Origin: Lineolata rhizophorae
Lineage: Eukaryota > Ascomycota > Dothideomycetes > Lineolatales > Lineolataceae
NCBI GenBank assembly: GCA_010093515.1
Contig: MU001682.1
Coordinates: 876,429 to 940,428, forward strand
DNA: 64,000 nt
Direction: 5' to 3'
Positions within the stretch are counted from its first letter, which is position 1, and the number at the start of each line of letters is the position of its first letter. Positions 1-64,000 of this stretch are shown in pieces. Under the pieces are notes generated by a model. It ran no database searches. It saw only the letters and a list, made by a program, of their open reading frames with translations, and had not been told where the DNA came from. Made by a program: the position numbers and the translations under genes.

Positions 1-1300
1 AACCGTCTCCACATAATGATAGCTTGCAGAAGTCCACGAACCATAAAACATCGTAAAATCATCACTTTCAGAAAAAATAGCTTGGAATATCTGCGGCTTT
101 TCAGAATCTTCCTAATACTTTGTGTTTTGGAAATATATGGCGCAATCGCGTGTTTACCCAGACAAGGGAAGGCCCGTACTCCAACAAATGGAGCATGTTA
201 CAGCAGCGGCTGCATGCTTCGGCGCCGGCGATAGCATACTTGACACCTAACGGTTGTCAGACTTAGTTTCATATCTTGAACGCAGAGTATAAGCATTAAG
301 TTATATGAGAGCAAACCCTCTTTTTGCACATTGGATTTGATCACTCTATGACTTCAGGTCTAGATATCCACATAAGCAACACTATCTCAATACGCATGTA
401 GGTAGTTGCCTTTGAATCCTTCCTCAAATCCTTCAACTGCGGATGCCTCTACACTTAGGCGCACTTCTAATCACTCATGGAATACTGTATATTCACTTGC
501 TCTCTACATTCAATGGATATTCTGGTATCAACACCAGACATATAGCATTACCAGACATGGGTTGAATTACAAGGAGATATCTGCTATAATATCAGTTCCG
601 GATATCTGTATTGCAAGTATAATTACCACTACATGCGGGACATTATATGCAATTCTATTCGTGGGTTTTATAGAGCATACTAGCTTCAAATCCAGATATC
701 GACACGCGCAGGGAATACGCCAAATCACACGCGGGATATCGCATGTGATCCCGCGCTTGGCGGTTCAAAGCGCATCCCACCTTCAAGTCCGGATACTGTT
801 ATCCGCCAGATATACATCAAATCACAGCCGGATCCCGCCTCATTTCCGCATGTCTATATCTAATGCTAGTTCTCCACCAGACCTAAGTTCCACGCTTTTC
901 AACCATCGTCAACCTTCAATCTTCAACCTTCAACCTCCAACCTTCCACATTCCATCTACTCCACATATCTACTCACTTTGACCATCCATGCTCATCAGGA
1001 TGAATGGATACGAACATCCAAACCAATTTTGTCTAAAGCCCTAAAGCTACAAACAAGAAACCCTTCCTATCAGCCACAAAGACATACACAGGATATACAA
1101 CTCAACCACAACCTAGCCGTTGCTGTATTGGGCCAGCAAAGCCGAACCACACTTCGCATCGTCTGCGAAAACCCGCTGATAGCCAACGCCTAAAAGCAAG
1201 AACACTACCAAGTCGCGCGTCTAGGAACCGCAACCGAATCCCCACGCCATCAGACATCTTCTCTCGCCGCTGTTTCCTACTCGTCCACATGCCCGCTGAC
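1..1300. other. intergenic region, no supported gene
   Basis: Downstream flank of the permease. The longest open frame (406-981, +) starts at TTG and looks non-coding. The stretch holds several inverted repeats, the best at 718-762, where two nested perfect stems (6 and 8 bp) sit in line, and another at 792-807. No promoter, RNA gene or protein domain is recognised. Confidence 0.5.
718..762. repeat. compound hairpin with nested perfect stems
   Basis: Outer arms CGCCAA (718-723) and TTGGCG (757-762) enclose inner arms CGCGGGAT (730-737) and ATCCCGCG (748-755) around a 10-nt loop. A second hairpin, CGGATA/TATCCG, lies at 792-807. It resembles the hairpin-dense blocks elsewhere in the window. 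The function is unknown. Confidence 0.6.
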
Positions 1301-4300
1301 CTAGTCCTCCTTGCGCACGTACTCGACGGGCCCAACATACCTAAACCGGCCGCGCACAGCAAAATACGCGATCGAGAAGGTCACAACAGCGCTATACACG
1401 AGCACGTTCCAATTCATGCTCTCGGGCGTTACCTTGCGCGTCTGCGGGAAGAAGCTCATGATGAAGACCAGTGTGAGAAACAGGACGCTGAAGATGTTGA
1501 TGGGCAGGCCATAGCGGCCCAGGCTCCATCGCGCTGGCAACAGTGGCTCCCGACGCAGACGCTTCAAGATCAGGCACGAGATCGACACGATATAGGACGA
1601 GATCAGCGCACCGGTGCCCAGAGAAGTGATGATGTTGAAAGCGGCCGTCGATCCGATATTGATAAGAGCAAGGAGCACGGCGATAGCGTAGGAGAGGAGG
1701 ACCGCGTTGAGTGGGATGTCCCAGCCGGGGCGAACCTGATCGGGAGAAATACATCAACAATCGGTTTGCGAGAAATAAACGCGACAGAAGAAGAAGATGT
1801 CGAGGACAAAATCCACGGAAGCCCGAAACTTACATAACTCAACACTCCCGAAAACGGCAAGCCCTTGTCCCGTGCAAACGCCCACACCTGCCGACTACTC
1901 GTGGCGACATTGGTCACGTTTCCAAAAATTGCCATGATAATCATGATGCCGGTCATGACGCTCGCGGCCGCATTGCTCTTCGTCGCATTGTAAAAGACTT
2001 GGATAAACGGCTGTCCAGTAGGAGTCGCCAAAATGGCCTCGATATCGCCTCCCATGGTCATGCAGAACGTGACGATCATGACGAAGCCCATTCCGCCGTT
2101 GACCAGCGCCGTAGCCATCATAGCGCGCGGCAGCGAGCGACTTGCGTCGCGCAGCTCCTCGCTCATGTGCGTGGCGGAGTCGGGCCCGATGAAGGAGAAC
2201 ACCGGGGAAAGCATGCCGACGAGGCAGGAAAGGCCGACGTTGCCCCAGCCGCCGCCGTCGGTGAAGGTGAAGAAGACTGCACGAGGCTCGCCACGAGGGC
2301 CGAGAACCCAGAGCGGGATCAGGATGGCGAAGAAGCCGAAGATGTGCAGGACGAGAACGATGCCTTCGACGAGCGGCAGCCGCGAAGCCAGGAAAGAATT
2401 GAAGATCTGGCAGAACGTGTTGATGGCGATGATCAGAAGCGTTTGATGCCAGCGCTGGATCGTGTACGAGGGGTTGTTGAGGACGGCCAGGCCGAGGATT
2501 TGCGACGACGCCAGGAAACCGATCGAGGTGTTGCCGACTTGCCAGCCGAGGACGCAGAGCCAGCCTGGATGGAACAGGAGATTAGCATGTTAGAGCTTGG
2601 ATGTGAGGAGTCAGAAAATAGTCGGACAAACAGATACAACTTTAAAACGACCGCACTCAAAAAAGATGGGAGACGTGGAAAGAGGATTAGAATCCTCTAG
2701 AAGAAAGCAGTGTCGAGCCAAGATGCGCAAAAGCATGTCCAGGAAAAGAATGGACCCGTGGAAGCTCTCATCAGCGAATAATCCTCACGACCACTTGTTG
2801 CACCTCCTCACCCCAGACCGCCCTAAAGGTCTTCTCGAGGGGAATCGACGAAGGTGAACACACATTATGTTCCCTCGCCAATTCTTCCAGCCGAGCATAG
2901 CCTCGGCTCGTTCGAAATTCCCATCACCCGACAAAATTGGTGGTGGAATCGCCGGCGAAGCGAAGTGCCTCATCCTTTCTTCTCTCCTCCGCGTTCCGCC
3001 GATAATTACATCGGCTCACACAAATTTGTCCACCGTCCGGAAAATGTGGGCGCTGGAACGAGCCATCGGATCGTTGTAACACATTCTCCGCCCGGCTCCG
3101 CTCCCGCCCAGCCGGTCGTGAAATCGGCTCTCGAACATCGACTCTTCTTTGTGATATGGTGGACCGGCGTTGAAGAAAACAGCGTTGAAGAACAAGAGGA
3201 AAAGATGCAGAATGGAGAACGGCACGACATCACCGAAAAAGAAAGGAAACATGTTGTTGTTGTCTCCTGCGCGCAGAGTGTGCAAGAAAACATGTGCGCG
3301 CCCATTTACGACACAAAGGAAAAAGAAAAGAAATATCATGTTGCCTTCTGCGAGGGGAGTGTACGGGAAGAACCGTATACGCGCCTACTCACCGACAATA
3401 TAGCTCAGGAACTTCTGCGCGCGGCGCGGCGCGAACTCCGACACCCAATGATACTGTCCGCCCGTTGTCGGCGCCATGGAAGCCATCTCAGCCATGGACG
3501 CGATGGCCGCGAGGAAGCCCGTGAAGGTCCCAATGTAGACCCAGATGAGGCCGCCGGTGCCACCGTTGATGAGGCCGAAGATGTTGGCGCTGGCATTGGA
3601 GAAAGATGTCAGTCAAACGTACAACCTATTCTTGAACAAAAGGCAAAAGTGTGAGGTCAAGTCTTGAAGCAGCGCTGGGATTGTAGGACACGGTAATCGA
3701 CGCGACTAGAAAACCCGTCCCCCCGCCTGCCTGGGCAGATAAAACGAAACAATCCACGTTGTAGGGAAGCGCAGCGTCAACAGAAGCAGTAGCGGCAGCA
3801 GCAGTGATGCAGTGCGGCGATGCCTTAGTTGTGTGGTCTGTACGACGTGGAAGGCGTGGCAGGCGTGGTCCGTCGGGATCTGCTGTCCGCGCTGCTGCAT
3901 GCGGGGAGACGTGCAGGGTGGGCATGCAAGCCACCACGCCGGGGGTTGCAGATGGTGGGGAATGGGGCCAAGCAAGGGACAGGAAAGTCGGAAGAGGAAG
4001 AAAGGGAAGCTGAAGCAGATGGAGGGCGGGACCCGTGGAAAAGGCGTGGCAGATGGGTAATCGGACAGAGTGCGTGGATAACGTGACGACCTCGAAGACT
4101 TGGGGGAAAACGACTCGAGAAGAGAATGGAAAGCCTCCGGAAGAGGAACAAAACTGCGGCGGTGCGCGGTGGCAATTCCCACCGCCCACACAGCCGCGTA
4201 GGAAACAAAATCAACCCGCAAAACGACTTACCTCAACTGTGCCTCCCACGTCGCCATTAACACCATGGTGAAGCCGAAAATGGACACGAATCGAAAGTTG

Positions 4301-4554
4301 CGCCGCAGTTGCTGGATTTTGCCCATGCGGAACATGTCGCGCTGGTCGAACGACGAGCCCTTCTTCTCGGCGCGGCGGCGCCGGTGCACGGTGTCTTCAT
4401 CGCCATCGTCGTTGCTACCGAGGTCGTGGCTCTCGGCGTTGTTGTCGTTGTCGCCGGCGGCCGAGAAGCCCGTCAGAGACTCGTCGTATGTCGGCGAGCC
4501 GGCTTGGCTAGAGCTCGCGAGCTTGTCGCCCGTGAGGACAGGGACGGATGTCAT
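1301..4554 (-). CDS. APC-superfamily amino-acid/GABA/choline-type permease, four exons
   Basis: Integral membrane transporter that probably imports amino acids, GABA or choline across the plasma membrane. My exon model is 4554-4232, 3589-3393, 2564-1834 and 1735-1301. The phases join to 561 codons plus TAG. Donors are GTAAGT or GTGAGT and acceptors are CAG. The protein has a polar, acidic N-tail (about residues 1-75), then the family landmarks DQRDMFRMGK, SIFGFTMVLMATWEAQL, NGGTGGLIW, GGQYHWVSEFAP, SFIGPDSATHMSEE and VRPGWDIPLNAVLLS. The length and motif order fit fungal 12-TM permeases of the GABA/choline type. The start is the first in-frame ATG; an upstream TTG in the same frame was not used. 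Introns 1 and 2 are unusually long (642 and 828 nt); intron 3 is 98 nt. The substrate cannot be decided from sequence. Confidence 0.9.
3235..3395. repeat. tandem duplication inside permease intron 2, reaching the splice donor
   Basis: Two diverged copies, about 3235-3311 and 3319-3395, share an A/G-rich lead (GAAAAAGAAARGAAA), then CATGTTG, a TCTCCTGCG/TTCTGCG block, a GTGTRC block and a final ACGCGC/GTGCGC...CGAC. The right-hand copy ends on the exon 2 donor (GTGAGT on the minus strand), so the duplication appears to have grown from the splice junction into the intron. Confidence 0.5.
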
Positions 4555-6780
4555 GGTGTCGAGCACTAGGGCGTTTCTTTTGTGCGGAGACGCGCGTGCG
4601 GTGTTTGGCGGTCGAGGCGGTGGTGGGGAGGGAGACGACAACCGATTGAAGTCGAGAGCAGCTATCCGAAATTTGAAACAAGGAAAGGCAAAGAGAGCGA
4701 GCGTGGCCCTGGCGGACTAATTGATGCTATCGCGGTCGCTTGCGCCCAGGATTGTATGAGGAGGGAAGAAAGAGTAGAGGAAAGGAAAAGAGTGTATGAG
4801 GAGCGGCCGGCAGGAGGCTAAATACTGCGGCCGACGCAGAAAAAGAGATCTGGATAGATCGCCTAAGACTCTAAGCTCAACCGTCACAATACTGCGTGCG
4901 GGTGAATGATAGCTCAAGTCAAGCGCATCCACAACGACAATTGGGCATCCACAGGCCGCACCTAGAAAGATATTAGGCCCTGCAAACAGCTCGCCTTAGT
5001 TAGCTACCCGCAGAGCTAAGCAGCAAGCCAAACTCACCTTCCCGATCTATTCCCTCCTCCGAAGAGAACAGACGATCTAACGGACGATGCGCCACCCACG
5101 GCTCCGGGCAGAACGATCGAAGACGACACAGAAATTGTGGAGGTATACCCGTCGCAGCTCAATTGCAATTGCAATATGCAAAGTAAGGAGATGCGAAGGG
5201 CTCACTCAACCCAAAAGGCGGAGCAGAAAGCAGAGTAGAGCTCCGCTCAGGAAAGGACAGGACAGGACAGGGCGAGACATGCAATCAAGGGCAGCCAGCC
5301 ATGCATCCGCCAGTGCGGAAGGTATCTTGATCGCCGTCCGCCCACTGGCCAGAACGCCCCTGGCACGCCACGACCCTGCAAGTCCGTCCATCCATCCACG
5401 CAACCCGGAAGCTCGGCTCCGCCCTCCACCCATCTCCTCAAAGCCATCCGACCCGTCCTACGAGACATTATGAATTCTCCGAGCGCGCGCAGCAGCTGCG
5501 GGACTCGCGTGGACGGCAAGGATGAGCCCATCTCTGGCGCCCCTCCTGGTTCGCTGGAATGATGCATGGGCAGCGCAGCACCCTCTGCCGATCCCACGAC
5601 CCATCCACAAACGCACGCACACATACTAAAGACGCAGGACGAATAAATCCATCTCTCCAGACCAGTGGCGAGCCTCTGCGCCGCCCACTCCACTCGCACT
5701 AGAAGCAAATGAGCAGCACAGACACGCATGCCCACACGCCTACCACCGTACCATGTGTCCCCGCCAGCACCTCGCCTGTCTAGCCTAAGGCCATACTCGC
5801 GCGACTGACGCATACGGCTGGCCGCGCAGGTGTCGATCGACGGTGTCGCCCACCTTCTCGCGCGCCGCCGCACCCCATGCACGCCGATTGCGCGACCCGG
5901 GCGATCAGGGAAACATCGCGATCGCGAGGGCACGGCTTAGGTTTCGCCACTTGCGCTGGAATCGGGGGCCGGGGGGGCTGTCCGTCAGTCTGTTCCTCGC
6001 GCCGTGGGGAAGACGGGCGACTTCGTGCAACGGGGCGGTCTGATGTCGACTCGATCGCTTGGTCCGCAGGCGGATAACTCGGCGATGACGGATATTTCCC
6101 GTCGCCGAGCCAAGAGACCCCTCTGTTCGCAAGGGACCTGGACGTTGCACCGCGCCGCCTCCACTCTCCAACGGCACCTTCTGCCGTCTTAGTGCCTGGC
6201 TGAAGATGGACGTGGTGGGCCCGGCGCCATGCGCAATGCCGTTCGTGGCACGGGCCCTAGTCTTGCTGGTCTGTCGTGCCCCTTTGCCTCAGTCAGTGCT
6301 TCGACGCATCTCCGCTCTGTGCAACGATTTCCGGCCTCCCGTCCCCCGCGCGGCTCGCAGCATCTCTGGCGGGCGCTGGGAAAGGCCCGGCTTTGTTCGC
6401 TCGTGACGCGGCGGGCAAGGGTGTCCTTGCCTGCCTGAGAGCAGCGCGGCTTCTTTCCGCGGTGGTCTAGTGAGGATCCTGCCGAAGAGAATAAAAGGTG
6501 CGAATGAGAAGTGAGAAGTGAGGAGTGAGCAGTCAGGGGGAAAGATACGTCCCATGGAACAATGTTCGATTGTCGTGGAAGCAGGTCCCCGGTGCCAAGG
6601 GACTAAGGGTGCAAGCAAGCCAATGGGATGCAAGATTGACGTATCGGGCAAAGCCGGGACACCCGGATTGACAAATTTAATTAGCGCCACAGCGTTCTCT
6701 CCCGCCAAGCATCGCTGTTGTCGAGGTTCCATTGTTGTTTGCCGCTTCGCCTTGCACTGGACGTCCAATGGACTAATACT
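4555..6780. other. long GC-rich 5' flank of the permease, no supported gene
   Basis: About 2.2 kb upstream of the permease start. Open frames occur on both strands, as expected from high GC, but none shows a recognisable motif. Minus-strand C/T-rich tracts between 4700 and 5100 would suit a fungal promoter and leader. No TATA box could be fixed. Confidence 0.4.
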
Positions 6781-6784
6781 CCGT

Positions 6785-6960
6785 AATTCAAGGAGTTCTC
6801 TATGCATATCATCCCAGCCCACTATCAAAGGGCTTTCGCAATATCCCCTTATTTACTTCTAACGGAGTAATTCAGCCCGCTATCAAGGGCTCTTTCCACA
6901 GTACCTTAAAGCACATTGCTTCTGGCGGAGTGTCTCAGCCGACTAACAAGGACTTAAGAG
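6785..6960. repeat. three ~60-bp degenerate repeats, each with a short hairpin
   Basis: Repeats carry a GGAGT box about 10-25 nt before a hairpin: AGCCC...GGGCT at 6816-6834, AGCCC...GGGCT at 6874-6891, and a decayed AGCCGACTAACAAGGACT at 6937-6954. Hairpin spacing is 58 and 63 nt. The arm sequence and loop (ACTATCAA) resemble the 20-nt hairpin of the array at 7.7-11.4 kb, so this may be its left edge. Confidence 0.6.
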
Positions 6961-7381
6961 AATACCGGCCTATATGCAGAACTTATGCGAGCAGACTATA
7001 ATACATCGCATGTCGGTTTCCACCTCTCTTCCTGACCTTTTCTCCCAGATCCCTTTCTCCCCTTCTTCCACCACTCTCCCGCCCCCACCAACCTACGCCG
7101 ACTCGCAGCTAGCATCCAAAGAAGGAAGGAAAAGGAAGAGCATTAGTGCTTCCGGTCCAAGCCGGTCGAGCTGGATTGACTCGCAGATTGTGGCGTTCTG
7201 CGCCCCTACACCAACAGGAGATGCGTCGCCTCGCCAACCAGTTATCTCTCTATTCCACTTCGGTCTGAGCTAGACACTAAGAACTGTCAACTCCCATGGA
7301 TGTGGGGTGAGATCATGTCCAAAGACACACGAAAGTAGATGCTAGGAACGTAGTCTTGTAGTCGAGACTTGACAAAACGTT

Positions 7382-7708
7382 GCATGCACAGATGTTCCCA
7401 GACTCATTTATGTCTCGGGGTCCCGCCCTGGGGTTAGCAAGTCATCTGGTGACAAGATCATGTACGGACTGGACAAGTACCGTGGTATCTAACCATGTCA
7501 TACTATCTTATTCCCTTCCCACACGTTGGTGGTCTCGTGGTAGAGATTTAACTAAGGAAGGCATGCGCAGATATGTCTATTAATGCGTATGCCTGGTGTC
7601 TTTGGCGCTGGCTGAGCAAAGTTTCTGATATGAGAACATTCACGTCCTAGATCGACACCTTGGTAGCTAACTGCGTCAGTCTATCTTCATCTCTTCCCAC
7701 ATGTGGGA
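7382..7708. repeat. two diverged ~179-bp repeat units leading into the hairpin array
   Basis: Unit 1 starts at GCATGCACAGAT (7382) and unit 2 at GCATGCGCAGAT (7561). Both run on to a TCTATCTT/ACTATCTT...CTTCCCACA junction at about 7500 and 7700. Unit 2 holds a 9-bp stem with one G-T pair (GGCATGCGC with GCGTATGCC). The second junction leads straight into the first array hairpin at 7710. Confidence 0.55.
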
Positions 7709-7803
7709 CAGCCGCCGAAGAGAGCGGCTCATACACTCTTCCAGTCGTCCGTTTTATGCCGCTTTGCCTCTGCACAGGCAGTATACACAAAGCTCGAAGA
7801 CCA

Positions 7804-7824
7804 AGTCCACCATAAATATGGACT
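7804..7824. repeat. array hairpin C, copy 1
   Basis: Arms AGTCC and GGACT around an 11-nt loop, about 75 nt after the array hairpin at 7710, followed by CAGAAAAGACTT. It is homologous by position and flank to 8059-8081 and 8335-8358. A small hairpin TGCCTCTGCACAGGCA precedes it. Confidence 0.6.
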
Positions 7825-8058
7825 CAGAAAAGACTTAGCCTATATTCCGCACTGCTGTCCGACTTATATTGGAGGTAAACGTCCTGTTCAAGTAGATATG
7901 TCTTCTCTCCTTCTTTTCTTCACCTTTCTACTTCCTCTCCGCATCCCCATATTTAACCTCATATCCTCTGGACAGCCGTCTAGAAGAGCGGCTTATCTCA
8001 CTTTCTAAGAGTCGGTATGCCGCCTTGCCTTTGTACAGGCAGTATACGCAGAAGTGCC

Positions 8059-8081
8059 AAGTCCGTCCGAGATATGGACTT
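8059..8081. repeat. array hairpin C, copy 2
   Basis: Arms AAGTCC and GGACTT around an 11-nt loop, followed by TAGAAAGAGCTT. The preceding small hairpin is TGCCTTTGTACAGGCA, with loop changes only relative to copy 1. Confidence 0.6.
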
Positions 8082-8334
8082 TAGAAAGAGCTTACACTGT
8101 ACTCTACGTATCACACTGATGTCGAGCGGATCAACCGTCTTAAAGAGACTTAAAGCTATATGCCAAAGTCTCGCCAAGTTCTCTCCGCAGACGCTACATA
8201 CGTGGTGGGAGAGACGGTCGAAAATACGGAGACATCGAATTTTGCTCTTCTCTTCATTGACACCTTCGCAGGTGTGGGACAGCCGTCAAAGAATACGGCT
8301 CATACATTACGTCCGACGGACAGTAGATTGAAAT

Positions 8335-8358
8335 ACCACTTCCAAATATTAATGTGGT
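8335..8358. repeat. array hairpin C, copy 3, with both arms changed
   Basis: Arms ACCAC and GTGGT take the place of AGTCC and GGACT in the same position, followed by the same TGAGAAAGATCT box. Both arms differ yet pairing is kept. The preceding small hairpin here is GTCCGACGGAC. Confidence 0.55.
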
Positions 8359-9759
8359 CTTGAGAAAGATCTGGCCGATATAGCGTGCAAGCACTCGGAC
8401 ATCGGCCGGACTGTCTCCCGTTTTATTTTGCTTCAGTCCACGGGCAGTGGACTTCGTACGTGTGCGTCAAATTGCCGCGGAAGAAAGCGGCTTACACAAT
8501 AATATTCCGTATACGCGGAAAACATGTCACTTTTTCCTCTCACTCGACTGACCCACGTCATTCCTTTCGAATACCATATGCGTCATAAAAAGGAAACAGA
8601 CGGAGAGACATATGTCGCTCCTTGCTTTTTTCTCAAGCACGACCTTAACCGGACTTGTATGTCTACTTGAGGATTGTCTTACACCAGTAGATATCTTCTA
8701 CTTGTTCCTTTCCTTGCTTCACCCACACATGTTTTTTGACCTCCACGTACGAGACAGCCGCCACAAGATGCGGCTTGTGACGCTTTCTCTACTTCTTCTT
8801 ACGACACGAGAACACAGGCTTCACATGTTCGTGCGTCGTCCGCCTAAGAAAGTGGCCATATACTACTGATGGCCTGCACATACAGAGCAGTGTCAGTTTT
8901 TGTTTCTTTTCCCTCCACTTCAAAATTTCTTTTAACTGCCAATGAGAGAGACAGCCGGAGAAAAGAACGGCTCATACATTGATGCTGGCGCGCCGGTATT
9001 CTCCGAATAGAGAAACATGTGTCCCTTCTTGTTCTTGCTCAACCACATTAATAAGGCATCGGGTCGTGGTGGGAAACGCTGTCCAAAGATTACCTCATCA
9101 CTATGCCTCTGGAGCTGGCGTCCTGTACAGATGGAGACTCCGCGCATTTTGCTCTTCCGCCGCTATAGTCATGCGGGTGTAGAGACACGTCACTCTGCTG
9201 TTTTACCCGCTATACCGCCAAACAGGCATCGTATGTGTAAGGGAATAGCAGTCGAAGGATACGACTGATACAGTATGCTCGGCAAGTTGGTACATGAGGT
9301 CGAAACAAGGCCTTTTTTTCATCTCTTTTTCTTCTACTCCTGAAAATTTCCCTTGTCATGTCGATTTCCAGTATTTTGAATTCCAATACAAAGGATAGCC
9401 GTAGGAGAATACGGCATGTAATATGGTCCAGCCAACGGTTGGAATTACGGAAATGGCTATTCCCAGCCTAAAACATTCCTTATACCCTTTCCTCACATCT
9501 CCGCAAAAGTACATGGAGGAAACTACTCCCAACCAGGACAGGATCCCCCCCACGACCTAGAGGTACCTGTTCCAGCCATTTTCGTCGCTTTCGTCTACCA
9601 CATCCCCGAGTTGCCTCCAAGCCTGACCTTCTTTGAAGAGAATATGAAGGGTGACAATCCGTCTTCCAATAATTAGAGATTCAATTCTAGGACATTCAAT
9701 AGTTCAGACGCGTCGACAGTTACAATCCCGGTTCTGCTACTTGACAATTACTTTCCCAG

Positions 9760-9900
9760 TTTAACACGCGCTCGCTCAGGAAGAAGGAATCTTTATCCCA
9801 AAAATAATTCTGCGAACAAAAACATGTTTGGACACGCACCCATTCAGGAAGGAAGGATCTCCGCCAGCTGTTCCAAGGACAATTCTTTCAAGACATGTAT
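9760..9900. repeat. degenerate tandem pair within the hairpin array
   Basis: ACGCGCTCGCTCAGGAAGAA (9764-9783) recurs in diverged form as ACGCACCCATTCAGGAAGGA about 70 nt later, each followed by AGGAATCT/AGGATCTC. This falls in the 9.4-10.2 kb gap where no clear 20-nt hairpin was found. Confidence 0.4.
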
Positions 9901-11835
9901 GCGTGAGAGAATAGCTTACCAGAGCGTTTGTTCAAGACGCCTTCCTACTGTCCTGAACAATTCCACATATATCTCCTTTCTTCTCCTTCCGCCGTATACG
10001 TCCACAATCCCAATCTTCCGATGTGCGCAGAGTGGCTCTTGTCTCTCACTTAACTCTTACCGACATGGCCTACCCAGGATGCGTTCTTCACACCCTCAAC
10101 CATTTATGAGTGCTCATTTCCCCAACTGCGCGATGTACATAACTCGCACAGCTTCGCTTTCCCGTATTTCGGATAGCCGATAATAAACGCGGCCGCAAGA
10201 GAATGCCCTTTCCTCTTCCAATTTTCTCCGCCGCACATATACCATAGGAGCATAGATGCTCTCTCGCATTTAGCGGGGTCTCCCGCCTCTCTGAATCCCT
10301 CACTTTTAAGTTTTCCATACGCAGGATTGTCGCCCAGTACAGCGACTCGTTGAGATTAATACTCTTTGAAAACTTTACATGTCTGCAAACACTATGCTCC
10401 CTTTTTCCTCACCTTTCTCTGTTACATACACGCATTTACGGAACCTTTTAATGTGGTTGGGCTGGCTCTCTTACATTCTACACCCCGAGCTGGGTTGGCC
10501 GCCAATTAGCGCGGCCTATTTAATGTCCTTTTTATGGTCTTGACATATCGATAGATGTCTTCAGCTCTCTTTTCCTCGCCGAAAACGAGCAATTGAAACC
10601 CGCTGCTTGCGAGCTTGCTCCATTCCCTCTTATACTTCCGTTCACATACAAATAGCCGCTAACAAACGTGGCTGGTATGGATTCTCGGATCCGCAATTTT
10701 TTATCTTCTTTTTGTTTTCATTCTCACCTCCACGTACGGAAGGGAGAATTCCATGTTAGAATGCGTGAAACGATAGTCCTTTTATCATGGACTCCTTCGC
10801 AATAGATGGCTCCCGACAAGCGCGGCCTATACATTTCCATCCTGGCTATTTTCGCGAATGTCGCCTCTCACCTCCTATTTCTTTCTCCGCCCATTTACAC
10901 ATAAGCTATCTTTTCATGGGCATGGGGTCTATCCTTTCGAATGCACAGTTTCCCATGGCCGCTCAGTAATGTGGCTTCTACAAGTTTCTTTGTTGGTGTA
11001 TCGTACCCATCCACAAATGTCGTGTTCTCTTTTTTGCTAGCCACAATTGTGCCCATAATTAAGCATATGGCCGCCACACGATGCGGCCGTACAATAAGGA
11101 GTTTCTTCTTCCTCTTTTTTGTTGCACGCGTAACTGGCATCTCTGTGTGTGAGATGACTGTCACCAAGCACGGCCTTTACAGGACACCTGTTCATGCCTA
11201 AAAACATCAAAACATTACTTCTCAATTTCTCTCAGTTCTTTATTCATATCACTTTCATACATCCAAATGAAATATTTGATATGTGGGCCTATCTTCTGGG
11301 ACCGTCCTTCCCTTTTTTTCTACTTCGGTCTCACATATGCGTATCTCAATCTAGCCGCCATTCATGTACGACATGAGCTTCTGTCCTCCCACGCAATGCG
11401 ATCAATGGAATGGTTGCTGCCGGCATCGTCGCACGAAAAACTTTGCCGGTGGGCCGGGGCCAAGGGTGGAACGGCTCATTGTGGCACACTGGAGTGGTTG
11501 GGAAATTACGGGGTTTTGTTTGTGAAACCTGAATGTGGATCGGTGCATGGGTGGCTGCTGCGTAGGACGGATTTCCCGGATACGACGCAATTGATGGCCG
11601 GATAATTGTTCTGTTCTTTTTGTTTTTGCTTTGGATCGAATGAATGCTCTTGATTTAGTTACGTGTTAGCGGGCCAAGCGAGACCCAAGGGCGAATAGCC
11701 GCGTGAATCAATAACAAATCACGACGGAAGAACGATGAACGGATGTTGCAAGGAGGCTGTATGATATGATTGCAAACTGATCGCTGAGGGTCGAAGGTGC
11801 CCTCTGCCTCCTGGCGGATATCCAAGGGGATTGGC

Positions 11836-12043
11836 ATCACGTGTTCTTATATCAGGTGCCTTTCCCCATGCGGGAAAGGACCCACGTGATATGGCTCAAC
11901 ACTATGGTAACATTACACCAGGAGGTCCAAGTGCTTCTTGGTCTGATGGTGCACGGGGGATGGTGTATGCCAAAACCAAGGTTTGGTTTTGTCCTCTTCG
12001 AGGAGCAAAACATGGCTCTATGGTTCATGTCCTTTGAGGACAT
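11836..12043. repeat. chain of five adjacent hairpins at the right end of the array
   Basis: In order: ATCACGTG/CACGTGAT (11836-11843, 11883-11890) enclosing CCTTTCCC/GGGAAAGG (11859-11866, 11872-11879); CCAAG/CTTGG near 11930; CAAAACC/GGTTTTG (11971-11977, 11985-11991); TCCTC/GAGGA (11992-11996, 12000-12004); and ATGTCC/GGACAT (12027-12032, 12038-12043). Most of this 208-nt stretch can pair locally. Short open frames overlap it but none looks coding. Confidence 0.6.
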
Positions 12044-12049
12044 TTTTGA

Positions 12050-15000
12050 TGGAATTTTGCATTTCTCTGGGCGATGAGCTCACAACACGCAAGGAGAGGC
12101 ACGAGTGGCATTTTATGAGAGCTATGAATTCCGCTGCTCCGAATTTTAGAGGAATTGGTTGCCTCTGTATGCGTTTTTGGTACTGGACTGACGTCGTCTT
12201 GGACTAGTGGGGAGATGTCGAGGGGATTGGATACTGTCGTTTTCTTTGCAGTTGGAACTTGGAAGCGCTGAGTTCTGCTTCATATGAGGGGGCAAAATTG
12301 CGCAATCTGCAAGGCCACGAAACCAGGCAGATCGAGATTCACGTTCGCGGAGAGCAATCTTTCCTTCAATAACTGGCGTGGGTCTCGCTTGGGAGGACCT
12401 CACGGAAGTGCGTAAAGGAGCCACTGCGAAGACGGTCGCTCAACACTACGTTTTGCAACTTTACATCCCTGCAGCAAACAAGATACGATCTCTCGTGCGT
12501 ATGCAAGCATATTCATGGGAGAAGTGGTGCCCTGACTCTGCGGTTGGCCCAGCAGAAGGGCTTTATAACTTACGTCCCGTCCGCATAGGTCTGCCTAGTC
12601 CTCTTCTTGCTCGCTTTGTATGGGACGGTGTGTGTGCTCAAGTCGTGTAAAAGATAGGTACATGGCACTGTCGGCGGAAAGAATGATGCCCACACTTTCC
12701 CTACGATATTGTACTGTCCCCGTGGGACACAAACATTTCAAACACAGCATGTGGAGCTGTTATCCCCCCCCGACTTCACAGTTCTTTTCTTGGAGGATCG
12801 ACAATGTCTTGTCCGCGAAACAGTTGGCTTAAATAATCATCATGGCTTGTGGGAGTCTCAAAACTTCAACTCATTTCTATGGGAGTTTCCCAGAGTACAT
12901 TCTACTTTGGCATGGGAACAACCTCCTGCACGGATAACAAACTTCCAAGTTCAGCTCACATGAATTCCACGATACTAGTCTACCGCCAATTCGATGTTAT
13001 GTCCTTCGAAAAGGTCACGAAGACTAAGATTGTGACTGAAAAATTTAGCGCATGTTCGTGAATTTGTAAAAAAGACGCCGGACAGACACAATATGCCTAA
13101 AATTGCCATGGCTCGGAGCGTTTCTAAGACAGTATAAATTTGCCGGCCAATTCATAAATGGATGTGAGACCATTAGTACAACACGGCAATGCGGAGCATA
13201 TCCCGGACACGTACAGCTATGATACGTACGGGCTTGCCGGAAATGTCCTTCAATGAGACATCATCGTGATTACGCTACACATTCTACGTGGCGTATGACT
13301 ATTGACGACCAATGACTGACCGTAGTTAAACTAATGAGCTGTACAGCAACTGCGCAGACCATTATGAAGAGCGTTGTTTAATCTGGGCCCGCTACAGATC
13401 TGTGTAAGGAACAAAATACAATTAAAATTGGAAGCTGCACCATGAAAAATATGCCAAATAAAACGGGGTGGAAGCCATTTTTCTACTTTTTCAATTCGTC
13501 ATGCATCTGCACACTTCTGTAAAGCATATCTTGAAAGCATATCTTCTTAAGAGATCTTCTAGGCCAACCATTTGTTGGCTTTCAACGATGAAATTGGTCC
13601 GAGAGGCGTAAATAAGCCATTTACCAAAGGTTAAGGACATTTTTGGTTGGTGTTTGTAGTCCTAGGGAAATTTAGGCATCAAAAAAGAGCTCCCACTTAG
13701 TCTTGTGTTCGAATCAGATACCCACTGTTCACGTGGACTGGTCGACTTACCTCTTGCTACAAGCAAGAATGGGTGAGAATTTTAATCTTTCATTTTATGG
13801 CAATAGTCACTCTTGTGTATATCTTGTATTGTTTGTGATACCATAGTGCCGTCATTTCATTTATCTTCTTATTTTGATCAACGTTGGCCGTGTAATTTCG
13901 TTCGCATTTTTTCTATTTTTCCCATTACAATTGACATTTGTCTCTTAGATCCTGCTGCTCAATATGCCTTGAGGTGTCTAGTTTCGATCGCACTCTCAGC
14001 TTGATGTATCTCCAGACGCTCTTTGGCTTTTTGGTTGGTCTTTTGATGTCGTGTTCTTTGGTTTTCTATACCTTCTTTCTATTAATTCCCATGCTATCTA
14101 TGGACGATAAGGCCATCGGAGGAATGTAAAGTCTCGAGCAAGTGTCTACGTAAAAGAAAAAACGGCCATTTGAGAAAGCCTACAATCTACGAATAAGGCA
14201 AGACGTTTAGGACCCTTGTTCGTGAAAAGAGCGTATCGCATGCATAATGGTGCCTTAATAAGTTGCGTCTCAGTTCTCAGACTCCTAGGAATTAGACGTA
14301 AAGTAGTCAACACTGAATGCCAGCGGAAACTAGATTCCGAGATAAAAACTAGTTGAGGCAAAATATATGGACAACACACAAGAATCTGAAAAGGCGCTAC
14401 ATTTCTTCGGGTTTGAGAGATACCATCGCTGCCCGCTAGCACGATTGGAGCGATTTCGAATGCACTGCCTTAGCGCAACCCTACAACGTCTCAGGAGTAC
14501 ATGGCTTTCGTTGTTGGGGCGCAAGTTCGCCGGCTACACTAATTCGTTTTGTGTTTTCCCACCCTTGGGGCTCGCGGAATACTAGTAATTTAGGGATATG
14601 CGCTGAAAAAAAGCTGCGTAGGACAGCACAGCAGCATAATATTTGATATGTTGGACAGCATACGGTACGCAGTCGATATTGGCCCGTGAAAAACCTGGAG
14701 GAGAGCCAAGTGTGCTAGAAGACGTTTTTTGGTGTGATTAGAAGCAGTGGGGTAAGTCATGTGTCATCAAGACCAAAGAAAAATTTTCGATGGCATGGGC
14801 ACTTCGAGCTATGGCGGAGGGTATCTAGAGCATCGCAGCGGCATCAGTCTGCCCATAGTCATCTGTTCTTCTTAACTCCGCGGCCCCCACTTTCTGCCAA
14901 GTCCATTTCTTGTGCTAACAAGCTTTCTGCTTGACAAAAGCGACCAATCGCAAAGCTCTGCAGCTGACCGGCGGCATCCAAACATCTCAACGTCCCTCAC

Positions 15001-15770
15001 GCATCCTTTTTCAACTTAACTTCGCACGACCGGTCGCACAGAATCCTCCGCGCCCTCTCTTAGCGCACGAAACTTGGGAGCGTGCATCTCGTACGCGCCT
15101 GTTGCGTCGCATGCGTGCAACCTCAACGTTCGTTAGACAAAGCCGCTCGACCTAGGTGCGCAAATCTAGCGGACAAGCGGCTCATGAGCTTTGCAGGGTG
15201 TTTTAGGGCTTTTGAAAGTGCCGAGGTATCGCGAAGCGATAGCATTGGTTCACGGGACGGCCGTACGGGGTAGTTGAAGAAAGACGACGGTCGTAGCAAT
15301 GCCGTTGACTCATAACGTGAGATCCTTCCTGCATCCAGGAATGACTCTGCACTACCGGCACGTGACGCCAGCAGCCCTAGATATCTAAACGGAGCCAGAG
15401 GACACCTTCCACCCTCAGCGATCAGTTTGCCAATATATGCTTCCGGCCTCTTTGAATGATCTTTTCATTGTGCATTCATTGTGGTTTGATTGTCGATTCA
15501 CGCCTATTCGCCTTGCTCTCCTTAGCCTGTTAACAGTGGCGGGCGATACAGAAGAGGCCTCAGTACAACCATACTCTGCGGTAGGTTCAAAACAATGCCA
15601 TATTAATCTGTAGAGGTGTTAGCGAAGGAGGTGTGTGCTTGCTAGACAATATCTTGTGCTAATGAGAAGAACGCACCCCGATCGCAGAGTCATATCACGC
15701 AGATTCCCGTCCAAGCATTATCCGAAAGGCGACAACCCGACTCGCGATCGCCGAAGAAACAGCCAATTCA
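12050..15770. other. 3.7 kb without a supported gene
   Basis: Only short, overlapping open frames are present, with no recognisable motif and many starting at non-ATG codons. A perfect 6-bp hairpin TGTCCC/GGGACA lies near 12714-12728. Base composition moves towards AT around 13-14 kb. This is probably old repeat-derived DNA. Confidence 0.45.
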
Positions 15771-15777
15771 GCTCGCG

Positions 15778-17339
15778 ATGCCACTCCCACTTCCATCTCT
15801 CATGAAATCTTCTGCCTCCGCGCGTTTGGAGTCTCGTCCATCGCCTCCGGCCTCCCCACTACCACAGAAACCGACATCAACCTCTTCACTAGAGTCTCCA
15901 ACGGCACCATTGGCACAAGCACTAGGTTCGCCACCCAGCCCCGCTCCGACACCGGCACCGCCGTCGCGGCCCAAACGACCCAGCACGCCACTCTTTTGCG
16001 CCCACCCCACCTCCTCCCACACTTCCCTCCGCACCTCGCATGCGAGCTCCCTTCAAACGAGCTCCGGTCACGGCCAATCCAGCGTCGCCAATCCGAGCCA
16101 CCTCGCGACATCTGCGTCTGGCACATCCCACCAGTCTACCAAATCCAGCCAGTCCGGCAGTGGCAACAGTAGTGAGAGGCGGCGTTCCACTCACCATGGA
16201 AGCAATTCCCCACCGCCGAAAATTTTCATTCGCAAAGCGCGCAGGAGCGATATCAGAGCCATGGCGAGCGTCTGTTCCGAGGCATTCTGGAATGACGATC
16301 TCTTTGGTGAGCTGATACATCCAGCCCGGGCCAAGTTCCCAAGCGATTTCGAGCAATACTTTCGGAGGAGGGAGAGAGAATCATGGTGGAATAGGGAAAA
16401 GGAGGTTTGGGTCGCGGTTGTGGTGAAGAAAAGGAAGGGAAGGGGAAAAGATAAAGAAACGGAAGTTGCGAGAACAGAAGAGCGAGAAGTGGTGATTGGT
16501 GTAGCGGAGTGGCAGAGGATTGGTTGTGGAGTATGGGCTAGGGGCAGACAAAAGAAGAGGACTACATTTGCCAAAGCAGAAGAAAAGCACCCGGAAACTG
16601 AAGAACCCAAAGGCAGTTGTGAAAACAACAGTGCAGGCAATACCAATTATGACATATATATGAAGATCAGAGAAGACCCGGTGTGGTATGACACTCGTAA
16701 GTGTTCTCACTGAATGTTTACACGGCGGTTTAATAACTGTATTCTGTAGGGCTTCTACTCCGCCCGCTCTCTCGTGTTTTCAACGCTACGAGCAAGCTCC
16801 TTTCCCCCAACCGTGCCGCAAATCCGAAAATGCTAGACGTACTCGATCGCGCCCATGTCTACTATGGACGTTTCTGGGAGGAGTCTTGGCAAGACGAGCA
16901 AAGGCGTAAAGCACAAGCGCAGGCTATGGATGCTCCTAATCCTACCTCGACCTCAAATGCTGTAGGAACCCCAACTACTCTGACTACCGAACGAATTCCG
17001 GCTCTCACACAGCAACCCGTGCTACCACGTCGTCCCCACAATCATTCCCTTCACCTCGATCTCCTCGGCGTCCGCCCGGCGTATCAAGGCTACGGGGCGG
17101 GCCGTGCCTTGGTCGCTTGGGGCATCGAGCGCGCGCGTAGGGAAGGTAACATTAGCGCGAGCGTGGTGAGTGCCCCAGGGAAGGAACGGTTTTATCGGAG
17201 ATGCGGTTTTGGCGTCAGCGTAGGGTGGATTACCGAGGGTGATGGCAATCCTTTAAGAGGCCACTTAAGGGGTGGAGAAGTGTTGTTCTGGGACGGCGAT
17301 GGCGATGGAGATGGTGGGGAGAAGGGCATTGGCGCCTAA
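15778..17339 (+). CDS. GNAT-family N-acetyltransferase, two exons
   Basis: Predicted acetyl-CoA-dependent N-acetyltransferase; the substrate is unknown. Exons 15778-16696 and 16750-17339 join in phase (CGG split across the intron) to 502 codons plus TAA. The intron is 53 nt with a GTAAGT donor and a CTGTAG acceptor. Residues 1-147 are Ser/Pro/Thr-rich and low in complexity. The GNAT fold begins at about 148 (KIFIRKARRSDI). A charged insert (about 210-290) breaks it. The acetyl-CoA loop is clear at about 414-424 (VRPAYQGYGAG), followed by the motif-B-like ERFYRRCGF at about 452-460. It ends in a Gly/Asp run. The length is large for a GNAT because of the N-terminal extension and insert. It has no close neighbour gene. 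Confidence 0.85.
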
Positions 17340-19900
17340 TGGGCTTGGAAATTGTTTGTGTGCAAGATGGAAATGGGGTGTCTTCGGAGAAGCAAATGAC
17401 GAAAAAGTATGTATTTAGTTGAATACACGATATACAACTCTCGTGTTTAGACTTTCACTGCTAATGAAAAGTAATTAAATGCCTGGGTTATGAAAGTGAT
17501 AGGTATGATTATTTTTCATTTCGTAAATTAGAAATCACGTAGATGTGAATAACTAAACTTAACAAGATTTTAGACAAGTACGAGTTTATCAAGCTTGCCT
17601 GCTAAAAGAGAGCCATGGCAGATCTAGGAGATAGGCAACCTTGTGGCTTCTTGATAGAAATATTGGAGACCACAAGCAGCAGAAAATGCAGCCTTAAAGG
17701 CGCAGAGAACTCACGTAAGCCAACACCAGGACACGGCCACGTCGTGTCAAGTCTGCATCAAGTTTGATATAGGTAAGCAAATTCTTCCTAGTGTGTACCT
17801 GGCTGACTGGCCTGCCGTACTACATTGCTATGCATTCATCGCCCACCTGACACTGGCAGAATTTTTTAATGCAGAATTATAAATTCACTCTGCGAATATG
17901 GCAAAATACAACAAAGCTAGTATAGCTATATTCGCTCGCTCTAATATTGGTAGAGTTTAGTAAGTTATGTCGAATATTGTTATACCAACATCTCTGCGAC
18001 CCCGAACGAGCATTATTGTAGCCGGAGGTTACGCAACCAGCATTGCAAACTAGAAAACAGCAGTTACATCAACTTTCTAACTTGTATATCTGCAAAACAG
18101 TTTCGCGGCGGTTAAGTTATATGCTATAAATAATTTAGAGAAGTAGTTGCAGTACAACACAGTAGTCTCCGGACAAGAGTTAGATCGACTAATAAGATCG
18201 ACTAACATATGAGCGGAAATAAAAATGGGAATATCAGTTAGTGACCTTTATCAAGAGGCGACCAGTTTTCTTGGCATTTAAAAATACCATGAGCGGCTGC
18301 CTCCACCAATGCTCGTCCCTCACTTCGAATTGAGTTCTTATGCTGATCCTTTGCTTGGTACTGCTATAGAGTTTTTCAAGCTCTTCTAGAGCCTAGCCAA
18401 CGTGCTTCCAGCTGTTTTCAATTCCTTTGCGGTGTTTTTCGACGTTATCAGCAATAACAAAGGATAGAGCATGACGGTCTTCCGGGTTTCTATACATGTT
18501 GAGTACGTTACAGTCTACGGTTGTAACTAGATTGCGTTATACGATTGCTCGAAAGTGATACCATTGTGGGGAACTTACAACCATTACAGATAAAAGAAGG
18601 TTATTTATTCTTATCCTCAAAGCTAGGGTCGCGAGCCTAAATTCAGAACTCATCACCGCAGACTGTTGGCACTAAGCAAAGAGGAAAATGTTCTTCAGAA
18701 TTAGCCGATATTGTTTGTTTGATATGATTCTCTAGCCCTCGAAGAAGCCCTGATACTATCTCGCGTAGCACACTTCTATATCCGTAATATCAGGCTCCAA
18801 TTTATACCCTTGCCAACGACGGACCTAGTCTTCGATGGTGATAAGCTGTCTTAGGACGTCCCTGAACCTCAGTGCTATGTCGCCGAAAACCCTCAGCTTA
18901 CCTTTGTCGCTAGACTCGAAGTCCACAAGAAATTCAAGCTCTTTAAGATCCTTTGCAGTCCCTGAAACAGTTGCTGCCGTTTTCGTCAAGGCCGTAGTAT
19001 CATCAGGTGTGGACACCAGTATCAAGATCTTAGCCAGGCAAACAGATGGCGTTATTATAGAAACTGTCGGCCAAGATAATCACACTGCGCGAGGAAGTTG
19101 ACGACGCAACGCTAATGTTTGGTCCTAGATACAACTGCAGACCTGTCAAAAAGCGCAAATAATGGAGATATAGAGAAGCTTTGACAAAGCTATAGACAAG
19201 AGAAAGAAAGGTAGAGCTTTGCACTCACTCAGAAAGAGGACCAAACTGGCCTTTTATTCTTAATAGCAGCTACTCCAGCTACAATTCACAGCCTGCGAGT
19301 TATGAATCCGCCAGAAATATAACAATGCGTCCCTTAGGATGTGATTACGGAACGTGAATAGAGATATTTAGAGCTGAATTCCTAGTTTGTCACTGCATAT
19401 AGGCAAGAGTCTCACAAAAGGTGAGATGAAGTTAGCTTCCGGACATTACGCGTCCACAATGGGAAACGGGTCCGTAATACTGCAATTAACACTACAAACG
19501 TGACTCTGGGAGTTTCTAGTCTAGCCAAGCCCTGCGCTCGAACATTCTAGCCGGAGTTTCAAACATCGTAGTCTTCAAATACGAGAATTTCTGCTTTTAA
19601 GCGGTCTCTGGCCTATCAGCGGACTTATTCGAATAGAACAACTGATATTAGGACGCTTCTAGTGGAAAGAGCAACTTCACTCGACACGGCCCATGGATTC
19701 AAGCTTATCTAAGTACCGTGGGGCTGATTTAAGAACCTGCATATATGGCCGATAATCTAGAACGCTAGGTTTCACGCGACGGAGCGGCCCGAAGCATGTT
19801 CCTAGCCCTGCCCTTAATCCTTGTCCCTGACATTCTATCGACCAGGTCCCCGGTGAAGGTGTGCTGGAGGTCTGGCCTTGGATGTGTGGAGCAAATCACG
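17340..19900. other. AT-rich stretch with no supported gene
   Basis: About 2.5 kb rich in TA steps, with no frame over about 90 codons. One short minus frame (18825-19025) reads well but has no recognisable motif. The composition resembles the product of repeat-induced point mutation, inferred by eye only. Confidence 0.45.
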
Positions 19901-19908
19901 ACGATGTG

Positions 19909-20463
19909 TCAGCGCGGAGTCTCCGGGACGGTGTGAGGCGGAGCGAGACCGTTGGTTGAAGTCCTATGACGAAACATGGTCAGCATATAGCGCCGTATCC
20001 TGCAGCGGGAGCTAGCAGGGTCGAGGCACATTTCGGCTGGAACAAAGACCGAGACAGCTTCATATTTCTGTCCCTCGGAGCTGTTCGTAGCAGTTGTGAA
20101 GGTTGCTGTGATCTTCTCGAACGTCTCTCTTTCCTTCGCAGTCAAAACTGTTAGCACTCTGATACCGAGATAAAAGTTTGCTAACGGCTATTATACGTAC
20201 ACTCAGGTCCTAGGCAAAACCAAATTATCAGCACCAAGCACCGTTCCCTGTGGAAGTGTGTTCCTCCTCCACCGGACGGTCGGGTCCGGCGCTGCCCTAT
20301 CACGGCTCGGTTTTGCCCTCCACTTCCAGGCCATGATAAGACGTTCAAAATCGGAAGGATCATGCCCCCAACAGATTTCTCCACGTGATGTGGTCGAACG
20401 GGTGGCTGATCTCTGGTCGGCACATGGCGGCGAAGATGCATGCGCTTGCCAGAGGGGTGGCAT
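19909..20463 (-). pseudogene. possible exon relics of an unrecognised gene
   Basis: Two open minus-strand stretches, about 20463-20203 and 20157-19909, are separated by a plausible short intron with a GTACGT donor and a CTAACAG acceptor. The second reads as an ordinary soluble protein segment (LTAKERETFEKITATF...). The frame before the junction is ambiguous, because two of the three frames are open. No family is recognised. Confidence 0.25.
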
Positions 20464-20772
20464 GATAGGGCTCAGCCCAACTGCAAGCGTGGGAGTAACT
20501 AGCCAATGCTAGCTTAGTGTTAGAATCTCGGATAATGAAATACTGTGGACGCATAAGGTATCATTATGCAACTTGTCTGTTTGGATCCATGATGTGCTGC
20601 CTCGATAGACATTTGGTTGTCATACAGGGTGAACTTCACGGTCGCAATATCAATATTGAGCCCACACAAAAGCATTTTGCAGTTGAAAGTTTTGATAATT
20701 AAACCAACTTAGGTGCCAAAATTGCGTCAGAAGATGCGATTAACGCATAATGCTGCATGCCTACATAGCTGT

Positions 20773-21048
20773 CTAGCTCTCCAGAAGTTCTGAACCAAAA
20801 TATCCTAATTTTGAGACCTGGAAGCGCCGCAACATCGCAAAAATGTCGTGAGGAGAAAGCGCCACCACATCAAGCGCCTCATTTCCAAGCGCTTCCCGCA
20901 GACGCGGCTCTCCGCTTTCATAGAAACAGCAGGCCCGTACTCCCGCAAACCAGGGCGAACCGGCGGCCTGAATGATTCGTACAATGTTCAACCCACCGTG
21001 ACTCAGGCCAAATTTAGGCCACTGCGAGCTTTGTGCGACCGCATTCAT
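20773..21048 (-). CDS. hypothetical protein or gene fragment
   Basis: A 91-codon open frame begins at ATG (21048) and ends at TAG. The codons look like real coding sequence (for example LSHGGLNIVRIIQ and EALDVVALSPHDIFAML). The frame stays open for 17 more codons upstream without an ATG, so this could be the last exon of a longer, decayed gene. No family is recognised. Confidence 0.3.
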   Translation of the reverse strand: MNAVAQSSQWPKFGLSHGGLNIVRIIQAAGSPWFAGVRACCFYESGEPRLREALGNEALDVVALSPHDIFAMLRRFQVSKLGYFGSELLES

Positions 21049-21228
21049 GGCGAAAAATGAGTTCTGACCTTTCAAACGGTCTGGAAACTCTAGAACCACA
21101 TGTGACAGCCTCGTGATGCGATCAGCCGAGTTAAAGCCCTAGTGAAATCAGAATGGTAAGCTGCATGTTTGCCTAGCAAACGTGAATGCGTTGCCTTTGT
21201 TTGCCCCTTTGCAAATGTGTGCCTTGGC

Positions 21229-21880
21229 ATAAATAGACGGCTCTCAGCTCTTGTGATGTTTCTTCTTCCTTTTCCATCTCAGACCTCTTTTAGCCTTTGG
21301 GAGGTGACGGCCACGTGATTCCAGGTATGCGCCTTCTCTCCAGCATAAATTGTGTTTCTTTACTTTGCTCTCTTCCCTCTCCTTTCTCCTTTTCCTTAGT
21401 CATAGAGAAGAAACTGACCGATGAGCGCACGATATGTAAGTCACCTTTCTTCTCGTTTACTCCTTTCCCTTTGCCACCATCGGCATGCCCTTACGATCAT
21501 GACATGTATGTCACTGTTGCTTACAACGTGATGTTATTTTACCTCAACTCCAGAAACCCTTCCCTCAAGTCAACAAAAGCTCCTACATCCTCTCCCTTGT
21601 TTTTTTTTTCTTTCCTTTTCTTCGGTCCACCTGGCCGGCTGTTCTAATCATTGTCCAACACTGACCGATGTACTTCAAGCAGACCTTGGTCTTCGGGATG
21701 CCGGCGAGTCCGGACGCACATCCTAGACACCTTGTCGCTCTTAGTGGGAGCTGGGGGCACGATGGATCCCGGTCGTGGCGCAAGGTGTTGGCTACGCCGC
21801 GTCGGAGCGAGTCTTCGGTAGCATCATATAGTGGCCGCCCCTGCATTGGTCGTCGTAGGGCCGTGATCCTAGAGTAAAAT
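21229..21880 (+). other. possible multi-exon gene remnant
   Basis: A TATA-like CATAAATAG (about 21229) is followed by candidate introns: donor GTATGC near 21324 with a TCCTTAG acceptor, donor GTAAGT near 21437, and a final acceptor CAAGCAG near 21684. The last frame is open from there to about 21877. A minus-strand frame (21909-21583, ATG start) overlaps the same bases, so the coding strand is unsure. Confidence 0.2.
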
Positions 21881-21909
21881 GGACTTTGAAGCGTGGGATT
21901 GCTCGCCAT

Positions 21910-23360
21910 GTCGTCCGTCCATGGCTGGTGGGTTGTCCGTGCTTGTCCGACATACCTTGTAACTTCAGATAGGAAATTTGAAGATGCTTTTCTTGTTTGT
22001 TTGACGTAAGAACAGCTGTTTGATCTATGTGATTTTGGTGGAGTCCGCGCTGTTGATCCGTTCTGTTTATGACTAGGTACGTTGCTGCCTTCTCTACTCT
22101 GCTGCTAGAAACCGTTTATCTGAAGGATAGCAAGAGTCAGGCATCCCACATGTCACATTAGCATCATTGCTGACGCTGGACGCACGGATTTCAGGAATCC
22201 ACGATCCGAGCATCATGACGTTGCATTTCGAGCTCCCCAAAGGGGTAACTCCGCTCCTGCAGCTTTCATTGTGACAGCCCACGATAGCTGTTCATTCCAC
22301 TTTTCTCGCAGTGCGGATACCGTCTGCTCACTTTACCCAAAGTGGCAATTTCGAAGGCTGTCATGGTGTTGTGGCGCACGGCCATCGGCCCGACCGCAGC
22401 CGATTGCCGGCAGGATCGTGGTTGCAAATAGTAACACTATCTGCATGGGCAGCATCGTCGAATCAGTTTGATTTCTAGCCCTCTACCTATTCACTTGGTC
22501 ATCTAGATCCAGTTTCTAAGCATTTCTCAGCAATACCTTATCGAGCTTCCTCTCCCACCGACTCCACGCGCCAAAAACAACAAGCCCAGTCCTCCCTGCA
22601 AAGTCTCCCTGCAACACCATGCCAAATCGCCGACCACCGTCACCACCATCACAGGTATCTCTATCAGACCCACCTTCTGCAATCGGCAAACAGCTCAGTC
22701 ACTCTCTCCCTCCCTTCCTGCCGGCCGTCCTCCTTTGGCAGCTTGGCTCCTCCATAGCTCCCCCTCCCAGATCCCATGACGAAAAAGCAAGCTCGCACGC
22801 AACCCATACGCTCGGTCCGCGCCGGCGACGGCGCCGATAAGAACGCATATGCTTCCACACCCCTAGGCGGAGATTCGCGGGACGAGAGGGCGCACCGTTA
22901 ACGCCGGGCGCAGTCACACGAGCAACGCTCGTCCCGCGCGAGCGCGCGTGGCTCGGCCGGCGTCCTCGTCGTATCTTCCCCATGGGAAGGGGAGGCGGCT
23001 GAGCGAAAAGGCGGCGCGGGCGTCCTTCCGGATCGCGGAGCTGCAAAGGCGGAGGGAGCATTTAGGTGGTGATCGGCGGCGGGCGGACGCGAGAAACGGC
23101 GGCTCGAGCCCGGAGAGATAGGCTTTTCAGTGGGTTTAGAGATACACTACACGTACGCACACCGGGATCGCTAGTGGACTGGATAGCTTCGGTCTGGGCA
23201 TGACGCTATCCCACTCGCTACATGGCCATAGGCACACGCCTATCTGCCTACTTGCCCTGTTCTGGCGTCTCTTCCGGAGGTAAGCACCAAGTACCCGGGC
23301 CCTCTACTACAGTTCTCGTGTACCTCGCACCTCCAGCAACCAGGCCTGCGGCGCCATCCG
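21910..23360. other. intergenic, shifting to GC-rich DNA
   Basis: The short ATG frame at 22619-22840 is Pro/Ser/Arg-rich and may not be real. A possible short upstream exon for the 23.4 kb frame ends at a GTAAGC near 23280. No RNA gene or domain is seen. Confidence 0.35.
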
Positions 23361-23367
23361 TCCCACG

Positions 23368-23850
23368 ATGCATCCACCATCCCCGTCGCCGCTAATATCG
23401 ACTCCCGTCCAACTCGGCAGGTCGCACTCTAGCCGCTCTGACACAGCCAACCACGTCCGTCAGGCTAGCAGCCCTAGCCTCGCTTCGGGCGCCAAGCACA
23501 ACTTTAATATATTGACGCCCCGTCGAGCGCGCGCGCACCTGGACACACTCGCAACCCCCGGAGCGAAGCCGTGAGGGCCTTGGGACGGGCAAGCCGCGGC
23601 CACGGATGAGCCGGACGTGGCGGCCATCGAGGTCATGCTGGACGAGGTCAGGAAGGCGCTCGGCGTGCTCCGACGGCCATATGCGCCTGGCCCAAGCCCC
23701 AAGGGAAGCATCATCCGCACATCTACCTTCACTGACACAGACAGGAGCTCGGACGAAGCCGCTGCCATCCTTATCCCAGACAACCCGATCGCGTGCTCGG
23801 AACGTAACTATCCTCCCGGCCTCCTTGATCCCGGAAGTCCAACACGGTAG
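23368..23850 (+). pseudogene. hypothetical Ser/Pro-rich protein frame interrupted by one TGA
   Basis: A frame from ATG 23368 runs 161 codons with one stop, TGA at 23572-23574. Before it the product is rich in Ser, Pro and Arg (SPSPLISTPVQLGRSHSSRS). After it comes a normal helical segment (DVAAIEVMLDEVRKALGVL) and an acidic, Thr-rich tail. The TGA may be a C-to-T change of CGA. I could not find a convincing intron that removes it. A first exon could lie upstream, since a GTAAGC donor sits near 23280. No family is recognised. Reverse-strand frames here are likely shadows. Confidence 0.35.
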
Positions 23851-26800
23851 TCGGCATTGGGATGCGCAGCGGCCAGGGAGCGGAGTGAGGATGCCATGGG
23901 ACCCCAACGGCTCACCGGCCGCTCATGGACAAGACGGCGCAGCACTGTTCAATATTGTTGTGCAGCAGTGCGGGATCCACTACGGGGGGACAACGGCCGA
24001 GTTCGCGAGCCACACGCTGCGTCGGTCGACGCCCGTTGGCGACGCGGTCATCGTGCGGGAAGGATGGGGGGGAAGCCAGGAGATTAATCAACGCAGCACG
24101 TGGCGCAGCCAAAGTAAGCAGCAAAAAAACAATCCGACGCTTTGTCCTAGGAGCAGGAGAATTTTCCACGCGGGCGCAAATTGCAATATCTCTCCGCTGG
24201 CATGGAAGAAAATCTCTTTGGGTTAATTCTTCGCGAGACCGGACGGACATGGGGCGTATCCGGGAAAAGCGTGCTGGACCTAGGGAACGCGAGTGTGAGA
24301 TATAGTACTGGAAGGGATTTACACGCCGTGTCCCAGGTACCAACTACGCCGCACTCAATGTAGGGCTGGAGTGGGTACCTACCTACCCGCCTGCTCCAGG
24401 GCAAAGCCGCAGCGTCGGATCTAGGCGCTGTGCGACACCGGGTCTGGTCGGTCGCGATGAGCAGACCAGAGCATGTCCGAGGACCGAGGGATGACACTTG
24501 AACGGGCAGTGAGTTTGATGGCGGTGCTACACCCACTCGTCTACCTACCTGCCTGCTCGCAGCTCTCTGCCGTTGCTGTTGCCTGCATCCATTCTGCTAT
24601 CGAGCCAGCCTCGACTGACGGATTCTCGTGTTGCGAACCAACCAACCAGTCGAGTCCGTGGATCCGCAGCGTCTCAACGCGCTGCCTGCCGCCCCCAAGC
24701 CGCTGAGTGCAACGTCGCAAAGGCCAAAGATATCATCCTCTTCGCATTCAGCATATCCGTTTGCCAATTTTAGCCTCCCCGATGGCATGTCTCATCGAAC
24801 AGCGGCGTCACCTTTCGTTTCTAGCAAATGCCTGCGCTCTGCTACATTGGCCGGCTTATGCGTCATCCACGGCCCCTTCTGAGAATCTGACTGGCTCGAC
24901 ACGTCAATTGAAGGTGCCAAATGGAGACTTTTCTGCTCGGTCGGTATCCACACAGGACGTGGATGGCGCTGCGCTGTGGGAGAGATAATGCGGGAGTGAG
25001 AAGGAGTGCGTGATAGCGTTGCTGATGGACGGCCGGGCGACGATGCAATGGAAGGAACAGCCAGCCATCCACGCCGACTGTGCATCCAACCAGCAAGTGA
25101 ACAGGCCAGCGAGCTCACTGAGGCCGTTCGGGTGTTGACATGTCAGTCCGCAGTGACGCAGTTGGCTGATGGGCGCCTCACATCCCCAACCGCCAACTGA
25201 CACCACCTACACCTAACCACGCATCCACCACTGACCCACACTCTCCCGATCTGTTGCGACGCCTGCTCCGCCTTATCAGCAGCGTCTACACGTAGGCCTC
25301 CGATCTCTCCACACACACTCTCTCGCCCTTTCAGACGCACAAGCACACAGCCAGCGCGTCCCCAGAGCACAAAAATGCTTATCGGACGCCCCTCCTTCCG
25401 GAAACGAGCCCCGCCAGCCGCCCCCTTGTGACGCTTTTGGCACAAGTAGGCCATCCAGCAGCAGATGCTGGCTGCGGCGGTGGCTCCGACCTCGCTCGAG
25501 CCCCCTAGGAAAACTAGCGCGCTAGCGCCAAGCGAGCGAGCGAGCGGGCCGTTTTGGTCGAGGCGATCTGTGCGCGCACAACCCCCCCGCTCCCCCCCCT
25601 TTGGTTTTTCCCGAGTGGACCGAGGAGGGAGAAGGAGGACAGGGAGGAGGACAGGGATGCAACCCCCCCTTTCCCTGCCCCAGGCGCTTGTGGCTCCGCG
25701 ACATGGGAGATTGGCGAGCGAGGGCCCTGGTTAAAGTTTGTCCCGATTCTATCCTCGTGAGATGCGTCTGTGGCTTGCCGTCGCCGGTGTGGTGGTGGTG
25801 CGTCTATCTGGTTGGATCGGATGCGGATGGCGCCGATAGGCGGGAGCTAGATAGGTGAGTGCGGGTGGATTGCTTGCTTGGCTTCCTGCCTACTTTTTTT
25901 TATCTTGATTTGGTAGGTATGTTGTTGCTGTGTATCTTGGTCAAAAAAGTAGGCTGGTTAGTTTTTCAGCCTATTTTTTTACTTGTTTTCTCCTTATTGT
26001 GCGTATTTTAGGCGTTTTATGGACCCAGATGGACCTGTTTTGACGTAGTTTCTCAAGCTGCCTATACTGTTAATTATTTTAGGAACGAGTAAGGAGATAG
26101 GCGGAACACTTGGGAGAGGTATTTCTGACTCGCGAAATGTTGCTTTCTACCGAGCATATGCCCTCTAGCCGTACTGCACCGCCAGCAAACTCACCACCAC
26201 TTCACGCATACCTCCGAAACATGTTTCTTATCGGCGCAGAGTTACATCCATCCCCTTCCGCGCCTCGCCTCAGGTCTGCTGAAGCCACTCAGCACTGTTC
26301 CGTTTTAACTTTTGACTGTTGTCGAAAATGGCTTTACTTCCGATTCGTGTCCTGTCCCGCCTACTTTTGCACCCGCCCTAATTGCTATTGACTCTCCTTC
26401 TTTCCCGGGCCCTATTGCGTACTACATAAACCCCGGGCCTTCCTCGAACCGGAAGCTGAGAAGTGAACCGCATTAATATACATGCCTACAAGCCTGTCTT
26501 CCTTCTAGGCAAAAGTAGAAGGACAATCTCGCTCCCCCCAGCATCAATTTATTTTCACCTACTTTCTTCATCTATCGGCGTCCCCAGGACCTGGACGCGA
26601 GCGTTCTGTGTCGCTGGCATTGCCGCGTCGCCGACGTCAATAGTCGGGGAGCACTTTCCGGGTTCGCAGGTAACTGAACATTATTCTTCTTTTCTGTTAG
26701 GCAACTGACTTAGTCGACTGGAAGACAGAGAAGCCAAGAAAATCGATTTCATGCCGTGCCAATGGGCGAACATCCCACTTTACTTTCTCGTCTCTGCCAC

Positions 26801-28660
26801 CAACGCTATCGACCATCGCATAGACGAAAGTGTAAATCTTCCAGCTTATCGGTGTAGCTTTGTTTAGCTACATCCTCGGGTCATGGTACAAATCCGAGCA
26901 GACTCCGTATAAGCGGGAAGCCAGATCTGCGCCCTCATTACTCTATTAGGACCTAGTTGGGGTCCGGGGGTCTAAGCATGACTCTCGCACCACACCTTCA
27001 CGACAACCCCTGCACCTCCACTACTCGAACTCGTTTGCTCGCGTGCAGCGCACATGAGCAGAAGCCTTAGCTATCCCCTAAATTCTATTTTCCTCTTTTG
27101 AATTTCTAGAACACTGGGAATCGGCGCACGCACGCGCTTTTTCGGATCCTTTTCCGAGCCCTGACCGGACGCGATCTCCCCCCGGCTCCGCCTTGCGCCT
27201 TTCACCGCCTCGATATTCCCGTTTCCTGCGTTTGGGTGGTGGTGTAGGCGCCGGCGGCCACATGACGGGCGAGACCACCTGCTGCCGCGCGTGGCTGGCG
27301 AGCGCATCGCGCAACTGCCGACTGAAGACGCGGTGCGTGGGGGTCCGGTGACTGCGCGCGGGCGAACAGGTGAGCATCTTCAGTCTGTTTGTGGTGGAGG
27401 TGCGGCTCTCTCTCTATCTCGCTTCCTTCCGCTCCTCGAAGTCGAAGCATTGACGGGCCCCTTTCTTGGAGTGGCGAGGAGCGCATACCGTTGTGCAGCG
27501 CTTGTGTCACGGTGCCACGACTGATCAGGCCTCCCATAAGGCTGAAGCGGCACGGATCCGAGGCTGTTCGGAACAGAATGTTCGATGCGGGCACGGGATT
27601 TTGTCGGGGCTGACAAAGGGATGCGAGAAGGGTCAGCTGAGGCCGCGGCCAATCGATGGACGGCCACACGCAACACAGAAGCTACCTGTGCTTCCGGCCA
27701 TGGAAGAAAGTGTCGGCCTTGGAAATAAACCGTTGAGATAAACACGCGCGGGTGCTAGCTAGCTGCCCGGCTAGCTAGCTCCGGGAAGGTTGCCTCGCGC
27801 CAGCGATAACGTGCTCAAGGCTCAAACTACAGCTACACTACCTGGCTGAGCCCCCGACCTATGTGGCTGAAGCTAGCCCGTGGCCATGCCTTTCTAGAAG
27901 CCGAAGGCCGCGCTTCGGTGCATCAGATGCGCCTCGGTGCGCCAGCGGCCGATCGAAACCCTTTCCCGCTGCACAGCCGCCGCCCCGTCCATTGGCACTC
28001 CCCTTGTCCCCTGGCCCACGTCCAAAACCTTGCGGAAGCTTTATCTTGCGCGGAAGCTTGTTCGCTCCCAGCAAGTTGCCCAAGACGGTAGCTCGCAATG
28101 CTGGATATATTGCCTCGAGCCACACCATTTCCCGCACGCTTTGAGCCCCTCGACCCTTCTCTCCACTCCTTCGCTACCGGCCGCCTGTTCGTGCCCCCCT
28201 GGCATGGTCTGCCTGGCGTCCGTGGCCGACAAAGCGGCTCGATATTAAGTCGAACCGGGGAGCGCTGCGTGTGCGCTTCCGTTGTCGTGGGTGCGCGCAC
28301 AGCTTAGGCCATCATGCGGACGACCATTGCGGTGACTGGCGCGCGGTATGAAGGGTTGCTGGGCTAGGAGATGGAGCTTGGGCCGCGCGGAATGGTTGCA
28401 GACGAGGCGGGAAAAGGCGGGATGATGCCGAGTGTTTTCGGCCATGGAGACGCAGCTGGGAAGGTGGTTGACGTGGTGGTTGGGACGGATTCGGCGGCCT
28501 GTTGGACGGATACGGTAATGGCGGAGAATGGGGGCAAGCGGGATGAGGAAGACGGGAACACGAGCCATGGATGTCAGGACGTGGTGTTTGTTGCTAAGAT
28601 GGGAACGTGGGATGGCGATGGGGCAAGTCGGTGGATGATGGGGCCATCGTGAGTGAGATG
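23851..28660. other. 4.8 kb GC-rich intergenic region
   Basis: Many overlapping frames on both strands, as expected from high GC, without a recognisable motif. Notable bits are a CGAG run near 25530, C-runs near 25580-25600, a 12-bp inverted repeat at 25888-25954 and a GCTAGCTAGCT self-complementary run near 27757-27778. The right part would include the subtilase promoter. Confidence 0.4.
25888..25954. repeat. 12-bp inverted repeat
   Basis: GCCTACTTTTTT (25888-25899) and AAAAAAGTAGGC (25943-25954) are perfect reverse complements around a 43-nt spacer. A third, imperfect copy (CAGCCTATTTTTTTACTT) follows at about 25967. Confidence 0.6.
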
Positions 28661-28665
28661 GAGGA

Positions 28666-28672
28666 TATAAAA
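28666..28672 (+). promoter_or_regulatory. TATA box of the subtilase gene
   Basis: TATAAAA lies 226 nt before the subtilase ATG, in the sense strand, followed by CT-rich leader sequence. The spacing would give a 5' leader of roughly 200 nt. Inferred from position only. Confidence 0.5.
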
Positions 28673-28897
28673 GGGGAGCGTTGGAACGTCGAAATGGAAC
28701 CCTTTTGTTCTTCAGCACCCAGCAGTTCGACGAAGAAGAGAAAGAAAAGCTTCCATCTGGCAGTCGGGTTCTCAATTCCTGATCTCTTTAAAGATCTGTT
28801 TGAGTTTCTCTGTCTTCGTTTCGGCATTCCCTGTCTCCCGGTCTCTTTTAGCCTTTGATTGTCTTTGATATATTCCGATCTCGACCATATATCGAAA

Positions 28898-30928
28898 ATG
28901 AGGTTCTCGGCTTTCTTTGCCTTCACGGCCGCCGTCGCCGTCACGGCTGCCCCGACCAACCCCAAGGTCCGCCGCGCCACGGAGGAGTTCAACATCATCG
29001 TCGACAAGGCGGCCGATGTGCACGCGGTGCTTTCGGCCATCAACTTGACGGTCGACTCGTCCGACGTCGTGCAGGTCTTCAACAACACCGCCTTCCGCGG
29101 CTTCACGGGCACCATCACGGCGGACGAGGCCGACGCGCTCAACGCCCTCGACGAGGTGCGCGCCGTCGAGCGCCCCGTGGCCGTCATCTCGGCCGCCACG
29201 CGCAGCAACGCTCCTTGGGGCCTGCAGCGCATCTCGCAGTCGGAAACCGTCTCGGGCGGTACTGCCAGCCAGCCCATGTTCACCTACACGTACGAGGATA
29301 CGTCGCTGGGCGCCGGCGTCGACATCTACGTCATCGACACGGGCATCAACATCGGCCACAACGAGTTCGGCGGCCGCGCCGAGTACGGCTGGTCCGCGTA
29401 CAGCTCGGCCGACGACGGCAACGGCCACGGCACCCACTGCTCCGGCACCGCCGCCGGCTCTTCCTTTGGCGTCTCCAGCAACGCGAACTTGATTGCGGTG
29501 CGCATCCTTGACTCGAGCGGCAGCGGCACTACGTCTGCGGTAAGTTTGCTATTTTGGCATCCTGTTTCTTGCGATTTGAGTTCTGGTTGGTCGGATGAGG
29601 ACGCTCGAGTTGCTTGCCTTGCCTTATCACGACACGAGCTCTTGTCGCGGTAGTGGCGGTGGTGGTGGTGAGGAGGCGCACCTGTCTCATCCGCGCCTAT
29701 CTCGGCCCTATCGTCGTCGCCCGCCGTCCGGCCTCCAGTCCTGCGGGTAAGCCGCGTGAGCAGCCCGCTCCGTCGGACTGTTGGGGCGTCGTCGACAGCG
29801 GGCGGTGATGGTGAGGAGGTGAGGTGGGTGGGCCGGCAGGGATCCTGATATGCACGAGCAATTTGCGGAGGTGCTCGTGCACACGGCAATCGCCCCTGGT
29901 CCCTGCCCCGTCCCTGTGTCTGCCCCTCACCTCTGGGTACGGGCTACGTTTGGCGTCTTCTGCTTTCTGCTGGGAACCTTTCCGCAAGCTTGGAAGCGAA
30001 GCCGCCGGGCGCTGCCGCGGCGTGCGCCGCTTTCGACTGTACCGAGGCAGCGATGGCGGGTGCAGTGCATGCTGCTGTGTACCCGTCCGAGTCCGTGGAC
30101 AGAGGGCGAAGGAATCGGCGATGTGTGCCCTGTTCCTGGAGACACAGAGCCGGACGTGGACTCGGAGCTACTTGAGTGGCTCAACAGTTTTGCTGACTTG
30201 CAGTTCTTTCCCGGCAGGTCCTCGGCGGTCTCGATTACGTTGTCGACGCGCATAATGCGCGCAAGAGCCAGTCGGGCTTCATCGGCTCCGTCGCCAGCAT
30301 GAGCTGGGGCTTCACTGGCCGCTCGACGGTCGTTGAGGAGGCGCTGACTGCCATGGTTGATGCCGGTGTGCACGGCGCTGTGAGTTTCCACTCTCCATTT
30401 GCGCTTTTGACACCGTCTCTGCGAACGTCTCTGACTAACACGCGAATTTAGGCCGCCGCTGGCAACTCCAACACCGATGCCTGCACCATGACTCCTGGCT
30501 CCCTCGGCGGCGACGGCCCTCTTGTCTCCGTTGGCGCCTCCGACATCGACGATGAAATCGCCTACTTCTCGAACACCGGCCCTTGCGTCGACGTGTACGC
30601 TCCGGGCGTCGACGTCCTCTCTGCCTGGCGCGGCAGCTCCTCGGCTACCAACGTCATCTCGGGCACCTCGATGGCGACGCCGCACATCGCCGGTCTCATG
30701 GCCTACCTCCTCGAGCAGAACGGCTCCATGAGCCCCGCCCAGCTCAAACAGATGATCGTCAACATGGCCATCGAGGGCGAGCTCCAGACCCGCTCCGATA
30801 TCGTCCGCGGCGGCGAGCTGATTATCGCCAACAACGGCGTCACTACCGTGCAGGAGGTCAGCATCCAGAGCGAGGCTTTCCCGTATGAGATGGAGATGGT
30901 CGAGGGCGGCAACAAGCTTTACTGGTAA
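28898..30928 (+). CDS. secreted subtilisin-like serine protease (S8A, proteinase K type), three exons
   Basis: Extracellular endopeptidase made as a preproprotein. Exons 28898-29539, 30218-30379 and 30452-30928 join at phase 0 to 426 codons plus TAA. A signal peptide covers about residues 1-18. An inhibitor-I9-like propeptide follows to about 95 (FNIIVDKAADVH...RAVERPVAVI). The catalytic triad is present: Asp147 (YVIDTGI), His177 (GHGTHCSG) and Ser341 (SGTSMATPHIAG), with the oxyanion Asn273 (AAGNSN). Cys181, Cys279 and Cys313 could form disulfides. The length fits the proteinase K family with a somewhat long C-tail (about 392-426). Intron 1 is 678 nt, far longer than usual for a fungus and able to form hairpins; intron 2 is 72 nt. 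The start follows an A-rich context (TCGAAAATGA) and begins the signal peptide. Confidence 0.93.
29851..29881. repeat. 9-bp hairpin inside subtilase intron 1
   Basis: TGCACGAGC (29851-29859) and GCTCGTGCA (29873-29881) pair perfectly around a 13-nt loop. It lies within the 678-nt intron and may help bring the splice sites together. No role is shown. Confidence 0.55.
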
Positions 30929-32372
30929 ATGCAGCGGGACACGGCGGATATGCGGGGATCCAAAATGTTGCGATGAGGGCATGATGATTGCGGAGCGAGA
31001 GCCACGGAAAGATACATGCTGATGATGGAGCTTTTCTTGCTTCCTTCTCCCCTTCATTTGTGAATACTTTTTGCATGCCTTTACATTTATTTCCTTGCCA
31101 TTTTTCCATATCTTTCCTTGCTCTCTGCATGCTCCTGTGTTTCCAATTTATTGGCTTCTCATATAGACATCTTTCCCTTGCGCCGCTTAGCGCGTTGGTG
31201 ATGGTGCCCACCTTTTTTCTATTTAGCTGCAGCTAGAATGACAATTGTGATCACATTTGCAAACATCTCTTCAAGCTAGGCTAAATAGCCACCGTGATGC
31301 TTCTCGAGATTGTCTCAGACCCGACTTTCATGTCACATTGGTAAGGTCTTCCTTTGCAATTAACAGAACGTCGTCATGCGCAAGAGTGACTGCAGTCATG
31401 TCTTCAACTAGGATCTCATGGGCCTGGACACGTATATTCCTTGTCATAGAACATCATTATACGTTAGAACGACTGTGCAAAGAGCTCCTCATTCAAAGCC
31501 TCCTGATTCTACCACACACATCAACCATTTATCTCTCCACCTCAACAATTGTCTGTCTGTCTATGCGTAGACATGAGCCTAAGATCTCTGCAACACTGGT
31601 CTCCCAGCAAAAGTCCTTGTAAATTGTAACTCAGGCCCCTATGGAGCACAAATGTGGAGACAAAAGAACATTGTTACTAAAGTCACTGTAGACTAACAAA
31701 CACCATCGTTAAGGCAATCATGGGCATCAACCAACTTCAGCGCCCTAAAATGCAGCGAACATACAGCACCATCATGCTCTTGTGAAGGATGTCAATTTCA
31801 TCCATTTCCACCTATCTATCCTATTCTCTAAGCTGTGGGTTTAATCTATCCTACAGTCACTTGGCTAAATGAGGTATCGTGATGGGAGCGCATCATTATT
31901 ATTCAAAAATCTAGAGGTCTTCACATAAGATAAATTTTACCATGCGGAGTGAGCAGGAACATAAGGCTAACCCTATTATAGAACCATCTCCAGGCATGTT
32001 CTGGCTAGGGACGCATTTACATTATCGGGGTCTTTACAGACTTCACAAGATACAGCAATCGCCGCAGCCAAAAAGCTCGCACTTCAAACCGCCGAGCGAA
32101 TCTAATAAACCTAAAGTCCACCCGAAAGTCTCTTCGCCTCCGAATCTCTTTTATCCATTTTTTCACCAGAGAGCAGCGATCCATCAAGGCCTCATTTGTT
32201 CGTGAACGCTTCATTAACTTCCACATTTTCCTTAGCGTGCTCGTCAGGAAACCGACGACGCCGCTCCCCAGGCCTGGAATCATTCAGAGTGTTATGCGCT
32301 ATGAGACGGAATGAGGGATAAATTTGGATGAGATGCGAGATTTCTCAGATGCAGTAGATGCTACTGTGTCAT
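30929..32372. other. intergenic region between convergent genes
   Basis: AT-richer DNA between the 3' ends of the subtilase (+) and the unknown gene at 32.4-33.5 kb (-). A minus frame at 32283-32017 has an ATG and codes 88 residues rich in Arg. It is unusual in composition and not supported. Nothing else is recognised. Confidence 0.4.
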
Positions 32373-33553
32373 TCATCGAGGCAGTTGTCGTCCTAGAGGC
32401 ACCATGCTCGAAGCTATGAGGGCGTCCTTATGCTTGCCACGAAAGTATGTGCCGAAGACGACGCCGCTGCATTTAGATGGTTTAGACACGTTTTTGTCGA
32501 CAGACTCGCATTTAGGCCAAGAGAATGAGTTAGATTCCGAACCTTCCAATATGGAATACTCCCAGTTTTGGAGGTTTCCCGGAAAAAGGCAAATGCCATT
32601 ACTTTCGCCCGAAGTGTAGGAATTTTTGGAATGGATAGCGCTCTGATCGCCCAACGAAGAAAACAAGAACGTGAAGACAGTTGAGGGAGGGTCTATCGGT
32701 AGGAGATGTGGTGCCACTCCCAATGTCGTGGCAGCCTGGGCCCTAGAATTCTGAAAATTCGTTTCCACATCGCCATGGATTTGCTACTACCACTATGGTA
32801 GCAGAAAAAACTAAAAATCTGGTTCGGTGAGAAATATGCGGAATTAATGCAGTTTCTGTCCGCCAGTCTTTAATTGCTGTCACCGATTGGATATTAGTAT
32901 TCCATCTTCAATGTCGTCGGAAAACGGTCACGCACTGTAATTTGAAATTTTGAATCTTTCCAGTTCTGAAAGTCCGATTTTTCTAGGCTTTCACGTTTCA
33001 CATGCTCGTCTTTCGCCTTCCTATCCAGTTGGATTTTCCGCGGCGCCTTTTCCATATTCCCATCTTTCAAGCTCTCATTCCTTTTCTTCCAACAGTTCCA
33101 TCTGATCGTAAGGAGGTTCTCACATTCCCGACATTGAAAGGATCGGGACTTTCTCTCTATCCAGGATTTTAGGTAGAGTCGATCCCTAAGAATATTTCGT
33201 GGGAACAGATACGGCCTAAAAGATGCACAGACCATGAAACTGCCATCTAGCTTGACCGAAAATCCTGGGAGACTTGGACGATGTTGGAAAGAATGAAGGT
33301 ATTCCAAATCTTCAATAATAGAGTGATTCTCTTGTGGCCTAACTTGAGATCCCGAACCTAAAATAGGGCCGTTACGCTTTGTCGAGGTATTTCATCCGTT
33401 GCCCATACTCTCTACTAGGACTTCCGAATCAGTTTTCATTTCTTTGTTTTCCTTTTGTCTGCTTTCAAACAAGAACTGCGGTATATTTTTACAGACGCAT
33501 CTCAGCTGATTTGCGCAAGCGTCACGGAGTGTTCGAGCAGCATCGAGGTCCAT
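32373..33553 (-). CDS. unrecognised protein, inferred two- or three-exon gene
   Basis: My model uses exon 1 33553-33409 (ATG, MDLDAARTLRDAC), a 51-nt intron (GTATGG donor, CGTAAC branch-like site, TTTTAG acceptor) that removes the in-frame TGA at 33394-33392, and exon 2 from 33357. Exon 2 either ends at TAA 32894 (202 residues) or splices at GTGCGT (32935) to TTTTCAG/exon 3 at 32750-32373 (314 residues). Both ends read as plausible coding sequence. The middle has a Cys-rich, basic patch (FQCRECENLLTIRWNCWKKR) that could be a small metal-binding or nucleic-acid-binding site, followed by a Lys/Glu-rich segment. No family is recognised and no signal peptide is seen. The exon structure is inferred. 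Confidence 0.5.
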
Positions 33554-34269
33554 ATCGTGTTGAAGTGGGGCGCAGGAGGAAGTGTATAGCGACCCTCTGC
33601 TATCCACTTATGTGTGAGCATGAGGTGAGGCGGTCACTGGCGATGTCATGTCGGTGTCGTTTCCAACTTGTCGAGGAGTCCCACGGGCCAGCTCCAGGAT
33701 TCGACCACCACGCCTTGGGAGCCCGGCTAGTGAGCTTGCAAGCATATACTTCCATCTCTCATCTCTAGCGGACCCTTCGTCCTTCCTCCACTCCACCCCA
33801 CCATTCAACCTTCTTTCCACATATTATGCTTTAAACGGAGACAACCAACGCTGGGAAAGTGAATACAGCTTCCTGGACACCGCTAAGGTCAGACTCATTA
33901 TTGCCCAAAAGTCTCCTTATATGCCGTGATGTGCCAGTAATTCCCAGGAGGTCGCGTTGTCCGCCATCTTTCTAAAATTCAGGAGCGGCTATGCCGAGCT
34001 TGCACGTCCAGTCTGTCCATTGCGAAAATCCTGCATGAATCACGAGACCGAACGTTGCTTTTGCTTCCACTATCCCAGCCACTTAAGCCTGGTCTTCACC
34101 GGTAAGTGTCAGCAGCGTTATGAGCGGGCTGTTCTTGACAGCGAATATTATCCGTCTAAAAAGGTCCGCCGTCCCAGCTACTTAGTCGTGGCCTTCCGCC
34201 ACAAGTGGAAGTGCGGTCAGAGACCTGCTCTTGATCGACTTTTGTCAAGGGGTAAGGTTTGAGTCCGGC

Positions 34270-36872
34270 TGGCCATGCCAGTGATGATCCTGGACTTGAT
34301 TCCGTGGGTCCTCTGGTTGCGGGACTGTGCGTGGACTCCCAAGCATGGACCTCCAGCCAGCTGGCAGGTCAGGGCCGAGTCGTCTGGGGCTCCCATCTCC
34401 TCGTGCTGCGTTGAGATGATACCGTCACGATGGCTGGGGAGAACGGCGCTACCATACCACAAGAATGTTGAAGGAGCTGGATCGAAGGCCGCTGAGCCGG
34501 ACTAGAAAATGATCGATGAGCTAGCATTGCTTCGTCGGCTGGGTTCCATCCAGAGGTAACATCCAGGAGAATTGGGGGAACGATTCAAGCATGGTTAAAT
34601 TCCGCTGAAGCCGGACTGAATGGGAGTTATTGATAAGCCAACATTGTCGTATTGGCATAGAGTTGCTCCAGGGCAGTTGCCTGGATCTGATCCCGGGGCC
34701 GCCTTTTCGATTAGGCGGGAAGTTCTCCGGCCCCATGGGTCCAGAACGAGGGAAGGATCGCTAATGTCGACTGATGATCGGGCAGACATGCCGGCTGCCA
34801 GGTTTTGTCGTTGGTCGCAACCGCGCAAATGCCACCGATGGAACTGGACCGCCACAATCGTGAACGGTTTTGGCAAGTCCGGACTCCGGACGATATTGCC
34901 ACCAGTGGCAACCTCGACCATTGGAATATGATCGAATCTGATCTAGGCGACGCTTGTCGTCTTTCAAGCAGTGCTGATCCGGTCCCCGGCTCCCGTATTT
35001 GACTTAGGGGCCTTCGCTCCCTGTTCCATTATAAACACATGGGCATTCCAAGTCCCCATGGTCTGACTAGGGACTCCTCCCAGATTTTCCGGCAATCTGT
35101 CCCTAGTGTTGAAGAAGGCCGGATTGTATAGCTCTTGATCCGGATCAGGACTCGTTGCGCGGTCCCTTACCGCTGCGAGGGCGGAGTGTCCGAACGGCGC
35201 GGGCGCCCAAGAATTCGCGAGCCTGTCCTTCCCTTTTGCCCTGATAACGTTGACTTCCATGCAAGCAGTCATCAGGGCTTCAAGATGCCCGCCGTTAAGG
35301 GTCGGGTTTTGAACAGGCCAACGATTTGGCCTCATTTTGCTTTTTTTCCGATCGCCTTCTACTTGAGCGGCCACGGACATGGCGGTCCATGGCCGCAGTA
35401 AGGCCAATGGCCGCTAAATTCCAGCCACTGGAGTCGCTCCGCGTCGGGAGCGATTACGTCGTGGCGATTGTCGCCATTATGAAGGACCCGGAATGATGGT
35501 CTGGAGGCCGACGGCGGCCTTGAATGTTGGAAGCCGGCATCGTCGCCGGCTAAGCAGCAACGGGTCTCGATGAGTCAATCTTGTGATCCAACGCGGTCTG
35601 TTGGCTGGCTGGCTGATTGGGCTTGATGAGGCGCAGACAGTGACTGGGTCAAACGGTCGTGGGCACTTTTCTCAGTCAGCCGTTTTAATTAACGACAGAA
35701 TGGATAATTCTTTCACGGCCTAGAAGTCGATTGCTCGACTTCTCCGGGCCACGAGTCATTCCATGCCGCCTCTCACCGGCAGCGGCATGATGGGAACATG
35801 GATTCCCTTGCAATGTGCAGCGCCGGCAGCGCGCAGCGCACGCAAATTTGATCCGCATCGCGGCCCTTGGTTGGTTGACTGATCCCTGATGTGACCGGCC
35901 AACTACCTCAGGCCGCGAGGCAATCCGGACCGCAGCTTCGCTGCTGCGACGTTAATGGTGAAGTCGACGCGCTGGTCGACTGGATTCGGGAAGTGCTTAC
36001 ACAGCACCGTGCAAGGCTGGCGAGGTCCGCTCGATGCCGCTTTTCTGACGGCGGCATCAGCGCGGGAGCGGCCTCGTCGCCGGCAAAGGAGGACGATTCC
36101 GGGTCGTAAAAGGACTCGGCAGCGGGCCCACGTCGTGAGCGCAAATTGAACGAGCCGACCCTGTCGGCTTATGTCTGTCGCGGTAGATATATCCACATCG
36201 ACATATCGACGGAGTTCCGTGAGAAATTTGGCCGGAGGAGTCTCCGTCGATCTTGTCCATGAGGTAAAGCTATTAGCATCCGTTCTTGCGGATATACTGC
36301 GGAAGAATCCTACCTGTGTGGCACCTTTCTTCATCTCTCCGTCACGTCTCTACTTGGCCTGCTCGCCCTGAGGACGAAGCAGTTTCCGGGGAACACCACG
36401 TGGAGGCGTAGAGTCCGATTTCGTTCCCCGTCCTCCTCTTGCACAGGCACTCCGCCGATATCGATGTCAGTATTGTGTGCCGTGCTCCTTTCCCTTTGCT
36501 CCACCCGTTTTGGTAAGCACCGGTACCGAGTGTGTCGAGAGTCCCAACGGCGTCTCGACACACTCGTTTCGGTGCGACCAACGGAGGTTGGTCTCGACGG
36601 TGCTGGTGTTGGCACTAAGTACCTAACAAATGTGTATAGCCCAGAAGTTGGGCTTGGGGTAGCTGTCATGCGCCAGCAGTAGAAGTGAGCGCAGTGGCCG
36701 GCGCGGGAGTCGATTGCGCTGCCGTGTCCGTTGTTGCTGTCGCTTTTGTCTGTTCCTCATGAGGAAGAGGGCTTTGGGAGCGCCCTGAGCGCTCCCGGGC
36801 AGCCGGGCGTCTCGCATGATATCGGGCGCCAACTGGCGCCGGTATTTGACCTGGATTCCCTCTCTCCAGGTC
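34270..36872. repeat. hairpin block B: dense perfect inverted repeats
   Basis: Hairpins follow one another every 50-150 nt. Examples by arm: GTCCGG/CCGGAC 34877-34891; TTGCCAC/GTGGCAA 34896-34911; CTAGGGAC/GTCCCTAG 35067-35106; GCCCTGAT/ATCAGGGC 35238-35278; AGGCCAA/TTGGCCT 35315-35332; GCGGCCA/TGGCCGC 35367-35396; TCGCTCC/GGAGCGA 35434-35453; AGCCGGC/GCCGGCT 35532-35551; AGAAGTCGA/TCGACTTCT 35722-35743; CATGCCGC/GCGGCATG 35762-35789; GATGCCGC/GCGGCATC 36033-36058; ATCGACGGAG/CTCCGTCGAT 36205-36251; CGGGGAAC/GTTCCCCG 36387-36430; GGGAGCGC/GCGCTCCC 36776-36796; GGCGCCA/TGGCGCC 36825-36840; GACCTGGA/TCCAGGTC 36848-36872. No coding frame of note crosses the block. The function is unknown. Confidence 0.7.
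36517..36575. repeat. 59-nt near-perfect hairpin (20 pairs), small-RNA-precursor-like
   Basis: Outer arms GCACCG (36517-36522) and CGGTGC (36570-36575), then a small internal loop, then a perfect 14-bp stem, CGAGTGTGTCGAGA (36527-36540) with TCTCGACACACTCG (36553-36566), closing a 12-nt loop. A 7-bp hairpin GACCAAC/GTTGGTC (36576-36593) follows directly. The size and shape resemble a small-RNA precursor. Expression is unknown. Confidence 0.65.
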
Positions 36873-36899
36873 GACCGTGCTGCTAAACAAACACTCCCC

Positions 36900-38340
36900 G
36901 CCCCGAGAGATGCCGGCCTGTCGCGGTTTTAGAAGTCGGAAACAGGGCTGCCGCCTTTAGGTCTGGGTTGTGACTCAAGGCCGGTTTCTCTTAGTTCCCT
37001 CAACGCTCTCAATCCCAATGCATCGTTCCTGGTGCCTCCTTTTCGCGTTGTTTCGTCAAAATAAAACGAAGTTGCGGCGCTTGGTAGGCAGCTGAGGTGG
37101 AAGGCAAGACTGCGTTTTGGGCCACCGCCCGTAACGCAACCGCCATCGTCCTTGAGCTAGACATCATGAGCCTCAGGATATTTGTGAGCGGATGCCATCT
37201 GTCGGCTCAGGCATTGCTCTAGGATCGAGCAAGGATTTGAGCAATTTCGAGCCGGGTCCGATTGAATACATAGTTCGCGTCTCTCCAATTCAAGGTCTGT
37301 TCATCGAATAATTTTAGACAGCAATTTGGATGGCCCGTCCAACAGTGTTTCCCTTTTGGAGTTTAGAGTTTTCTCTAGAATGAATGAGTTCCGCAAACCT
37401 TTCGACGAAGGTGCTCCACGAATCGAACAGTAGGTCTGGATGAATGATTGAAAGATGTAGCACTTGGTATTCCATCCACGTTTGCAATGGGTCAAATCAA
37501 ATGCAAGACCGGTACCGTATTTTCACGAAAAGGCTGCCATGATAGTCGACTTCGGCCCATCAGGGAGCCTCAAGTTGGGAACACTCGTCCTCAGGATAAC
37601 ATTCCAACCAAGACTTTCTTTCCGAATTTCTTCAACAAACGGATGATCTTCTAGGGGAAGTCTTCATGACTAGAGAACCTGTGCCGACCCAACTCCTTCG
37701 GCCCGAACGAAGTGGCTGTATGGGCGGCGTTGCACCTAGTGGCTGCAAGGAGTGCCATTCTTGTTGCTGTTGTCATTTCTCTGATGACTGCGATATTGTT
37801 GTAAGGCAGAGGGTCCCGTTCAGTTTGCCCCACCAAACCGACGAATTATTTTTGTGTCTCCCCTCCATCGGCCAAGCTTCGAATTGTTGTTAACCGATGT
37901 TTGGAAAACGTTTGACCAGAAGCGTTGCACGAAATGAGTGTGAAAGTCGAGGCGGGGTTCAACTAAAGCCAAGTACGTGGCTTCTAGTTCCTTTTGTCTG
38001 ATCTGTGGTTTGAAAGACTTGGAATTATGGAAAGGCGGTGGTATAAATTGACTGGAACTCGCTCAATGTTAGTGAGGCGATCTCTTCTGTAACAGTCGTC
38101 ATTTATCCGACGTACCTTGAGCAGCTGCGCTTTGAGCAAGTTCAGATGTGTTCCTCGAGAAACCGGCTAGAGAGTCAAAAGTATTGCAATCTTTCCACCT
38201 CAAGCCTCGTTGTTGTGAAAGAGAATGAAGAAGAAGAAATATGCACTGTCGAGAGAAACCGGGATCGGCGTCGTCCGTTTGTATCCGTTCTGATCGTACA
38301 TAAGCTGCGACACCAGCGCGTCCGTAGCGCCTCACGGCTG
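36900..38340. other. region between hairpin blocks, no supported gene
   Basis: Short frames only, none with a recognisable motif. A TATA-like GGTATAAATT lies near 38040 (+). Fewer strong inverted repeats were noticed than on either side. Confidence 0.35.
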
Positions 38341-38357
38341 TCGTTCATCTACCAGAA

Positions 38358-38935
38358 TGCGCTCCCGGCGCACGACCACGGTAGGTGGGTGCCCGGCTCT
38401 TGCGGGCCCATGTTAGAGTACCGACGGTCTCCAACCTCTGGGACGACCTGCACCACCCAGACAGCCATGGCCATCGCCTGCCCGTAGTCCCCATTATGAT
38501 TCCGGGTATTGAATGGGGACCACGGCGCTTCGCATCGTATCCTTAGCGAGGCTCATGGCGTGTCCGGACTCCCCACGCGGCGAGTGGAGAACCACGCATG
38601 AGTTGTCTCCCCTCTGGCTAGAGGCTGAGATCCATGCGGCCCCCCTTGGTCCTTCTGCGGACTGGGGGAGGAGCCCGAACAGTCTGGGCTTGCGGCGCCA
38701 TCAGGATGGTAGGCGCCGCGTGGTGCAAGAAGCCCTTGCGGGAAGCCCCGCCCAACCCCAATTGTCATCGGCCAAAATTTGGCCCGCCTGTGACCATGTT
38801 AGTCGGGGAATGCAAGGTGTTGAGGCTCGATTGGTCTGTACGAACCAAAAAGCTCCTGAACCGGAGCCAGTAGGGCCACGGTGCGAATGCCGGGCAAATT
38901 GAGTGAGGCGTGCTCTGACGCCTGGTGGGCACCAG
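38358..38935. repeat. hairpin block C
   Basis: Inverted repeats in close order: TGCGC/GCGCA 38358-38372; GCCCG/CGGGC 38391-38407; GTCCCCATT/AATGGGGAC 38489-38522; AGCCC/GGGCT 38673-38691; GCGGCGCC/GGCGCCGC 38693-38720; GCAAG/CTTGC 38726-38740; GGCCAAA/TTTGGCC 38770-38784; TTGGT/ACCAA 38831-38848; GCTCC/GGAGC 38852-38867; AGGCG/CGCCT 38906-38923; CTGGT/ACCAG 38922-38935. The organisation resembles block B. No coding frame is supported. Confidence 0.6.
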
Positions 38936-39224
38936 CCAGCCCGGTTCGACGCCAGCCTATTCAGGCGAGTCAGTCAGTGGTTGAAGTTCTTGACATGAAA
39001 CCACGATGCATGATGTCAGATGCTCAGAGAGTTGTGCAAGGAACTGGGCATCCGTCAGCTGCAAAGCATCCTAGCAGCGGGCTTACATGGCCATACATCT
39101 GCATGGAGCTTCGCTCTGTGCCACAGAAGAATATGATGCAAGATGGTGCCATGATGAAAGAAAGAAACATTGCAATGTACGTACTAGCTGAGCCCTTGGA
39201 GGTTGGAGGTTACCCTCCTGTAGT

Positions 39225-39320
39225 GTGAGAGGAAGAAAGTAAAGAAGGGAAAAGGTCTCAAATGGTGGGTCTTGGGTCCTTTTATACCTTTGTCGACGAG
39301 TTTCTGAAAGACGAGTCTGC
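39225..39320 (-). promoter_or_regulatory. TATA-containing promoter-like repeat, copy 1
   Basis: The minus strand reads CGTCGACAAAGGTATAAAAG, then C/A-rich and C/T-rich sequence (CTTTACTTTCTTCC). It closely matches copies at 46.79 and 60.03 kb. Read leftward, it would drive transcription into 39.2-38.9 kb, where no intact gene is seen. Confidence 0.45.
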
Positions 39321-39329
39321 AGCATCACG

Positions 39330-40950
39330 CTGTTTACCTCTCATGGTTACGAGGCCGCTGTCACCTTTGAAGGGTGGTGGTTTTGACATTTTGTGATGCT
39401 GAACAGCGAAGCGAGATCGGTCAGAGCAAAGTTGGGTATTGCTGGGTGAGCTCTGATATGACTCACAAGCCATCACCGGGGTTTTTCGCTACCCGGCACC
39501 AGAGCAGGTAGGTTTGAGGTATTGGTGACGTTAGCTCCCCACCTCGCTTGCCATTCAGGGGAAGCACCACAGAGCTATCCCAAAGCAGAAAGCATGACAC
39601 TGCAGTTCTCTTGTTTCCATCTCTAACTAGGAAGTGGTAATTTGAGTTGGTTACCACCGAACCCTTCCTCTGCCATGTGACAGTTCAATTAGATCTAAAT
39701 TGGCATTACTTCATTCGCGGGCAGCGATACGGCGCCAATTTGGCGGCGAGGCGGCCAGAAGCCTTCCGCTGCCAACCGGATCACGTATGCCAACACAACA
39801 TTGGAAACCTTCCATGGAACATACCATCATGCTCCTTATTGACGTCGTAAACAGAAGGGGTCGAGCTGAAAGCGGATGTTGGACTACCTGATTCTACCCC
39901 TCATTCTTTCCTGTTTCAAGGATGGCAGCATGGTGACATTGGGCGGCGTAGTGCCGGTCAAGTAGGCTCAGAGCGACATCTACAAATTCAATGCGTCTCC
40001 ATGCCAACCAGCATTGGGGCTTAGGCACCTTAGACACGTCAGGAAACAACAATAGTAACCTATTTGAGTCTGCTGCTAGCCTGCCAAACTGTTCTTGCCT
40101 AGAATACGGTGACATGATGACTTCAAAGTTCCTTAGCATCATTATGCGTAATTTTCTAGACGACGCTAGGTGAGCTAAACGACGCCGCATTCTTCGGCGT
40201 TCTTTCTAGCCACGGCATCGCTAATGTAGCCTGGACGGCTGAAGCACATGTGAAAGAGGCTAGGGCGGTTGCATAGGTAACATTGCTATGTTCTTTTTGG
40301 AAGGAATCAATGTGATCACAAGTAAGTGGCTCCCTTCCGGCGCGAGTTCTGATAGATAGGACAACGTTGGCCCTTTCCACGTGCCTTCACGCTCGTCAGC
40401 AATAGGCAGCTACTTGGTGTTGGCTGCCTGGGACTGCTTGCGTCTGTCTGAAAGCGATATCTGTGAAGAGCACTTCTCAACCACGTTCTTGCCGTGATGG
40501 AATCCAAATGCAGTAGCTCAACCACCTGGTGACGCCGTTACGTCTCGCCGCGCTACCTAATTGATCACGCAATCCCAGGCCGACGTTGGCCAAGCTCAGC
40601 GAGGATAAATACGAACGCCAGAGGCGGCAGACTTAGATATATCCCAAAGTATCATTTGTATAATAAATTACATGGGTACATATTTAGAAATTGCCTCCCC
40701 CTATTTCTAATTTTGATTACGGTGATGCCTAGCACTCGACAAGGACGTGCCCCATGCCATTACCGCATTCAGCCGAGCCCCGCACGACGATGCTAGGTTA
40801 AACGTATACTTACGGAAATACGCAGGGTTTGACACAGGAGAGTCGCTTAGGAAAAATACCGAATTGCAATTTTGTATGTTGAAATTTGTCTCTTCTTTGC
40901 CCTCCGGGTCCCACGCGGGTGGTCGTGCTTTTGCATATCATTGTCCTACA
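39330..40950. other. intergenic, no supported gene
   Basis: Short frames on both strands without recognisable motifs. AT content rises to the right. Confidence 0.35.
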
Positions 40951-40960
40951 AAGGCGATTG

Positions 40961-41070
40961 TGTTAGCATATATATAGTTCCTAGCCAGCAGCATCGCACT
41001 GAAGTGAGATACTGTGCCAGTCTTTTGGCCAAGTTGGTTAGCCGCAGGCTAGGGTACGCTAGACCTAACA
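40961..41070 (+). mobile_element. 110-bp solo-LTR-like element with 5-bp target duplication
   Basis: The element begins TGTTAGCATATATATAG and ends GACCTAACA, giving TG...CA ends with a 6-bp TGTTAG/CTAACA inverted terminus. It is flanked by the perfect direct repeat GATTG (40956-40960 and 41071-41075). A second copy in reverse orientation (55596-55705) has the same length and its own target repeat. The TATATATAG near the left end would suit an LTR promoter. TG...CA ends with 5-bp duplications are typical of LTR retrotransposons, so these may be solo LTRs of a very short-LTR family. Confidence 0.8.
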
Positions 41071-41075
41071 GATTG

Positions 41076-42230
41076 TATCTTTTCACGATCAGATCCAGGA
41101 AGCTCGAAATAGTATTAGCCAATCCGGTGCTTCTCCCACAAACTCCAAGGGCAAATAGAGATACATGCTAGTATTTGAAGCTAGAAATTATGGCAGTGTC
41201 TTACATTATTATTAAAGCATATTTCTAATACCATACATTTGAAATGTGCCTCGATCAAAATATCAAGGTGCTCGAGCAGTGATGGCCGTGTCTATCAGCT
41301 GACTGTCTGGCAGATCAATACTATAGACCAAAACCTCATATATTGTGAAGCAAAGTATCCATATATCAGATTCCGTGCTTTCAAATAAACATATAATCAT
41401 GACCATTTAATGGATTTTTCCAGTTTTGGTTGAGGACGATACATGGAAATCCAGGACGGAGCTAGCATTATGCCGTAGCAGGTCTCATGTGAAAATCAAT
41501 ATTAAGAGCTTCAATAGTTTCTTGGCGCCAAATGTATAGTAGTTATGTAGCTTTAGAGGCAAGATGTCTTGATGTTCGAGGATAAGATATTTCTAGTGTC
41601 ATGAAAAGGACAATATCAACCCAACAAGCTGATATAAAGTACCTTACAATGTCGCAGAAAGAAACAAGACAATGTTTACACTTAAAGAATATTCGAAGAC
41701 GTTCTCTTAAAACATAGACTATTATAAGAAATATTATTGCGGCTTTTAAGGTATGGCTCACTGCGTACAATCCGTTGTACACTCATTAGTTCATCACTTC
41801 AGATAAAAGTAGGCTTTGAGCTCAGCAGTCTCTATTATATTCACTAAGCTAGCTAGAAGAACTGAAAAATACACAGACGCAGCAAGAAAGTACATTGGCA
41901 AGGCGGAATGACTTCTATGGTGATGACAAGTATGTATATGTTTTAGTAATAATTACGTATTGTTGGAAAGGGTACCAAGACATTGGGGGAATAGATTAGG
42001 CAAGCACGATGAGCCATGAACCAAACGATAGAAATTTCTCTAGCGCTCTTGCGGAACCGCACTATTAAGCCTCCTCCATCTACTTGATAAGGGGCACGGT
42101 GGTTGTAACACCATCCGCCCTCATTACCTTAAGCCCAAACATGGGCCAATGAAGCTCCAGCCAAATGGGCTCGGCTAAATCCAGACTTTCTCCACCCCTC
42201 TTCTTGTTGTAGGGTAGAGCAACCCTTTTC
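41076..42230. other. AT-rich intergenic stretch
   Basis: Rich in A/T and TA steps, with no frame of note. The best is a minus frame at 41782-41543 that is hydrophobic and not supported. It looks like strongly mutated repeat DNA. Confidence 0.4.
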
Positions 42231-42231
42231 C

Positions 42232-42360
42232 ACTTTCTAGTCTTGGTCCTCCTCCCGTTCTCCAGTCTCAGTCCCCCCTCGACTTTCCAGTCTCAGCCCT
42301 CCTCTCTCTCCCAAGTTTCAGTCCCGCACGGAGGACTCCCCTTTCCAGTCTCAACCCTCC
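42232..42360. repeat. degenerate C/T-rich minisatellite
   Basis: Five diverged copies of a TTTCCAGTCTCAGYCCTCC-like unit at about 42232, 42257, 42282, 42311 and 42341. The array runs across the 3' end of the minus-strand frame 42799-42293, so the last residues of that frame and its stop lie in repeat sequence. Confidence 0.6.
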
Positions 42361-42799
42361 AATAGAGGGCACTCTCCACCATCTTCACACATTGCGGCGC
42401 GAGAATTCGGGGCCGTTCCGCCCTGTCATTTGGCTGAAGCGAAGCCATGTAAGGGCGGGTCGGCGCTAAGAAATTCTCCCCTGTGTGGGGGATATCTCCG
42501 ACCACAAAATTTTGCCGTGGACGCTTTTCTTTGCTTGATGGGCTCTCGAGACCTTGGAAGAGAAGAAATTCAGAGGCGGGCCTCAATATGTCCTCAGCAT
42601 TGCTAAAGGCGACAGCGCTTGTAAGGCTTCTTGGAAGGATGTCTTGCCTCGCACTGGTGGCACCCTGAGCCATGTGGTATCGGCCCGCCTGCTCCATTTG
42701 AATTTTCAAATGTAAATTTATTCTAGATGTGAACGGGCTTCGATCCGGTGGAGGAAACTGAGGATATGGCGCTTGACCCGTATCGGACGCCGTCGACAT
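42293..42799 (-). CDS. hypothetical protein, 168 residues
   Basis: Uninterrupted frame from ATG 42799. The product starts with a Pro-rich N-tail (APYPQFPPPDRSPF), followed by mixed soluble sequence and ends in ETGKGSPPCGTETWEREEG encoded by the C/T-rich minisatellite. No signal peptide, membrane segment or known motif is seen. It could be a recent or transposon-derived gene whose 3' end was replaced by repeat DNA, or a chance frame. Confidence 0.35.
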   Translation of the reverse strand: MSTASDTGQAPYPQFPPPDRSPFTSRINLHLKIQMEQAGRYHMAQGATSARQDILPRSLTSAVAFSNAEDILRPASEFLLFQGLESPSSKEKRPRQNFVVGDIPHTGENFLAPTRPYMASLQPNDRAERPRILAPQCVKMVESALYWRVETGKGSPPCGTETWEREEG

Positions 42800-45677
42800 G
42801 ACACGGACAATTGTGGAATGACTCCATACTGTGTCAATGACAAAAGCACCGAGAGGTTTCCTATACGCTGCAACTATGTTAGCTGGCGATTTTCAAGAGC
42901 TTGTGAGTTTGGGCTTGAGATTGGAAAGCCTCACCTACGCGAAAATACGGCGCGTAGGCGCAAGTCTCTCTGGAAGGAAACGAATTATGACAAGAAAAAG
43001 GACTAAAAAGACGCATGTCATGCTCTAAACGATGCCCATGATGTTGTAACACGGCATTCAGTGCTTTCTGGTATCCACAAAAAGGGTGAATGGCTGGATG
43101 GTGATGCCGGTGGCGGACGAGGAAACTAAGAGGTGGAGGCCGCCCCGGAGAATCCTATGGAACAGAACACGCGCAGAAGGCCAGAAGGACTTGCAAAACG
43201 CAGAATTCGGCACCGACGCTGAACTGAGCAGACACTTGCGCATAGATTGGCGTGGATGGGTGCCGATGGCCACAAAGGAGCGTGGGTGAACAGAAAACAA
43301 TGTTCATTGCTAGCGTAAATATGGTAAATGGGCGTGGCAAACCCGCGGAGGCTCCCTTTCGAGGGAGCAGAAAGTGCTGATGCAGAGTCCCACGCCATTG
43401 CATCGCAACGTCGCCTTCGCCCCTAGGACCAGACTTGTTCGGAAATTTCCAAGTTCGCTCTGAAAAGAATCCTGTGAAGGAGTAGTAGTTACAATTCCCA
43501 GTAGCTATTGACTGACGTGAACCCGTGGCGGCGACAAACGCCGAATTGGCGACTTCAGCTCGCCTACAACACTAATCCGTAAGCTGTCCTCTTCAATACA
43601 AATGTCATCTTCACTCTTCAAGTGCACCGCTACACGACCATCCCAACGATCTCTACACTCTCAGTCTCTGATTCTCAGGCGTGCCATAGCGCCTTTTCGA
43701 GCACCAGTTCCGTCAAATACTTGGACGTGGCAGCGGGCCGTCAGTGGCTGCGTTCGCTGCCCGCCCACCTCGAGCAAGTTTAGGAAGTCGAGGGTTGGAA
43801 ACAATATGGTGGGTGTCTCTTGTGCGGGATGTGTCTTTACAATGTTAGACGTCACCGCAAATAGCATGCGCTAACCACACCCCAGACAAACGTAGGACAA
43901 AGTCGAAGGAAATCGACCGTTAGAAAATATACGATGGCCTCGAAGGCACCGCTGTTGTTACTCCACACTCTCTCTTGCTGGATATAATACAACAGCACCC
44001 AAAAAGACGATGAATTTGGGATGGGTGAACAAAAGAAGCCCACCAGAGAGCGTCGCTCTCTCGCGCCACATGGCCTTTCTCTGGCCACCTTCCTCTGGAC
44101 CGGGAGACATCGGTGAGCGCGGTGTCTTTTGAAAATTTTCATTACCTTTTCTGTACATAAATATCTAAAGACTTTACATTTCGTCTTCGGCTCTTAGCAT
44201 CGTCTTTCTCTTACTTTGGTTGGTGACCGACGGATACCCGCATGCGTCGACGGGCCATGCCTCTACGGCCTCCCTGCAGTTTTGCTTGATGCTTGAAGTG
44301 TTAGCCTCAACATTCTCAGGCCACTAGAAGAGGGTATTTTCCTAGTCCCTGACGCCATATGGGATAGGATCATTGTCCATCAGGAGGAGTCTCATTTCAG
44401 CCCTTACTACGCCAAAGGAGAGCGAGCTTTCAACCGGAGGCGGCCGCACGTTTGCAAGTGTCTCCTTCAGGTATGGCTATATCATTGCTCACAACTTTCT
44501 TTTCACAAGACCCTCCACTAATATCCCAAACTCATACACCAGGAATGTCCGGCAAGCAGTACCAAATCGACAACTGGCAACGTCATCGTATCCATCGGCA
44601 AGCAACGCCTCGTTATGGGCAATTTTCTTCTCTCATGACACTGCGTAGCTATGCTAGGTGGCTTGTACAGACACTCCGTTAAGGCAGGCCTTTGTTTGAT
44701 CTTGTATGTCTTGTAACTCTGGGGGGCGGGAACTGTCTACGGACGCGTCGGCCACGACGAACGTTTGCTTTTTGCTCTTGGAGCTCTATTGAACTACAAA
44801 GTAAGCAGTCCAGCACCAGTGTTTTCTTCCTTCAAAGATGCGAACGCCATTACTTTGGTCACAAGATTGTGTTCGTGGAGAGTTTCGGTCGGTGGTAGAC
44901 TCTCAAGAGAAACTAGAACTATCTTCCACGGAAGGATCCTATTTCTGGTGTTTCTCGACAGCATCACGGATGCCGACCGTTGAAGGGACCTAGGAGTAGC
45001 GAAGATATTTCCAACTAGAACTCATCAGGCAAAAGCCATCCACTTCGTATCTAGACAACTTAGAGCTCAGAAACGGCTTGGGCAAAAGACCTACGGAGAA
45101 GGTAGTTTGGTTGTAGGAACAGCTCTTACGAATGAAAATGATGTTGCATTTTTAAGTGATTTTATCTTTAGATATCTCTTGCAAAGCAATTGGCGTTGAA
45201 TATGGAGCCGTATATGCTCGTCATCTTTTCCGTTCTCCGCAAGCATCTAAAGCCCTAGGTCAGATCGTGTCATCCGTGTCTCGTCGTCTAGAGATTCGAG
45301 CTTAGTGTCTGCCTGTGTTGATGCCGTCTAATTCTTGCTATCAGGAAGCCATCCTTGTCTATTGCAATCGTCAAAGAGCATAGATAGGGCTTTAAAATGC
45401 TACCAAAAGCTCGCGTTATTCCCAGAAACCTCCCAAGGCGTAGCAGAAGCCGCGTCCGTATGGCAAGGCAGTTTGGTTTGTTTCTGCCTCTCTCGACTGA
45501 CAACGACGGCATAGGAGGCGGAAAAATCTTGAGCGGGCCATATAGGATGCATATTTAGAGAAGTCTTGGGTGGAGCGAAGCGTTTTGCGGTCGTTCCAGC
45601 GGAGGAGCTATGGGTGAGGAGGTGGCGATTAGTGGCTTCTGCGTCAGATTATGTGAGAATACGATTCCAAAGAACTC
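42800..45677. other. region with short frames only
   Basis: Contains a 90-codon ATG frame (43602-43874, +), basic and Ser-rich at the start, and pieces near 44370-44980 that read as coding in places (for example GHDERLLFALGALLNYK before a GTAAGC at about 44802), but frames are broken. Probably a decayed gene. Not identified. Confidence 0.3.
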
Positions 45678-46237
45678 ATGGTCGACGATTTGGAGATGAA
45701 AAGCTGCTTCACCATTGTCTGGAGGATCTTGTGTTTACGTAGATATCAACGGAAGGTGTATGTGTCTATCGCGAGCCCATCAGCTCATAACGAATTTCGC
45801 CACCGGATAAATAGAGTGCTCCTAGTATCAGTGAATAGACGAGAAATGGACGACTTACTTGTTTTCAATGGGCTCTATTTCCCTCCCGTGTCTACCTACC
45901 AAACTGTCGTGTATGCGACAATAGCAATTCAGGACTTGTGGGTGGCGATCCACCGAACTTCGTGTGCATATTTCAGGTGTTCGGGCGGGAGATCGCTTCA
46001 TGATGTTCAAGGACAATGCGTTCAATATTCTTTCTTCTACAAGAACCTCAAATTACTACCTCAAGCTTTAAAGACGCTGGAACATTTGAGGGCTTCGCTG
46101 TTGATACGGGCAACCTTCACACAAGGGTCAGCGGGTCCGAAGAATGCTACAACGCCATCGAGCACAGCATCTCTATCTCACCGTATGCCACATGCTTTAG
46201 GCACGAATCGCCATTACTAGACTGTGTTACCGTGTAA
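45678..46237 (+). pseudogene. broken frame, possibly a decayed gene
   Basis: A 180-codon ATG frame (45678-46220) overlaps a second frame (ending 46237) that reads better near its end (SSFKDAGTFEGFAVDTGN). The better-looking sequence seems to change frame near 46020-46060, which suggests an indel in an old gene. The SSFKDA motif recurs near 44824 in another open piece. No family is recognised. Confidence 0.25.
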
Positions 46238-46800
46238 CGTTGAGATATGTGTCTACTCTCGCACCCAATTACAGTGGCTTGCCCACAAGTTTGGGCGCGT
46301 GCCCGACTTGCCTCAACACCAGCAAAGCACATTACCATATGCAGGAACGATCCTTCCAAGGCACCATAAACGGCATGAAGAACTACAAAGATCTGTACCC
46401 AACACCAAGGATCAATGTAGGCAAAACGCCAGAACACAAAACACCAGACAGGGCATAAACATTTCTTCTTCAAACACCTGCACCAGGCAGGAAGAATGAT
46501 GAAAAAAAGAAAAAGAGAAAAAGAATCAAAGTAAAGATTCGCATCAGCCCGAAATAGTGCAATACGAGCGACACAATGCTAGGGGGGATGAGCAAGCCCA
46601 GGAAGCCCTCCCAGCCAGTCTCAAAAATAGGTTTAATAACAATTTGACTCCCGTAGGAGCCGAATCAGCTATTAAACTGATTAGAACAGATACTTCGTCT
46701 TGATCCAAGCCAAAAGGCAAAGAGAAGACGCCATCCGTAAATGGTGACGAAAGAAAAAGGGGGAGGTTTGGGCGACCTTGGGGGGGTTTATATACTTTTG
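46147..46800 (-). pseudogene. decayed member of a small gene family, copy A
   Basis: Downstream of the TATA segment at 46.79 kb the minus strand has an ATG near 46732 that soon meets a stop. Further down is an open stretch with FVFWRFAYIDPWCWVQIFVVL and GALEGSF. A related stretch (CFVIWRW...VALEGTGFS) lies in the same place below the promoter at 60.03 kb. Both share a GATCAAGA-type start region. The product would be hydrophobic. The function is unknown. Confidence 0.3.
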
Positions 46801-46830
46801 CCGACGAAGTTTCCAACGACCTGCTTTGTC
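46740..46830 (-). promoter_or_regulatory. TATA-containing promoter-like repeat, copy 2
   Basis: The minus strand reads CGTCGGCAAAAGTATATAAA, then a C-run, AGGTCGCCCAAACC and a CT-rich tract before an ATG near 46732. It matches copies at 39.28 and 60.03 kb. Confidence 0.5.
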
Positions 46831-47099
46831 AGCAGGGTCGCTTGCCACCAGCGTGAATCTTTGGTTTCCAGGGTGAATCATTTTTAGTTTCCAGGGTGAA
46901 CTGTTCGCTTTCGTACTGTCGGGCCAGCCTTGGCCTTCCAGTAGTTTCGATAGCGCCCTGCATCACATATTCTTGGTAGTCTGGAAAGCATCACCGTAGC
47001 ACAGAAATGCATTTTTTGATTTGCACTCGGGTTTTGTGATGGAATACAGCCAAGTGCACACGTGAACTATGACTGTAATGAAACGAGTGATGGTGCCTG

Positions 47100-47146
47100 C
47101 AGAGATGAGTTATGCACAGATGAGTTATGCACAGATGAGCTAAGGA
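47100..47146. repeat. three tandem 15-bp repeats
   Basis: GATGAGTTATGCACA-type units follow each other three times, the last diverged (GATGAGCTAAGGACA). Confidence 0.6.
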
Positions 47147-48061
47147 CACTTTGAGGATCAAAATTGGCATTCCACAAATTAATTTGTACATCTTGAATCT
47201 CGCCCATAATCTTCCATTGTTAAAAACATCGCAAAAATGTGGTAGCAATCCTGGATGTCTGTGAAGCATACATCGAGAAACCCGTCTAGCATATACAACA
47301 GCAAAACAATCGTTGTAATAGAGCACTTGCATCATTCTGCCTTTCCACATACAAGCTCACGGTTGATTTGCATTTTGTATCCATAACACAAGCTACATCA
47401 TATACCCAGCAATGCATCACAAACATCAAGGATGATGCTCTCCGTGCCGTCCAGCACGTATCTTACTTGTGCCAGCCAAACAGTTGCGTTCTTCAACGAG
47501 AGACAGTGGACTCTTCGGAAGCACGTCTTCCGGGGGTGGGGGACGCGCAGCCGCCCAGTCCAGTATGTCGACCTTGGACCTTGGTTGTCAGTTGTAAGAA
47601 TCGAAAAGCCGTCCGACAGCACCGGCTAGAAGTTGTAGCTCTTGAAAAGTGGATGAGAGCTATAAAATTTTATAAAGGCAAAAATCAGGAGACTTCTCAG
47701 CATGGTTGCGACCTGGGAGAAGAAAATTTGAGCATCGAAATTTGTGGACTTTCTTGGGTAGCAACAGAGATATAGATCCGGCTCATTTCATCCCCGCGAG
47801 CGCGTCGCGCACGTGTCACTGTTGTCTTGAAATCCCACGAATGCTAGTTCTAAAGTTCTTGCTAATAAACCTTCTCTCCCGCCCTCTTCCACACTCTCCG
47901 GGCAACTAACAAATTTTGAGCTAGTCAAAATCATCATCATCGAAGCGCTTCAATTGCGAAGTACATCCCATCTAAAGAAGAATCCATTCACAAAGCTACC
48001 AGAAGATTCGAATTATCCAGTACGTTTACAGACCAATAGATGCCACATGCGAGACTAACTA

Positions 48062-48936
48062 ATGGAAACACCGCAGATGGCTCGTTGCCTGAAGAGAGAC
48101 GGCTTGCACAGGTGTGCCCACTGCGTCAGTAGGGAGGTCGCCGCCAGAAACAAATCCAAGAACAAAAATAAACCCACTCAGTCACGCACCGGTCGCGGTG
48201 GTATCCAGCCTTCACGTATCCCTGGCGCGACCAATAAGTCTGCCATGGGAGCAGGCATTTCCAAAGCCCTCCGCCTTTCATCTACAATACGTCCACTTAC
48301 AGAAAGAGCTCAACCTCACTCCGCGGCCATGCCAAGGAATCTCAACAAGTCTACAAAGCCTCAACGCGTTCGCATCATACCCCCAAAGCGAAAATCAGTG
48401 TACACGGCATATTCTTCTTCATTTGAAGCCGTGCCAATGGCCACGTCCGCTCCTACACCATCTCCGCCAAGCACAGTCACAAACACTTGTTCGGATTCGC
48501 CGCCTCAAATGCAGCTGGACATTCCGTCATCGATTCCGTCATCGATCACGCGGACGGCTCTTTCAGCCATACTCTCTTGGATTGCAGATAACTGCCCTGG
48601 CGCGGTGACTACATCTTGGACCACGCACACCTGCACGCTGACGGTTTCCCTAGCTTCGGAGGAGAACATGAATAACACAATGGAGTTGGGCGTGTACAAC
48701 AAGGAAACCGGGATGAATAACAAAAACCAGAAAGGGGAATCCTGCCGGAGGAGGTCAATCTAAGCGGCGAACTTGATGATAAACACGGAGATAATCCATC
48801 GGTTGCACCGTGGCTCAGTCCGGATAATATTTTCAGAGATGCTGCGGCCCGGGACCGCCATCGGAGTCGAAGAAAGCGCAAAGGAACAATGAAAGACGTT
48901 GAAGCAGAAGAAATTACGAATGAGTCACGGGCATGA
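48062..48936 (+). pseudogene. hypothetical protein with an apparent one-base frameshift
   Basis: A 233-codon ATG frame (48062-48763) is Ser/Pro/Thr-rich with a Cys-containing start (LHRCAHCVSRE) and basic patches. Near 48734-48737 (GGGG) the coding signal passes to the next frame, which then runs to TGA 48936 (NPSVAPWLSPDNIF, then a basic RRKRKGTMKD). Together they would make a protein of about 290 residues. One base gained or lost in the G-run or nearby A-run explains this better than an intron, for which no good donor and acceptor pair was found. No family is recognised. Confidence 0.4.
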
Positions 48937-51480
48937 CAGTTGCCTCAACGCAGATGGCTAGAGACAGAGGCAGGAATAATATGGGAGACACGCCAGCTTC
49001 ACAGATGATCCGAAGTTAGAAGCAATTGAAAGTCCGCAGGAGTTGTGTGGGAAGGTTAGGAACAATAACATTGCGTGGAGATTAAGGAGTTTATGGCGTA
49101 ATCTTGGAGCTTTTGGCGTACGGAGCTTGGAAGTTTGGTGTCCTGTAGTTTTGACTGATTGTGGCGACATTTCGAACGTTTCGCGTATCTTACAAGTCTT
49201 ACAGTTTTGAGTACTTTGTAGTGCTTCCAAGCCATGCGTTTATGAGTGCGTTTATGAGTCTCTAAACACCTGAGATTTGTAGTTTTATGATGTGTTGGAG
49301 ATATAGAGATGTGGGGTTTTGAAGTTGCGGAGTTCTGGCGTTCTGGCGTTCTGGCATTTGCCGTTGTAGTATTTCAGTTTGTTAACAGTGTAAGAGCATG
49401 TACATTCTTAAAGCAAGCAAAACATTAATAGGGCGGAGTTTAAGGAAGCAAAGTCCAAGAGTCTAGTTACATTGTTGCTCCCAAGGGTCGATATCACGTT
49501 TCATTGTATCCAACAATGACTGCTGTGGTAGAGCAGATACTTTCACCAGCCCACACTACTTGTTAATAGCAATACTTGTCGAATACCTACATGTAGCATG
49601 GCCATACAACCATCATATGAATGTTCCCAGCGCAATAGACTATAAACGTGGCCGCTTTAACGCAACTTTGCATTACGCGGTGATGTAAAACCCATTTGTT
49701 CATGGAAAACAGGTTGGCCATGTCGGAAAGCCCAACACGTACGACAGGGCTTCATAGCTATAAGAAGGGCAAAAGCCGGTGATAATGCAATAGCAAATGC
49801 GAAGCTTAAATGTAGCAAGTCAAAGAATTTGAAGGTACATATTTATAGAGAAAGCAGCAATAGATAGGGTTTGGATAGAATAAGTAGCTTTCCAGCAACC
49901 CTTCATTGCATCATGTGCTAATGTATACATTATTTTTCCATAGCACACACTCCTTCTTTTCTTCTCTGGATACAGTTTAAGCCGGTTTTGATATACTCTA
50001 CATCTATGAATATGACACGGTTGGGAAGATCCTTCCATGAACGGAAGGCTCACGTGATCGAGGCTGGATCTTATAAGGATCCAACCTCGATCCAATTCTT
50101 AGATAGCAATTCATCCATTCTTATCCATATTCTGCCCATCGTGCACTTCGTGATTGACCCATCAATCCGGCCCCGGTCGCCCATCGACCGGACCCTGATC
50201 TGAAATCAACTATCTAGTGAGATTCGCATCTCCACCATTCAATCCGCCTGCCAGAAAGCAGACCGTGACAGAATATCTATGTGCTGCTGTGAAAGAAGAA
50301 AAAAAGTATAAACGACGCATTTTAGTTTGGCGGTGGGAAAGAACATGGCAGAGAGCGCTATATCAAGCGTGAGTTCCAAGGAATATTGGTTGGATGTTGA
50401 GGTCCCGGACCATTTCATCCGTCTTTCTTTGCCACCAACTGTATTCTCAACAGAACCTTCTATTGCCACCTTATGACAATGTTGAACATGTCGAAGACCT
50501 GATTTCAGTCCCCTTTTGTACTAGTTTTACTTTCTTCTTGCTGTGTTCATTTTCAGCTCCTTTCTCCTCTCTGTTCTCGTCAATCAATATAAGCCAGGCA
50601 TTGCATTCTAAGATAGACTCGGGGAGTATGTCGTGTAACTTTTGGTAGAAGAATTTGATAGCTCGTATATATCTATTCGAGAGAATTTTGGGCGTCTTTT
50701 GTAAATGAGAGATGGAGTTTCTCTCATCTCCCGATCATACTCCAGTAGAGCCAAGTGCACGAAGGGAAACATCAACGTCAGCCTAGTGCTGTATTTTAAC
50801 GTAGAGTCCAAGGGGATGAAGTAGGACGTCTCCCAATAACTTTCCGTGCTCGGGCATACTAATTTAAACAAATTCTGGACATGACTCGTGTCTTGCAAAA
50901 CGGGGTAACCTTTGCGCTAAAAGATGTTGGTAGAACTCACTAGATACATGAAGCAGCCAACATCATTTAGGCGTCGTATTTTGAGATATAGTCGGAGATA
51001 ATGTTGCTTTTAATGACCCGCAAATATCTACCCCAAAAGACGCTCGGCGTTATGTCTGCAATGAGCCCTGAGGTATGGAGATAATACAAAACGGGTGAAC
51101 TTGAGCTGAAAGACGTCGAAAAGATGAGTCTAGAGAAAGACGATGGCCGGGACGTGGGCTTCCTGCGGCTTTTTAGAAAGCCAACCGATACCGCCTCAAA
51201 TATGCTGATGTTCTTAAGGCAAGATAATTCCAGTATTATAACTTTCGCTATCGCGGACGCCAGCGCATCCTGCGACGTTAATAAGGGGCTTAGACACGAC
51301 AATAGATTTTCTGCCGTCAGCCTCCTATTGCAATCCTCAACATCACGTTTCCACTTCTGAAACGCATTGTCCGCGTCTGCGCCGGTCCCACTAGGTCTCT
51401 TACTCTCCTAGTTGCACATGCAGCGCCCTATAGGGGCGATCAAACAGTAGTTTTGAAAAATCGCTTGTCCGTGGCCCGTA
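48937..51480. other. AT-rich intergenic region with hairpins
   Basis: No supported gene. Minus frames at 50898-50608 and 51302-50967 are open for about 100 codons but lack recognisable motifs. Two notable inverted repeats lie at 50056-50092 and 50173-50191. Confidence 0.4.
50056..50092. repeat. 15-bp hairpin with one C-A mismatch
   Basis: GATCGAGGCTGGATC (50056-50070) and GATCCAACCTCGATC (50078-50092) pair at 14 of 15 positions around TTATAAG. A second hairpin CCGGTCG/CGACCGG lies at 50173-50191. Confidence 0.65.
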
Positions 51481-51489
51481 CGATCTTAT

Positions 51490-54400
51490 TTCCTTGAGCG
51501 TAGGCTCCTATGCGCCAAGGCCTTTCTGCATGTTGATCGTGCAGGTCCGAAAAAACGGTAATCTCGGTAGCGATGTCCACTCTGCCGGTGGACAGACCAA
51601 GGCTTCCGTTGCTTAAGTGACGGTGGCCGGAATTCCAGATTCATGTAATGGAGAGCTTGATCTATCTTAGCATGCGTATTGGTGTGACTGGCCTTCTCCA
51701 GCGGGCATCGTGGAATCATTAGATCGCGTTGTTTTTCTCGAGATCGGAGGGAATATTGGTATCGGGATTTATCAGATGAATTTTCTTCGACATAAGACAA
51801 AGATGTCGAAATAGTCCTCGGCATCTACGTCAATGCCGTATCCACTTGCTGGTCGATCGTCCTATAAGGGACTATTACTCTCCGGGCGCCCGGATATTCG
51901 ATAAGATAAACGTTGAGTCGCTCCTCCCAAACAATATTCAAGCTTGTCGAAGGCTTCTCCCCCAAAAATCTAGATTGTCGAAGCTTCCTTCGACACGAAA
52001 GAAAGCCCGAGCAGTGTTCAAGCTTGTCGAAGCATTCTCAAACACGAACCCAAGAATTCTGGATGTGTTCATTAGCCCAATCTGATATCAGAAGTGCGCG
52101 GTAAAGTAAAATGATTGAACTTACCGCCTCGCCGTATTTGATGGCGTACGCCCTGGCTCGTCTACAGAGCGAACCGACATAGCTTCCTAAACTGCGTCGT
52201 ATCCCTGAACAGATTTTGGAACTGCCTCAAAACGGGCAGGCAGGAAGAAAATGGCTCCTGCTTAGCCTGTGTCTTCGGAAGAGTCTCGTGGCTTTTCAGG
52301 CTCAGCCCGAGAAACGCAGTATAATAATAAGTTAGGTCATGTATCTCGACCCCAAAATGCCATGCCTTAAAGGCGCAACTCAAATTCATTCTTCCCCAAG
52401 TAGGCTTCTTTCCAACATCCAACGACGAATTAGTCCCATCAGCCGTGTTGTAGCCCTATCGTTTTAGGGCTTGAGCCTTGACACCGTCACAAGAAAAGAA
52501 GCCTGCCCACGAAAGGCATATGGGTAGAAAGGACTCTAGACGTATCTCACACCGTGTGGTAGCCGCGGACCCGGCCGTATCGCGTCTGAGGTTGCAGAGT
52601 AGGACGGAATGGCTTGTAGCTATATAACACGGAGATATACGTTAGCAAGGATGGACATGTGCTTCGTGGAAGTCTCGAGCGAAAGGCTTACTCTGCTCAG
52701 TTCGTCTCACTTCCTTACAGTGAGGCCTTTCTTGCACCAGAAAGTACTACTGGCTCTTTCGAGTAGTTGGAAAGCTTATAAGCGACGAGTTCCTGGCATA
52801 TCAGTTGCCCATACGGTGGGCTCGGGTAGGATGAGTGCTCGAACGAACGGGCTCCATGCCTGTCAGTTGCTCGTATGACGAAGCTCGCGCCAGGTAGCTA
52901 CAGAGGGCTGGACAGAGGAGGCGGCATACTCAAGGTTCTCGTCAGTCATGAGTAGCTTCTGTCCACTTTCTATGTCGGTACTGGGGTATGGATTCTCTGG
53001 TGAAGACAAAGCCTTCTTGATGCCTTTTCCCGACGGGCATTTGGCGCCGAGGATGGGTGGCGATTGTCTAAGCCGTCTTTCGAGTACTCCTCTTTGGAGT
53101 CTTCCTTTACCGAATATCTTCTTGCGAGTCGTCAAAGTTCTGTTCGAGGTGGAAATCCTTCACGTTAGCTCAACCTGAGACGTCGAGCGCGGAATAAGGT
53201 GAAATGAAGCAACTTACTGGCTCGGCTTGTTGGTTGAAGTCCACCAAGCGAAATATGACCCAGACGTAGCCTATTCCCCTCAATCATTGACTGTGAGGAG
53301 GGCGCTTAGCTGTCTGAAATGCGTGTAATAACAAAAACCTGGAGCTTCGCTCCCACTATCCAGGATGGCTGGTTTCATCCAGCGGTCTCATCGTTTGGTG
53401 TTTTGGCTGGTTGACGGCGAATAAGTCCACCATCCCGAGATGGCACTACGAGGAGATCGCATATTTCCCACTCAAAGCTCGAAGTTCAAGTGTCCAGCAA
53501 GCGTAGAATAGTAAACGCCTCCAGATTTGTTCCGACCTTCAAGTGTGTTTAGCTTCATCTGGCAGTCCTCATAGTTTGGGGTTTCGGCAAGTCCAGCGGG
53601 GGACATGTGCTGTTGTTATCCTCATCGGCGGCGGAGGAGAACACCTCGATCAGTTCGTGGGCTACAAATCAGTCTGCACATCTCGATGGTGTTTGATGTG
53701 GAACGAAGAGCGGGAGAAGGATAGACGAAGAGTCTCATTTTGCGGGACTAGGCGCTGAAAAAAAGTGGGGACGATCTTCCGAGATCTATCTACGTAGCGA
53801 ACTTTGAGCGGGCGACGAACAGTGCGGAATGAAAATGTGAGGGCCATTTAAGAACTCTTCGATGATGTAAGTCCTATCCTCCTAGCCCGTTCGTAAGTCC
53901 GGCGTGCGTTCCGACCGCCCGGTCTCGGGATGAAGCAATCGGGGCTGAGGATCCCTACACACAACTCGCTTTCTGCGACAGGGTCTGACGTTCTGGCCGG
54001 CACTCCGGGCCCGCATCGCGACGCCCGCGCTCCAGGCCTCCGTAACCCACATCTATCTTGGACTGGAACTCGCCCTCGAGTGTTTTCCGCCAGAGCACCC
54101 CGACGTATCGTGATTCTAGGGCTTCCACCAGAGTTCCCAGGAAGCATTTCTCCGCCCTTGTGTTGTTATCCACGAGCGGTTGGGCTTTCCGCCTGAGCCA
54201 CTCTTGTCGGCCTTCCGATGCCTATGGGCTTCCCGCCGGAGAGCCACGAGGCCCTTCGATACCCATCGCCGCGAGCGTGCGGCTTCTGCCTCCTACCTGA
54301 GGGCTCTCCTCATTGATTGAAAGAAGGGCTGTTCCTTCCTCCGTGGCTTCATCGCACGGTCTATCAAGTGCGTTGCTGCGCGGTCCTGGTGTGGCTGCAT

Positions 54401-54670
54401 GGGCGTTCTTGCGGCGCCCCTCGCCTGAGGCCTTGAATGTCGGCCTGGAGACTTTTTTTGGGATACTAGAGCATCTTTGGCATTTATTTCATGGCCACCC
54501 ATTGCCGCGTCGCACTGGCGAACCGACGAGAAAAAGCCGACGAGCGTTTTCGATAAGTCGTCTTTACTTCGACGACAAGGATAAATGTGTTCGTCCTCGC
54601 CTTTCATCGTGGCGAGAGTCTTCTTACCAGTCCATTTACTTTGGTAGACCGATCTTTCCCGCGGCAACCA
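51490..54670 (-). pseudogene. decayed multi-exon gene(s) or transposon, unidentified
   Basis: Several minus-strand pieces read as coding but are broken by stops: 54600-53955 (ending in EALESRYVGVLWRKTLEGEF), 53135-52863, 52422-52162 (AFKAWHFGVEIHDLTYYYTAF) and 51824-51490. Two exon ends with GTAAGTT donors (about 53213 and 52123) and similar introns suggest a duplicated exon-intron module. The nature of the element is not recognised. The pieces may belong to more than one gene. Confidence 0.3.
51936..52039. repeat. three degenerate copies of TTCAAGCTTGTCGAAG
   Basis: Copies at about 51937, 51969 and 52017. The first and third are 80 bp apart and both run on into a TTCTC ending. The middle copy forms a perfect 8-bp hairpin TGTCGAAG/CTTCGACA (51976-51995). 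Confidence 0.55.
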
Positions 54671-55069
54671 AGGCTTTATATTCAGTCCAGGTTCGTGCTC
54701 AGGACGTCTCCGCCTTACTTCCCGTCGTAGGCGGCAGGAACAGAGGAGGTTCGACGGACCAACATGCCGCCGTGCGAGGGTAGAGACCGGGGAGCATCGA
54801 ACGAGCTAAGCTGTAGCTCGGTTGGCTGTTCTGGTCGGCGCAGGGATGAATTGTCGCTGATAGGCGCGACACACATATCGTTGGTGAGGTCGATAGTGAA
54901 TGAAAGCAGAGACTAGAGTGGCTATGCCGAGTTTAGCATGGAGGGATTGTTTGTTGCAACTGAACAACACCAAAGCCGAACAACCTTCGTGCAGGTCGAC
55001 GTCGTTTACGACCTCAGACTGAGTATTTGAGAGATAGAAAGGCCAGCGGAAATATAATTGTATTCACTT

Positions 55070-55385
55070 TCACGCAGCTGCGTTGCCTCGAACCGAACCT
55101 CTCGCGGAAGTTTTTGTCGCTTTTTTTGTAATTATGTATCTTAACGTTTTCAGGCGACATGTATCCTCTTTGACGGGGGTGTCTTCGGAGGAAGAATCCA
55201 CGGCGAACTCGATGCTCGACGTGAACAATGTGATTCCAATGCTTGATCCAGACAGGGCGATTCTGAGTTTGGGATCCTGCAGGCTGAATAGCCGTACAGT
55301 TTGTGGGATTGATCGAGCCACTAAAAATTGATAGGATGATTTCGTTTGCGAAGAACGTTGATCCAACAAGCCACCGACATACTAT
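55070..55385 (-). CDS. possible last exon of an unrecognised gene
   Basis: A minus frame without ATG but with good coding character (IPQTVRLFSLQDPKLRIALS, then a Ser/Asp/Glu stretch and a basic tail). It ends in TAG or TAA near 55070 and would need an acceptor near 55390. A second minus frame (55496-55014) is open over the same bases, so the reading frame is uncertain. Confidence 0.25.
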
Positions 55386-55595
55386 TGCTATGTCCTCGAG
55401 TGCACATACATCAAATGCAGAGAAACCGCCCAAAAGTTTGTTGCTTTTAATGTTATCGTGTTTCGTTAGTTCGCCTTCTTTATGAAGGTTATGCACCGGC
55501 GGACGCGGAAGGCTCCCTTTCAGGTCGATGGAGACGGCAATGTTAGAACTATACGAAGAGCCTCCACCAGGGCGTCGTTGGTTCGTGTGTTGGAA

Positions 55596-55705
55596 TGTTA
55601 GGACTAGCGTACCCTAGCCTGTAGCTAACCAACTTGGCCAAAAGACTGGCACAGTATCGCACTTCAGTGCGATGCTGCCGGCTAGGAACTATATATACGC
55701 TAACA
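55596..55705 (-). mobile_element. 110-bp solo-LTR-like element with 5-bp target duplication, reverse copy
   Basis: Reverse-orientation copy of the element at 40961-41070, with the same 110-bp length and most bases identical. It starts TGTTAGGACTAGCG and ends TATACGCTAACA on the plus strand. It is flanked by the perfect 5-bp direct repeat TGGAA (55591-55595 and 55706-55710). The two copies have different target repeats, so each is a separate insertion. Confidence 0.8.
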
Positions 55706-55980
55706 TGGAATCATTTTGACCCTTGTTAATGCGTCCGGCAAAATGTCGACATAGTGTTCCTGACTAATCCGGAAAGGAAGAAACTCAGTGAAGCCACCCA
55801 TAGTTTATCTATCCTTTTCACTTGGAAGGCCTCGAGACGCACGACTAGAGTGTCCCATATAACATCATTTGACTGGACGTTCTCATACTCAAGAAGCCGA
55901 CCACTACATGGATTCTAGTATGTCCTAATGCAAAATCTTGAGGTAATCGACATTGTTTGCAGTGGTCGGATGGTAAGTAT

Positions 55981-56080
55981 ATGCGGATGGATTTAGAACG
56001 ATGTGGATGGATGTAGAACAATGTGGATGGATGTAGAACGACATGGATGGGTGTAGAACGATGTGGATGGATGTAGGACG
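55981..56080. repeat. 20-bp minisatellite, five units
   Basis: Five exact-length 20-bp units of ATGTGGATGGATGTAGAACG with one to three changes each, starting at 55981, 56001, 56021, 56041 and 56061. Confidence 0.85.
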
Positions 56081-56650
56081 GCATCCTGGAGTTTTTTGCA
56101 GTTTGATGGCAGAACGGAATCTCCGCCAGAAAAGTCGTGGCGGCAGTTTTGGTGTTCAGTGCACCGCAATTTTTTGATTTGGCGCAGTGAACGAAACCAT
56201 AACGAAATAAATCTTTCTAATCTTTCATTGTGTCTTGGTGCTTAACACGCCGCAAGACATGCTTTTTGGTTTTGCGCATGGCGCCTCCTCCGTCGGGACG
56301 TATTGGTGATGCTCATACGAGCGGCCAGGCCAGCTATTCAAGTTCTGCAACTGGCCTTTCCGGAAGAATCGTGATATCATCGCTTTGTCGGCCCATTAAT
56401 CCTGAAGTCCGCGAGCTAGACACGAGCGACCGCGAATCCCCGTGTTCCGAGTCTGTAGTAAGACATCGTGCTGGTAAGGTGTTCTCCTTCTCGCGCAGCT
56501 CCGTATTCCGAGACCTGAATTCGTCGTCCGTTTCGCCTAGCACCCAGAAATAGGGAAGCCCGTGTCGCGTCATGGACAGCAGAATATAAGACAAAGCCTT
56601 AAACGAATCGCGTGGTAAGTAGTATAAGGTCTCCAACAAAGTTTCGGAAG
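56081..56650. other. no supported gene
   Basis: A plus frame from ATG 56278 to 56553 (91 codons, Ser-rich) is open and a minus frame overlaps it. Neither has recognisable motifs. Confidence 0.3.
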
Positions 56651-56671
56651 GAGGTTCGGCAGCTTAATGGG

Positions 56672-57480
56672 CTAGCCGTTTTGCCAGCGCTTGAAGTTGG
56701 AGAGAAGCGGTTCGACGACCACTCTGTTGACTTGTTCTTGAGTCTCCACAGCCACGGCGACAGGATGAAGTTTTCGTGTGTACTCGACCGGAAGATTATG
56801 TTGCTGCATCCTTAAATCCTCGAGCGTGCTGTGACGACAGTCAGAAGTAGCTCTAGGCAACCCAAACGGATGAACAAGCGGGGAACTTACGATAGGTGAT
56901 TCGCCTTTGGGTAGCGGTGGTAGTCCATTTTGTAAGACAGCATAGAGTGCTCGAAGACTGCTGTCCATTTTATCCTGAGGTCCGTATCGGCGCACATTGT
57001 GAGAGCCCCGCCAGCTGGCAATCATGCCACGCATGCGACGACTGGCTCCGGGCTAGCTGCAACGGCGCGTTCAGCGGGAATCGCTCCAATCCGCCTAGGC
57101 GTCATGTTCCCAGGCGAGGTGCCGGAGATGGGCGGTATGTTGGTGTTTGAGGCGCACCCCAGAGATATGAGCGGCTAGACGCCCAGCCAATCTTCGTTTC
57201 CTCGCTGGATTGCTGTACCCGCCGATATTGGGTGGATGTATCGGCCGGGCTTCACAAACCTTAATGGGGTAAGGGCTGAGGGTATGTCGCCCGCGGAATT
57301 TGAAAGGGCCTGTGCGAGGTATTAGTTAGCATGAGCGCCATGGCAAAAGGATTGCAAAGGGTGGAAACATACATCTTGCCCTTGATCGGGGTTACGAGGA
57401 AGAGGCAGAGGAAGGAGATTGAGAGTGTGTGGATGGAAAGTCAGTTCTAGAGGAGATTCGGAGGGTTATTTATACTTTTT
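56672..57480 (-). pseudogene. unrecognised gene remnant with TATA box and introns
   Basis: Below a TATA segment at about 57470 a GTATGT donor and a TGCTAAC...GCACAG acceptor (about 57373 to 57311) bound a normal 60-nt fungal intron. The next exon reads ALSNSAGDIPSALTPLRF then stops. Further down, frame 57034-56672 begins at ATG and reads well (SLRALYAVLQNGLPPLPKG). A 66-nt in-frame intron (GTAAGT to CACAG, about 56890-56824) may lie inside it. No continuous frame joins the parts, so this is probably decayed. Confidence 0.35.
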
Positions 57481-57500
57481 TTGGCAGGCTTCAAGCACCC
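57425..57500 (-). promoter_or_regulatory. TATA-containing promoter-like repeat, copy 4 (diverged)
   Basis: The minus strand reads CCAAAAAAAGTATAAATAAC, followed by CT-rich sequence and a short exon with a good donor. It is the least similar of the four related segments but keeps the (C)CAAA-GTATAAA core and the CT-rich leader. Confidence 0.4.
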
Positions 57501-59480
57501 TTAGAAAGAAATTTGAGTCAGTAACTTGCAAGCCGCTAGAGTCATAAGTATTTGAAAATATGGTATACTGGGGCCAAAAACGGAAAGGTGAACCTGCCAA
57601 TATTACGAAAAGGCCGAGGCAAGCAATCAAAGCCTCACAGTCATATACATGTTCCATATGAGTGAAGAGCCATAGTTTGCTATGGCTACATACATCTGCT
57701 TGTTCTGCCCGCCCTGTGAATGCAGAATAGGGTCTAGATTGGGGGCGGATTGCTGAAATGGTTGCTGATGTGATGCTCTAAGGGTGATATAATTCCCAAT
57801 GGCAAGCAAAAATCGGGGTTCCACTCACTGCAACATACTACGTGAAATTAAAGAGTGTTCTGGAACAATACAGTCATGCTTATTTTGATCAAGGGACTCT
57901 ACTAGGTAGGTACAATAGTGAGTCATAGTGTGACGTGGTAAGGCCTTGTCATCCATTGCTCGCACGTTAGTAGGGGTGTGTAAGCTCTAGCCGAGGCTTG
58001 ACTGGATGGTAAAACATTTGAATTCACAGAAAATCAATAAGTTATAGCTATTAGAGTGCTCTAAATTTAGTCATGAATGAGTATGACATAGCAGGTCATT
58101 TGCTGTTCCAATCAGAATCTGTCCGGGTTACATGGACATTATGACGAGGCTTGGAGGACGGGCTGCACTGTCTCCAGGCCAAATGCGATCCCCTTGCGGA
58201 TGTAATGCAGCAAGCATTTGTGTAGAGATATTGCCAAGCGAGGCTGGCAACACGATCACATGCGCCTTTCCCGTTCTCGCTCAATGAGGCATGTCATGAG
58301 TAGGCTGTCCATAATGAGGCGACGGCATTAGCATGTGGTGTGCGGAGGAAATGCAGCATTGGCGTTGAACCACTGTATACGCGGAAACCTTCGCCGCCAT
58401 GGCCACTGCAATTAGAGCCAAAGTGCAAAAATACTAACGATGATATCAAATCTCATATAACATGATTATAATGTTTATTGATATTAGAAGGTGATTTTTG
58501 CGTTAACCTAACATTATATTGTGCAATCGGGCGCAGCTGTGCACTGCACTGTGCTCATGATTGTAAAAGTTCTACATATCCGAATGGCGACGCCACAGCC
58601 ATCAGCAGCGGTTTGAGGTCTTTTGCTTGGAGAAGGCGCTTGTGGCGCTTAAGATCCGTATGCGACGGGATCTTCTCCTTCATCTCGTCATCATGCTAAC
58701 TCAGACCATTTGTTGGCTCTTAAGTGTCTACTCCAGCTTCTAGAGCGGTCGTGTCTATGCCCGAGTCCAGTGTCGCAAGCAACAAGTGTTACAGATTCAA
58801 AACACCGCCGAGCTCAAAACAGAATGGGGAGCATTCCATATCCTTTGTCGATCTGCAAACCCACTTCAAGCCAGGTTCTTCGCTGTGGTCTGTGTTGTAG
58901 AAGAAAGACGTCCGCAAAGGGCATCAGATCTCTGAGAGCAGAAAGCGAGGTGGGGTAGGGAGAACGAGTATGTATTGGCTGCCGTTGATTCGTTATGTTA
59001 AAGCAGGAGATTCTCGCAAGTCAGTTGAATACGACCTCGTAGAGCAATGGAGATAGGCGGCCGATCGACGAAAGTTGCCGGTTGCGAAACCTAGAAAACA
59101 AGCTGGACAACAAACCGTTAGAATGATATATCTTTCAATCATGGAGACGCTTCATCTTACTTTCAAATGAGACGGCAAGCGGTCATTTTGCGAATGCAAA
59201 GCGACGCCACCGTCGGCCTCAGTAGGAGCAAGATGAATCATTTCACAAGCTTCATGCCGATGGGAGGCCGCTAAACGAGTGTTTTATCACCTGGCATGCG
59301 AGATGAAAGGCAGAAAGGAAGCAGAGGTGATTGTTCAACAGAGTGGCGCCCTGGCAAGAGGGAAGTCTTAAAGAACCGTCACGGTCGCGATGTGGAGGAT
59401 TAGGTTCTTATCGTGCCGAACAAACACGCGCAAGAATACTCTTAACGACAGTGCCAAACTAATAGAAAGCTGCGACGATA
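57501..59480. other. intergenic, no supported gene
   Basis: Mixed AT-rich sequence with short frames only. Nothing recognised. Confidence 0.35.
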
Positions 59481-59499
59481 GTCTTTTATGGGGGTTAGG

Positions 59500-60060
59500 A
59501 CTACCTCACACTCCGGTGGAAACTTAGTCATATGCGTTTATGTAGTTGCGGCGAAGTGTCTTGATAGAGTTTCCCGTCGCGTGGAGGAGGCCACTACGAA
59601 GGTAGGGTGGCAAACTTCCTCAACGCCACGCAAAGCAGGCACAACGCGCATTTCATCAGTTTTAGAAAAAATCGACTATACGCGGAGAACCCGGTTCCTT
59701 CCAATGCAACCACTGTATTTAGGAATGATCTATATACCCCAAGAATAACAATCATGCTGGGCCAACGCCAAATCACAAAACACCTTCTCCTCCAAAGACC
59801 TATACAAGATAGGATCAGTGATGAAAATGTGTAGCCAGGATCAAAAACTGGTAGCCATCAAAAATTATGCCGAAGAAGCAGCCGAAGCCACTTCATACCA
59901 GGCCCAACCGCGCCGTGCAATGCCGAAGGACCTGATAGATGTCAACCTTCTTGATCGAAGACATCTCAGCAAGGTAAGTATGAAGAAGAAAAAAAGGAGA
60001 GTTGGAGCGCGGCTTTGGGGGGTTTTTATACCTTTGTCGAGAAAGTTTTTTGGATGTGGG
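59500..60060 (-). pseudogene. decayed member of a small gene family, copy B
   Basis: Below the TATA segment at 60.03 kb an ATG near 59967 opens a short frame (MSSIKKVDIYQVLRHC) with a possible GTATG...AG intron further on. Then comes a hydrophobic stretch related to copy A at 46.2-46.5 kb (CFVIWRW and VALEGTGFS). Frames are broken. Confidence 0.3.
59965..60060 (-). promoter_or_regulatory. TATA-containing promoter-like repeat, copy 3
   Basis: The minus strand reads CTCGACAAAGGTATAAAAAC, then a C-run, AAAGCCGCGCTCCAAC and a CT-rich tract leading to ATG near 59967. It is close to copies at 39.28 and 46.79 kb. Confidence 0.5.
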
Positions 60061-60069
60061 ATGACTCAG

Positions 60070-61170
60070 CAACCCAGGGGCGTGATGCTTAAGCATAAGG
60101 CCGTGCCTAAATCTGCGTGGATACCATGCCCAATGTTACCATTTTGTGGTTTCCATTCACTTCTATATCATGTGGCTCTGCCTGATCGAAGGCAGAAGTC
60201 ACTAGGTTTTAGATCAGCTCGAAGACTTTATTGCACGTCATGAGCAGATTCGCATTTGGCACTTCTCCCAGCTCCCCTAGACTCTGGGGTGAAACGTTGG
60301 GAACCAAGGTAATAAACATTCGCATAAAGCAATGTCCAGATGCTCAGCTTGTCATTGAACTAGGTGGTTAATTCCATCTGTATAAGCGGTGTTACTGTTG
60401 GGAATAAGACTCTTGACGCTGTAGGATATGGAGTATCAACACCTCTGCTCGTTATAACACATTCAACGAAAATCAAAGGTTGATTGATCCCCGAGATCTA
60501 GGAGTTTTCCAGTCACCCAGGAGGTGGATGCTTTATTTCCCAAAGAAAGGCATGTTCAGCATTATCGCATTTTAATTTGCATAACTTTATGGAGGTGTAC
60601 ACCAATCTTCGGACAATCAACTTGTACATTTACAAACAGCTGAAATTGTTTCTGTTTCAATATATACGGTTTCAACATCAAATTCCGCTATTGACAATGC
60701 GCTACCATTCCGGCACTTTAGTTCTTGCCATGGCGATCCGATTGCCATTTGCCTGTCATTCCCGTCCTCCGTATTGTTGTCCGTTGCTACAGAACCATGT
60801 TATGCTCAACACTTGCACTTGTGCATTTCTAACCGACATAATAATTGGTCGCTCCTTTATGTTGGAAAGAAATCTCGTATCTGAAGAGCTATATGTGATA
60901 CCGCAGGAAGTTCGGGGATGCTGAAGACACGCTTCGAGATTGGCTATCTCTTGACCCAGACAATGCAAAGTATGGACACATAAAGAACAACGTGGCGGAT
61001 CTACTGCTTCAGCTACCGGCTATGTGGCAAATATGGCTGGATCGAACGCTGTTGAGTCCGCCATATTGTGGTTAGCATAAGTCCTGTGTGTCCATAGGCA
61101 TGCGAAAGCATTGTATTAACATATCGAGCCACTACTCCGCCGTATCTCGAAGCTCGATTCTTCTCGGTCC
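60070..61170. other. no supported gene
   Basis: A frame at 60577-60924 (+) and an overlapping minus frame (60968-60756) are open but start at TTG and have no recognisable motif. Possibly a piece of an old gene. Confidence 0.3.
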
Positions 61171-61173
61171 AGC

Positions 61174-61730
61174 CTATTCAGACCACACATACCGAACCAT
61201 TGAAATCGGCCATCGCGGAACCAAATTGTGGCGGCTCTTAGAGAAGAAAAACCTGCTTAGTGCTGTCGCTGCAGCTCGAGTGCAGTTCGATTGAGCAGGT
61301 GGTGCTCCCTGCCACCTGAAGGTCAGCTCTAACAGGCCGTTGTTGATGAAGTTGTCGCGAGCGACGATTAGCGGAGGTTTTGTAGCGGGTGCGGAAGCGA
61401 ATAAGATTTTGTTCAAGTCGTCCGTCGCCGCGGGCGTGACAACCAAGTGGAGGTATCAACTCCGCTCCGGACTATGAGAGTGATTGAGCGCAGAGGCTCG
61501 CTGCAGGTCATATCTCAGAGATCTCAGAAGGTGAGGATTGTCAGAGTGAAGAAAAGCGTGGAAGTTTACAAAGGTGGCCATTTTGGTCTTGGACATTACC
61601 TCGTCTCTTAGCGAGGGAATATCATATCTCCGCAATCGCACTTGGATCAAGCAAACGCCATACCAATTGAGCCGTTTGGAGAACGATTCGCTTCCCCCCT
61701 TTGTCTTTCAATTGTTTTGGTTGTGAGAAT
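61174..61730 (-). pseudogene. unrecognised protein frame broken by a single TGA
   Basis: The minus frame is open for about 186 codons from about 61730 to TAG 61174 except for one TGA near 61453. Sequence on both sides reads as ordinary protein (LRRYDIPSLRDEVMSKTKMA before; LIVARDNFINNGLLELTFRW after). The first in-frame ATG is about 61596. No intron that would remove the stop was found. A CGA-to-TGA change would explain it. No family is recognised. Confidence 0.4.
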
Positions 61731-61739
61731 TTTCGAATT

Positions 61740-63637
61740 TCACCGGAACTCACTCTCGCTAGCTTCGTAAGATCGGAATTTCAGGGCCTAGTGACTGTCT
61801 TATTCCAGTTCCTTTTCCCACGAACCTCTACGTTCAATTTGACTCGCGACTTCGTCGGCAAAGCCGGCTATGTCTCAACCTTACCTAGAAATACCGCCCC
61901 CAAAAATCTTGACTTTAAAATAAGTTCACAAATCGCAGACATCGCAGGAAAATAGACTCTTGTTCCGAGCTAGTAGCGCCGCGTGACCTGAGCAAGTCCA
62001 TGCTGAGCTGACAGGCATGAAAACGGCTACCGCTGTCAGGTATTTTGAGCCCTCGTCGCTACTTGACATGCAGTCATACTATTCCACTAAATTGGATTAC
62101 TAATGATCAAGCATCGTAAAGCGTGTTCACGGCAGGAGCAACATCTAAGTTTATCATCTAACGAACACAAGCCTTGAGCTTTCCCGCAGAGTATGAATTC
62201 CAAAACGCTAACAATCATACATCAAACCAACTCTCGCCTTCTAATTTCAGAGAATTAAGTACTTACTCTTGTTTTTATGCTTCGCCAGCTGAGGCACATT
62301 TCTGCGGCTCTTAAGCTAACCTTGAAGTGGCTCCAATCCTCTGGCAGATACAATCGTCCACGTCCTCCTCGCTCCTCCTCCTTCCCTTCCTTCTCCTTAG
62401 TCTTACCAGCTCTCCGCCGCGTGACGAGTCCGCGATAAATGGCAGAATATTCCAGTAATACTAACTGCTATCAAAGCATTCCATCGGCCTTCGCGATCAT
62501 AGAGCTTTACAGCCTGCTGTAGGCAGCCAGCTTGCGACTGCCGTTTTCGCCTAGTTGTTTCTCCTCGTACTACGATCCCCATCCGAGATCACCGCACACT
62601 ACCGGGCGAGTGAGCCTCTCGCAAACGCGCGCTTCCCAAGCGGAGACAAGCCCAATCTGAAACCAGAGTTACAATTCCACATGAGAGTTGGGTTGCATGA
62701 GCTCCAGTGACCGAGAAGATGATTCCTTAAGGGAGCAAGCTCAATAACTTCGATGAACAAACGGTGCTAGAAAATAGCGCCCGAATAGTGCTAGAGCAAT
62801 GCCCTAGAAGCGAGGATCGGACGTGCTAGGTAAGGCTAGAGTAAAGAGAGCTGAGCATAAGGCAACTGGGGCACAGAGATGCGGGTGAGTATGCTAGGCT
62901 AGTTGGAGGACGTCAAGGCCAATGAGGGAGCCACGCGGAACGGCGACTGTAGACTTTCTTTCCATCTACAAGAGGAAACCTTAAAAACTTGCGTCCTTAG
63001 AGCTATAATACTTTGGTTTATCTCCTTGCGTACACGCGGGCTCCGGAGTCTAGACCACACGACATCCACCAAAGAAATCTCTCTCGTTCAACAACCTAAT
63101 AGGCGGAAGCCAGGATCGGAAAGGTATACCCGCATCATCTGGCCAAACTATAGGGGATGATGTTAGACAGCTCGAACATAGTTTTAACAGGTGTGAACTG
63201 CCGTAAGCAAGAACTCAGATGCCTTGATGCAGGTAAACAACACAGGGAATATCTCTCATTCTAGATGGCGTGATGTCGTGGATATCATAGACAACAGCAC
63301 TAGCACCTCAGTTCGAGGCCACGTGATGCCAGCCCCAGTTTCTCTCCGTGTTAGCGTACATAGATCGTAGAGTAGAGCTTAGCTCTCTCTCTGCAAACCT
63401 GACCTAATACACTCTGTTTTGACACTGCACACTCTGTGATGCTCAGCACGTGTTTTCATGCTATCCATTTTAAGGCATTTGACGCACCGATGTTCAAGAT
63501 TATTCAAATTATCCAGTCATGCGGAGACAAAATTCATGGAAAGGTTTCTACCTCGTTGGCTAATAAATAAAAACCCAGCCTGCCTTTCGATATGCGCCTA
63601 TCTAACCAACTACATGGCGGCACCTCTAAAAATTCCC
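61740..63637. other. intergenic, left flank of a pogo-type transposon
   Basis: Short frames only, with AT-rich and GC-rich patches. Nothing recognised before the TA dinucleotide at 63638. Confidence 0.35.
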
Positions 63638-63639
63638 TA

Positions 63640-63720
63640 ACGTATTTCATCACCGAGTCGTCAATATCACCGAGCCGACAGCGCCCACCGATCCCGCATC
63701 ATCCCAGACGAACCAGTATA
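63640..63720 (+). mobile_element. putative left terminus of a pogo/Fot1-type transposon
   Basis: After TA (63638-63639) the sequence ACGTATTTCATCACCGAGTC begins about 80 bp before the transposase ATG. It holds a subterminal repeat, ATCACCGAGTCGTCA then ATCACCGAGCCGACA. Tc1/mariner-class elements duplicate TA on insertion. The right end is outside the window, so the terminus is inferred. Confidence 0.4.
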
Positions 63721-64000
63721 ATGCCTCAACAACCACGCAAAGATATTAATGCGCAGGAAGCTAGGATTAAGCTTGCTCTTCAAGCTATCGAGAAACGCGA
63801 TATTAAATCAGTACAAGAGGCTGCCCTGGCCTACAACGTCCCCCGAACCACGCTAATCGACCGACGCGCTAAAAAATCCTTCCGACGCGATTGCCAACCC
63901 AACTGCAAGAACCTCACGCCTATAGAAGAGCAGGCGATAATCGAACACATACTCAACCTCGACGCGCGAGGATTCCCCCCTACGAAGGATATGCTGCGCG
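63721..64000 (+). CDS. pogo/Fot1-type (Tc1/mariner) transposase, N-terminal part, cut by window edge
   Basis: An ATG frame open to the window end (93 codons seen). Residues about 13-53 form a Psq-type helix-turn-helix (EARIKLALQAIEKRDIKSVQ, then AALAYNVPRTTLIDR). A CENP-B/Tc5-type DNA-binding start follows (LTPIEEQAIIEHILNLDARG). This domain order is that of fungal pogo/Fot1 DDE transposases, which bind the element's terminal repeats and move it by cut and paste. The catalytic DDE part would lie beyond the window. The frame is intact so far. Confidence 0.88.
   Translation, partial: MPQQPRKDINAQEARIKLALQAIEKRDIKSVQEAALAYNVPRTTLIDRRAKKSFRRDCQPNCKNLTPIEEQAIIEHILNLDARGFPPTKDMLR

Follow-up and report, generated by a model that had tools for sequence, protein, structure and literature searches.

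A tandem array of sixteen small hairpins in Lineolata rhizophorae whose stems mostly keep pairing while their sequence changes

A stretch of 64,000 nucleotides of Lineolata rhizophorae DNA (hereafter the window) carries sixteen copies of a small hairpin, all on one strand, in which the pairing of the stem is mostly kept while its bases differ from copy to copy. Of the readings of this array, selection on a single strand that folds has the best support, partial and short of proof; it is favoured by covariation in aggregate, by recovery of units through structure and hardly through sequence alone, by loops that are A-rich on one strand, and by constant length. Given the strand bias of the loops, RNA fits better than a cruciform. 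We regard it as quite plausible, if slightly short of probable, that the array encodes part of a predicted multi-hairpin non-coding RNA of about 4 kb with protein-docking stem-loops.

Extent and units of the array

Units 1-16 align free of gaps over 35 columns at 7704-11184 of the plus strand, with a mean column identity of 66%. The hairpin of every unit is 20 nt long (6-bp stem, 8-nt loop) and no indel occurs in 16 of 16, so that the constant length proposed by the sequence-only reading was upheld. That reading had counted about 17 copies. Sixteen of the 17 proposed units were kept in the final alignment and unit 17 was dropped after the first one; the seventeenth, at 11353, was rejected, as the model did not match it at any E value up to 10. 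The model search of the window also gave a weak further candidate at 8832-8865, with 11.2 bits and E 1.3, which was excluded. The starts of successive units lie 87-307 nt apart, with one spacing of 778 nt. The array is thus real, yet less uniform than first described. It sits between an amino acid permease gene and an acetyltransferase gene, in a gene-poor stretch of the chromosome with no recognised gene.

All units lie on the plus strand. Unit 1 (7704-7738; hairpin 7710-7729, AGCCGC/GCGGCT) was found by alignment and model search and has a local pairing probability of 0.97 on the plus strand. Units 3 (8275-8309; hairpin 8281-8300, AGCCGT/ACGGCT, with a compensated pair) and 8 (9391-9425; hairpin 9397-9416, inner pair compensated) rest on alignment, model search, local folding and the count of stem changes, and units 4 (8467-8501; hairpin 8473-8492) and 5 (8750-8784; hairpin 8756-8775) on the first three of these. 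Alignment and local folding support unit 12 (10648-10682; hairpin 10654-10673, AGCCGC/GTGGCT, with a wobble), and alignment and model search support unit 10 (10322-10356; hairpin 10328-10347, GTCGC/GCGAC, compensated). Units 11 (10491-10525; hairpin 10497-10516) and 15 (11063-11097; hairpin 11069-11088), both GGCCGC/GCGGCC, were recovered out of sample, as was unit 13 (10802-10836; hairpin 10808-10827), which has a compensated outer pair and an inner mismatch. The remaining units were identified by alignment and model search: unit 2 (7968-8002; hairpin 7974-7993, one G.U), unit 6 (8947-8981; hairpin 8953-8972, inner G.A mismatch), unit 7 (9241-9275; slipped stem CAGTCG/CGACTG at 9249-9267), unit 9 (10169-10203; weakened hairpin 10175-10194), unit 14 (10951-10985; hairpin 10957-10976, two G.U) and unit 16 (11150-11184; hairpin 11156-11175, GACTGT/ACGGCC). 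The stem variants named beforehand (AGCCG/CGGCT, GGCCGC/GCGGCC and AGCCGC/GTGGCT) were present in the alignment, and so was the shifted stem of unit 7.

Other elements recur within the array. A second hairpin, AGTCC/GGACT, occurs on the plus strand at 7804-7824, 8059-8081, 8435-8453 and 10775-10793; these four copies compare with one in the remaining window and one in a 200 kb sample. A third shared element with a hairpin TGCCT/AGGCA is found, also on the plus strand, at 7755-7789 and at 8016-8050, the two copies being 89% identical. Three copies of an HDV-like ribozyme family lie near the array.

Paired changes in the stems and predicted folding

Standard pairs occupy 89.6% of the 96 stem cells in the 16-unit alignment and 10 of 96 are unpaired. 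Both sides have changed in 10 cells, 9 of which are still Watson-Crick, bearing out the observation that pairing is mostly kept while the bases differ. The covariation score was 0.322 as against 0.211 +/- 0.028 in shuffled alignments, and none of 500 shuffles reached it. Under a tree-aware null the observed covariation was reached in 2 of 300 trials, the observed pairing in 0 of 300, and the observed count of cells changed on both sides in 16 of 300. Two simpler counts were unexceptional: 49 of 500 shuffles had at least as many pairs altered on both sides, and 410 had at least as many further pair types. G.U pairs are in slight excess only over mismatches of the A.C type (6 versus 3). In an R-scape-like test on the 16 units no single column pair fell at E<0.05, the best being pair 12-21 with E=0.88. 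Covariation, proposed as the check on the array, is therefore seen in aggregate but not at any single pair.

Local folding predicted that 9 of the 16 hairpins form on the plus strand. Formation was predicted to be weak for units 6 and 14 (probabilities of 0.18 and 0.23 on the plus strand), on neither strand for units 2, 9, 13 and 16, and on the minus and not the plus strand for unit 7. The mean pairing probability of the stem core was 0.56 on the plus and 0.47 on the minus strand, compared with 0.01 at 120 control positions on the plus strand. In folding energy the array lies only mildly below the rest of the window (mean z -0.74 on the plus and -0.54 on the minus strand, versus -0.21 and -0.23). 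Hairpin density is not extreme, as 1-kb bins with at least 6 perfect hairpins numbered 5 of 64 in the window and 7 of 200 in the sample.

These data bear on the possibility that the array is a functionless, decaying tandem duplication whose hairpin seems preserved because its ancestor was already a palindrome, and in which template switching between the arms makes paired changes without selection. We consider this improbable, while giving it more weight than any other alternative. Units 1-3 share longer, diverged segments, as such a duplication would leave; in the local folding predictions four hairpins stay unformed, the tree-aware covariation is modest, and dispersed repeats occur in the same gap as the array. 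However, only the hairpin and its immediate surroundings, some 30 nt in all, are conserved, all 16 copies lack indels, and the loop bases, which do not pair, are conserved and strand-biased. Hairpins in the genome sample were as frequent in 65 non-coding-looking 500-bp bins (1.18) as in 335 coding-looking ones (1.21), so that there is no sign of arm correction as a general process.

Recovery by a structure model

Units 1-8 served to train a structure model (R2), which was compared with a model of the same alignment without pairing (R3). The six best non-training matches of R2 in the window were, in order, units 11 (18.7 bits, E 0.0044), 15 (16.4 bits, E 0.023) and 13 (16.2 bits, E 0.026), position 54846 (15.3 bits), and units 12 (13.5 bits, E 0.19) and 10 (11.3 bits). 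Five of the eight units were thus recovered out of sample; units 9, 14 and 16 were missed. With pairing removed, no unit scored below E=1 in the window and the units ranked behind a chance match at 40184. As a control, R2 was run on 100 kb of other sequence of the genome (10 of 20 sampled stretches), where the best scores were 14.7, 13.8, 13.8 and 13.2 bits. Units 11, 15 and 13 exceed this control and units 12 and 10 do not, so the latter two are supported by their position. Selection on an RNA or cruciform structure, as put forward by the sequence-only reading, is favoured by this recovery together with the aggregate covariation, but not by any individually significant pair.

Model R1 was applied outside the window to a locus on contig C30 and to 7 of the 20 sampled stretches. 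The candidate relative on C30 scored 23.3 bits and was set aside because, by eye, it lies within a coding exon. A GC-rich sampled stretch (L016) gave 18.5 bits; R1 scores of this size can thus arise by chance, and the same doubt covers the match at 54846, which scored 19.6 bits with R1.

Loops, flanks and upstream sequence

On the plus strand the loops contain 63 A and 15 T among 128 positions, although the strand itself is T-rich (p about 1e-9 for A), and A is conserved at loop positions 3 and 6. At two other hairpin-rich stretches the A/T bias of the loops gave p=0.20 (33.4-37.4k) and p=0.005 (50.5-55.6k), with skews of 2.2 and 3.4; this bias is just suggestive, since 2 of 59 sample chunks reach 2.8-3.0. 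Conserved columns extend 4 nt upstream and 6 nt downstream of the hairpin. The flanks originally described, GGACA before and CATACA after, were each exact in only 3 of 16 units, and the consensus is better given as RRAY before and NNTANA after the hairpin. The CACRTG-like box did not hold up, being found upstream of 2 of 16 units only.

Alternatively, a protein that binds DNA as a dimer could recognise the 20-bp dyads. Candidates would be an Ume6-like protein (the core of URS1 is TAGCCGCC) or a zinc-cluster regulator, whose half-sites are CCG/CGG, and the dyads, clustered between the permease and acetyltransferase genes, would together have a regulatory role or organise chromatin. Exact spacing and palindromic CCG..CGG halves would suit a dimer, and open frames that lack Pfam matches are expected of regulatory DNA, equally of non-coding RNA. 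We nevertheless think this unlikely. The two halves covary beyond what independent half-sites would give in both the shuffled and the tree-aware comparisons, and loops and flanks are strand-asymmetric. Outside the hairpins AGCCG/CGGCT (1 versus 4.0 expected) and GCCG/CGGC (12 versus 13.9) are not enriched; GCCGC/GCGGC is slightly more frequent there (5 versus 3.1), not significantly. The bare dyad occurs genome-wide at control frequency (141 versus 146).

Pyrimidines are modestly enriched upstream of the hairpins, making up a fraction of 0.65-0.71 at 50-11 nt upstream, which falls short of confirming the pyrimidine tract reported earlier. This enrichment, and spacings that would suit small genes, are compatible with the units being independent small RNA genes, or processing signals, that each have a pyrimidine-rich promoter of their own, in place of one long RNA. 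Such an arrangement is very unlikely, as no promoter box is conserved upstream (no column from -70 to -5 in the 16 units was above the conservation cut), the array has no Rfam family above threshold and the window no tRNA gene.

Known families and copies elsewhere

At the gathering score Rfam gave nothing in the array, and its sole match in the window was a U2 snRNA at 46.5 kb; a permissive Rfam search of 7000-12200 returned two matches, both under the gathering score. An H/ACA snoRNA has two larger hairpins with H and ACA boxes; this identity was rejected, there being no Rfam family match and a hairpin of merely 20 nt. The search for tRNA genes in the window found none, in agreement with the earlier exclusion of tRNA. 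The exclusion of CRISPR likewise stands, given a mean column identity of 66%, spacings of 87-778 nt, and neither near-identical repeats nor regular spacers.

No long DNA match of the array was found elsewhere in the genome, and genome pattern searches yielded no convincing copy. The same patterns recover just 4 of the 16 known units, so diverged copies could escape them. Local spread of a short mobile element, comparable to the hairpin elements of mitochondria, would also give GC-rich, hairpin-forming sequence in many copies, but is hardly credible here with 16 of 16 copies in one orientation within one 3.5-kb stretch and no convincing copy found elsewhere by these patterns.

Proposed origin and function

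The spacers between the hairpins have diverged. Tandem duplication probably created the array, and selection would then have retained the hairpins while the intervening spacer sequence drifted. Transcription may start in pyrimidine-rich sequence at around 7.0-7.1 kb and run rightward, which would make the plus strand the RNA. The strongly pyrimidine-rich part, at 7040-7110 of the plus strand, is a possible promoter to judge from its composition; it lies inside a 108-codon open frame (6947-7270) that has no Pfam match. Ten open frames of 101-168 codons between 6.9 and 15.5 kb likewise gave no Pfam match, and intron-like patterns on the plus strand were as expected (2 versus 1.8). At each of the sixteen stem-loops the same RNA-binding protein could dock, reading the loop and its flanks, and the copies might act together as a scaffold or a sponge.

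It is possible, though doubtful, that the array represents a structured RNA that is multivalent and evolves fast, retaining its structure more than its sequence, as a fungal counterpart of the roX and Xist repeats. The gene-poor stretch may then hold several long structured non-coding loci, the array among them, of which one also contains an HDV-like ribozyme. If so, covariation among its own repeats would make a long structured RNA recognisable from one genome; a test of structural selection would then not need aligned species, and repeat-based RNA scaffolds would be indicated in fungi.

Comparison with known systems

Zinc-cluster and URS1 dyad sites have CCG/CGG half-sites at fixed spacing. 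The array has such halves at fixed spacing too, but differs in its paired changes, in the strand bias of its loops and in the lack of a genome-wide excess of the dyad. Mitochondrial genomes carry short repetitive hairpin elements, GC-rich or AT-rich, whose many copies are dispersed over numerous intergenic regions (PMC2800124); the array, by contrast, is clustered and one-directional. Fungal RNAs have been recognised by their structure through comparative genomics (PMC8216456, PMC5640933). The four intergenic RNAs described in the first of these studies are single structures across species, in contrast to the 16-fold repeat described here, and the word tandem is absent from the main text of the second. 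Likewise, the words hairpin and stem-loop are absent from the main text of a 2025 review of fungal lncRNAs (PMC12566771).

The likeness to the tandem stem-loop lncRNAs roX and Xist would be one of how they work, the array being known here from DNA sequence. Several copies of one stem-loop at one locus, as in RNAs of this type, were found (16 units). In the Xist A-repeat, eight repeats in one non-coding RNA jointly recruit a protein complex and are reported to fold, four at a time, into two long stem-loops (PMC4881525); each unit of the array is, in contrast, a closed hairpin, and the copies are more numerous and more widely spaced. The Drosophila RNAs roX1 and roX2, with their tandem roXbox stem-loops, belong to a different kingdom and to a dosage system that the array does not have, and the array differs in its A-rich loop of 8 nt. 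Between roX orthologs the repeated stem-loops are often the sole recognisable feature, and rescue improves as their number rises (PMC4719309); it is such repeated stem-loops that the array has in common with them.

Structure and surroundings of the hairpin array

The sequence-only reading had counted about 17 copies of a stem-loop of constant length; sixteen, all on the plus strand (units 1-16, 7704-11184), were aligned gap-free over 35 positions. Each unit consists of RRAY, a 6-base arm (consensus AGCCGC), an 8-base loop, the arm GCGGCT and NNTANA. Numbered from the hairpin start, positions -70 to +89 were scanned, and the columns conserved above the cut were confined to -4 to +25. The start-to-start spacings are 264, 307, 192, 283, 197, 294, 150, 778, 153, 169, 157, 154, 149, 112 and 87 nt. 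Tandem duplication probably built up the array, since longer segments are common to units 1 and 2 (35 nt at 89% and 33 nt at 73% identity) and to units 1 and 3 (43 nt, 81%). A second hairpin, AGTCC/GGACT, is found in the array at 7804, 8060, 8435 and 10775, with one further occurrence elsewhere in the window and one in a 200 kb sample of the genome.

The window (contig C13, 876429-940428, of a 31 Mb genome) also contains a U2 snRNA gene, minus-strand frames matched to an amino acid permease (1304-1753 and 1606-2589), a frame with an acetyltransferase domain (16737-17336) and two subtilase frames (28859-29650 and 30452-30925), a content in keeping with the term fungal used in the sequence-only reading. 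No gene was recognised between ~6.9 and 15.6 kb, where ten open frames of 101-168 codons had no Pfam match. The left half of this gap is taken up by the array, and the right half includes two mutually inverted copies (11663-11912 and ~15359-15535) of a dispersed repeat, up to 250 bp long, which has further copies on many contigs.

Maintenance of pairing

Standard pairs were found in 86 of the 96 stem cells (80 Watson-Crick, 6 G.U), three of the ten others being of A.C type. Where both sides had changed (10 cells) the pair was Watson-Crick in nine, the exception being in unit 6, and where one side had changed (15 cells) it was G.U in six. Shuffles gave 3.3 +/- 1.3 both-side-changed cells versus 9 observed, and a covariation score of 0.211 +/- 0.028 versus 0.322, neither observed value being equalled in 500 shuffles. 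The number of pairs with both-side change (three; 49 of 500 shuffles) and the further pair types (410 of 500) were not exceptional. Because related copies can mimic covariation, a tree-aware null was used, with substitutions simulated along the tree of copies in 300 runs. The observed covariation score was attained in 2 runs, the pairing in none and the both-side-changed cells in 16. No single column pair of the 16-copy alignment attained E<0.05 in this tree-aware form of the covariation check proposed with the sequence-only reading; pair 12-21 (E 0.88) had the top score among all pairs at least 4 apart.

Between 7.0 and 11.6 kb, perfect 5-bp stems of 18-nt and 20-nt span occurred 14 and 10 times, versus 4.5 expected for each with equal base use, and the counts for most other spans tried (14-27 nt) were nearer expectation. 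An out-of-sample test is stronger. A model built from units 1-8 alone (R2) was run over both strands of the 64 kb, and its top six matches beyond the training units were unit 11 (18.7 bits), unit 15 (16.4), unit 13 (16.2), a hairpin at 54846 (15.3), unit 12 (13.5) and unit 10 (11.3); units 9, 14 and 16 were missed in this search. The best control matches, in ten of the twenty 10-kb stretches sampled, scored 14.7, 13.8, 13.8 and 13.2 bits, so units 12 and 10 are distinguished by place and strand and not by score. The same alignment without pairing (R3) found units 9, 12, 15 and part of 13, all at E of at least 1 and amid chance matches. On these results, structure plus sequence links the array halves far better than sequence alone does.

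RNA or DNA element

The loops contain 63 A, 15 T, 25 C and 25 G, versus 24% A and 29% T in the surrounding stretch, with A at loop position 3 in 12 and at position 6 in 13 of the 16 units. A plus-strand RNA with unpaired adenines accounts for this strand bias, for which a symmetric DNA-bound dimer gives no reason. Beyond the hairpins, AGCCG/CGGCT occurred once (4.0 expected), GCCG/CGGC 12 times (13.9) and GCCGC/GCGGC five times (3.1), and genome-wide the bare dyad was at control frequency (141 versus 146). A flanked pattern with up to 3 mismatches had four matches in the genome, all in the array, and none in the control; a looser pattern had seven, four of them in the array, with four in controls. 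Each pattern detects just 4 of the 16 units and could therefore overlook diverged copies elsewhere.

In 140-nt context, hairpin cores were predicted at a probability of at least 0.77 for 9 units on the plus and 7 on the minus strand, with means of 0.56 and 0.47 versus 0.01 at 120 plus-strand control positions; these similar values make the strand preference by folding alone weak. Units 2, 9, 13 and 16 had no hairpin predicted in local context, and the folding energy of the array overall was just mildly low. A less probable alternative is a duplication that decays under arm-to-arm correction, which would have to account for the conserved unpaired loop bases and for units free of insertions and deletions.

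Other hairpin-rich stretches and ribozyme candidates

On the minus strand, 33400-37400 holds 24 perfect hairpins of at least 6 bp, one of 14 bp, where the window outside it averages 8.6 per 4 kb; the stretch is largely single-copy, with four short partial matches elsewhere. The stretch 50500-55600 is also hairpin-rich (20 in 5.1 kb), its loops T-rich on the plus strand (p=0.005) and hence A-rich on the minus; the hairpin at 54846 reaches 15-20 bits under the array models, possibly by chance. The stretch holding the dispersed repeats 55596-55705 (~110 bp, bearing the hairpin ATCGCAC ttca GTGCGAT) and 50013-50271 (258 bp) had 51 matches, itself included. Near 866 kb of C13 (stretch L038) are other short diverged direct repeats (2446-2670 and 535-560/2954-2979), which by eye look hairpin-forming and show stem changes like GGT in place of GGC opposite GCC. 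On contig C14, stretch L026 has 18 perfect hairpins in 4 kb (2500-6500), with loops free of A/T bias.

A candidate HDV-like ribozyme (RF02682, 27.9 bits) lies inside the first stretch, at 36429-36345 on the minus strand. Two further candidates have the same best family, near 866.8 kb of C13 (L038 1513-1584; 31.2 bits) and, on the minus strand, near 97.7 kb of C9 (L043 1579-1478; 27.6 bits); all three scores are below the gathering score of 44. A core pattern from the window and C13 copies matched these three in the genome and nothing in the control. In the alignment, judged by eye, changes in P1, P2 and P3 leave their pairing intact, and the length of P4 is variable. Variant HDV ribozymes of fungi, with cleavage shown, are described in PMC5640933.

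Proposed mode of action and comparison with known systems

On the likeliest reading, a rightward non-coding RNA may start from a pyrimidine-rich stretch at ~7.04-7.11 kb, a candidate promoter that falls inside a 108-codon open frame. One RNA-binding protein would read the A-rich loops and fixed flanks of its hairpins, whose many copies could form a multivalent scaffold or sponge. Among the literature matches listed (titles and abstract starts, with few subscription papers), none dealt with hairpins arrayed in tandem in the nuclear genome of a fungus, which is weak evidence of novelty. According to PMC4719309, the roX stem-loops are frequently the sole recognisable feature between orthologs, and more stem-loops give better rescue. 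The array may resemble them in this many-copy way of working, and no kinship with roX or Xist is claimed.
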